Shown: positions 1 to 33,572 of the stretch, piece after piece
Numbering within the stretch: position 1 is the stretch's first letter
How the letters are laid out: the number at the start of each line of letters is the position of its first letter
Origin: a virus
Direction: 5' to 3' (one strand)
Virus record (IMG/VR): IMGVR_UViG_3300027969_000269
Coordinates: 1 to 33,572 of that record
Length of the DNA: 33,572 bases
Notes under the pieces: model-generated
The model's database searches: none
What the model saw: only the letters and a program-made list of their open reading frames with translations
What the model was told of the DNA's origin: nothing
Translations under genes and position numbers: made by a program

Positions 1-53
1 TAGAAGTAAGGCGGCTTTTCCATCTTCCCTTGCTAATTATATAAATTGGATAA

Positions 54-314
54 TTAGGGTTCATCTGTATAGTATTTATCTGAAAAAGCGTTTCTATTTA
101 ATTTTGGAAACCAATAATTTTCAGTATTAACACGAACATTTTGACCAATTAACTTGGCAAAATCAGCCATGTCTTTTTCGGTCTTAAATGATATTTTAAT
201 AGTTTTAAATGGTATTTCTGGGGTCATAATAAACTCAGGCATACCCTTCCATTCTTTTTTGAATAAATCTAGATCTTCAACTATTTTAAGTTCTGGTTGT
301 TTTTTATTTTTCAT
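54..314 (-). CDS. Conserved small phage protein, function unknown
   Basis: This 86-residue protein has a core reading FKTIKISFKTEKDMADFAKLIG followed by NTENYWFPK. I recognise this pattern (a hydrophobic strand, then 'F-A-K-L-I/V-G-Q', then a W-F/Y-P motif) from small phage proteins often found near ParB-like or methylase genes, but their function is not known to me. The ATG at 314 is preferred over upstream in-frame starts at 371 and 335 because those would lie deep inside the preceding gene; the chosen start overlaps that gene by only 11 bases. It is the last gene of the left minus-strand operon. Existence as a gene is well supported; function is open. Confidence 0.75.
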   Translation of the reverse strand: MKNKKQPELKIVEDLDLFKKEWKGMPEFIMTPEIPFKTIKISFKTEKDMADFAKLIGQNVRVNTENYWFPKLNRNAFSDKYYTDEP

Positions 315-522
315 TTTTTGGTAAATTTGGAACATAAAATGGTTGCCAAAGTGAAGCTTCAATTTTTTCACAATCCGCAGGAAATGTTGCTATAATCCAA
401 CCTTCATCTTCTAAATAACAACCATACCACATTTTTTCACCTTTATCTGTATTAGCATATAACCAGATAATTGTCCCATCTTTAGGCGCCGTTTCAATCG
501 GTAGCCAATCGTTGTTACTCAT
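304..522 (-). CDS. DUF551-like small phage protein
   Basis: The 72-residue product begins MSNNDWLPIETAPKDGTIIW and ends with a W-Q-P-F segment and 'PNLP'. The WxPIETAPKDGTxIxLY opening followed by a Trp-rich C-terminus ending in a W-x-P motif is the signature of the DUF551-type family common in phage genomes, whose role is unknown. The ATG at 522 is chosen because the longer form, starting at 588, would overlap the upstream gene by about 70 bases and adds residues absent from the family. With this start the overlap is 8 bases. It belongs to the left minus-strand operon. Confidence 0.75.
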   Translation of the reverse strand: MSNNDWLPIETAPKDGTIIWLYANTDKGEKMWYGCYLEDEGWIIATFPADCEKIEASLWQPFYVPNLPKNEK

Positions 523-736
523 TTGTTTTGGTTGGAACAAGCTTGCGCCATTTATCCAGCGATTGACGGATTTCTGACGTTGTTCCATTTAACATAAGCA
601 GCGCAAGGTTATTGCCAGCCGCTTCAAGCGCTTTAACGCGCGCTTCCAACGTCATTAGTTTGTTATGGTTGGTAATACCCGAAACTAATTCATCGAGAGT
701 CACCATTGGCACTTCATTTATTTTTTCTTTGTTCAT
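515..736 (-). CDS. Small helical protein, unknown
   Basis: A 73-residue protein of unknown function. The middle (about residues 25-50, LMTLEARVKALEAAGNNLAL) has heptad-like spacing of Leu/Val/Ala and probably forms a short coiled coil. The ATG overlaps the stop of the upstream lysozyme-like gene as ATGA (733-736), which implies translational coupling and supports this start. No enzyme motif is visible. Confidence 0.65.
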   Translation of the reverse strand: MNKEKINEVPMVTLDELVSGITNHNKLMTLEARVKALEAAGNNLALLMLNGTTSEIRQSLDKWRKLVPTKTNE

Positions 737-1206
737 AGTTTGAAAATGTTTTCTACGCGTTCAGCTGCGTCTTTTTTTTGTAGGGGTGCTAGGTCAGGAT
801 CAAAGTTTATTTTTTTGAAATCAGAATAACCCATAGCAAAACAAAGGTATAATTGTTGTGGTGTAGGATTTGATACCCCACCATCTACAAGTCTTTGCTG
901 ACATTTTTTAATGTAGCCGTAAGCTATGTCGCGCTGAGCTTCTTCACTCTGCCATTCTCCCCACCGCCAAGCGCGTCCATTTCTTTTTTTTATATACTCA
1001 GCGCCTTCTTGCCATGCAGGAAAATGAAGCTGCCATGCCCCACGTGCTAGACGGCGATCGCCAACGGCTTTGTAATTAAAACCTGACTCGACCATCGCAA
1101 CGGCTTGAATAAACTTGGCGTCGGCGTATTGCTCGGTCGAAGCGCCATCAAGCGACATTAACTGAGCTGCTGTAAATACTAGGTATATTGATAGATCTGC
1201 TGACAT
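733..1206 (-). CDS. Lysozyme/lytic transglycosylase-like endolysin
   Basis: This 157-residue protein carries an SLT/goose-type lysozyme-like core: FIQAVAMVESGFN at about residues 32-44, with Glu40 as the likely catalytic acid, followed by AVGDRRLARGAWQLHF (47-62), which matches the 'A-V-G-D-x-G-x-A-x-G-x-x-Q-L' stretch after the catalytic Glu in lytic transglycosylases. It would cleave the glycan strands of peptidoglycan, most likely for host lysis. The ATG at 1206 is preferred; a TTG at 1266 would add 20 basic residues. The N-terminus (SIYLVFTAAQLMSLDGAS) is hydrophobic, so export by a signal peptide or signal anchor is possible. It sits among early-type small genes, far from the holin-like genes at 26.8-28.0 kb. 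Family assignment rests on motif reading only. Confidence 0.65.
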   Translation of the reverse strand: MSADLSIYLVFTAAQLMSLDGASTEQYADAKFIQAVAMVESGFNYKAVGDRRLARGAWQLHFPAWQEGAEYIKKRNGRAWRWGEWQSEEAQRDIAYGYIKKCQQRLVDGGVSNPTPQQLYLCFAMGYSDFKKINFDPDLAPLQKKDAAERVENIFKL

Positions 1207-1299
1207 TTTTTTATTGGAATAATCCCTATGGGTTATTGGTATATTTTTATTTTTTTTCTTTGGCAAGTCTTTTTTAGCAAAATATTTATATCAAAAAAA

Positions 1300-1641
1300 T
1301 CATGAGTTTATGTAAATATATTCCTTAATCTCACGAACCACCGCCTTCTGCATATCTTCCGACGTAATCAATTCTTTGGATATGAATTGGGCAACGTCGC
1401 GGGTGATCGGTTTCTCGGTTTTATCAAGCTGCAATATATCGGTAGGCGTCCATATACCAGCATAGACCTGACAGCGCTCAGATAGGAAAGCGCCCATATT
1501 GTAAGCTATAAACTCGATTTGGCTAGAGCTTGGTTGCCTATGCGATTTTACTAGCCGAATAGCCAGCTTAAAAGCCGCAATCATATCCTCGTCCTTAGCC
1601 GATATGCTTGGTTGCACGTCGGCAGATTGTTCTAATTCCAT
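1300..1641 (-). CDS. Hypothetical protein
   Basis: A 113-residue soluble, mostly helical protein that I do not recognise. The centre holds an aromatic segment around residues 42-66 (FIAYNMGAFLSERCQVYAGIWT) and the C-terminal half is charged. It starts at a clear ATG 6 bases after the stop of the next upstream gene and ends 93 bases before the lysozyme-like gene, consistent with one minus-strand operon. No catalytic or DNA-binding motif is apparent. Confidence 0.6.
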   Translation of the reverse strand: MELEQSADVQPSISAKDEDMIAAFKLAIRLVKSHRQPSSSQIEFIAYNMGAFLSERCQVYAGIWTPTDILQLDKTEKPITRDVAQFISKELITSEDMQKAVVREIKEYIYINS

Positions 1642-1647
1642 TGTTAT

Positions 1648-1914
1648 TTACTTCTTAGGTGGGCGAACAATGTCATCAATTTTATCGTAGATAGATTGAG
1701 CTTCTTGACTTACATCTATCTCTTTAACTCGATCCCATTGAGATTTAGTTATATTTGAACCAATTAAATCCTCAAAGTCATCTATGGAAAAAATCAGGAA
1801 AACGGCGTTGCGCTTGCACAATTCGAGCGTTAGATCGTCCATTGATACTTTAGACAAATCAGGTTTATGCGTTAGCTTGCTGCCTTCGCGCTTATGGTTT
1901 TTAGGTTTTTTCAT
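1648..1914 (-). CDS. Hypothetical protein
   Basis: An 88-residue protein with a basic N-terminus (MKKPKNHKREGSK) and an acidic, helical remainder (FSIDDFEDLIG, KIDDIVRPPKK). I do not recognise a family. The ATG lies 3 bases beyond the stop of its upstream neighbour and its stop is 6 bases from the next start, so it is embedded in the operon. The charge split could suggest nucleic-acid or protein binding, but nothing shows this directly. Confidence 0.6.
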   Translation of the reverse strand: MKKPKNHKREGSKLTHKPDLSKVSMDDLTLELCKRNAVFLIFSIDDFEDLIGSNITKSQWDRVKEIDVSQEAQSIYDKIDDIVRPPKK

Positions 1915-1917
1915 AAA

Positions 1918-2208
1918 TTAGTAAGAGATCTCAAATTGAGTAGTGTCATCTTTTCTAGGTATAGCTGTAAGAAAATAGCCAACCCGATTGACGTAATGCT
2001 TTCCGTCAACGATAACAATGTCCTTGCCGTCATCGGTTTCCATATACGTCCAGATAAATCGGTGATCCTGTTTATTAACAAGATCCAGCTGAGCGCCATA
2101 GGTTTCAAACATGAAACCATTTACAGGCGCGTTCTTCTCAAATGGATTAAGGAAGGGTTTATACTCATCTGCCCAATCCTTAAAACTCATTTTAATCAAT
2201 TTAGACAT
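1918..2208 (-). CDS. Conserved small phage protein, unknown
   Basis: The 96-residue product matches a pattern I know from many phage small proteins: F-x-x-W-x-x-E-Y-K-P near the start, then NGFMFETYG, then IWTYMETDDG and a closing HYVNRVGYFLTAIP. The family is widespread in phages and its function is unknown. The ATG at 2208 is chosen because it sits 4 bases after the upstream stop, whereas the upstream in-frame start at 2277 would overlap the previous gene by 65 bases and is absent from the family pattern. Confidence 0.7.
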   Translation of the reverse strand: MSKLIKMSFKDWADEYKPFLNPFEKNAPVNGFMFETYGAQLDLVNKQDHRFIWTYMETDDGKDIVIVDGKHYVNRVGYFLTAIPRKDDTTQFEISY

Positions 2209-2212
2209 AGTA

Positions 2213-2752
2213 TTAAACAGATCCTTGACCTGTCTCCATAGCTTCGGCGATTGAATAAAATCCTCCGCATGAGTCAATCATCTCGCCTTGTTCATTGTAT
2301 ATTCTGAAAGCAAAAACCTGACCATTCAGATAGCTGCCGTAATTTTCAATCTCATGCTCTAAGTATTCTTTAACTTTCTCTATTCGCATAGCTTCAGATC
2401 CCATGCGTTTCAAATTGTCTTTGGTGCAATAGATAAAACCAATTTGTCCGCTGTCCCATTGACAACTAAATCCAGACGTTGAAAGCGCAACGCCACCATG
2501 CTCATACATATATACAGGCAAGACACAAATTGCGCCAAGCTGTTGCTCAATGAAGTTTTGCAAATCTTCAAACGATCCAAAGTCATCTCGGTTTAATTTA
2601 GTCTTATCACCCAATTTATATTTATGGTGAAACGCTACGATTGTGCCAAAATTATCCCAATCGCGGGGATTATCTGGGCTATCATCATATACGATTGCGA
2701 TTGTATGATTTTTGTATTCTATTGTTTCTATGGCGTCTTTTAGGTTTTTCAT
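2213..2752 (-). CDS. Conserved phage protein with S/PWDSGQxGFIY motif
   Basis: This 179-residue protein has a recognisable arrangement found in a widespread phage family of unknown function: PRDWDNFGTIVAFH near residue 30, LPVYMYEHGGVALST near 80, then FSCQWDSGQIGFIY around 94-107, and a C-terminal segment with LNGQVFAFRI and DSCGGFY. The invariant-looking Trp, Asp, Gly and Cys residues suggest a folded domain rather than an unstructured accessory protein. The length fits the family. It lies in the middle of the left minus-strand operon, 9 bases after its upstream neighbour. Confidence 0.75.
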   Translation of the reverse strand: MKNLKDAIETIEYKNHTIAIVYDDSPDNPRDWDNFGTIVAFHHKYKLGDKTKLNRDDFGSFEDLQNFIEQQLGAICVLPVYMYEHGGVALSTSGFSCQWDSGQIGFIYCTKDNLKRMGSEAMRIEKVKEYLEHEIENYGSYLNGQVFAFRIYNEQGEMIDSCGGFYSIAEAMETGQGSV

Positions 2753-2761
2753 GGTATTGTA

Positions 2762-2977
2762 TTAGGTTAATTGTTTGTAGTTAAATGAGAAAATGCAAAA
2801 CCCTGTTATGTCGCTAATCCTGTCAGCAATATAATCCTGTAAGCTATCCGCGTCCTGAATGTCATCAGGCACGTTGATAGATATATTAGGGGGAAGATCT
2901 AGCTCATTTAAGCTATTAGAATTATCGGTGTCATAAACAATTCTAGTGACGTTATATCTTTTTGTTTTTGTTTTCAT
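2762..2977 (-). CDS. Small conserved phage protein, unknown
   Basis: A 71-residue protein of the type 'YNVTRIVYDTD ... LPPNISINVPDDI ... DYIADRISDITGFCIFSFNY'. Small proteins with this order (a basic start, a V-P-D-D segment and a terminal 'S-D-x-T-G-F-C' stretch) recur in phage early operons; no activity is known to me. The ATG is 9 bases from the upstream stop and the leader TTTACTTTC/ACCTT-like region has no Shine-Dalgarno sequence. Confidence 0.65.
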   Translation of the reverse strand: MKTKTKRYNVTRIVYDTDNSNSLNELDLPPNISINVPDDIQDADSLQDYIADRISDITGFCIFSFNYKQLT

Positions 2978-2986
2978 AAGGTGATT

Positions 2987-3307
2987 TTACTTTCTAGGTA
3001 TTAAGGTGACTAGGATTAGCCCGCGATACTTGGCGCTTCCGTAAATGATTTGAGTGGTCAACCCAACGCTGCGATTATCTCGCTCGGCGTGTTTGGCAAT
3101 CGCGCGGGCGTCAGCCAAACGTTCAACGCCAATCAAGAATAGCGCTTCATCAGGCACACCAATAAGAGACTTAACGTTGCCGTCAGCTCTTAGGTTATAC
3201 ACTTCGTCAGCGGTCATTGGTTCAACGTCCGAAAGCCAAGCAGCGTGTTGTAAAATGCTGTTATGCTCGCGGGTTTTTTCGATAATAATGTCAGGGATTT
3301 TGTTCAT
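2987..3307 (-). CDS. First gene of left minus-strand operon, hypothetical
   Basis: A 106-residue protein starting MNKIPDIIIEKTREHNS. It mixes helices with a strand-rich C-terminus (GLILVTLIPRK); no family is recognised. The ATG at 3307 is preferred over a TTG at 3319, because that TTG lies inside the probable -10 box (3316-3321) of the promoter for this operon. With that promoter the transcript would begin almost at the ATG, so the mRNA may be leaderless or nearly so. It leads a run of ten minus-strand genes down to position 54. Confidence 0.6.
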   Translation of the reverse strand: MNKIPDIIIEKTREHNSILQHAAWLSDVEPMTADEVYNLRADGNVKSLIGVPDEALFLIGVERLADARAIAKHAERDNRSVGLTTQIIYGSAKYRGLILVTLIPRK

Positions 3308-3315
3308 AGACTTAA

Positions 3316-3345
3316 ACAATACACCTACCCCGATACCATAGTCAA
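3316..3345 (-). promoter_or_regulatory. Probable sigma70-type promoter for the left minus-strand operon
   Basis: On the minus strand TTGACT (3340-3345) is followed after 18 bases by TATTGT (3316-3321). Both hexamers are close to the sigma70 consensus. The predicted start of transcription falls at or within a few bases of the ATG at 3307, implying a leaderless or very short leader. The upstream side is the T-tract (A-tract on this strand), which could act as an UP element. Confidence 0.5.
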
Positions 3346-3346
3346 C

Positions 3347-3463
3347 TTTTTTTTATTTTTTAACCCATCTTTTTTTATACCCCAATGATCTGGTTATTTT
3401 TTTTATTTTTTTTTAACAGGTATTTTGCCGCCTATGGGTGTTTTATTTTTTTTATTTTTTTTT
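3347..3463. repeat. Four T-tract repeats (T8-A-T6 to T9)
   Basis: T8-A-T6 at 3347-3361, T7-A-T at 3370-3378, and two identical 18-base copies TTTTTTTTATTTTTTTTT at 3397-3414 and 3446-3463. The copies are separated by short mixed sequence, so this is a dispersed motif rather than one homopolymer. Such tracts bend DNA and melt easily. Confidence 0.8.
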
Positions 3464-3505
3464 ACTCCAAGCCGCCGCGCCGCGCGGGATCTGGCAGCTG
3501 ATTGC

Positions 3506-3523
3506 TAACCTGATTAACCTGAC
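3506..3523 (+). repeat. Tandem 9-bp iteron-like repeat
   Basis: TAACCTGAT (3506-3514) is directly followed by TAACCTGAC (3515-3523). A related CTGATT precedes at 3498-3503, and a near-inverted copy (ATCAGGTA) lies at 3593-3600. This could be a binding array for an initiator or repressor; only the repeat itself is directly visible. Confidence 0.5.
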
Positions 3524-3643
3524 AATTATCTGGGAGATAAAAACCCAAGAATTAACTAGGCATTAAATCCCGCGTTAATTTACCCGAAAATTATCAGGTA
3601 ATAAATTAACAAAAAATTGCCAAATATATCAATGCACTTTTTC

Positions 3644-3855
3644 TGCGCGTGTGTGCGCGTGTGCGCGCGTGTGCGCGTGTGCGCGTGTGTGCGCGTGTGC
3701 GCGCGTGTGCGCGTGTGCGCGCGTGTGCGCGTGTGCGCGCGTGTGCGCGTGTGCGCGTGTGCGCGTGTGCGCGCGTGTGCGCGTGTGCGCGCGTGTGCGC
3801 GTGTGCGCGTGTGCGCGTGTGCGCGCGTGTGTGCGCGTGTGTGCGTGTGTGTGCG
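3644..3855. repeat. 212-bp alternating purine-pyrimidine (GC/GT) tract, Z-DNA-prone
   Basis: Every step over these 212 bases alternates purine and pyrimidine without a single break. The + strand is made only of TG, CG, GC and GT steps, arranged as irregular repeats of GTGTGCGCG units. Sequences of this kind are the classic substrate for left-handed Z-DNA under negative supercoiling. Open frames exist in all registers simply because no stop codon can form; I call no gene here. Both borders are sharp: TTTTTC before, GCGAGGGC after. Confidence 0.9.
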
Positions 3856-3997
3856 GCGAGGGCGGCAAAACGTCAGGCGGCGCAATCTGTCGGCGCTCGA
3901 CGTCGCAAATCGATCCACGACCCCGCCGCGCGCTCAAATTGCGTAAGCTGCAAATGGGTTCAAATAGCTATTGCGCAAGCCGTCCCATGTCTCAGGC

Positions 3998-4011
3998 GTT
4001 TTGATCAAAAC
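3998..4011. promoter_or_regulatory. 14-bp perfect palindrome, operator candidate
   Basis: GTTTTGATCAAAAC is a perfect palindrome 121 bases before the first island gene. Its symmetry suits a dimeric repressor. No bound factor is identified. Confidence 0.35.
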
Positions 4012-4050
4012 AGCTTGCCAAGCTAGCCGCCAAAAATACCCGCCTGAAAA

Positions 4051-4093
4051 AAGTCAAAAATTGTTGATTGACTTGCAAGCGCCTTTCTATCAA
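4051..4093 (+). promoter_or_regulatory. Candidate promoter with overlapping inverted repeat
   Basis: AAGTCAA (4051-4057) and TTGACTT (4068-4074) form a perfect 7-bp inverted repeat. It overlaps a weak promoter candidate: TTGATT at 4064-4069 and TATCAA at 4088-4093 with an 18-base spacer. This lies 39 bases before the ATG at 4133 and would drive the GC-rich island, with the repeat as a possible repressor site. Confidence 0.35.
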
Positions 4094-4132
4094 TCTCTCA
4101 AATGTCATTAAGACACCAACCAATAAAACCCA

Positions 4133-4579
4133 ATGAACACCGAACAAAAACACGACGAAGCGCTTAACAGCGCCGCCGCATTATTAACCCTAGCTTGCGC
4201 AGCGCTTGAACGCCAATTCAACAGCGCCGTCGATCTAAAGCTCTTTGCTCGACGCGCCCGCAAGGACGCTGAAAAGGTCGCGCGTTACGTCGCGCAAGGA
4301 CGCGACGCTACCGAAGCGCGCGCAAGCGCTCAAGAATACGCCGCCGCAGCTGAAACAGCCGCCGCCGAAGTAAATGAGCGCCTAGAAGAAATTAAGACAG
4401 CTTGCGCCCAAGCTCGCGAGCTTTGCAAACCCTTTGAAGCGCGCCACGATTGGCGCGACGGACTTGGCTTGATTGAGCGCCGCCTTTTCATGAAGCTCGA
4501 CGAAGCCAACCGCAGGGCAACCGAAGCTGCCGCAAATCTTGACGCCGCGATTGAAAGCGCGACCTGCGCCCGCCAATAA
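4133..4579 (+). CDS. Ala/Glu/Arg-rich helical protein, first island gene
   Basis: A 148-residue protein, almost entirely predicted helix, rich in Ala, Glu and Arg, with long coiled-coil-like stretches (for example ATEARASAQEYAAAAETAAA around residues 60-80). I recognise no family. Codons are strongly GC-rich (CGC for Arg, GCC/GCG for Ala), unlike the AT-rich flanking arms. The ATG follows an A/C-rich leader (AATAAAACCCA) with no Shine-Dalgarno sequence. It opens a run of eleven plus-strand genes closed by the terminator at 8534. A structural or DNA-organising role is possible but not shown. Confidence 0.6.
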   Translation: MNTEQKHDEALNSAAALLTLACAALERQFNSAVDLKLFARRARKDAEKVARYVAQGRDATEARASAQEYAAAAETAAAEVNERLEEIKTACAQARELCKPFEARHDWRDGLGLIERRLFMKLDEANRRATEAAANLDAAIESATCARQ

Positions 4580-4641
4580 CCCCCGCGCTGTTTCGATCCT
4601 AGCTGTCCCACTTGTCACACCTTCCAACCCAATCCCAACCC

Positions 4642-4947
4642 ATGAACGCCCCCGACCTTCACCCCTTAGTGAAACAAAGCTCTTACGTGCCTGAGTTTGA
4701 CCTAATGACCCCGCGCAAGGATCCTGCGCTCGACGCGCTGCGCCTTGCCTTTATTGCCGCGCTAAATCTCGAACAAGCCGCGATTGACCTTCACATGTCC
4801 CGCCCGCTAGCTAAGCGCAAGCCCGACGAGCTTCACGCGCGCGACGTCGCGCATGAGAAAACCCTTATTCTTTATTGCGCTTTGAAAGACTATTCTAGCC
4901 GCTTTGATGAAGAAGGGCTTGGGTATTCTTATCTTCATCAAAGCTGA
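4642..4947 (+). CDS. Hypothetical GC-rich island protein
   Basis: A 101-residue protein beginning MNAPDLHPLVKQSSYVPEF. The centre is helical (LDALRLAFIAALNLEQAAIDLHM), the C-terminus more aromatic (YCALKDYSSRFDEEG). No family recognised. The ATG at 4642 is preferred over a TTG at 4612; the intervening 30 bases are C/A-rich leader of the same type seen before the other island genes (CAATCCCAACCC). Sixty-two non-coding bases separate it from the previous gene. Confidence 0.55.
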   Translation: MNAPDLHPLVKQSSYVPEFDLMTPRKDPALDALRLAFIAALNLEQAAIDLHMSRPLAKRKPDELHARDVAHEKTLILYCALKDYSSRFDEEGLGYSYLHQS

Positions 4948-4980
4948 CTAAGCCGCCCCGCAATCTCGATCCTTCCCTCC

Positions 4981-5310
4981 ATGAACAAAAGACAAACCGC
5001 CGTTGACCGCGCCAACCGCACCGAAGCGGCAGCGCTCGAAACACTTAGCCGCGCCGCCGAAGCTTGCAACGCCGCGATGGACGCGCACACCCGCGCGACC
5101 AAGCGCTGCGCTCAGGCGCGCGAAAAAATCCACGCCGCGCGCGACGCCGCCGCCGCGCTACATGCGCTAATTTGCGCCGAGCTGGACGCCAACCCCGCCA
5201 ATCCCCGATTGATTGAGCTTTACCATGAAACTAAGGCGCTCGACGCCCGCGCGCATGAACGCCTTGAAACTATCAACGTATTGATGGACAGCTGCCCCTT
5301 CCAAAATTAA
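4981..5310 (+). CDS. Ala-rich coiled-coil protein
   Basis: A 109-residue protein of near-continuous helix (NRTEAAALETLSRAAEACNA, then ATKRCAQAREKIHAARDAAA). It resembles in composition the proteins at 4133 and 7137, so the three may be diverged paralogues or simply share the island's Ala/Arg bias. The start follows a pyrimidine-rich leader (CCTTCCCTCC). No functional motif is visible. Confidence 0.55.
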   Translation: MNKRQTAVDRANRTEAAALETLSRAAEACNAAMDAHTRATKRCAQAREKIHAARDAAAALHALICAELDANPANPRLIELYHETKALDARAHERLETINVLMDSCPFQN

Positions 5311-5319
5311 GCCGCCGCC

Positions 5320-5520
5320 ATGCCTTACCTTAATACCGATAAAACCGCCGCGACGATTGCCGCGCTCATGCGCGCCGCCGAAGATTACAACTTGGGCGAT
5401 TTTGATGACCGCGCGGCGATTTGCCGCGAGCTTGCGCGCGACCTAGCCCGCGAGCTATCGATCGAAACCGAAGCGCGCGCAGCCGCCTTGCGCGACGCCG
5501 AAAACGACCGCGCCAACTAA
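5320..5520 (+). CDS. Small acidic/basic helical protein
   Basis: A 66-residue protein, MPYLNTDKTAATIAALMRAA..., with an acidic bend (YNLGDFDDRAA) between two helices. No family recognised. It begins 9 bases after the previous stop in the context GCCGCCATG and is followed 11 bases later by the next gene, so the island genes appear to be read as one transcript. Confidence 0.5.
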   Translation: MPYLNTDKTAATIAALMRAAEDYNLGDFDDRAAICRELARDLARELSIETEARAAALRDAENDRAN

Positions 5521-5531
5521 CACCCGCCGCC

Positions 5532-5774
5532 ATGATAATAACAATACAGCTGGACGGCATGGGATCAATCCACGCATGGCGCGGACGCGTCGAACCTTTC
5601 CGCGTAAGCTCTTACCTTTACACCGCCGACGGAAAGGAAGCTGAGCTATTTATTCAGGAAGGGATGGGCGCGGAGGAAGCGCTTGAATACTTAACGACGC
5701 GCGAGCGCCGCGAGCTTGCGCGCGGGTATTCGATCCAAACCAAAAACCTTCCTGAGGACTACTTTCCCTATTAA
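5532..5774 (+). CDS. Small mixed alpha/beta protein, hypothetical
   Basis: An 80-residue product starting MIITIQLDGMGSIHAWRGRV. Unlike its Ala-rich neighbours it has alternating strands (IITIQL, RVSSYLYTA, AELFIQEG) and ends in an aromatic tail, so it probably folds as a compact domain. An in-frame opening extends back to 5421 without an ATG in good position and would overlap the previous gene, so the ATG at 5532 is used. The family is unknown to me. Confidence 0.55.
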   Translation: MIITIQLDGMGSIHAWRGRVEPFRVSSYLYTADGKEAELFIQEGMGAEEALEYLTTRERRELARGYSIQTKNLPEDYFPY

Positions 5775-5794
5775 CCCTTTCCCTACATACACAC

Positions 5795-7117
5795 ATGAAC
5801 CAACCAACCCAACCCACCCCAACCCCACTAGTCAACGTTCACGCTTTGACCTACATTGAAACCGCCTCGCATGGATACTTGCGCGCGCCGTTTGATGAGC
5901 TGTTAAAGCTGCCGCACTACGAGCTGGACAAAATCACGCGCTATTCACTCATCGATCCACGCAAGCGCCTAGCTTACTTGGAAGAAGATTGCGACCTTGC
6001 GCACTTTATCCGCGCCGCGCAAATCAGCGCCGACGATTGGCAACGCGTCCCGCGCGACCACGTTGACGAAATAGACCGCGCGCCGCTTGCGCAATTTGCC
6101 CCCGCGCTTATCAAGCCCTCCAATCGCTTGACGATTGACGCGGGAAGGAAAAAGCTTGCGCGCGCCTTCGCCTTTGTAGCTGCCGCCATGTCCATCGATC
6201 CAAACCGCCAAGCGCTCAACGGCGTCCAGCTTGAAATAGAAAAAGGCAAACGACTTGGCTTGTTAATCGCGACGGACGGACGCCGCTTGCATGCTTATAG
6301 CTTCGAGCTTGCCCATGTCGCGCCTTGCGACCTTAGCGCGTTAATCCCGCGCGAAGCTGTTGAAAATTTGATCAAACCCCGCGCGACGCTTAACTTCAAA
6401 CGCGTCGAAAAAGAGAAACACAGCGGACAAATTGCCATGACATTTGAGCGCCACGAAGCTCTCAGCGATTGGCTTGCGCCGATTTGGATCGAGATTGACG
6501 GCGAGCGCTATAAAACCGAAACAGCTTACACCTTCCCCAAATGGCGCCAAGTAATCCCGAAAGACCGCCAGCTTACCGCGCCGCTTGACATAAGCTTACT
6601 AGCTGCCGCGCTCGACGCGCATGAACGCGCTTGCGCCGACTTTGTAGCCGATTGCCTTACGCTCTCAGCGCCACGCATACAAGGCGCCTTCGACGTTGGC
6701 GGCGCTGCACATCATGACCGAACAAAGAAAGACATTGAGCGCCAAGCTAAGCGCGAGCTGCGCGCGTCAACCCTAGCGGAAAATCTAGCTATTGAAATTA
6801 TCAACCCTGAGCGCTACCAATACTTAGCGCTGCCCAAGCTGCGCCAGCTTATAGCAAAAATAGAAAACAATACCCCGCGCCTGACTTCGACGGACAGCTT
6901 CGATCCTGACGCGCATTTGAACTTGCGCGCGGAATACGTCCGCGACGCCGTTGAAGCTTGCGCCTTGCTTAACCAGCCGCCCGCCGTTGACGTTGACTTA
7001 GACCCCATAAAACGGACGCCCAAGCTGTCCCCAATCCAATTTGGGAACGCCGCGCACCTTACCAGCTCGACATGCAGCGGCTACGTTTTGATCATGCCCA
7101 TGCGCTTAACCGCTTAA
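5795..7117 (+). CDS. Beta sliding clamp homologue with N-terminal DUF7007-like domain
   Basis: This 440-residue protein appears to be a DNA polymerase III beta clamp (DnaN) homologue carrying an extra N-terminal domain. Residues 25-75 (SHGYLRAPFDELL, then RLAYLEEDCDLAHFI) resemble the DUF7007-type domain of phage and plasmid proteins. From about residue 115 clamp features appear in order: LARAFAFVAAAM, LNGVQLEI, IATDGRRL (158-165, the ATDGHRL motif of DnaN), TFPKWRQVIP (246-255, matching the Y/F-P-x-x-x-x-V-I-P motif of domain II), LRAEYVRDAVEA (377-388, domain III) and a terminal YVLIMPMRL (430-438), the hallmark DnaN C-terminus. It would form a ring that tethers a polymerase to DNA. No polymerase or clamp loader is in the window. 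It is the longest gene of the GC-rich island. The clamp call is strong; the N-terminal domain name is from memory. Confidence 0.75.
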   Translation: MNQPTQPTPTPLVNVHALTYIETASHGYLRAPFDELLKLPHYELDKITRYSLIDPRKRLAYLEEDCDLAHFIRAAQISADDWQRVPRDHVDEIDRAPLAQFAPALIKPSNRLTIDAGRKKLARAFAFVAAAMSIDPNRQALNGVQLEIEKGKRLGLLIATDGRRLHAYSFELAHVAPCDLSALIPREAVENLIKPRATLNFKRVEKEKHSGQIAMTFERHEALSDWLAPIWIEIDGERYKTETAYTFPKWRQVIPKDRQLTAPLDISLLAAALDAHERACADFVADCLTLSAPRIQGAFDVGGAAHHDRTKKDIERQAKRELRASTLAENLAIEIINPERYQYLALPKLRQLIAKIENNTPRLTSTDSFDPDAHLNLRAEYVRDAVEACALLNQPPAVDVDLDPIKRTPKLSPIQFGNAAHLTSSTCSGYVLIMPMRLTA

Positions 7118-7136
7118 CCTTAACCCGCCTAAGCTC

Positions 7137-7451
7137 ATGACCTTTGACAATACACCCACCGCCGTCCGCGAAGCCAACCGCCAGCTCATGAACGCGCAAG
7201 CTTGGCTATCCCGCAAACGCACCGAATACAAACGCGCCCGCGAGGATCTAGCCCGCGCCGTCGATTGGGCGCGCGACTATCATGACAAGCTTCCAACCTT
7301 GCCCGCCGATTTGGTCGAGAAATACGCGCGCGAGATTGGCGCAGCTGCGATTGAATACATGGACGCCCGCGAAGCTTACGACGCCGCCACCGAAGAAACC
7401 ACGCGCGCGCGCGAAGCTTACAAAATGGCAACCCAGAAAAATCCCTTATGA
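7137..7451 (+). CDS. Coiled-coil protein, hypothetical
   Basis: A 104-residue, highly helical protein: ANRQLMNAQAWLSRKRTEYK, later AIEYMDAREAYDAATEETTR. The alternating acidic and basic residues with regular Ala/Leu/Tyr suggest a two-helix coiled coil. No family recognised. It begins 19 bases after the clamp gene and its stop overlaps the next ATG (ATGA at 7448-7451), so it is translationally coupled downstream. Confidence 0.55.
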   Translation: MTFDNTPTAVREANRQLMNAQAWLSRKRTEYKRAREDLARAVDWARDYHDKLPTLPADLVEKYAREIGAAAIEYMDAREAYDAATEETTRAREAYKMATQKNPL

Positions 7452-7651
7452 ACCATAAAACATACGAAATACACCCCGAGGATCGACGCGATTGGCAGCG
7501 CGCAATCCCGCAGCCGCCCCTCCCGCCGCGCATTTACCCGCCGCGCCCCAATAGCTACCAGCTACTGAGCGCGCGAGTTTTAGGCGTCGAGATTAAGCTG
7601 ACCGCGCACCGCCAACCGCTGCGCTTAACCCTCAACGCGTCAATCAAATGA
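7448..7651 (+). CDS. Small Pro/Arg-rich protein
   Basis: A 67-residue protein with a Pro-rich centre (AIPQPPLPPRIYPPRPNSYQ) and a strand-rich C-terminus (LGVEIKLTAHRQPLRLTLNA). It overlaps both neighbours by ATGA junctions (7448-7451 and 7648-7651), which is the main support for it being real. Function unknown. Confidence 0.5.
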   Translation: MNHKTYEIHPEDRRDWQRAIPQPPLPPRIYPPRPNSYQLLSARVLGVEIKLTAHRQPLRLTLNASIK

Positions 7652-7842
7652 GCTCCGCACAAACCCCCGACCTTGCCGCGACCTTAACAGCTGCGCAAGC
7701 TGCCGCAGCCGCCGCCCAATCCCCCGAAGATTGGCAGCGCGCCGCCGCCTTGCTAGCTCTAGCCCGCGCGCTTGCCCAAGCTCACGCCGCCGCCGCCCGC
7801 GTTAAACCATTAACCCCCTCAAACCATGCCCAAAAAGTTTGA
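7648..7842 (+). CDS. Small Ala-rich helical protein
   Basis: A 64-residue protein dominated by Ala (LTAAQAAAAAAQSPEDWQRA). It starts at an ATGA overlap with the previous gene and its last 17 bases overlap the next one. The low complexity makes coding status less certain than for its neighbours, although the overlaps at both ends fit the island's compact organisation. Confidence 0.45.
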   Translation: MSSAQTPDLAATLTAAQAAAAAAQSPEDWQRAAALLALARALAQAHAAAARVKPLTPSNHAQKV

Positions 7843-7996
7843 TCCCGAAACACAAGCCCGCCGCGATTTTATACGCTGGAACTTGGCAAACCCGCCGCCT
7901 GATTTTCACAAGCTGCCCGCCGAAACCCGCCGCCGTATAAAGCGCGACGCGCTCAACAGACTTAATGGCAAACCCTCAACACTTAAAAAAACCTAA
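7826..7996 (+). CDS. 56-residue basic protein, hypothetical
   Basis: This short frame encodes MPKKFDPETQARRDFIRWNL and ends RLNGKPSTLKKT. It is basic (many Arg and Lys), with an amphipathic helix around RRRIKRDALNRL, and may bind nucleic acid. The ATG follows the typical C/A-rich leader (CCCCCTCAAACC). It overlaps the end of the previous gene by 17 bases in another frame and stops 12 bases before the next ATG. The D-P-E-T-Q-A-R-R-D-F-I-R-W-N pattern looks like a real protein rather than chance. Confidence 0.5.
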   Translation: MPKKFDPETQARRDFIRWNLANPPPDFHKLPAETRRRIKRDALNRLNGKPSTLKKT

Positions 7997-8008
7997 ACAA
8001 ACCAACCT

Positions 8009-8509
8009 ATGAAAAAACCCAAAAAGAAAAAACCCACCCGCCGCCTTGCGCCTTACCCGCCCGAGCTTGGCAATCCGCGTCAACACTTAGGAGAAAAGCG
8101 CTTTACCCCCATGGGCGTTTGGATCGGTCGCGACCCCGCCTTTTTCGTCGGGATTGATGAACACCACGCTTTGATCAAATCGCGCTGCCCTGAGGCGTTC
8201 AGGGCGCTTGTTAATTGCGCCTATAAGCTGCATGGCTTCGATTGCATACTTTGCAACGTCGGCGAAAGCGAAGCTATAAGCGAAGCTATTGAACACGTTG
8301 AGCAGCTCGCCGCTGGAATTGCCCGCTGGATCTATGGGGACAGCGCCCAAATCTACCACCAGCGCGACCCGCGCGGCTGCCCTCTTTACGTCCAATGGGA
8401 TAAAATGCCTGACAGATTGCGCTCTATTTGGGACAGCGAGCGCGGGCTGCCAATCTATTTAGAGCTGTCAAAAGAATGGCGCGAAGAATGGGAAGCCGAT
8501 CCTGAATAA
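8009..8509 (+). CDS. Conserved phage-type protein with YHQRDPRGCPLYV motif
   Basis: A 166-residue protein with a Lys-rich start (MKKPKKKKPTRR) and a C-terminal half containing AEHVEQLAAGIA-like helix and IYHQRDPRGCPLYVQW at about residues 117-132. The 'Y-H-Q-x-D-P-R-G-C-x-L-Y' motif is one I have seen in uncharacterised phage and plasmid proteins; function unknown. It is the last gene of the GC-rich island and is followed directly by the terminator at 8534-8560. Cys and His residues (LHGFDCILCNVG) could bind metal, which is speculative. Confidence 0.6.
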   Translation: MKKPKKKKPTRRLAPYPPELGNPRQHLGEKRFTPMGVWIGRDPAFFVGIDEHHALIKSRCPEAFRALVNCAYKLHGFDCILCNVGESEAISEAIEHVEQLAAGIARWIYGDSAQIYHQRDPRGCPLYVQWDKMPDRLRSIWDSERGLPIYLELSKEWREEWEADPE

Positions 8510-8533
8510 AACCCCAACCCTCCCGACAGACTA

Positions 8534-8560
8534 GGCGGCGTTCACAGCGCCGCCTTTTTT
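8534..8560 (+). terminator. Rho-independent terminator of the GC-rich island
   Basis: GGCGGCG (8534-8540), a 7-base loop, CGCCGCC (8548-8554) and six T residues (8555-8560) form a textbook intrinsic terminator 25 bases after the stop of the last island gene. Confidence 0.9.
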
Positions 8561-8569
8561 GCGCCTGAA

Positions 8570-8591
8570 CAAATCGCGGACAAATCGCGGA
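8570..8591 (+). repeat. Tandem 11-bp repeat
   Basis: CAAATCGCGGA occurs twice in direct succession (8570-8580 and 8581-8591) just downstream of the island terminator. Two perfect copies may bind a regulator or may be a simple duplication. Confidence 0.7.
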
Positions 8592-8814
8592 CAGCGCGCA
8601 GCTCGACGGACGCGCGGCGCTCGACGTCGGCGCGAGCTACCCCCACTAAGAAATCTATTTGAGGGGAGGGAGGGGGAGGGCGCTTTAGAAAGCCCACCCA
8701 GCTAAAAACCATTTTGTATTATCAAATTTATGCACTTTTTGATATGTCGGTTATACGATCTGATATACGTGACTTACATATATGGTTGACATATATCGCG
8801 ACATAGAAATTAAC

Positions 8815-8845
8815 ATAGTATTTATAGAGCAAATACTATTGCTCT
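8815..8845 (+). promoter_or_regulatory. Two mutually exclusive hairpins, attenuator-like
   Basis: ATAGTATTT (8815-8823) pairs perfectly with AAATACTAT (8831-8839) around a 7-base loop. AGAGCAA (8826-8832) pairs perfectly with TTGCTCT (8839-8845) around a 6-base loop. The two stems share bases, so only one can form at a time. The second is followed by AATAAAAAT rather than a T-run, so termination on the plus strand is uncertain. Confidence 0.5.
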
Positions 8846-8952
8846 AATAAAAATACTTAAATAGCTGGCTACGCCATTTATTTATGCTTATGCCTCCCTT
8901 CGGGGGCTACGCAAAATAAAAAGCTATTTTACCCCCACCCCCCTAAACATTT

Positions 8953-9294
8953 ATGAAAAACCAAAAACCTAACAGCCGCCGCCACTTTTCTGGATATTGG
9001 AAAAAGATCTGGAGTAGGAACCGCGAGAACATGACTAACCACATCAACAATCTGAACCGCCAGAAAACCCAGGCGAGTTTGGAGAGGGTGAAACTTGTAA
9101 AGGCAATCATCAGTAACTTGCCCAAAGAACCCATGACGGCAAGCCGCCTTCGTGATCAGGTGTCGGAGTATTGGCAAGAGTTCTATGGCGATGAAATGAC
9201 CACCACGAAAGCTTGGTGCCTGACTAGACTTTGCATAAAGCATGGCCTATTCCTAAGACAGTCCAACGGCATGTATATAATTAACGTTGACTAA
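8953..9294 (+). CDS. Probable winged-helix regulator or small phage DNA-binding protein
   Basis: A 113-residue basic protein. The N-terminal part (FSGYWKKIWSRNRENMTNHI) and the C-terminal LVKAIISNLPKEPMTASRLR followed by CLTRLCIKHGLFLRQSNGMY read like a winged helix: a helix pair, then 'I-K-H-G-L-F' leading into a beta wing. DNA binding is inferred from this fold-like pattern only. It is the first gene of the AT-rich plus-strand arm, after the structured leader, a position that suits a regulator. The start follows TAAACATTT with no Shine-Dalgarno sequence. Confidence 0.5.
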   Translation: MKNQKPNSRRHFSGYWKKIWSRNRENMTNHINNLNRQKTQASLERVKLVKAIISNLPKEPMTASRLRDQVSEYWQEFYGDEMTTTKAWCLTRLCIKHGLFLRQSNGMYIINVD

Positions 9295-9308
9295 TGTTGA
9301 TAAGTATG

Positions 9309-9324
9309 TGAATAAGTTTATTCA
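9309..9324. promoter_or_regulatory. Inverted repeat touching a start codon
   Basis: TGAATAA (9309-9315) and TTATTCA (9318-9324) are perfect inverted copies with two bases between. The right arm ends on the first base of the ATG at 9324. It could be a protein-binding site or an RNA hairpin limiting translation of the next gene. Confidence 0.35.
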
Positions 9325-9536
9325 TGATTACAAGTGAGTCAGATGACGAGCAGCTGGAAGCTATAATTGAAAAAGCAAACGCGGTTTCAAGCAACCTGGT
9401 TACGGCGTATGTAGCCATCATGTTGGATCTTGATGTAACTGAGTCAGATAGGCGTAATTTCAAATGGATGATAGATGACGCGCGGGCGCTGGTTCAGATT
9501 GTCACAAGCTTAACCAATCTAAGAAACAACAAATGA
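9324..9536 (+). CDS. Small helical protein, unknown
   Basis: A 70-residue, acidic, all-helical protein (MITSESDDEQLEAIIEKANA ... DARALVQIVTSLTNLRNNK). No family recognised. Its stop overlaps the next start (ATGA at 9533-9536). It sits between two probable DNA-binding proteins ahead of the terminase genes. Confidence 0.55.
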   Translation: MITSESDDEQLEAIIEKANAVSSNLVTAYVAIMLDLDVTESDRRNFKWMIDDARALVQIVTSLTNLRNNK

Positions 9537-10036
9537 ATGAAGAAATAGAAAATGAATGGAAAGCTTTTGTAGATGGATTAACACCTGAGCAAAGAAAAGA
9601 ACTTACGGACGCTGGATTTAACATATACGACATTAACGACGATGGTGTGCCAAAACCGCACAGATACATTTACGACCAGGAAAAGTTTTGTAGGCCAATT
9701 ACGATAAACGAATGGAAAGCGGATCTTAGGGACGAAGAAAACAACGATGGTGTAATTAACGTATTGTCATCAATTATCGCAAAGGTGATAGACGCGCTAG
9801 ATTGCACGACAAACAAAGAAGTCCTTATGCACAATGATTGCATACGACTTGCGCTTGGTTATAGAACCTATAAGTCTATGGCTGACGTTGCCAAGAAATA
9901 TGACGTCAAGCGAGCTACGATTTCCTGGCGCGTAAAGCAAATTCAGAAACGATTAAACATTGAACCAAGTATTTACATGCGCTGCACCGAAACCTGTGAG
10001 ATCTCAAAACAAAGCGCCAAGCGCCGAAAGAAATGA
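9533..10036 (+). CDS. Helix-turn-helix protein, sigma region 4-like
   Basis: A 167-residue protein. Residues 113-142 (YKSMADVAKKYDVKRATISW then RVKQIQKRLNI) form a clear helix-turn-helix of the kind found in sigma region 4 and in phage packaging or late regulators: 'S-M-x-x-V-A-x-x-x-x-V-x-x-A-T-I-S-x-R-V-K'. The C-terminus is basic (SAKRRKK). The acidic N-terminal half has no recognised domain. It overlaps its neighbours by four bases on each side and directly precedes the small terminase. It could be a packaging accessory, or a transcription factor for late genes that share the TTTGAC-N4-GGC block. Confidence 0.6.
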   Translation: MNEEIENEWKAFVDGLTPEQRKELTDAGFNIYDINDDGVPKPHRYIYDQEKFCRPITINEWKADLRDEENNDGVINVLSSIIAKVIDALDCTTNKEVLMHNDCIRLALGYRTYKSMADVAKKYDVKRATISWRVKQIQKRLNIEPSIYMRCTETCEISKQSAKRRKK

Positions 10037-10680
10037 AAGTAAGAGCCGTTGACATAGCCGAACGTTTAGGTCTTTCAAGACAGACCATTAACGCCTATCT
10101 CCGAGAAGGTATGCCAGATATCAGCATTGAAGCAGCTGAAGCTTGGTATTCCGAAAAGATGACTAGACGGACTGATAATAGTATTGTTCCGATTGATGGG
10201 GAAATCGTAGATGAGGACTTTGCTAAGATTGTCGAAAAGCACAGGGAATTAAAAGCGTTAGCATACGACCAATACCTTGAAGATTTACGCGAGCGCTCTC
10301 CGCAGCAAGCCAAGTCCTACGCTACCTACGACAAGCTTGTTAAAACCCTAGTATCCCTAGAAAGAGAATTACAAGCGCGGCAAATTGCCAATAGAGAACT
10401 TATCAAAGCTCAAACAGCTATAGACCGATTTGGTAAAGTTATTCTTTCTATCCGTAACGAAATTAGTTTATTGCCATTAAAGGTTTCCGCTAAGGCAAAT
10501 CCTGACGCGCCAGGAACAGCTATGAAAGCGATAGAAACCGAAGTTAATAAAATGCTTACGCGTCTAGCTGGTCAAGCTGATGATGTAGCAAACGAAATGG
10601 TGGAAGTTCAGATTGAGCTTCCTAAGGAAGAAATAACAGACATACCTGATGAAATCGAACCAGACGGAAATACAGTTTGA
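10033..10680 (+). CDS. Terminase small subunit (Nu1-like)
   Basis: The 215-residue protein opens with a winged-helix/HTH, VRAVDIAERLGLSRQTINAY followed by LREGMP (residues 2-28), the typical start of Nu1-type small terminases, which recognise the packaging site. A long helical region follows (about 68-145) and then ISLLPLKVSAKANPDAP (about 147-163), close to the 'L-P-x-x-x-A-x-x-L/A' segment of this family. It would bind DNA and recruit the large subunit encoded next. The stop lies 32 bases inside the large-subunit gene, which supports coupling. Confidence 0.8.
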   Translation: MKVRAVDIAERLGLSRQTINAYLREGMPDISIEAAEAWYSEKMTRRTDNSIVPIDGEIVDEDFAKIVEKHRELKALAYDQYLEDLRERSPQQAKSYATYDKLVKTLVSLERELQARQIANRELIKAQTAIDRFGKVILSIRNEISLLPLKVSAKANPDAPGTAMKAIETEVNKMLTRLAGQADDVANEMVEVQIELPKEEITDIPDEIEPDGNTV

Positions 10681-12496
10681 AAAGGCGCTAAGGCAATTAC
10701 TTGCCCCAGATCCTGATGGGGATATAATTGCATGGTTAGAAAAGAATGTTAAGAACATACCTTACTCGCCGCAGCAAGGCCCATTTAGAATTGAGTCAAC
10801 GCCATACTTAGCGCCGATACTTCGCGCGTTACAAGACCCTGAAGTTGAGACGATTGTAGTGATGGGTAATGTTCAATCTGGTAAGTCAATGATCCTTGAA
10901 TTATGGTCAGCTTTTATTCCATCAAGAACGCCTGGACCAACGTTATTACTTCAAGACGTAAATGAGAACGCACAAGATTGGCAGGAAACTCGCTTGCGCC
11001 CATTGTGGGAAAGCACACCGCCTACAAGAGACAGATTGAACAATAATCTTAAAAGCAAATGGAACACTACCCAATTTGAAAGAAACGTTATTTGGGTATT
11101 AGGCGCTCACAATACTAAGAACTTACAACGCCGTTCAATCAGATTTCTAGGTGGTGACGAGTGCTGGCTATGGCCTAATGGTGCTTTAACTCAATCGCTC
11201 GCGCGTAGAACAGCTTTTGCATGGCAAGGTAAATCGGTATTCGTTTCTCAAGGTGGCGTGGATAATGATGAATTTACTAATTTATTTAATTCTACCGATC
11301 GCGCTGAGTGGTCTTTCCGATGTGTTAAATGTGACTTTAGACAACCCTTTGAATGGAGTCAGTTGAAATACCCAGAAAACTCTAAGACAGCAACAGGTTG
11401 GAATTTAGACGCCGTAAGATCTGGTTGTGAATACGAGTGCAAGAGTTGTAAGCATAGATACCTAGACAGAAACAGCGTAAGGGCTGAAATGCTATCCAAA
11501 GCTGAATACGTCCCAATCAATACATCAGCGCCTAAAGGACGTCGCGGGTTTCATTTTAACGCTTTGTCTATGCTATGGGGATTGAGTTGGGGGGATCTTG
11601 CCGTTGAGTGCATTGAAGCCGCCAATTCAGAAAGTAATGCTGGAGATGATACCAAGCGCCGAGACTTCAAACAAAAGCGCCTGGCGCTGTCATGGAGTGA
11701 TGAACCCGACGATGATGGCGGTGAAGTATTGCCTAGCGGTTATTTAATGGGAGAAGATTGGGCTGATGAAGCTGCAAGTATTAACAGCAAGGTAGTTGCG
11801 CCTCCGTTTGATGAAGATCAGTTGAAGAATACTAGTTTTATTAAATTAAGATTTATGTCTGTGGACGTTCAGCGAAAGGGGTTTTATATCTTGATAAGAT
11901 CCTGGTCGGCAGATGGTAAGAGCCGTATTGTCCATTGGGAATACGTTGATACTTGGGAACAGGTTAGACAATTACAGGTCAGTTACAAAGTAGCTGAGAT
12001 ATTTACATTTGTGGACTCAGGCGATGGTCCAAACATGGACGAGGTTTATAGAAATTGCGCGACCTACGGCTGGAACGCCACAAAAGGTTCTGGCAATACA
12101 GATTTCCCCTGGAAGGTTCAAACGCCTTACGGAATGAAAATTGCCTATCGACCTTACTCACCAGCCAAGATAGCTCAGATTGGAAAACAGTCCTGTCGGG
12201 TGTTCCATTATTCAAATTTAATTTTAAAAGATACGCTTATGCGACTTCGCAAAGCTGGACACCATACTTACGCGTCGAATTGCGGGGACGAATACCGAAA
12301 GCAAATGCAATCCGAGCATAGAAGCCGAACCGAGACAGGTAAGCCCATTTGGTTGCAGATTGGAGATCGCCCAAATCACCTATGGGATTGCGAGACTATG
12401 GGTATTTTACCAGCTTTAATGGCTAAATTGATAGGTAAGGGTAAAAATAAAAACGCAACTGACGAAAAAGCTGTTGACAAGCCGCCTGAGTCATAA
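10649..12496 (+). CDS. Terminase large subunit, GpA family
   Basis: The 615-residue protein is the ATP-driven DNA packaging motor with a nuclease domain, of the phage lambda GpA type. The Walker A-like loop is GNVQSGKS (73-80); Walker B is IRFLGGDE (164-171). Four cysteines in two CxxC pairs (C225/C228 and C264/C267) form a zinc finger typical of GpA proteins. The nuclease part starts at SVDVQ (404-408, Asp406) and includes FVDSGDG and the closing NHLWDCE. Length is in the usual range of 600-700. The ATG at 10649 overlaps the small subunit gene. It is followed by a strong hairpin (12509-12581) that may end transcription. Confidence 0.95.
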   Translation: MKSNQTEIQFEKALRQLLAPDPDGDIIAWLEKNVKNIPYSPQQGPFRIESTPYLAPILRALQDPEVETIVVMGNVQSGKSMILELWSAFIPSRTPGPTLLLQDVNENAQDWQETRLRPLWESTPPTRDRLNNNLKSKWNTTQFERNVIWVLGAHNTKNLQRRSIRFLGGDECWLWPNGALTQSLARRTAFAWQGKSVFVSQGGVDNDEFTNLFNSTDRAEWSFRCVKCDFRQPFEWSQLKYPENSKTATGWNLDAVRSGCEYECKSCKHRYLDRNSVRAEMLSKAEYVPINTSAPKGRRGFHFNALSMLWGLSWGDLAVECIEAANSESNAGDDTKRRDFKQKRLALSWSDEPDDDGGEVLPSGYLMGEDWADEAASINSKVVAPPFDEDQLKNTSFIKLRFMSVDVQRKGFYILIRSWSADGKSRIVHWEYVDTWEQVRQLQVSYKVAEIFTFVDSGDGPNMDEVYRNCATYGWNATKGSGNTDFPWKVQTPYGMKIAYRPYSPAKIAQIGKQSCRVFHYSNLILKDTLMRLRKAGHHTYASNCGDEYRKQMQSEHRSRTETGKPIWLQIGDRPNHLWDCETMGILPALMAKLIGKGKNKNATDEKAVDKPPES

Positions 12497-12508
12497 AAGA
12501 TGAACTTA

Positions 12509-12590
12509 AGACTGTTACCTTCTTTTTTCTCCGTAATAATAGTGGCTGTTGTTATGGTGGTTGTTCGGGAGGTAACAGTCTCTTTTCTTT
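12509..12590 (+). terminator. Long-stem structured RNA / terminator after the terminase gene
   Basis: AGACTGTTACC (12509-12519) pairs perfectly with GGTAACAGTCT (12571-12581), and the stem can be extended by four more pairs with G-U wobble. Inside, CCGTAATAA (12531-12539) pairs with TTGTTATGG (12549-12557). A T-rich run (TCTTTTCTTT, 12581-12590) follows. The long branched form is unusual for a plain terminator but fits one combined with a structured RNA. Confidence 0.6.
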
Positions 12591-12600
12591 GACTATTGGC
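12588..12600 (+). promoter_or_regulatory. Late motif copy A, TTTGAC-N4-GGC
   Basis: TTTGACTATTGGC, followed by TAAAAGTT and then the ATG at 12609 (8-base gap). It starts within the T-run of the preceding hairpin. This is one of five copies upstream of late genes; it is a candidate late promoter. Confidence 0.5.
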
Positions 12601-12608
12601 TAAAAGTT

Positions 12609-12899
12609 ATGGCTTTCGTTCATTATCGCGGTTCTACTTCACCAAAGGGTATATTCATGACCCTTACTCTTGAGCAAATTGAGAACATTAAAAACAAAGC
12701 TGCTGAAATTGTTGCTGAAGGAAAAACTATCATGGAATATAAGGATAGTGGATCTGACATTCGCAAAGATTGGCCTATTGATCCACCAACTGTTCTGCTT
12801 GAATGTCGCTATGCGTTGCAGATTAAAAATCCAGCCGTATATGGTGCTATTGATAGAACTAGGGTTGGTAATATGTTAAATAACTTCAGAGGACTTTAA
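12609..12899 (+). CDS. Small head protein in the gpW (head-tail joining) position
   Basis: A 96-residue protein located between the large terminase and the portal, where lambda encodes gpW. It reads TLEQIENIKNKAAEIVAEGK then IMEYKDSG and CRYALQIKNPAVYG, a helical start followed by short strands, which is compatible with a gpW-like joining protein but not diagnostic. The start at 12609 follows late motif A by 8 bases; an internal ATG at 12657 (MTLTLEQIENIK) is the alternative and gives 80 residues, closer to gpW in length. Confidence 0.5.
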   Translation: MAFVHYRGSTSPKGIFMTLTLEQIENIKNKAAEIVAEGKTIMEYKDSGSDIRKDWPIDPPTVLLECRYALQIKNPAVYGAIDRTRVGNMLNNFRGL

Positions 12900-12904
12900 T
12901 ATTT

Positions 12905-14515
12905 ATGGCGCGCAAACCTACTACAAAAAAACCTAAGATTGGTGATAAGTCACCAAAGCTGAATAAGCAAGCTACAGGGGGGCCAGGCATATTCAGTAAC
13001 TTCGAGTCAGCAAAATTCAGCAATAAGCGTTCTTGGATCTGGAGTTCTTGGCCTACAGATTTCAAGAAAACGATGACAGTTTTCGATCGGCTCGAAACAA
13101 CGCGCAAAATGCGTTGGTTGGAGTTGAATAGCGGAATTGTAAGACAAGCGATTGATGACAATGCAACTTATTCCGTAGGAAGTGGTATTACCGCACAAGC
13201 CAGAACAGGTAATTCAGTAATTGATAAACAACTTGAGGACTATTTCCACGATTGGGCTAGAAATAAGTGCGATATTACAAATAGATTTAATTTTTACGAA
13301 CAACAGTTTATTGTTTGCCGTTTGATGGATCGTGACGGCGAGATATTTCCAATTAAGACCCGCGACGAATATGGTCGTTGCAGAATACAGCTGATTGAAG
13401 CTCATAGAGTTTCAAGCAATCAATCTGGCGCACCACCACCAAACGAAGTTGACGGAATTACCTTTGGTAAATACGGAAAGCCAACATTTTACAACGTTAT
13501 CAAATCAGACGGATCTAGCCGTAAGGTTCCAGCCAATGCTGTAATGCACGTATTTGAACCTGAGCTTGCCTCAGGCGCTAGAGCTTACTCCCCGCTTCAA
13601 CATAGTATCAATAACATTGTTGATATGCTTGAAGTGCTGAGTTTAGAGAAATTTGCTGTTAAAATGAACAGCGATATTGTCAGAACTTTAACCCGCGAAA
13701 TAGCACAATTCGATGGCGCTCAATCTGACTTTGAAGCGTTTGGTATGCGCCCTCAAGATTATCAAGGCGATGGCGTAACAAACCCAAATGAAGCTTCCAC
13801 ATTCATTGGCGGTAAGATTTTAGCATTAGCACCTGGTGAACGTCTTGAGTCTTTTCAATCAAATCGTCCTAATGCTACGTTTGTAGGTTTTAACGAACAT
13901 TTAATTCGCGACTCACTTGCTGGATTTTTACCATACGAATTTACTCACGATCCTTCGAAAGCAAGCGGCGCTTCAATGAGACTCATTGTTGCAAAAGCAG
14001 ATCGCAAATTCCAAAAACGTCAAAACGTTCTTATCAATCGCTTTTTAACGCCTGTATGGTGTTATGTTATTGCCGATGGTATCGCTAAAGGTGAATTACC
14101 TGAATGTGAAAATTGGAATAAGGTAATCTGGACAACGCCTAAGCGCGTAACTGTTGACGCAGGACGCGACGCCGCACAAAACCGCGCTGACATCGAGTTT
14201 GGCCTCAAGACTCTTGGTGAAGAATGTCAAGAAAACGGAGAACACTTCTCAACCATGATACAGCGTCGTGCGATTGAAGCTGCCGAGATTAAATCTATGG
14301 CAGAACAATACGATGTTCCTCTTTGGATGTTGTATAAACCATCTAATACAGCGCTAGGAGATATTACTGAACAAAGCAATTCTTCGGATTTAGAAAAAGA
14401 AGATGAAGAAGAAGTTTCAGTTAATGAATTAGAAGAAACCGAAGAAGGCGAAGAAGAAATTGAAAATGATTACGACGCTGAGGACGATGAACTTCAAGAT
14501 CCAATGGGAGACTAA
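12905..14515 (+). CDS. Portal protein, lambda gpB family
   Basis: The 536-residue protein forms the dodecameric ring at the capsid vertex through which DNA enters. Recognisable segments of the lambda-type portal family are MRWLELNSGIVRQAIDDNAT and YSVGSGI in the N-terminal third, RDGEIFPIKTRDEYGRCRIQ with LIEAHRV in the middle, and the downstream VMHVFEP and DPSKASGASMR. The last about 50 residues are extremely acidic (Glu/Asp runs such as EKEDEEEVSVNELEETEEGE), which is unusual and may interact with the scaffold or be removed in maturation. It lies 6 bases downstream of the gpW-position gene. Confidence 0.9.
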   Translation: MARKPTTKKPKIGDKSPKLNKQATGGPGIFSNFESAKFSNKRSWIWSSWPTDFKKTMTVFDRLETTRKMRWLELNSGIVRQAIDDNATYSVGSGITAQARTGNSVIDKQLEDYFHDWARNKCDITNRFNFYEQQFIVCRLMDRDGEIFPIKTRDEYGRCRIQLIEAHRVSSNQSGAPPPNEVDGITFGKYGKPTFYNVIKSDGSSRKVPANAVMHVFEPELASGARAYSPLQHSINNIVDMLEVLSLEKFAVKMNSDIVRTLTREIAQFDGAQSDFEAFGMRPQDYQGDGVTNPNEASTFIGGKILALAPGERLESFQSNRPNATFVGFNEHLIRDSLAGFLPYEFTHDPSKASGASMRLIVAKADRKFQKRQNVLINRFLTPVWCYVIADGIAKGELPECENWNKVIWTTPKRVTVDAGRDAAQNRADIEFGLKTLGEECQENGEHFSTMIQRRAIEAAEIKSMAEQYDVPLWMLYKPSNTALGDITEQSNSSDLEKEDEEEVSVNELEETEEGEEEIENDYDAEDDELQDPMGD

Positions 14516-14532
14516 TTTTTATTTTATATCAA

Positions 14533-15363
14533 ATGAACCATATTAAAAAAGCACTTAAAAATAATAAACCTTTGATGATTAAACCATCTGTTGCATTAGC
14601 ATACATGGAGAAAATCGAAGAATTAAATATTCCTATTGATAAAAACATTAGCGAAGTATCTCAAATCCTTGAAATGATTTTTGGTAAAGCGCCAATGATG
14701 GAGAAAAGCGGTTCAGTAGCCGTAATTCCTGTTAAGGGTGTTATCGGTAAAAACTTAAGTTCATTAGATAAGCTTTGCGGCGCTATTGATGTTGATGATG
14801 TTTCCTCATGGGTAGATGAAGTGGCGTTAGATCCAGAAATCAAAACTGTTGTGTTTGAACACAATAGTCCAGGTGGCACAGTAACAGGCGTTCCAGAACT
14901 TGCCGCTAAGATTAGAGCTTTAGGTGCAATTAAAAATACAATTTCATATACCGAAACCGATTGTCACTCAGCTTCATATTACCTGGCCTCTCAATCCAAT
15001 CAATTCCTGGCTACCGAGTCATCTGAAATCGGATCAGTAGGTGTCTATATGGCTATTCCTGATTACACCGAAGCTTTTGCCAACGAAGGTATCAAAATGG
15101 AAGTAATCAAATCTGGTAAATACAAGGGTATGGGTATCGAGGGGACGTCGTTAAGCAAAGATCAACACGATTTCCTTCAAAATGATGTTACTGAAACCCA
15201 TAATACGTTCAAAAAAGACGTTAAAAAGGTAAGAAGCATGATTAAAGACGAAGATATGGAAGGCCAATCTTTTAGCGGTAAAAAAGCTGCCGAGAAATGT
15301 ATGATTACAGGTATTTGCAGCAGCTTAAATGAAGTCCTGGAAAGAACTTCAAATATCGAATAA
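14533..15363 (+). CDS. Head maturation protease, S49/ClpP-fold
   Basis: A 276-residue serine peptidase of the SppA/lambda gpC type. The oxyanion region is FEHNSPGGTVTG (108-119); the nucleophile is most likely Ser146 in CHSASYYLAS; IGSVGVYM (166-173) and SGKYKGMG (194-201, containing the probable Lys general base) complete the family pattern. It would cleave scaffold and portal or capsid tails during prohead maturation. In lambda the scaffold is the C-terminal part of the protease gene; here it is a separate gene 24 bases downstream. Confidence 0.9.
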   Translation: MNHIKKALKNNKPLMIKPSVALAYMEKIEELNIPIDKNISEVSQILEMIFGKAPMMEKSGSVAVIPVKGVIGKNLSSLDKLCGAIDVDDVSSWVDEVALDPEIKTVVFEHNSPGGTVTGVPELAAKIRALGAIKNTISYTETDCHSASYYLASQSNQFLATESSEIGSVGVYMAIPDYTEAFANEGIKMEVIKSGKYKGMGIEGTSLSKDQHDFLQNDVTETHNTFKKDVKKVRSMIKDEDMEGQSFSGKKAAEKCMITGICSSLNEVLERTSNIE

Positions 15364-15376
15364 TTTGACAATAGGC
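15364..15376 (+). promoter_or_regulatory. Late motif copy B, TTTGAC-N4-GGC
   Basis: TTTGACAATAGGC, followed by AATTATTACA and the ATG at 15387 (10-base gap). It begins at the first base after the protease stop codon and would give the scaffold and capsid genes their own transcript. Confidence 0.5.
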
Positions 15377-15386
15377 AATTATTACA

Positions 15387-15848
15387 ATGAGCATTGAAGA
15401 AATCGTTACCAGCTTAAAAGACGCACTCACAGGCAAGTCTGCCGAAGTTGAAAATGCGCACAAAGAAGTATTAGCTGCAAAAGAATTAGCAGCTACAAGT
15501 GAAGCAAAACTTAGCGAAACATTAGCACTCGTTGATGGTCTTACAGCAGATAAAACCGCGCTGTTAGCAAAGATCACAGCACTTGAAGCTTCAGTATCAA
15601 CTCTAGCTTCAGAAAAAGAAGCGATTTCAAAACAGATTGAGTCAGCTGGTAAAAAAGCAGCTTCTATCGTAGCTTCCGCTGGCGTAGATCCTGTAGAAGT
15701 TTCACCTGTCAATATGAACGACGCTGGAAAGAGCGACGAAGAAATTTCTAAAGAGTGGGTTCTTATGAAAGAAAAAGACCCCAAAGGTGCTTCCGAATTT
15801 TATACTAAAAACCGCGCTGCGATTATTCGCGCCGCTGGAATTAAATAA
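15387..15848 (+). CDS. Scaffolding protein
   Basis: A 153-residue protein made of an extended coiled coil (residues about 5-100; repeated Ala/Leu/Lys/Glu, for example LLAKITALEASVSTLASEKE) and a short basic C-terminal domain (EISKEWVLMKEKDPKGASEF then YTKNRAAIIRAAGIK). Position between the protease and the capsid gene, coiled-coil content and a small basic end that can contact the capsid all fit a scaffold. It carries late motif B upstream, consistent with high expression. Confidence 0.75.
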   Translation: MSIEEIVTSLKDALTGKSAEVENAHKEVLAAKELAATSEAKLSETLALVDGLTADKTALLAKITALEASVSTLASEKEAISKQIESAGKKAASIVASAGVDPVEVSPVNMNDAGKSDEEISKEWVLMKEKDPKGASEFYTKNRAAIIRAAGIK

Positions 15849-15873
15849 TCTCAACCCCATATAATTAAAAATT

Positions 15874-16773
15874 ATGTCCAATAACATCGGTGGATTAACA
15901 CTCCAACTAGTTGCTGAAGAAAGCTTACGAACCCTGGTTCCACAGCTTCAGCCGCTAACCAAAATCGCAGTAACTGATTTCGGCGCTTACGTCGCTGAAC
16001 GCGGAACTACTGTTCACACTCGTTACGCTGGTAAATTTACCGCCGCTAACTACAGCAAAGCAACAGGTTTCGTAGCTTCAGACGCTGTTTCTACAGACGT
16101 TCCTGTAACCTTAGCTGACCAAAAGCACGTCACTATTGAATTTACTGACTACGAAGTTGCAACCCTTAGCTTAGATCGTCTGCGCCGCCTTTTCATGGCA
16201 CCTATGGCAAATGCCGTAGTTAAGAGCTTGTTCGACCAAGTTCTTGGTAAAGTTGACGGATCTTTCGCTTCAGGTTACAATGGAACCATTGGTAACTTCA
16301 ATCGTATTGCTGTAAGCAATATCGCTAAATCATTAACCAAAGCAAATCTTCCTCAAGAAGGTCGTTCTGCTTTAGTTTCACCTGACATTTATCAACAATT
16401 AGTTAGCGATCCTGCTGTTGCACAAGCTTTCTCTATCGGAACTTCCGACGTTATTCGCGGAAACCGCTTGGGAATGATTCATGGCATTGATTTCTACGAA
16501 TATAACGGCTTTGAAGCTGCTGGCATTGACGCTACCCTTAATGGTGTAGTATCTTGCAAAGAAGGTTTAGTTGTTGTTACCCGCGTTCCTGCTGCACCTA
16601 CCACAGGTGGTGGCGAACAAACCATCGTAACCGATCCAGATAGCCAATTCTCATACGCTCTCCGCTATTGGTATGATTGGTCTGCTGGCTTGCACAAACT
16701 TAGTGCAAATTGGTTAGTCGGTTCGTCTAAGGGTAACCCTGACGCTCTCCAACGCATTAACCTCACCGCGTAA
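15874..16773 (+). CDS. Major capsid protein (HK97-fold, P22 coat-like)
   Basis: The 299-residue protein has features of phage coat proteins: an N-terminal region ending in VTLADQKHVTIEFTDYEVAT, a middle helix LRRLFMAPMANAVVKSLFDQ, and a P-domain/A-domain segment RSALVSPDIYQQLVSDPAVA followed by NRLGMIHGIDFYEYNG, the 'G-R-L-G-x-I-x-G-F-D-V-Y' motif common in P22-like and HK97-fold coat proteins. It follows the scaffold and is followed by two hairpins (16778-16839), the second a strong terminator. It is expected to be the most abundant virion protein. Confidence 0.85.
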   Translation: MSNNIGGLTLQLVAEESLRTLVPQLQPLTKIAVTDFGAYVAERGTTVHTRYAGKFTAANYSKATGFVASDAVSTDVPVTLADQKHVTIEFTDYEVATLSLDRLRRLFMAPMANAVVKSLFDQVLGKVDGSFASGYNGTIGNFNRIAVSNIAKSLTKANLPQEGRSALVSPDIYQQLVSDPAVAQAFSIGTSDVIRGNRLGMIHGIDFYEYNGFEAAGIDATLNGVVSCKEGLVVVTRVPAAPTTGGGEQTIVTDPDSQFSYALRYWYDWSAGLHKLSANWLVGSSKGNPDALQRINLTA

Positions 16774-16777
16774 TTTT

Positions 16778-16795
16778 AGGACTCGTAGTAGTCCT
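16778..16795 (+). terminator. Hairpin after the capsid gene
   Basis: AGGACT (16778-16783) and AGTCCT (16790-16795) form a 6-bp stem with a 6-base loop, followed by TT. It is weaker than the next hairpin and may protect the 3' end of the capsid mRNA. Confidence 0.5.
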
Positions 16796-16809
16796 TTCGC
16801 GCCAATGCA

Positions 16810-16839
16810 AGAAGGCGGCTCAAATAAGAGCCGCCTTCT
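16810..16839 (+). terminator. Strong intrinsic terminator between capsid and connector genes
   Basis: AGAAGGCGGCTC (16810-16821) and GAGCCGCCTTCT (16828-16839) form a perfect 12-bp GC-rich stem with the loop AAATAA, followed by CTGTTTT. The hairpin lies inside a longer possible frame starting at 16805, which argues for the later start at 16865. Confidence 0.85.
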
Positions 16840-16844
16840 CTGTT

Positions 16845-16857
16845 TTGGACATTTGGC
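16845..16857 (+). promoter_or_regulatory. Late motif copy C, TTGGAC-N4-GGC
   Basis: TTGGACATTTGGC (one change from TTTGAC), followed by TATAGTT and the ATG at 16865 (7-base gap). It directly follows the strong terminator, so a new transcript is needed here, which supports a promoter role. Confidence 0.5.
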
Positions 16858-16864
16858 TATAGTT

Positions 16865-17203
16865 ATGTCAGACATTTGGACTACGTTCACATCTGACGCT
16901 CTTTCTATCTTAAATGAGATAGGTAAGAACGTCACCATCAAAAAAGTTCCTGGTGGAACCCCTGTAGCGCTAAAGGTGATGATTTCAACACCTATGATAT
17001 TACAGGATTTGGAAACAGGTGGTTTCCTTAATTCCACAACCTTTGAAGTAAAGGTTCTCAGGACAGATCATAACAACAATCCTGGCCTTGCAGCTTATGG
17101 TAACATTGTTACTTATAACGACCAAGACTATCGAATTGTAGCTGTTGCTGATCGCCCGCCTTCCGCTTGGGTTATCATGAGGGTTCAAACAAAGGAACAA
17201 TGA
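16865..17203 (+). CDS. Head-tail connector / neck protein
   Basis: A 112-residue protein (MSDIWTTFTSDALSILNEIG ...) with a strand-rich C-terminal half (FEVKVLRTDHNN, IVTYNDQDYRIVAVADRPPS). Size, position after the capsid gene and the late 'Y-R-I-V-A-V' strand suit a head-completion or stopper protein such as lambda gpFII, but there is no diagnostic motif. The ATG at 16865 is chosen because the alternative at 16805 would translate through the terminator hairpin. Its stop overlaps the next ATG by ATGA (17200-17203). Confidence 0.6.
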   Translation: MSDIWTTFTSDALSILNEIGKNVTIKKVPGGTPVALKVMISTPMILQDLETGGFLNSTTFEVKVLRTDHNNNPGLAAYGNIVTYNDQDYRIVAVADRPPSAWVIMRVQTKEQ

Positions 17204-18144
17204 TAATTAAGGTAACTAAAGGCGTAGTGGTCAACATGCAAGAGTTTCAACAAACTCTAGCATTGTATATTGCTGTAATGGCACAATGCGCCTCTAAGTT
17301 AATCCGTAAGCAAGCTAGGTTATTCTGCGATGATATGCTGGACTATACCGAACCTACGCTTAATTGGTCAAAAGGGTCTGGTAAGGGCTTAGCGGCTCAG
17401 AAAAAGGGCATGGGGATTGTTGACGCACAATTAAGAGATTTATTCACCCCCCTGGCGTATGTTAAAGCGCCAGAAATTTATGCTCATGGTAACGAAGGGG
17501 TCTTTTATGCTTGGGTAAGACTTAGACGTGAAAACAATGACTCAACTTTACCTAAATGGTTAAATGAAGATCCGTATGGATCTGAAGGGTCTAAAATGTG
17601 GAAAAGATTTAAAAAATGGAAATATGCAAAAGAAGGTCATAGCGCTAAATCTGTTGATTTTTCACAATTATATAAAGGCGATTTGAAATCAGCTCACGTA
17701 GCCAATAGAGGGGGAACTAAGACTAGTGCTTATTTCGACTCTATGGACAAAAATGCTAGATATATCAGTTATGCGGTTGATAAAGCCGCTTTGGATAAAT
17801 ACTCAGAACAAGTCCAGAAACGCGTAGGCGAGCTTAAGGCAGCTTGGTATGGCGCTGGTAGTCAACTTGGTAATATTAGCGCCCCTATGTGGATTAAGGG
17901 AAATCAATGGGGTAGAGAAATATTTATCAATCAACTTGATGATAAAAGTATGCCAGCCGTAACAGTTGGAAATAAGAGTCAAGGTTTGCACGAAGAAACT
18001 AGAGATGATTACCGAGTTGCTATGAACCATAGGGCTTATTCTATGCGCGTTGAAATGCTTGCAAAACTTGTTAAAAACGGACAAGCTAACAAAATATTCC
18101 ATCTTGCCCCTAAAAATCCAGGTTTTACTATTTCCGAAGAATAA
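17200..18144 (+). CDS. Putative neck or minor tail protein
   Basis: A 314-residue protein that I cannot assign from sequence. The N-terminal part is helical (LALYIAVMAQCASKLIRKQA), followed by a Gly/Lys-rich loop and many Trp/Tyr residues (KMWKRFKKWKYAKEG). The start is the ATG at 17200, overlapping the upstream stop; an earlier in-frame start would lie inside that gene. By gene order (connector, this gene, tail terminator, tube, chaperone, tape measure) it corresponds to the lambda gpZ or neck position. Confidence 0.5.
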   Translation: MIIKVTKGVVVNMQEFQQTLALYIAVMAQCASKLIRKQARLFCDDMLDYTEPTLNWSKGSGKGLAAQKKGMGIVDAQLRDLFTPLAYVKAPEIYAHGNEGVFYAWVRLRRENNDSTLPKWLNEDPYGSEGSKMWKRFKKWKYAKEGHSAKSVDFSQLYKGDLKSAHVANRGGTKTSAYFDSMDKNARYISYAVDKAALDKYSEQVQKRVGELKAAWYGAGSQLGNISAPMWIKGNQWGREIFINQLDDKSMPAVTVGNKSQGLHEETRDDYRVAMNHRAYSMRVEMLAKLVKNGQANKIFHLAPKNPGFTISEE

Positions 18145-18147
18145 TTT

Positions 18148-18582
18148 ATGAGTTCCTTAATACGATCCATTTTAGAAGATAAGTTTTCAGCTTATCTTGC
18201 CGCAAACATAACCGATACGCCTGTTCATAAGGGCGTTACCGATGACGTAAGATCCTTGCCATTGATCATTGTATCAGCTTCCAATTCTAAGCCAGATAAG
18301 GATTTAGGCGCTAACCCATTGGGAAATTATCAGGTTAAAATGGAAATCTACGTTTATTCATCTGCCGACGATGATACCCTAGAAACCCATAGGACGCGAG
18401 TAAGCAAAGTTCATGGTCTTATGTCAGATGTAGCAGCTCTACAAAGTCTATGGAATTACAACGGATCTGAAGGTAAGTTATACGCTTGCTGGATAGAAGC
18501 TGATGAAGAAGGCATGAAAAGCCGAAATTACGGAAATATGATAACTTATACAGCTGTAGCGGTAATCCCGCCAGCCGTTTGA
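18148..18582 (+). CDS. Tail terminator-like protein
   Basis: A 144-residue protein. The pattern LPLIIVSASNSKPD followed by LGNYQVKMEIYVYSSADDD and THRTRVSKVHGLM resembles tail terminator/completion proteins, in which a conserved strand is followed by 'Y-x-V-x-M-E-I-x-V' and a helix. These cap the tail tube at the head-proximal end. It starts 3 bases after the previous stop, and its own TGA stop forms part of late motif D. Confidence 0.6.
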   Translation: MSSLIRSILEDKFSAYLAANITDTPVHKGVTDDVRSLPLIIVSASNSKPDKDLGANPLGNYQVKMEIYVYSSADDDTLETHRTRVSKVHGLMSDVAALQSLWNYNGSEGKLYACWIEADEEGMKSRNYGNMITYTAVAVIPPAV

Positions 18583-18590
18583 CATTTGGC
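18578..18590 (+). promoter_or_regulatory. Late motif copy D, TTTGAC-N4-GGC
   Basis: TTTGACATTTGGC overlaps the stop codon of the tail terminator gene (TGA 18580-18582). It is followed by AATAGATATAATCTTTCATT and the ATG at 18611 (20-base gap). TATAAT occurs here, but only 12 bases after TTGACA. Confidence 0.5.
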
Positions 18591-18610
18591 AATAGATATA
18601 ATCTTTCATT

Positions 18611-18949
18611 ATGCCTTCATCCCCCACAGAATTTGGAGTAGCTTTAGTTTTCGGACCATTAGACTCAGTTACAGGTATTGTAGTTCAGTCTGACAGTCAT
18701 ACTCAACGTTTTGCATTAGACATTGAAGTAATGGACGAACAAGGTCGCGTGATCACTAATCGTTTAGATGACTCTCGTAATGAAATCACTATTGAAGGCG
18801 TAGTTTCGACTGAAGATAGCGTAGCGATTGGTAGCAAATTAACCTATGGTGGAGTTTCCTACATTGTTAAAGATGTAACAGATCGCGGTAGCAATCAAGA
18901 GTTTCGTAAGTTATCTGTAAAAGGAATTAAATACCAGGAGATTGCTTAA
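18611..18949 (+). CDS. Tail protein in the tail-tube position
   Basis: A 112-residue, beta-rich protein (MPSSPTEFGVALVFGPLDSV, later SKLTYGGVSYIVKDVTDRGS). Gene order, directly after the tail terminator and before the chaperone and tape measure, and its own upstream late motif suggest the abundant tail-tube subunit. At 112 residues it is short for a tube protein, and there is no specific sequence signature, so the call is positional. Confidence 0.45.
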   Translation: MPSSPTEFGVALVFGPLDSVTGIVVQSDSHTQRFALDIEVMDEQGRVITNRLDDSRNEITIEGVVSTEDSVAIGSKLTYGGVSYIVKDVTDRGSNQEFRKLSVKGIKYQEIA

Positions 18950-18962
18950 TCAATAGCGGCAC

Positions 18963-19538
18963 ATGGATAGCCGCTATACACAGTCCGTAAAGACTTCCAT
19001 ACTCAAAATGGAAGTGGGTGGTTATGTAATTTTACCAATTACATTAAGACATAGGTTGATATTGGAGGATATTGAGTCTCCAGCTGTATTTACCGATAAG
19101 GTAATGTCCCCTCAGGATCTGATTACAGCTATAAAAATACTATCAACACATAACCTAGAAGAAATGCTAACTTTAAAAGTTAAAGAGCAAGACAGCATTT
19201 TATTGTTAAAGTTTCTTAATGATAATGATTACTATTTATCTGAATTAGGTAAATTGACTGAGTATATTTCAATGCAGGAAAATCACCCTGTAATTTGGGA
19301 TAAGAAAGAAAAGAAATCTAAGACAGGTATAAACCTAATACTATCGTGTATTACAGGTTTAATGAAGATTGGCCTAACTTACGAACAAGCTTGGACAATG
19401 CCTGAAAGTGAAGCTATTTGGATGTATGTTTCTAACGCTATTTCGGAAGGCGCAGAAATAGTAATAATAACCGATGATGATATTAAAGCTATGGAATTAG
19501 CTCAAAAATTATCTGAGCAATATAAGAAAAACAAATGA
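18963..19538 (+). CDS. Tail assembly chaperone-like protein
   Basis: A 191-residue acidic protein located immediately before the tape measure gene, the usual place of tail assembly chaperones. The segment LPITLRHRLILEDIESPAVF and the C-terminal LTYEQAWTMPESEAIWMYVS (residues about 138-157) followed by a helical ALQKLSEQ-like end fit this class, whose members bind the tape measure during tail assembly. The stop overlaps the tape measure ATG (ATGA, 19535-19538). No convincing programmed frameshift was found. Confidence 0.55.
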   Translation: MDSRYTQSVKTSILKMEVGGYVILPITLRHRLILEDIESPAVFTDKVMSPQDLITAIKILSTHNLEEMLTLKVKEQDSILLLKFLNDNDYYLSELGKLTEYISMQENHPVIWDKKEKKSKTGINLILSCITGLMKIGLTYEQAWTMPESEAIWMYVSNAISEGAEIVIITDDDIKAMELAQKLSEQYKKNK

Positions 19539-21055
19539 GCGACGAAGTAAAAATTAAATTTGTAGCGGATACGTCTGGGTTAAGTAACGTTAAAATTCCA
19601 GGTCAGATCGAAGCCGAAGGCGGTGGAAAACCACCTACGCCACCTAAACCGCCTACGCCACCTACGCCACCTACGCCGCCTACACCACCTACGCCGCCTA
19701 CGCCGCCGCCAGGTCAGCCAGGAAGTAGTTTGCCACCCCCTCTACCTGGTCAACAGAAAACAGTCGTTTCAAAACAAAGTAGGCAGCCATTCCCCTGGGA
19801 AAAGGGTTATAGCGAACAATTTAGTAATGAGCTAACTTCTAGTCTAGCTTCAACATTATCTGGTTTTAATTTATTTACAACAGCACTAAACGCTGGCGCC
19901 GAAGCAGCAAAGATGTTTGTTCAAGCCATTCAAGAAGGAACACAGTATGCTAGAACAATCCAGAAAACATCTAGAATAACAGGTTTATCAACCGACGAAG
20001 TTCAAAAATACGGCTACGCTGCTCAAATGACAGGTGTAAGCATAGAGACATTTACAAATGCTATGGCAAAGGCAAATGAAGTTCTAGGACAAGCTAAAAT
20101 GGAAGGTGGCGCTGGTGTATTGGCTTTTAATCGTCTCAAGATCAGTATGGCTGGTGTTAGGGACGGAAGTGTTACAAACATTGATATATTAAAACGACTT
20201 TCTGACGCGTATAAAAACAATGCTGGTGACGCTGAAATAGCTCGTATTGGAACCCAATTACTTGGTAACGAGTTTAAGAACATGATACCTTTGTTAAGAG
20301 AAGGATCATTAGAAATAGAGAAATTAGCCAAAAATGCGCCTCATCTTACTCAATCAGAAATACAATCAGCTGCACAAGCTAATAGATCTTATACAAACTT
20401 AAAAGAAACTTATGAAGCTAAAGCTTCAGGTGAAGTATTTGGATTTGAAAGACAAACAAGATTAACCAAAGATCAAATTTTAAGCCAATATAATTCTGGT
20501 AAAATTTCTAAAGAAAAAGCTGCTGATTTACTTTCTCAGACTACAGATGTATCTATTGACCAAACCCATGCAAATACAGGTGGTTTTGGTGCTGCTGCAG
20601 CAGCAGGATTTTTTGGTTTGCTTCAAGGTGGTGTTATTAGAGGTTATGAAGCATATCAAACTGTTAGAGCAGGAACAAGTCGTGTTACAGCGCCAGATAT
20701 AAACAAATTTGGTGCTAGGTATCCAGGCGAGTCACAAGGCGAATTTATTGCTAGATTGAAGTCCGAAGGTATAGGCAAGACACAAGCTGGTCTAGACGTA
20801 TTGAACGAGCTTGAAAAACGTAACACCAAGAAAGAAGATCTAAATGTAGGTATTTTCCAAGCTGCTTCAAGTCTGCAAAAAGTTGGCGGTGGTGACGTAT
20901 TATCTGCCGTATCAAGAGTAAGCGCTCTTGAGAATATTGATAAGAATACCGAGAGATCTGCTAATGCACTAGAGACTATTGCTGCTGGACAAGGCGGCGG
21001 TTCTTCCGTAAATACTCCACCACCAGCTGACACCAATAACCAAGTAGCAAAATAA
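19535..21055 (+). CDS. Tape measure protein with Pro-rich tract
   Basis: A 506-residue protein that would set tail length. From about residue 120 it shows the tape-measure pattern: TSRITGLSTDEVQKYGYAAQ, MTGVSIETFTNAMAKANEVL, then FNRLKISMAGVRDGSVTNID and LKRLSDAYKN, as in prophage tape measures that start with 'G-x-S-x-D-E-x-Q'. Residues 33-59 form an unusual PTPP repeat. A Gly/Ala-rich hydrophobic patch (GFGAAAAAGFFGLLQGGVI, about residues 350-368) may insert in a membrane. The length predicts a short siphovirus-like tail, of the order of 75 nm by the usual rule of thumb. Confidence 0.75.
   Translation: MSDEVKIKFVADTSGLSNVKIPGQIEAEGGGKPPTPPKPPTPPTPPTPPTPPTPPTPPPGQPGSSLPPPLPGQQKTVVSKQSRQPFPWEKGYSEQFSNELTSSLASTLSGFNLFTTALNAGAEAAKMFVQAIQEGTQYARTIQKTSRITGLSTDEVQKYGYAAQMTGVSIETFTNAMAKANEVLGQAKMEGGAGVLAFNRLKISMAGVRDGSVTNIDILKRLSDAYKNNAGDAEIARIGTQLLGNEFKNMIPLLREGSLEIEKLAKNAPHLTQSEIQSAAQANRSYTNLKETYEAKASGEVFGFERQTRLTKDQILSQYNSGKISKEKAADLLSQTTDVSIDQTHANTGGFGAAAAAGFFGLLQGGVIRGYEAYQTVRAGTSRVTAPDINKFGARYPGESQGEFIARLKSEGIGKTQAGLDVLNELEKRNTKKEDLNVGIFQAASSLQKVGGGDVLSAVSRVSALENIDKNTERSANALETIAAGQGGGSSVNTPPPADTNNQVAK
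19631..19711 (+). repeat. 9-bp coding repeat encoding PTPP units
   Basis: The codons of residues 33-59 of the tape measure protein are built from tandem CCGCCTACG or CCACCTACG nonamers, giving Thr-Pro-Pro repeats. Only third positions vary, so the repeats may expand or contract by slippage without loss of frame. Confidence 0.85.
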
Positions 21056-21058
21056 TTT

Positions 21059-22027
21059 ATGCCAAACGCAACTAGAGGTGGGGAAATAACTTATAACCAA
21101 GAAGGTGTAGATATTAACAGCATATATGTTGTTGATAAAAATAGATCTATTCAACACGACGGATTTGGTTTAATTACACTACAAATTAAATACACAGCTG
21201 ACTCAGACAGAATGGATTGGGTTGATACCGATTTCAAACGCGGTGATAATCCATTAAGCGATGACGGCGCTGAGTATTGGAAAAGATTTACACTATATAA
21301 AGTAAGCGGATCTTCAAATGATGGTATTTGCACAATCACAGCAGATTATTGTGGTATTGAGTTTAATTCACCTACAACAACTACACAGGTTCAAGTAACC
21401 AGCGCTTCAGCTCAAGAAGCTATTGAAACTCACCCTAATTTTACAGCTATTCAAGTTCCAAGAATAGGGTCAAATGGAAGTAAGGATAAATCTGGAAACG
21501 CAATCCCTTTAGCTGGTCCAGCTAAATATATTAGTGATAATGAAAGTGATTTAACTAAAAATCCTAATCGCGCTCACTTTGCATATACTGCTCAAGCTGC
21601 AACTCAGGTTGTTCAATATCAATTCGTAGGTTTCCTTCCATCACAGAAACCAGAAGATCCTGTTAATCTAAAAGCTGGTGTCCGTTCTTATTTTAGACCT
21701 AATACAATTCTTCGTTGTCTTGCATACACATCATCTGCCGATCTTGCAAAGCAAACATTGAGAAGGGTTGGTTGGATAAATTACGGAAATATTGGGGCTA
21801 TTGTTTTGCCGCCACCTTATGATAAGTTATGTCAAGAATACACAGCAGATCTTCCAGCAAAATTGCCAAAAGGAACACCGCCAGATAGAAAAAGAAATTT
21901 CTTATGCACCAACGCTTCAATGGAAGTATATGGTGGCCTATATAAAGTCCAAGCAGATTTAATGATGAGTGGTGTTATTGGTTGGGATCCTGATATTTAC
22001 CCTGTTGAGTCAATTATAAATAAATAA
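21059..22027 (+). CDS. Tail protein downstream of the tape measure, unknown
   Basis: A 322-residue, strand-rich protein starting MPNATRGGEITYNQEGVDIN. In this position phages encode distal tail, hub or baseplate proteins. Readable features are DRMDWVDTDFKRGDNPLSDD near residue 55 and a Tyr/Pro-rich C-terminus (ASMEVYGGLYKVQADLMMSG). I do not recognise the family. The start follows AATAATTT, and the gene ends 6 bases before the next. Confidence 0.6.
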   Translation: MPNATRGGEITYNQEGVDINSIYVVDKNRSIQHDGFGLITLQIKYTADSDRMDWVDTDFKRGDNPLSDDGAEYWKRFTLYKVSGSSNDGICTITADYCGIEFNSPTTTTQVQVTSASAQEAIETHPNFTAIQVPRIGSNGSKDKSGNAIPLAGPAKYISDNESDLTKNPNRAHFAYTAQAATQVVQYQFVGFLPSQKPEDPVNLKAGVRSYFRPNTILRCLAYTSSADLAKQTLRRVGWINYGNIGAIVLPPPYDKLCQEYTADLPAKLPKGTPPDRKRNFLCTNASMEVYGGLYKVQADLMMSGVIGWDPDIYPVESIINK

Positions 22028-22033
22028 TCTAAA

Positions 22034-22744
22034 ATGGGAATACATGGCTTTTCAAATAACTCAGGTGGTGGTTTTGATCCTGGTGAAGCCATCTATGCAA
22101 AGTCCTTAAACAAACTTGCTCAGCAAGCCGATAGGGGAACAATCGGGCCATCTGAAGGTTTAGACATTATAAATTCTAATGGTGGAACATCTATATTTAT
22201 TCCACCAAAAGTTGACTACGGCGTTGCTCAAACACATTGTCCATTTGAATTATATTTATCCACAAGAGAATATAAAGGTCAGATGGGTAATGAAGCAGCT
22301 CAACTAGTTCCTTGTATAAAAGTATGGCCTGGAACAGTAAATAACATTGTTCCTATTTGGGTTCCTTATGATGACACTCCATTAGATGAACAACCCCCAC
22401 CATTCTTCCCAAAGAAAGAAGGTGGAATTGACAATGGAGGTTTAAAGTTTGATCAACCATTCAAATACTATTTTTACTTGGATATATCTGGATCTGGTTC
22501 ATCACCAGAACAATTTACATTCCCACAAGATGTTGAATTTTGGGGTTCAGAAAGTCCAGCGCCACAAAATACTGATTACCATACTTATCTAACTATTGGT
22601 TACGCGGAGAATGTTGCAATACCTAACACAAGTCCTGTTCAATATGCTTTTCAAATTGTTAATCTAACAGCTTGCGGATCTAAATGGGTTGAGCGCTTAA
22701 AGTGTGGAACTAATCTAGCAGAATATTATTGGGGTGTAGTATAA
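22034..22744 (+). CDS. Structural (tail/baseplate) protein, unknown
   Basis: A 236-residue protein, MGIHGFSNNSGGGFDPGEAI..., rich in Pro, Gly and aromatic residues (IKVWPGTVNNIVPIWVPYDD). It is probably an all-beta virion protein. Its stop shares a base with the next start (TAATG at 22742-22746). No family recognised. Confidence 0.6.
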   Translation: MGIHGFSNNSGGGFDPGEAIYAKSLNKLAQQADRGTIGPSEGLDIINSNGGTSIFIPPKVDYGVAQTHCPFELYLSTREYKGQMGNEAAQLVPCIKVWPGTVNNIVPIWVPYDDTPLDEQPPPFFPKKEGGIDNGGLKFDQPFKYYFYLDISGSGSSPEQFTFPQDVEFWGSESPAPQNTDYHTYLTIGYAENVAIPNTSPVQYAFQIVNLTACGSKWVERLKCGTNLAEYYWGVV

Positions 22745-24015
22745 TGACTGATGGTCCATTATCCAGACGCAAGGTAGGTCTTTTGTTTAATCCATACGAT
22801 CCTATTGAAGAAAGAATAGGATTGGGTAATGGAATAAGTAATGAAATATTAGGACACATTAAATGGGGTCAATATGGGAATAAATTGCCATTGTTTTCTT
22901 GGTGGAAAGACAATAATCCAGAAACAGGTATAACCGATGGTGCTTATTTTCCAACTTCAAATAAAGCTGTAAAATTTAAAGGTTCAGTTTTTACTGCTAA
23001 TTCACATTTAAGTTATTATTTAGAAATTACAGAAACATCAAAGGATTGTTTTGGTTCTCCAAGTGCATTTCAGCCAAATTACGATTTCTCGCCTTTTCCA
23101 TTTTCACCAGGCGGTAATGTTAAAAACTATCTTGGTAGTCATTTAAAATATACTTTTTCAACAGGTGGTGAAACTTGGAGAAATGCACCTTTTGATGATG
23201 GAACAGAATATTGTGCAAATACAAGTGCAAGTGCTTTGCAAAATCAAGGCAAGGATGAAAATTTTTCATATTGGTATAAAACAACTCAACAAACAAATGG
23301 TTCAGGACAAGTAACAACAACAGGAGAACTTTTATTACTTAATAAAGATTATGATCCATTAGATTATGGATGGAAAAAATGGATTACAGGTGGCTACACA
23401 GATGGTCAGTTATATTGGAAAGAAGATGGACAACCAATCACTTCAAATGATTTGTTTAATCCAGAGCCATTTGAAATTAAAACTTATCCAACATATATAT
23501 TAGCAAGAGACACCGATTATACTCCATATCAAATATACTCAACCGATTATACTGTTCAGCCAAGATACGGATTGTTTTCAAGAGGGACTGAAGCTCTTAC
23601 AAGTCCATACATAGCGTTTCAATCTCCAGCCGTTAATTATTCATATATGAGAGATTTGAAAACTATGAAGATAGAAATATTTGTTGCGATGAGTGGAAGG
23701 CCTTGCACACCTTGTTACTATGCTGGAAAGAAAGTTAATTTTGTTATTAAATATCAAGAAGGTGATGTAACAATACAACAAACAGGTAATTATACTAAAG
23801 AGGGAAACTACTTAGAATATAAATTTACTTGGGGTGAAATAAAAGAAGTTAAAAAACAAGGAACATTATCTGGAGATAAAGATAAATGGATTTTAAATAG
23901 TCCACAAAACGAATTAGATAAACAGAAACTTTCTGAAGTTATTTGGGCTGAAGAAGATCTACCAAAGGGTAAAGCAAGGCGCCTGGTTGATTTTTACGTT
24001 GAGTCCATAGAGTGA
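22744..24015 (+). CDS. Structural (tail/baseplate) protein, unknown
   Basis: A 423-residue aromatic-rich protein (many Tyr, Trp, Phe, for example SYWYKTTQQ and DPLDYGWKKWITGGYTDGQL). A CTPCYYAGKK segment near residue 320 has two close cysteines. It is probably a virion or baseplate protein ahead of the tail fibre. The ATG at 22744 is preferred over the in-frame start at 22729, which lies inside the previous gene. Coding is AT-rich like the fibre gene. Confidence 0.6.
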   Translation: MTDGPLSRRKVGLLFNPYDPIEERIGLGNGISNEILGHIKWGQYGNKLPLFSWWKDNNPETGITDGAYFPTSNKAVKFKGSVFTANSHLSYYLEITETSKDCFGSPSAFQPNYDFSPFPFSPGGNVKNYLGSHLKYTFSTGGETWRNAPFDDGTEYCANTSASALQNQGKDENFSYWYKTTQQTNGSGQVTTTGELLLLNKDYDPLDYGWKKWITGGYTDGQLYWKEDGQPITSNDLFNPEPFEIKTYPTYILARDTDYTPYQIYSTDYTVQPRYGLFSRGTEALTSPYIAFQSPAVNYSYMRDLKTMKIEIFVAMSGRPCTPCYYAGKKVNFVIKYQEGDVTIQQTGNYTKEGNYLEYKFTWGEIKEVKKQGTLSGDKDKWILNSPQNELDKQKLSEVIWAEEDLPKGKARRLVDFYVESIE

Positions 24016-24016
24016 T

Positions 24017-24038
24017 TTTGACACATTTGACTTATGGC
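24017..24038 (+). promoter_or_regulatory. Late motif copy E, TTTGAC doubled, N4-GGC
   Basis: TTTGACACA (24017-24025) is followed by TTTGACTTATGGC (24026-24038); the second matches TTTGAC-N4-GGC exactly. AAGGCATAACTCATT and the ATG at 24054 follow (15-base gap). It begins just after the stop codon of the previous gene. Confidence 0.5.
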
Positions 24039-24053
24039 AAGGCATAACTCATT

Positions 24054-26792
24054 ATGGCTATAAATACTTATCGTTTTTGGATGGCAACTGACGCTAATCG
24101 TTTATTAGCTAATCAAACTTCATTTATTGCCGCTTCGTCCCCTATTTTCTATCAAGGTAATGAGGCAAATTTAGAACTTCATATTGTAGCGTCAGCTGGC
24201 GTTGGTAATACCCCTGTTGAATTACCCTTCCCAGCTGGCGCAGCAATAACTGTAGCCGTAGGCGAAACAAATGCCTATCCAACAGGCGGCACATGGCAGC
24301 TCATGGTCAATGGAATGGAAACAGGCGATATGCCATACAATGCTACGGCTACTATTGTTCAAACAGCTCTAAATGAATTACCAGCTGTATTGGCGTCTGG
24401 TGGAGTAAGTGTTTCTAAGGTTGGAGACGCCTATAATATAACTTGGAATACTTACGGATCTAAACCTTTAATCGAACAAGGTTCTGACGCGCTAACACCA
24501 GCTTCATATATAACAGCAACATTGGTTCAAGCTGGAACCGAAGAATTAAAAGAAATCATTTTCGTTGAACTTCGTCAAAATCCAATAGCTTTGTCTAACA
24601 CATGGACAGCGCTACCAAATCCTGTAATTAGTAATCAGATTATTCAAGCTTGGGACGGATCTACAAAGATTTACAGAGTTAATATTGATCCTCAGCCAAA
24701 GTCAGGGTCTTTCAATATTTTTTATAATAACGTTTCTTATACATTTAGATATAATGTATCAGCTGATGAAATTGCTAATGCTTTAAACTTACAAGTATTC
24801 AATACAGGTTTTTCACAATGGGATATTGTATTAACTACTAATACAACATTAGAAACATCTGGAACTTTAATTGGTTACAGCGGTTATTATGGTTCTATCA
24901 ATTTATCAACAGCTGAGTGCCACCAATTCTTAAATGGTGAAGCTCGTAAAGCAACTACGATTGAAGTATCAATAAGTGTTGATGATAAGAAATATACACT
25001 ACTACAAACATCATGTGTTATAGCTTCTGATGTCATTACCGATGGTGCAATACTTCCTTTACCATTGGGAACACCTATTTCTAATGATCAAGCCAATGCT
25101 AGATTTGTAAGAAGGGACGCGGATCAGAACCCTAGTAATACAACAGTAAATCAGATTTGGAAAAATCTAGGAACTACCACACTCAATGGTGTAAATATTG
25201 CAACCGCATTAAGTTCTTCAAATGCACCTGGTCCTGGAAACGCGTTTGCTACAATGACAGACTTGGGATCTGTTCATGCTTCTTGGGGAAATATTACAGG
25301 CACACTTTCTAATCAATCAGATCTTACAAGCGAGCTTAATAATAAATTGCCACTATCAGGTGGAACATTATACGCTGGATCTAACTACATTGGTATAATC
25401 CCACAAAGCTCACAAATATATTTTGATAATGGTGGTGCAATAACAACTTTAACTGACACTCAATTAAGTTTCCAAGATGGAACTTCATCGTATAGGGCTG
25501 ATGGTGCAAGTGTTTCAGGAAATATTGAACTTAATGGTGAAACAATTAGTATTATTATTGAAGGTGGAAATGGATTTGGTGTTTGGCGTAATGCAGGAAG
25601 CGGTATTTATATTTCATCAGATTGGGTGCGTTTTCCAGACAACACTCAACAAACAACAGCCGCACTTCCGCTTACAGGTGGTAAAATGTCTGGTGCTATA
25701 AATCTTGATACAAGAGGACCAGGAGATGATGGCCCCTGGTCACAAGCTTTTATCGGTGGATTTGGTGCAACCGATAGTTTAAATGGACACAATACATTTT
25801 TTGATACTGAAGGTTTATATGTAAATGGTGCTAATGGTAAGTCTGTTATAATTTCGAATACTGAAGTAACATCAACTAATCTGCCTATTACATTTTCAAA
25901 ACAAGTTGGAGAAATTGGTGTAGATGGTTATAGAAAATCTACTTTTACTCAAAATGAAAATGGTTTTGATTTAACAACTGACGCATTGATTGGCATTGAT
26001 GGTTTTCAAAATCAATTAACATTAGATGTCAATGGACTTAAAATAAATTCGAGTAAGGTTTTAGACGCAAATTTTTTACAAGCACCTACTGTATCTGGAC
26101 AGGTAGTAATAAATATACCTGTAGGAAATAATATTGCACCACTAAGAATGTCTGCAGGAAAGACACCAGCTTCAACTTCACCTGGAGACATTTGGATTTC
26201 TACATCTAGTATGAAATACAAAGACTCATCGAATACAGAACGTATTATCGCTGACACTAATCGAGTAAATATATTTACTGCTTATCAAACTATTCAGCAA
26301 AGCACAAGCAATCCAACTTTAACAATTAACAATTCTGGATCTGGTGCTTCATTAAAAATTACAAATACAGGAACAGGCGAGTCTTTGCGTGTTGAGGATG
26401 AAACCAGCCCAGACACAACGCCTTTTGTAATAAGTAATTCTGGACGAGTTGGAATTGGCGTTGCACCAGACGCAAGCGTAGCATTATCGGTGGACTCTAA
26501 TGGTGTTAAGTTTAGCGATGCTTCTATTCAAGTAACAAAAGGGGATCGCTATAAAGCGACCTCTACAACTTCTATGGCTATAGATGGTGCTAATTCCAAA
26601 GTGTTCCAAACCCAACCAAATCTTGCATACACAAAATTTCAAAATTGCACAATATATCCAACGGCAGGAACAACCCAAGTAATGTATTGCCAGGTTAATT
26701 CCTATAATGCCACCACAGGTGCATTGGATGTTGACTCCGTAACCCATACAGGTTCAGGCACATTTGCGGATTGGGTAATTAACGTTGGTTGA
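24054..26792 (+). CDS. Tail fibre protein
   Basis: The 912-residue protein has a modular, low-Cys, Asn/Gly/Ser/Thr-rich composition typical of fibres. Two related beta repeats lie near the N-terminus (about residues 78-135 and 217-262; both read G-x-[W/F]-x-[L/I] ... YN[A/V][T/S]A ... ALN). LPLTGGKMSGAINLDTRGPG and an earlier LPLSGGTLYAGSN are fibre repeats of the 'L-P-L-T-G-G-x-M-x-G' class. The last about 80 residues (DRYKATSTTSMAIDG ... TGALDVDSVTHTGSGTFADW) resemble the terminal domain of many phage fibres. It probably recognises the host surface. No separate chaperone gene follows. Late motif E precedes it. Confidence 0.85.
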   Translation: MAINTYRFWMATDANRLLANQTSFIAASSPIFYQGNEANLELHIVASAGVGNTPVELPFPAGAAITVAVGETNAYPTGGTWQLMVNGMETGDMPYNATATIVQTALNELPAVLASGGVSVSKVGDAYNITWNTYGSKPLIEQGSDALTPASYITATLVQAGTEELKEIIFVELRQNPIALSNTWTALPNPVISNQIIQAWDGSTKIYRVNIDPQPKSGSFNIFYNNVSYTFRYNVSADEIANALNLQVFNTGFSQWDIVLTTNTTLETSGTLIGYSGYYGSINLSTAECHQFLNGEARKATTIEVSISVDDKKYTLLQTSCVIASDVITDGAILPLPLGTPISNDQANARFVRRDADQNPSNTTVNQIWKNLGTTTLNGVNIATALSSSNAPGPGNAFATMTDLGSVHASWGNITGTLSNQSDLTSELNNKLPLSGGTLYAGSNYIGIIPQSSQIYFDNGGAITTLTDTQLSFQDGTSSYRADGASVSGNIELNGETISIIIEGGNGFGVWRNAGSGIYISSDWVRFPDNTQQTTAALPLTGGKMSGAINLDTRGPGDDGPWSQAFIGGFGATDSLNGHNTFFDTEGLYVNGANGKSVIISNTEVTSTNLPITFSKQVGEIGVDGYRKSTFTQNENGFDLTTDALIGIDGFQNQLTLDVNGLKINSSKVLDANFLQAPTVSGQVVINIPVGNNIAPLRMSAGKTPASTSPGDIWISTSSMKYKDSSNTERIIADTNRVNIFTAYQTIQQSTSNPTLTINNSGSGASLKITNTGTGESLRVEDETSPDTTPFVISNSGRVGIGVAPDASVALSVDSNGVKFSDASIQVTKGDRYKATSTTSMAIDGANSKVFQTQPNLAYTKFQNCTIYPTAGTTQVMYCQVNSYNATTGALDVDSVTHTGSGTFADWVINVG

Positions 26793-26809
26793 TAATTTAA
26801 AGTAAAACA

Positions 26810-26950
26810 ATGTATTACATCATCACATTCCTCACAGCTCTAATTCTCGGCTTCATCGCTGGTGCTTTGTTCTTTCGTAACAATGCGCGAAAGCTTACAG
26901 ATAAAGAGATGGAAGGCAAAAGACTCATTGACGCACTTAAGGGGCGATGA
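26810..26950 (+). CDS. 46-residue single-pass membrane protein
   Basis: This short frame encodes MYYIITFLTALILGFIAGAL then FFRNNARKLTDKEM and ends in LKGR. Residues 3-22 form one transmembrane helix and the tail is charged and cytoplasmic-looking. Immediately before a lipoprotein gene and a holin-like gene, it could be a small spanin-like or holin-assisting lysis protein. It starts at an ATG 18 bases after the fibre stop and ends 3 bases before the next start. Confidence 0.5.
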   Translation: MYYIITFLTALILGFIAGALFFRNNARKLTDKEMEGKRLIDALKGR

Positions 26951-26953
26951 CCT

Positions 26954-27370
26954 GTGCGGCTAATCCTTTTATCCATTTTATTTTTTATCGGAATGGTTGG
27001 CTGCGCGTCCGTTATCAAGGACACAGCCAAAGGATCTGTAGCTACAATCGTTGAGGACTTTGACGAATACGATTTATCGGACGCTACTGATGAAGCGCTG
27101 GCTGTAGGTAAGGCCAATGGGACTTCGTTGTTCACATACGTTGGACTAGGTTTGTTTGCAACAGGCGCTGTATCGTTTGCCTTCTTTGCGCGAGACGCTG
27201 GATTAAAGTTAATCGCCTGTGGTGCATTGGCTGGATCAGTCCCCTACATTGTCCAATCGGCTTACTTTAGTATAATTGTTAGCGGCGCACTACTCGTCGC
27301 GCTTCTTATTGCCCTATACCACCTATGGTGGAAAGTTAAACAATCCGAAAATGTCAACTCCGACAAATAA
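26954..27370 (+). CDS. Predicted lipoprotein with transmembrane segments
   Basis: A 138-residue protein starting at GTG. Residues 1-17 (MRLILLSILFFIGMVGC) form a lipoprotein signal with MVGC as the lipobox and Cys17 as the modified residue, which supports the GTG start. After a short acidic linker come two or three hydrophobic segments (about 58-80, 83-100 and 104-126). A lipobox combined with multiple membrane spans is unusual for a spanin. It overlaps the next gene by 20 bases. Likely part of a lysis or membrane module. Confidence 0.55.
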   Translation: MRLILLSILFFIGMVGCASVIKDTAKGSVATIVEDFDEYDLSDATDEALAVGKANGTSLFTYVGLGLFATGAVSFAFFARDAGLKLIACGALAGSVPYIVQSAYFSIIVSGALLVALLIALYHLWWKVKQSENVNSDK

Positions 27371-27704
27371 CCCCGAAGATCTTGGCATTGTCATAAAAGA
27401 CGGCGTAATCGCTGGAACGCTCGGCGCCGCCGCGATGGTTGCCAGGTTAATGCTCTCTACCGAACCTGTAACGTTAGGTTGGGTTTTACGTAGGGTATCA
27501 GCCGCCGCGATTACATCAATCTTTGTAGGTTGGGCATTGGCAGATCAGATTAGCAGCCAACCATTGAAATTTGCCGCGATTGGCATATCTGGTTATACAG
27601 CACCTGAGCTATTGGATTACGGACTTCGTTATCTCAAGCAAAGGGGCGAAAACGAAATCAAAAAGATTAAAAGTGAAAAAGGAAAAAAGCACAAAAGGAA
27701 GTGA
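27351..27704 (+). CDS. Holin-like protein
   Basis: A 117-residue membrane protein with three candidate spans (about 16-34, 45-64 and 71-88) and a strongly basic tail (IKKIKSEKGKKHKRK). Size, three helices, charged C-terminus and the 'A-A-I-G-I-S-G-Y-T-A-P-E-L-L-D' segment resemble phage holins, which permeabilise the inner membrane at lysis. The ATG at 27351 is used rather than 27276, because the latter lies inside the preceding gene. Confidence 0.6.
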   Translation: MSTPTNNPEDLGIVIKDGVIAGTLGAAAMVARLMLSTEPVTLGWVLRRVSAAAITSIFVGWALADQISSQPLKFAAIGISGYTAPELLDYGLRYLKQRGENEIKKIKSEKGKKHKRK

Positions 27705-27993
27705 TAATAACCTTATCATATCCGTCATAGTAATTCTAACCATGTCTTGCTTATGTGCCGCATACACCTCTTTCATTGTTAATAAGGTATTGAGTGATCT
27801 AAACGACTCTCACGCCCTAGCTTTAATCATAACAGATAATGGCATAGTTTCAGATGACGCTAATTTGCAAAATCAGCTTTCTTCCTCTACGGCTGCCCTA
27901 AAATACTCTTACGATATATCTATTGCGATTATCGTATCTTGCTTTATGATCAGTCTGTCCTTAGCGTATCGTCAATTTAAGCTTCGTGCTTAG
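27673..27993 (+). CDS. Two-span membrane protein of the lysis cluster
   Basis: A 106-residue protein from a GTG start (KKEKSTKGSDNNLIISVIVI). It has hydrophobic spans at about 12-32 and 75-98 with a soluble loop between (DSHALALIITDNGIVSDDAN). It overlaps the end of the holin-like gene by 32 bases in another frame and the convergent primase-helicase gene by 17 bases. A TTG at 27571 is possible but would overlap the holin-like gene far more. It may be an antiholin or spanin subunit; unproven. Confidence 0.45.
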   Translation: MKKEKSTKGSDNNLIISVIVILTMSCLCAAYTSFIVNKVLSDLNDSHALALIITDNGIVSDDANLQNQLSSSTAALKYSYDISIAIIVSCFMISLSLAYRQFKLRA

Positions 27994-29962
27994 TCCCTAC
28001 GTAGAATATACCTGAACCAACTTTCTTTGGTTCTAGGACTCCGTTGGTGACTAATGCCTTCAGGATACCTTCAGCTTCCTCGCGCTTCATGCCATGATCT
28101 CGCTCAAGCTCTTTCAGTATGTTGACGCGCGCCGTCATGGGCTTAGTCCCATAATGGTCGAATTGTGGACCAAGCTGTGTTAAGCAGAACTTAGAGCTTG
28201 TAGGCGCTACTTCCCATAGCACCTTACCTTCGGCATGTCGCAGCTTGATTGTAAGGGTAGGTTTTCCGTCGGGGTGGCGCATACCAGCTAGCTTACCGCG
28301 CTTGGTTAGGTTAAATGAGAATATGGGGTTATTCTGATCCTCGCGCCTGACGTTAATAATAGCTCTTGCCCAATTAACCAGCTCACTACTCCCTAGACCA
28401 GAATAGGCCATATCGCTGATTGTTTGCCCATCTGTGACCTCTTTGGGCTTTGGCTTACCTTCGTGGTGGGTAAATACGATAATGCACCCTGTATCCTTAA
28501 GGATTGGTTGGATTAGGTTACGGAGAAAATGACTAGCCACTTCTTGCTTGGAAAGATCACCCCCAACGTAGGATAGCAGCGGGTCGCAGAACAATACGTC
28601 CAGCCCTAGACGGACAACTATCTTTCGGCATAAATCCGCGAAATCCTTACCTGTTTTGGTTGTCTCCGTATAAAATCTTAAGTTTTCGCGCAACATTTCC
28701 TTTTCTTCGGGTTTCAACTGCATTGACGATGTGACGCCCTGATAGCTTTCAGCCATGTCACCTACGTCGCACTCGGCCTGAATAACGGCGATTTTCAAAG
28801 GTTTCTTGACAGGTATGCCAAAAAGTTCGCGTCCTATTGCCCATGAGACGGCTGTTTGCATGGTGAAGCTGGACTTACCTATCCCCGATTGACCTGTAAT
28901 AAGCAACGATCCACCCCTACAAAGCCAGCGCCCATACCCGATGACATGGTTTGGGTCGTGTTGAGTGTCGTAGGTTTCTAGGAAATCCGTCTTAAGCTCA
29001 TCAGGTAAGTCTTGCCCTTCCTTCCAAGCTATCCAGCTATCCCAATCGTCGGCGCCGACATTAAGCGCCAATACCTTTTGCTCATTGTCCCCTCGCATGA
29101 TACCGCCCAATCTTGACCAGCGCGATGGGTTCTTGTTCTGCGGGTCGGGTTCATGATCAGACAGGAACTCATAAATCTGATTACGGCGGGCTTCCCATTG
29201 TTGCTTGTCTTGAGCTTCAACCTTAACCCAAGCATGAACTGACTTGCCACCTGAGTCTATCAAAGCTGTTATAGGCAAATTAGATTGGTGGAATATAGCT
29301 ATCTGTTCCTCTTTACTCTTTTTGTCGAACTCGACGAGGACGTGGCGGTAGCTGGAGATACCTGTATCCGCGCCTGTTACATCATCTTCCTTGTAAGGAT
29401 TGATACGAACCCAAGCGCCTTGCTCGGTATCGTCGAATTTCTTGTGCTTAGCGCCTGGACAGAAAAACTTAGTTATCCATTCCGATCTTGTGATAAATAT
29501 ACCTTTTGAAGCTGGATAGAACCTACCATCTTCGGACTGACCAGCTTCGTTGGTGATACAAACGATTTCTTCATCTTTGAAAGCCGCTAATAGTAAGTCA
29601 GCCGTAGTTAATGGAATAGATCCGAAAGCTATCTCGGCTACGCGCTTAGGGTCGAACATCATACGACCATTAGAACCTAATACCTTGCTGTTACCTAGTA
29701 ACCAACCTTTAGGTCTTTCGTGTGGTTTAACATACGCGTCGTTAAGCTTGTGACGCAAATCTTTCTCACTCCATTGAGGACTACAATGGCTTACGTTCCA
29801 CTCATTCAGTAAATTCCAAGCTTCGTCGTATGGTAAATCAAAACCATTCGCGAGAATAGAAGCTGCTCTATACGTTGCTGGGTGTCCACCAGCGCCTGAG
29901 ATAGCAGACGGAAGTTTGGCAAGGTAAGCTCTCGCCCCTTTGATACGATCTTGTGTTGTCAT
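27977..29962 (-). CDS. AEP-like primase fused to RecA-like helicase (RepA-type)
   Basis: A 661-residue replication protein. An N-terminal helical domain (about 1-85) is followed by an archaeo-eukaryotic primase-like region: RHVLVEFD (206-213; acidic metal-binding pair), DSGGKSVHAWVKV (236-248; the s-x-H motif, His243) and PSRWSRLGG (279-287). A RecA-like helicase domain comes next: Walker A ITGQSGIGKS (355-364), Walker B DVLFCDPL (455-462), FTHHEGK (497-503) and a SDMAYSGLGSSELVNWARAI-like segment. The C-terminal 75 residues look like a winged helix (MKREEAEGILKALVTNGVLE). It would make primers and unwind DNA. ATG start; it converges on the lysis genes with a 17-base overlap. Confidence 0.8.
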   Translation of the reverse strand: MTTQDRIKGARAYLAKLPSAISGAGGHPATYRAASILANGFDLPYDEAWNLLNEWNVSHCSPQWSEKDLRHKLNDAYVKPHERPKGWLLGNSKVLGSNGRMMFDPKRVAEIAFGSIPLTTADLLLAAFKDEEIVCITNEAGQSEDGRFYPASKGIFITRSEWITKFFCPGAKHKKFDDTEQGAWVRINPYKEDDVTGADTGISSYRHVLVEFDKKSKEEQIAIFHQSNLPITALIDSGGKSVHAWVKVEAQDKQQWEARRNQIYEFLSDHEPDPQNKNPSRWSRLGGIMRGDNEQKVLALNVGADDWDSWIAWKEGQDLPDELKTDFLETYDTQHDPNHVIGYGRWLCRGGSLLITGQSGIGKSSFTMQTAVSWAIGRELFGIPVKKPLKIAVIQAECDVGDMAESYQGVTSSMQLKPEEKEMLRENLRFYTETTKTGKDFADLCRKIVVRLGLDVLFCDPLLSYVGGDLSKQEVASHFLRNLIQPILKDTGCIIVFTHHEGKPKPKEVTDGQTISDMAYSGLGSSELVNWARAIINVRREDQNNPIFSFNLTKRGKLAGMRHPDGKPTLTIKLRHAEGKVLWEVAPTSSKFCLTQLGPQFDHYGTKPMTARVNILKELERDHGMKREEAEGILKALVTNGVLEPKKVGSGIFYVGTKHEA

Positions 29963-29979
29963 TTTGTGGCTTCAAATGT

Positions 29980-30618
29980 TTATTTAAGAAAAACTCCCCA
30001 TTGTAAAGCCATAGCTTCAGCAATTCCTTTAAAAGTTTTACTATAATTTTTTGAACCATTTACAGCACCACTTTTATAACTTTGACCCCTAGAAACTCCA
30101 CCTGTATTTGAAGGCAAATACGGCCTGTATTCTGTTAAAATATTTGTAGGTTTCAAATTTGGTAAATTCTTTAACCATAATAAAGTTTTCTTACTGTAAG
30201 GATCTCCAAATTGATAAGGTTGTATAATGCAAGATGGTTCTGGCATTTGAACTACTTTCAAAGGAAATGGGTTTTCTATCGCTATATATTTTATAGGTGC
30301 TTCATAGAGTTTCATAAAAAACTCTTTAGCCATCATCGCTTTATTATATCTGTCTTGATTTAATACTCCAGCTGGTTGGAACATCCATCTTGCGCCAGCT
30401 TTGCTTAAATAGGTGCAAGGTGGGTGAGCAATCATCATGCTATATTTTCCACTATAAGCTTCTATCAATGCGTCTCCTGAAATATGCCATTCTGGGTGTC
30501 CTCCGCTACACTCTTGAATGTCACAACTATATGCTTCGTATCCTAATTTTCTAAATGCTTTGCATACAGCTTGGCTTTCTTCACAAGCAATTAAAATTTT
30601 GTTTTTTGTTTTTGTCAT
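29980..30618 (-). CDS. Cytosine methyltransferase-like protein lacking a target-recognition domain
   Basis: A 212-residue protein with motifs of the C5-cytosine methyltransferase fold: ILIACEESQAVC (8-19; SAM-binding region), SCDIQE (31-36), AHPPCTYLS (64-72; the catalytic Pro-Cys pair, Cys68) and AIENPFP (113-119; the E-N-x motif). It is about half the usual length and has no visible target-recognition domain. This matches short phage proteins of this type, whose substrate is unclear. It could modify phage DNA or act with partners. It lies 17 bases upstream of the primase gene. Confidence 0.65.
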   Translation of the reverse strand: MTKTKNKILIACEESQAVCKAFRKLGYEAYSCDIQECSGGHPEWHISGDALIEAYSGKYSMMIAHPPCTYLSKAGARWMFQPAGVLNQDRYNKAMMAKEFFMKLYEAPIKYIAIENPFPLKVVQMPEPSCIIQPYQFGDPYSKKTLLWLKNLPNLKPTNILTEYRPYLPSNTGGVSRGQSYKSGAVNGSKNYSKTFKGIAEAMALQWGVFLK

Positions 30619-30630
30619 GGCTGTTAAATT

Positions 30631-30846
30631 TTATTTATAACGAACTCCGAAAGCGTCTTTGGCAAATAAACCTAATATATTATAATCAACCCATTCTATC
30701 GAGTCCTCGACCGATAGATCGTATTCTTTCATTGTTATTAAAACTAATTTGTCAAAAGAATAAATAAGCTTCCCAGATTTCAATTTCCTAACGATAGCTT
30801 TATCGTATGACTTTCTAGGTTCAATTCTTATAAATTTCTTTTTCAT
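30631..30846 (-). CDS. Small conserved phage protein, unknown
   Basis: A 71-residue protein: KSYDKAIVRKLKSGKLIYSF followed by DKLVLITMKEYDLSVEDSIE and WVDYNILGLFA. Proteins with 'Y-D-x-A-I-x ... G-x-L-I-Y-S-x-D-K-L-V ... E-W-V-D-Y-N' are common in phages and have no known role. Its ATG overlaps the upstream stop by ATGA (30843-30846). Confidence 0.7.
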   Translation of the reverse strand: MKKKFIRIEPRKSYDKAIVRKLKSGKLIYSFDKLVLITMKEYDLSVEDSIEWVDYNILGLFAKDAFGVRYK

Positions 30847-31100
30847 TTTATTTCTTTGTAGTATTTTATGTGTCTTATTTTTCCATTAACAAACTTCCTT
30901 AGTTTGATAACTTCTATTAGTTTATTCTTAACACCCACATCAAGAAAATTACGCGTTCTGGTTCGGCTATATCCCCACATCTTTATCCAGCCATTAACTT
31001 CGTAATACCCTTCGGGCGTTGGATCTTCAACCCCAAGACTAGATTGAATAATCCTATCTAAGAGTTTTTGAGCTTCCGATTTATTTACGCTATCTTCCAT
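30843..31100 (-). CDS. Small basic protein with probable helix-turn-helix
   Basis: An 85-residue protein. VNGWIKMWGYSRTRTRNFLD (about residues 30-49) followed by VKNKLIEVIKLRKF reads like an HTH ending in a basic strand, similar to winged-helix proteins that bind DNA. It overlaps both neighbours, by 16 bases upstream and 4 bases downstream. Function unknown. Confidence 0.5.
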   Translation of the reverse strand: MEDSVNKSEAQKLLDRIIQSSLGVEDPTPEGYYEVNGWIKMWGYSRTRTRNFLDVGVKNKLIEVIKLRKFVNGKIRHIKYYKEIK

Positions 31101-31810
31101 TGTTCAGATCCGTCATGGATATAAAGGGTTGGGTAAAGTTTGTCATCGGTGTATTCACCATACACAAAACCTTGCGACCAAGCCAATGTTGATCTGCGCG
31201 TATTGGCGTATTCCATAGCACCGCGCTTGGTTAATGTTCCGACGCTGATACCAAGCGGCGCGTCTATTCTTCGTCCTACCTGTTGGCTGGCTTTATGCGT
31301 ATGCGCGAAAATAACGTTGCCGTAGATTTCTGCCATGTCCCGCGCGCTGTTCTCATTGTAAATAGTCCCATGAGTAAAAGTATAATTAGCCAGCTTGAAA
31401 ACTTGCCATACGCCTGTATATGGAATGAGCAAAGCATGAAGCTTTAGGCAAGCCGTTTCGATTTCTTCAATGGCCTTTTCAGCTGCAAACGCCTTGATCT
31501 CATTTGATGAGTGTCTATCGCGCCAAAGTCTGTATTCATGATTGCCGCACAAAACCACATTGGGTTTATATCTTTTCAAGAACTCAATCCCGCCGTCTAG
31601 GTCGGCTTGTATCGGATCTCCATCGCCGCCACCGCTTCCCATGAACGGAGACATATCCGTAAAATCGCCTAAGTGAATTGTTGTATCAGGTTTGAAATCG
31701 TCCTTAAACCTTAATACGGCTTCTAAAGCTTTAGTGTCGGCATAGATACCATGTGAACAACCTACCGCCATAAATCGTTTATACTTACTTATTTGGGTTA
31801 TTTGTTTCAT
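31085..31810 (-). CDS. Calcineurin-like metallophosphoesterase
   Basis: A 241-residue protein with metallophosphoesterase motifs in order: GCSHG (17-21, replacing the usual GDxHG), HLGDF (46-50), CGNHE (88-92), FTHG (145-148) and AHTH (169-172). The first motif has Cys18 where the metal-ligand Asp normally stands, while the other ligands are present. The family cleaves phosphodiesters or phosphomonoesters; in phages such proteins may process nucleic-acid ends. It overlaps the next and previous genes in the minus-strand replication operon. Confidence 0.8.
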   Translation of the reverse strand: MKQITQISKYKRFMAVGCSHGIYADTKALEAVLRFKDDFKPDTTIHLGDFTDMSPFMGSGGGDGDPIQADLDGGIEFLKRYKPNVVLCGNHEYRLWRDRHSSNEIKAFAAEKAIEEIETACLKLHALLIPYTGVWQVFKLANYTFTHGTIYNENSARDMAEIYGNVIFAHTHKASQQVGRRIDAPLGISVGTLTKRGAMEYANTRRSTLAWSQGFVYGEYTDDKLYPTLYIHDGSEQWKIA

Positions 31811-32003
31811 TCTTTGTAGCCGATTGTCTAAGGTTATTGTAAAAGGTTTCTCTTGTTCGTTTAATCATGATTGGCTTGATAACCTTATGGATCTCAACAG
31901 CCGACTCCATTGTAAGGGTTACACAACACCATTTGTTAGTTTTAGCTACTGATATGGCGCGTCCAAGCTCGGCTAGACCTGTTTTCTTTCTTACGTATGC
32001 CAT
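31785..32003 (-). CDS. Small basic protein, unknown
   Basis: A 72-residue protein, basic N-terminus (MAYVRKKTGLAELGRAISVA), hydrophobic centre (WCCVTLTMESAVEIHKVIKP), basic C-terminus. No family recognised. It overlaps the metallophosphoesterase gene by 26 bases and begins 2 bases from the upstream gene's stop, which supports a real, coupled gene. Confidence 0.5.
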   Translation of the reverse strand: MAYVRKKTGLAELGRAISVAKTNKWCCVTLTMESAVEIHKVIKPIMIKRTRETFYNNLRQSATKNETNNPNK

Positions 32004-32004
32004 A

Positions 32005-32166
32005 TTAGTAATCTTTGGTTTCCTTCAAAATGGCGATCTCTAACTTCAATTTCTCAATCTGCTCGTTCTGAGATTTGATAATGTTGTATAAATGGTCTAT
32101 GTTAAGATACATTTGATCTATAGCCATATTTGCAACATATAATGGTATTTGTTTATTTGTTTCCAT
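32005..32166 (-). CDS. 53-residue coiled-coil peptide
   Basis: The short frame encodes METNKQIPLYVANMAIDQMY then LNIDHLYNIIKSQNEQIEKL and KLEIAILKETKDY. The second half has a regular heptad pattern of Ile/Leu and charged residues and should form a coiled coil. It fills the gap between the helicase (stop 3 bases upstream) and the next gene (start 2 bases downstream), which makes it a credible gene of the operon. Confidence 0.55.
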   Translation of the reverse strand: METNKQIPLYVANMAIDQMYLNIDHLYNIIKSQNEQIEKLKLEIAILKETKDY

Positions 32167-32169
32167 AGT

Positions 32170-33572
32170 TTATTCAAAAATCTTTCTATACCTTGCGTTC
32201 TTATTAACTCTCCAATCAGAACCTATCGCATGGCTAGCTTGGTCGAATGTATATTGGTTAGCGTTTTGATGACCAAATTGGCGTAGCTTGCGAACCTGGC
32301 GCGCGGTAGCCAATCCTAGTCTTTGACGTGCCAATAGTTTGTCTATCAAATAAACAGCTTGGCAAGCGGTGATTTCTTCAGGTGCATAAACTTGTAATCG
32401 CTCTAAAAGATTGCGCTGGCTGATTGTAGCGGGCTTATCATCAACAATAGGTGGTAAGACATACCCGAACATTGTAACAGCCGTAGAAAGGTCAATTAAC
32501 CCTCTTTCCTTAGCTTCTGCGGCAGCTTCTAGTTTCTCCATAGCTTTCAGGCGCTTAATCAAACGTTCTTCGGCTTTGGAGTCTTGAATTTCGGCTTCGT
32601 TCAATGGGTCACTTAATCCAACTTGCGGCTGACAAACAGCTTCTTCATGCGTTGTAAATACGTCGGCTGGCTGAAGGGTATGCGTTCCTGATACCCATAA
32701 CGGATCTAAGATAAGGCAATCGGTCTTGCCTGGCGCTGTTCTAAGTCCGCGCCCAATCATTTGCGACCATAGCGATCTGGATTTGGTTTCCCTAAGTAAA
32801 ACAACACAATCTATTTCGGGGCAATCAAAGCCCTCAGTAAATAACGAAACGTTGCAAAGGAAATCAATCTCGCCGCGCTTAAATTGGTCAACAGTCATCT
32901 CTCGGAATTTAGTAGAAGTTCCGTCTAGGTGCGCGGATCTAATTCCTTTTTCCCTCAACAAAGCATTAAACTTAGAAGAAGTTTCTACGTTAGGAAGAAA
33001 TACGATCGCGCGCTTACGATTGTAGCGATAAAACTCATCAATGACGTTAGACGCCGTATTACTCAACGCGTCATCATAAGCTTCTAAAATGTTATCACAA
33101 ACCTTTACGGACAGCTTTTGAGCTAATGGCTTGACCAGATAGCCCTTGTTAATCAGGTCGCGTATAAGGATAGAATAGACATTGGTAAATCCAACTGACT
33201 CCAACTTAACCCTATCCAACCTATCAGGCGTAGCCGTAATAGCTACGGCTTGCCCCTTAAAGTGTTCTTGGACGTTCTTCCAAGAATTAGCTACGGCATG
33301 ATGAGCTTCGTCAAATATGCAAAGCGCCGTATCTTTATGTTCAGCTTCGTAGGATCTTTGGAATACGCTGAACGCTTTGCCATTGATACCAAAGCTATCC
33401 ATTGTAGCTTGAGCTTGGTCTAGAAGCTCAGCGCGGTGTGCAAAAAAATAGCAAGGCAAGTTATGTTTATCTTGCCACCGCTTCATAATCGCCGCCGCCA
33501 TGACAGTCTTGCCAGCGCCTGTCGGCGCCACAAGTAATGGGTTCACTTGTTTTGAGAGAGCGTCAAGACAAG
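32170..33572 (-). CDS. SF2 DEAD/DEAH helicase, 5' end outside the window
   Basis: The frame stays open to the window edge, so the gene is truncated at its start; the GTG at 33546 is an internal Val codon in the context CLDALSKQVNPLLVAPTGAG. Motifs, numbered from that Val: Walker A APTGAGKT (7-14), DEAH (79-82), TAT (104-106), LFTEGFDCP (235-243) and QMIGRGLR (262-269). The C-terminal 110 residues (ATARQVRKLRQFG, TFDQASHAI) form the extension usual in phage helicases of this group. It would unwind or remodel DNA in phage replication or recombination, at the head of the right minus-strand operon. Confidence 0.85.
   Translation of the reverse strand, partial: CLDALSKQVNPLLVAPTGAGKTVMAAAIMKRWQDKHNLPCYFFAHRAELLDQAQATMDSFGINGKAFSVFQRSYEAEHKDTALCIFDEAHHAVANSWKNVQEHFKGQAVAITATPDRLDRVKLESVGFTNVYSILIRDLINKGYLVKPLAQKLSVKVCDNILEAYDDALSNTASNVIDEFYRYNRKRAIVFLPNVETSSKFNALLREKGIRSAHLDGTSTKFREMTVDQFKRGEIDFLCNVSLFTEGFDCPEIDCVVLLRETKSRSLWSQMIGRGLRTAPGKTDCLILDPLWVSGTHTLQPADVFTTHEEAVCQPQVGLSDPLNEAEIQDSKAEERLIKRLKAMEKLEAAAEAKERGLIDLSTAVTMFGYVLPPIVDDKPATISQRNLLERLQVYAPEEITACQAVYLIDKLLARQRLGLATARQVRKLRQFGHQNANQYTFDQASHAIGSDWRVNKNARYRKIFE

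Follow-up and report, generated by a model that had tools for sequence, protein, structure and literature searches.

A 212-bp stretch of perfect purine-pyrimidine alternation lies between two divergent operons of an uncultured phage. Relatives have tracts of this class at the corresponding site, with the repeat unit and the strand changed. We propose, giving it a little less than an even chance, that this tract has been maintained for its effect on DNA topology and buffers supercoils by a B-Z transition between the operons on either side. The window analyzed here is the whole 33.6-kb IMG/VR viral contig IMGVR_UViG_3300027969_000269 (33,572 nt).

Sequence and Setting of the Tract

A preliminary description of the window had reported an unbroken 212-nt alternating tract of 212 steps. 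The maximal run of purine/pyrimidine alternation is exactly 3644-3855, 212 nt without a break, although the number of steps is 211. Read on the plus strand, it consists of 106 YG dinucleotides (53 CG and 53 TG) and never contains CA or TA; the uninterrupted alternation in CG/CA steps that defines Z-DNA-forming sequences extends over all 212 nt. Elsewhere in the window, the longest such run has 14 nt, which is at chance level: when the sequence outside the tract was simulated with a first-order Markov model (300 trials), the maximum run averaged 15, and the highest was 26. TRF describes the tract as an 18-bp tandem array (11.9 copies, 91% matches), with mainly 8-bp GTGTGCGC and 10-bp GTGTGCGCGC units, so that it also qualifies as a simple sequence repeat (microsatellite). 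This make-up indicates that the sequence is built by repeat expansion; the odds of 10^-65 calculated under independence thus refer to such an expansion rather than to 211 separate events, and the even length of the units accounts for the perfect alternation. Several open frames cross the tract on both strands, but trivially so, since CG/TG steps cannot form a stop codon, and the change of unit and strand in relatives argues against a protein-coding repeat. The longest exact repeat inside the tract is 79 nt, so that short-read assembly with k of at least 80 can resolve it, although the tract length in the window could still be collapsed by assembly.

The tract was also said to lie between divergent transcription units and next to T-tracts, and this holds: the leftward genes end at 3319, T-tracts occupy 3347-3464, and the first rightward gene starts at 4133 (Table 1). 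From left to right, the order is leftward promoter-like site, three T-runs, spacer, tract, and rightward promoter-like site, the last (TTGACT-N17-CAATCT) being contained in the 278 bp between the tract end and the first rightward gene. One relative (L099) has TTGACA-N17-CAATCT at the rightward promoter-like site, and in another (G002) the equivalent position is occupied by a TTGACA site. The sites are putative promoters; a scan with the promoter consensus gave as many matches as chance gives. Terminase, portal, capsid, and tail genes are on the plus strand from ~10 kb onward.

Table 1. Features of the window in and around the alternating tract
Feature	Position	Strand	Basis or remark
Leftward AT-rich operon	54..3319	-	Permuted ends: continues 33546-27977 (helicase, phosphoesterase, methyltransferase-like, primase/helicase)
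Promoter-like site TTGACT-N18-TATTGT, leftward operon	3316..3345	-	Consensus match only, not above chance expectation
A/T-tract block, three long T-runs (A-runs on leftward strand), start-to-start ~49-53 bp	3347..3466	-	Conserved with G002 and L233
Spacer, AT-rich toward tract, imperfect inverted repeat 3517-3541 / 3575-3599	3467..3643	.	May serve as operator or for unwinding
Unbroken alternating (C/T)G tract of 212 bp, potential Z-DNA; repeat array of 8- and 10-bp units	3644..3855	.	Alternation run and TRF
Promoter-like site TTGACT-N17-CAATCT, rightward operon	4068..4096	+	Consensus match
Rightward GC-rich operon, 55-60% GC vs ~40% elsewhere	4133..8509	+	Includes sliding-clamp-like protein 5795-7117

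Several other features of these genomes were recorded. In the window (4133-8509), in L224 (~2000-7700), and in L099 (1-4000), the GC content of the rightward operon exceeds that of the remaining genome by 10-15%. The window (5795-7117) and L099 (1306-2844) each encode a protein related to the sliding clamp of DNA polymerase III (PF02767), while the rightward operon of G002 has a MoxR-like AAA protein and a DUF7192 protein instead. A DNA methyltransferase-like protein (phrog_757; window 29980-30618) is also present in the unrelated tract-bearing contigs L208 (60%) and L436 (40%); CpG methylation by this protein as a stabilizer of Z-DNA was considered and dropped, as no homolog was found in G002 and the specificity is unassigned. 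A 9-bp CCACCTACG repeat at 19630-19707 codes for a proline-rich (PPTP) linker in gene 19535-21055. Positions 8660-8705 are probably a cos site or a physical end of the genome; the starts of about 20 related contigs fall 190-290 bp upstream of the 8953-9294 homolog, and many of these contigs have a GGGCGTCGAAGACGC-like hairpin with CACCCCGGAAAAAAGGCGGGGGTA after it.

Tracts at the Same Site in Related Phages

Terminase relatives were gathered from viral contigs, and a separate scan for (YG)x40 was run independently, yielding 34 stretches in 2.9 million viral contigs. One scan match (L185) shares its contig with a terminase relative (L026); this contig, 3300043409_001052 (G002), has amino acid identities to the window of 69% for terminase, 89% for capsid, and 73% for primase. 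G002 is 39,330 bp long with an 839-bp end overlap at 97.4% identity, which makes it close to a complete circular map, and its gene order is that of the window, including the lysozyme-like protein, helicase, phosphoesterase, and primase. Its tract of 246 bp (7472-7717; longest internal exact repeat, 77 nt) lies between divergent operons at the syntenic site, upstream of its own GC-rich rightward operon, and is adjoined by a T-run block that can be aligned with that of the window. In the gene direction of the window, the G002 tract is made of ACGC units and is thus on the opposite strand from the window tract.

Two further relatives begin inside a similar tract. L099 (terminase 76%) opens with 36 nt of it, followed by the GC-rich operon and the clamp-like gene; L233 (helicase 68%) opens with a perfect tract of 54 nt and continues with 130 nt that are 93% alternating, with an A/T block 300 bp farther on and then the leftward operon. 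The repeat unit differs between relatives (GTGTGCGC in the window versus ACGC), and the strand of the tract relative to the genes is in the window opposite to that in the other three. Position and alternation persist while unit and strand change, which speaks against a sequence-specific or transcribed element and makes it likelier that a strand-symmetric property of the duplex is kept; this is the signature expected if such a property is what counts. The preliminary description had named the absence of any such tract from this site in close relatives as a ground against its reading; G002, L099, and L233 do have one.

Not every relative carries a tract. L028 (terminase 75%) spans the divergent region and has none. 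In the records of a clade at 60% identity, no alternating run of 24 nt was found, and the rightward GC-rich operon is absent as well. L241 has at the corresponding site (103-149) a G run of ~45 nt, which could represent another kind of non-B element or an error of sequencing. Among contigs that end nearby, G044 stops ~230 bp beyond its own A/T block and L235 starts at an A/T block; both fit a contig break at a tract, without displaying one. The near-identical strains L009 and L232 stop short of the tract site. A scan with the A/T-block pattern returned only L185 and L233, both tract carriers, the pattern being derived from these same sequences and hence not independent. The clamp-like protein as a probe gave mostly unrelated partial matches but yielded L099, whereas the early gene 2213-2752 matched unrelated phages. 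A (CGTG)n scan found no further member of the window's phage family, and a near-identity search of phage records gave no match. L436 has a short A-run near its tract, and its only family gene is the distant methyltransferase-like match.

Tracts in Other Phage Lineages and in Bacteria

CG and TG are mixed in 27 of the 34 viral stretches. Among the bacterial matches listed, which are a sample, 72 of 80 stretches are pure (TG)n and 2 are mixed. The preliminary description had called long perfect tracts rare in bacterial and phage DNA; this holds with a correction, since (TG)n tracts do occur in bacteria, whereas mixed CG/TG tracts were seldom met among the bacterial matches listed and are the prevailing type among the viral stretches. 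Short-read assemblies may break at such tracts, so that their number is probably under-counted. Among the matches listed, many Prevotellaceae and other Bacteroidales MAG contigs (L311-L390) have long (TG)n tracts, often at the contig end.

Tracts at corresponding places were seen in the paired related contigs L194/L213 (56-74% amino acid identity), L189/L206 (30-84%), and L190/L204 (65-88%). L096 and L199, which are unrelated to the window family, share one gene 3.3 kb from the tract but on opposite sides relative to the tract strand, which is a strand flip. The longest flanking ORFs read away from the tract on both sides in L189, in L194, and in L197/L210 (two ends of one contig), while the tracts of L199 and L203/L217 look co-directional and not divergent; these orientations are tentative, since ORF calls in GC-rich flanks are noisy. 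With somewhat less confidence than for the window itself, we suggest that long mixed CG/TG tracts may recur in phages as a class of element under selection. They would be supercoil buffers made of Z-DNA, independent of exact sequence and strand-symmetric, lying mainly at divergent promoters and keeping their position in several unrelated lineages.

A Candidate Supercoil Buffer

In the twin-domain model, transcription departing in both directions leaves negative supercoils between divergent promoters. The tract lies upstream of two putative divergent promoters, and transcription away from it on both sides would leave negative supercoils there. An alternating CG/TG duplex could absorb these by a cooperative flip to Z-DNA, the flipped length rising with torsion; the torsion at both promoters would then stay nearly constant, and each operon would be shielded from the other. 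We calculated this transition with a statistical model of a single growing Z run, using the published B-Z energies of 0.7 kcal/mol per CG, 1.3 per TG, and 5 per junction (PMC3024258). The calculated onset of the flip is at sigma ~-0.025 for a 33.6-kb domain and ~-0.035 for domains of 2.5-5 kb; the residual sigma stays at ~-0.022 to -0.026 until the tract is exhausted, by which point ~38 turns are absorbed. The earlier suggestion of a supercoil sink is thus energetically plausible by calculation.

The same-site tracts in relatives, the changed unit and strand, the persistence in other lineages, and the calculated capacity lead us to favour the buffer as a predicted function. It is also consistent with the 60%-identity clade, in which both the rightward GC-rich operon and any 24-nt alternating run are missing. 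Against it are the tract-free L028 and the G run of L241, which unless an artefact fits a general low-complexity hotspot, together with the co-directional appearance of some tracts in other lineages and the fact that the promoters are consensus matches only; moreover, no Z-DNA-binding protein was recognized in the window. On our reading, the two operons would be active at the same time, the tract would adopt the Z form in the cell, and selection would act on the buffering that it provides.

The main rival is neutral or nearly neutral simple-repeat expansion, which we consider somewhat unlikely. The gap between the operons would in this case be a slippage or recombination hotspot, at which functionless CG/TG or poly-G arrays arise and decay repeatedly. 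In favour of this, the units of the tandem array differ by 2 bp, L241 has a G45 run at the same site where L028 has no tract, and a strand flip fits repeated origin; furthermore, slippage in even-length units preserves alternation automatically and at no cost, so that perfect alternation alone is not evidence of selection. It is harder to explain by such expansion that tracts would have arisen independently at one site in four genomes (conserved proteins 60-76% identical), when ~34 stretches of this class were found in 2.9 million viral contigs, and that the same positional persistence is seen in several lineages. In addition, repeats that are unstable in E. coli are expected to disappear from compact phage DNA unless kept.

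An origin element had been suggested as well, and we regard it as improbable that the tract is part of a replication origin, with the A/T block as the unwinding element, the inverted repeats as initiator sites, and the Z tract as a flank that tunes opening or stalls forks. A/T runs ~50 bp apart and inverted repeats do adjoin the tract, the A/T block is conserved, and the divergent position is central. However, no iterons or other origin signature were recognized, the cumulative GC-skew minimum is at ~8.5-9 kb, away from the tract, and an origin that depends on its sequence would hardly show such changes of strand and unit.

DRT3, a reverse-transcriptase anti-phage defense, makes a poly(CA/TG) duplex, and the authors of that study suggest that Z-DNA may be a signal (PMC13174585); by this analogy the tract might be a counter-defense or defense-sensitive structure, e.g., a decoy for Z-DNA- or GT-repeat-directed immunity, but nothing in the window points to it, and we think this very improbable. 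Least probable, and already largely refuted, is an assembly or sequencing artefact: the tract is of low complexity, and several relatives have contig breaks within or close to it (L099, L233, the G044 end, the L235 start), but same-class tracts come from different samples at the syntenic site, two of them with unique flanks on both sides, and their longest internal repeats (79 and 77 nt) are resolvable by usual k-mers.

Comparison with Known Systems

Judged by capsid (28% over 96% of its length) and terminase (23%), the cultured phage closest to the window is Verrucomicrobia phage P8625, which has all annotated genes on one strand and hence, unlike the window phage, no divergent region. A Verrucomicrobiota host is plausible from kinship with P8625 only; a search of bacterial and archaeal genomes with the capsid gave nothing, so no prophage relative was found there.

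It has long been asked whether Z-DNA serves a conserved function in bacteria and in their viruses. The tract is a specific element on which this can be tested, and both its capacity and its threshold are predicted. In the open-access literature that we searched, no description of a Z-forming tract conserved in position among phages was found, and a recent review describes non-canonical structures in phages as largely uncharted (PMC12607565).

The window tract is, like the compound dinucleotide microsatellites of bacterial genomes, a tandem array by TRF and probably spreads by slippage. Bacterial tracts of such length are almost all pure (TG)n among the matches listed, whereas the window tract is mixed CG/TG with its site conserved between divergent phages. 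The strong gyrase site of phage Mu is a central topological element, where gyrase binds a specific sequence. Like the tract, it is a non-coding element proposed to manage phage genome topology; it acts through gyrase binding, whereas the tract is compared with it by proposed role only. There is also a likeness to the Z-DNA-forming sequences d(CG)n and d(CA/TG)n, with which the tract shares perfect alternation, CG/TG steps only, a low B-Z energy, and a predicted supercoil-driven flip. The phage tracts are at 212-246 bp far longer than the 32-bp inserts discussed in PMC3024258, and they are conserved in site.

Follow-up and report, generated by a model that had tools for sequence, protein, structure and literature searches.

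A phage gene predicted to join a small phage domain to a sliding clamp part that lacks domain I

Introduction

The bacterial DnaN beta clamp is built of three domains of about 120 aa each, of which domain I helps to close the ring around DNA, the canonical dimer ring joining domain I of one copy to domain III of the other (I to III΄); PCNA and T4 gp45 are also six-domain rings. Sliding clamps are regarded as rings, and their peptide-binding pocket as one that works because the ring sits on DNA. The stretch of viral DNA analysed here (the window: 33,572 nucleotides, IMG/VR record IMGVR_UViG_3300027969_000269) carries a gene that an earlier note, made from the sequence, had read as a phage clamp bearing an additional N-terminal domain. 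What kind of clamp is this, and what could such a protein do for the phage?

Results

The gene and its parts

The features on which the analysis rests are the following, where ND denotes the small N-terminal domain and L001 a second contig described below.

5795..7117, plus strand: whole gene, coding for a 440-aa fusion of ND and a clamp part without domain I (ORF with ATG start; syntenic homologue in L001)
5837..6073, plus strand: ND, residues ~15–93, with the HGY...AYLEEDCD core (relatives; model pLDDT 84; remote DUF7007 similarity)
6074..6127, plus strand: linker between ND and the clamp part, residues ~94–111 (low model confidence)
6128..6547, plus strand: clamp domain II, residues ~112–251, with ATDGRRL and cleft residues (PF02767; structure match; alignment)
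6548..7114, plus strand: clamp domain III, residues ~252–440, with IMPMRL at its end (structure match and alignment)
6665..6748 (approximate), plus strand: helical stretch inserted into domain III when compared with E. coli DnaN, residues ~291–318 (secondary structure of the model, gap pattern)
4133..8509, plus strand: cluster of small same-strand ORFs holding the fusion gene (several members have L001 homologues in matching order)

The open reading frame is present on the plus strand, and all the motifs quoted for it in the earlier note are found in its 440-aa product. The assignment of the C-terminal three quarters to DnaN was correct: PF02767 (clamp central domain), the sole Pfam domain found, matches residues 119–194 (E=1.8e-7, over the Pfam cut-off), the processivity factor family phrog_947 matches residues 119–280 (E=2e-9), and TIGR00663 (dnan) aligns its positions 126–267 with residues 113–273 (E=1e-8), with a score of 34.6 bits that does not reach the equivalog cut-off of 137.65 bits. 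Judged from these profiles, the similarity to clamps is well beyond chance. For the first ~110 residues, neither Pfam nor PHROGs gave a match. A different N-terminal domain, as the earlier note had proposed, does occupy this region, although it extends beyond the suggested end at residue ~75, the foreign part reaching about 95–110.

The clamp part comprises domains II and III

ND and the clamp part were modelled separately, because a joint alignment misaligned clamp starts with ND. The AF2 model of residues 97–440 (pLDDT 73, pTM 0.77) matches residues 118–366 of the E. coli clamp with Z 21.1 and an rmsd of 2.7 A over 244 aligned residues, a range that comprises clamp domains II and III. In the alignment with E. 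coli DnaN the window protein starts at E. coli residue ~118, its nominal occupancy of E. coli 1–117 (19%) stemming from flanking linker sequence, and a clamp domain I profile picks not its N-terminus but its domain II, a paralogous domain. Pfam, the start of the alignment and the TIGR00663 score agree that the set of three clamp domains is incomplete. By sequence and predicted structure, residues ~112–440 fold like domains II and III of a clamp, with domain I absent. The structure prediction does not yield the three-domain clamp fold, and the notion of an extra module added to a clamp has to be abandoned, since the foreign domain stands in the place of domain I. The helical insertion in domain III has a pLDDT of about 54–73 in the model, and its boundaries are uncertain.

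ND belongs to a family of small phage proteins

When the full protein was searched against IMG/VR, most matches fell on residues ~10–90 and lay in small ORFs. These ND relatives are free-standing ORFs of about 80–140 aa, 30–50% identical, in many viral contigs, and a later scan for ND relatives gave 333. In a 36-row alignment (A4) an H and the AYLEEDCD motif are invariant, and D, W, S and R nearly so; the window protein conserves this core, with Y replacing the usual W. Its HMM score is partly circular, because the sequence itself is in the profile, and an independent blastp against ND relatives gave E-values down to 5e-11. Cultured phages and plasmids contain few relatives, every one labelled ‘hypothetical protein’, and within a single bacterial order 4 of 399 genomes carry one. 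No constant partner was found among the neighbours of ND genes. In contig L410 (3611–4246), ND forms the C-terminus of a 211-aa frame behind a different N-terminal segment, possibly another ND fusion.

The ND model has the order beta-beta-alpha-beta-beta-alpha-beta, for which a fold search of the PDB gave no convincing match (best Foldseek E 0.93; best VIA Z 3.5). Weak likenesses were seen to MSH2 residues 28–115 (Z 2.8), to the XPB N-terminus (Z 2.5) and to phage SF2-helicase proteins in BFVD (E 0.05–2); the idea of a DNA-binding domain by fold likeness was set aside, the scores being in the noise range. A simple alignment of the N-terminus with clamp domain I, which the earlier note had raised against its own reading, was not obtained (hhalign of the two profiles, E=0.23), and by profile ND is unrelated to domain I. 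The ND profile aligns with the DUF7007 profile over the HGW...LEEDCD core (E=6.3e-5, probability 64.5%; best E among 60 column-shuffled control profiles, 2.3e-3). Since PF22653 itself matches nothing in the window even at E 10, and its gathering score is not reached, this is a remote similarity, and of the label ‘DUF7007-like’ the likeness holds and membership in PF22653 does not.

The fusion is found in two diverged phages

A second fusion, as sought in the database survey that the earlier note had recommended, was found in contig 3300032238_001212 (L001; also L087, L089, L250 and L348), where a 513-aa protein carries ND followed by clamp domains II and III. Window and L001 share the order fusion, QRDPRG protein, further small genes, terminase subunits and portal, so an assembly artefact is unlikely. 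The fusion proteins are ~29% identical, while the terminase large subunits are 76% identical, and the fusion is kept in these two diverged phages. The gap between ~29% in the fusion protein and 76% in the terminase (89% at the portal start) is in itself unusual, and would fit either unusually fast evolution or a replacement of the early region (5795–7117 of the window, 1306–2847 of L001). Contig L255 (93–95% nucleotide identity) independently confirms the window from 8143 to 22491, across a G+C step at about 8.9 kb.

A search with profile A2 matched only L001 and L088, the latter a 392-aa clamp of the window type with neither ND nor domain I, and a scan of genome contigs returned matches resembling host dnaN. 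No further clamp fusion was recovered from viral contigs with clamp-only and P0002 queries, nor among 77 new ND loci, where a clamp lies near ND only in L416 (the L039 contig), and tblastn against cultured phages and plasmids gave no match to the whole fusion protein. A search of 16 terminase relatives (many of them fragments; positive controls included) gave no ND and no clamp, and the fusion gene therefore seems to be an accessory that some members carry. In the literature that was searched we found no description of an ND-clamp fusion or of the truncated nature of phage clamps.

In two contigs the parts are neighbouring genes: in L039 the stop of a domain-I-less clamp gene (5375–6007) overlaps the start of ND as ATGA, and in L063 ND (492–755) lies upstream of a domain-I-less clamp (1699–2346), within 1 kb. 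This arrangement suggests a functional link. ND was found in 0 of 24 other short-clamp contigs and in 0 of 50 contigs of the three-domain clamp set, and ND and clamps usually seem to occur apart; because both positive cases among the 26 short-clamp contigs entered through the ND search, we claim no statistical co-occurrence.

The cleft is kept and the ring surfaces are lost

We compared the peptide-binding cleft, defined as 20 E. coli positions whose list we take from established knowledge, with the other aligned positions. The window protein shares the E. coli residue at 14 of the 20 cleft positions vs 24 of 147 elsewhere (Fisher p=1.7e-6). The same comparison gives 74% vs 21% for 20 short phage clamps and 81% vs 26% for three-domain phage clamps; since these ordinary clamps conserve the cleft equally, its conservation alone shows no special role.

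Short and three-domain clamps differ in the two segments that carry the halves of the dimer interface. In the short clamps the occupancy of E. coli 1–117 is 7% and that of 257–315 is 6%, whereas three-domain phage clamps fill both segments to 97–98%. The window protein has 88% occupancy of E. coli 257–315, its domain III being of conserved length apart from the insertion. Mutation of I272/L273 in the E. coli clamp yields monomers, and the counterparts of these residues are T/L in the window protein, T/F in L001 and K/T in L088. In the alignment the II/III cleft of the window protein is strongly conserved, and the surfaces that would close a ring are missing or not conserved. From this anatomy we infer a clamp that has kept its cleft and does not form a ring.

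Short phage clamps carry a probably misleading name

All 20 short phage clamps tested match PHROG 3007 as well as PHROG 947 (for instance L083:3995–4561, L100:4974–5573 and L112:4998–5600). PHROG 3007 bears the label ‘RusA-like Holliday junction resolvase’, although the alignment of its members with DnaN sets in at domain II; this label is probably wrong. More than 200 phage records in GenBank/RefSeq contain relatives, many of them under the resolvase name, and GenBank already includes truncated clamps under a variety of names. The window protein, like this family, has no domain I and starts at domain II, and covers positions 10–134 of the 190 in the PHROG 3007 profile (E=4.4e-7), short of the full length; the short clamp of L083 covers 2–186. 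By alignment, the pattern of a kept cleft and a lost ring is stronger in the short clamps than in the window protein. In L083 (1855–4561) and L085 (1639–4567) the short clamp frame overlaps the end of a long ORF, upstream of it, with motifs like those of family-A DNA polymerases (a motif match only), an overlap that suggests a processivity or recruitment role for the short clamps there.

Genomic surroundings

The small-ORF cluster is followed on its 3΄ side by a terminator-like hairpin at 8533–8555. The scanned ORFs of the record encode a primase, a helicase and a methyltransferase, and none of them was recognised as a DNA polymerase; no genuine gene in the record carries the clamp-binding pentapeptide by the pattern tried. 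Both results make host partners likelier for the clamp part, the lack of a polymerase being weak evidence as the record may be incomplete.

Upstream of the cluster, at 3644–3855, lies a 212-bp alternating purine-pyrimidine repeat of about 12 copies of the 18-bp unit TGCGCGCGTGTGCGCGTG, and L001 starts within a CG/CA repeat (1–40) on the same side of its fusion gene. The cluster region (3600–8900) has 50–59% G+C vs about 33–48% in the remainder of the window, and the corresponding half of L001 is also richer (67–74% vs 59–61%). A Shine-Dalgarno-like motif precedes 1 of 36 inspected gene starts in the window, a scarcity that suggests a host initiating translation without such motifs. Among cultured phages, Verrucomicrobia phage P8625 gives the terminase match with the best coverage.

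Discussion

We propose that the gene encodes a chimeric adaptor derived from a clamp, with host proteins that bear clamp-binding motifs as its clients and ND as a second contact, a reading to which we give a probability of about 45%. Without domain I, the canonical I-to-III΄ dimer ring should be impossible. Since domain I is lost and the II/III cleft is kept, the cleft may dock onto host proteins with clamp-binding motifs (Pol III alpha, clamp loader delta, Pol IV, MutS and others), while ND, in place of the ring, would provide the second contact, its target being DNA or else a partner from phage or host. In this way the protein could redirect the replication or repair proteins of the host to phage DNA; of all the steps, the direction of this effect, recruitment and not sequestration, is the least certain. 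In a wider form the proposal is more tentative: phages may possess a class of ring-less clamps whose cleft, alone or tethered to a domain such as ND, captures host clamp-binding proteins, the window protein being a tethered form.

Could the protein still form a ring? If three of the two-domain clamp parts joined head to tail, with ND outside, they would make a PCNA-like processivity factor. Two complete clamp domains suit a six-domain trimer, and domain III is of full length in the window protein (88% of E. coli 257–315), unlike in the short clamps. Such a ring would nevertheless require a new II-to-III΄ interface, the known interface residues are not conserved, and no DNA polymerase to be served by it was recognised in the record; we regard a trimer as rather unlikely. 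A ring closed by ND itself, replacing domain I and contacting domain III of another copy, is far less plausible. ND has exactly the place of domain I and a similar size, yet the two have no profile similarity (E 0.23), clamps are absent from the ND fold matches listed, which are not an exclusive set, and ND is normally free-standing, without a clamp.

The conserved cleft, together with the loss of that part of the ring interface which domain I supplies, is also compatible with a decoy, as the earlier note had suggested: the cleft would sequester the host polymerase, clamp loader and mismatch repair from the chromosome, and ND would stabilise or localise the protein. Blocking the host polymerase would however be costly, since the phage, with no polymerase recognised in its record, seems to need it, and no effect on the host is known; a decoy is in our judgement unlikely. 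There is finally the explanation that the gene is a decaying or chance fusion without a function of its own, for example a read-through between neighbouring ND and clamp genes. Few fusions are known and the two proteins have diverged fast (~29% identity), but two diverged phages keep the fusion, the cleft and the core residues of ND, and we consider this explanation very improbable.

If the adaptor reading is correct, phage proteins that keep the pocket and drop the ring would represent a natural separation of two clamp functions, and would allow a direct test of whether mimics of the clamp pocket redirect host polymerase or repair traffic. It would also give a handle on ND, a small phage family present in hundreds of viral contigs, and would correct the probably misleading name of PHROG 3007, with more than 200 phage records concerned.

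How does this protein compare with known systems? With bacterial DnaN, the Pol III beta clamp, it shares the fold of domains II and III, the peptide-binding cleft and the C-terminal MPMRL, and it differs in the absence of domain I, in the interface residues, which are not conserved, in the insertion in domain III and in its foreign N-terminal domain. The three-domain phage clamps of PHROG 947 have the same domains II and III, but possess in addition a complete domain I and the interface segment, and ND is absent from their 50 contigs. With DUF7007 (PF22653), which comprises plasmid and chromosomal proteins, the likeness is limited to ND: the HGG...YEED core aligns with HGW...LEEDCD, while DUF7007 lacks LEEDCD and has another C-terminal half, and ND stays below the Pfam threshold. 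The short clamps of PHROG 3007, which go by the name of ‘RusA-like Holliday junction resolvase’ or of ‘DNA polymerase III beta subunit’ and occur for example in Burkholderia phages Bcep781 and BcepC6B and in Sodalis phage SO-1, also lack domain I, start at domain II and keep the cleft; they differ from the window protein in having lost the front half of domain III as well (~E. coli 257–315), and in carrying no ND.
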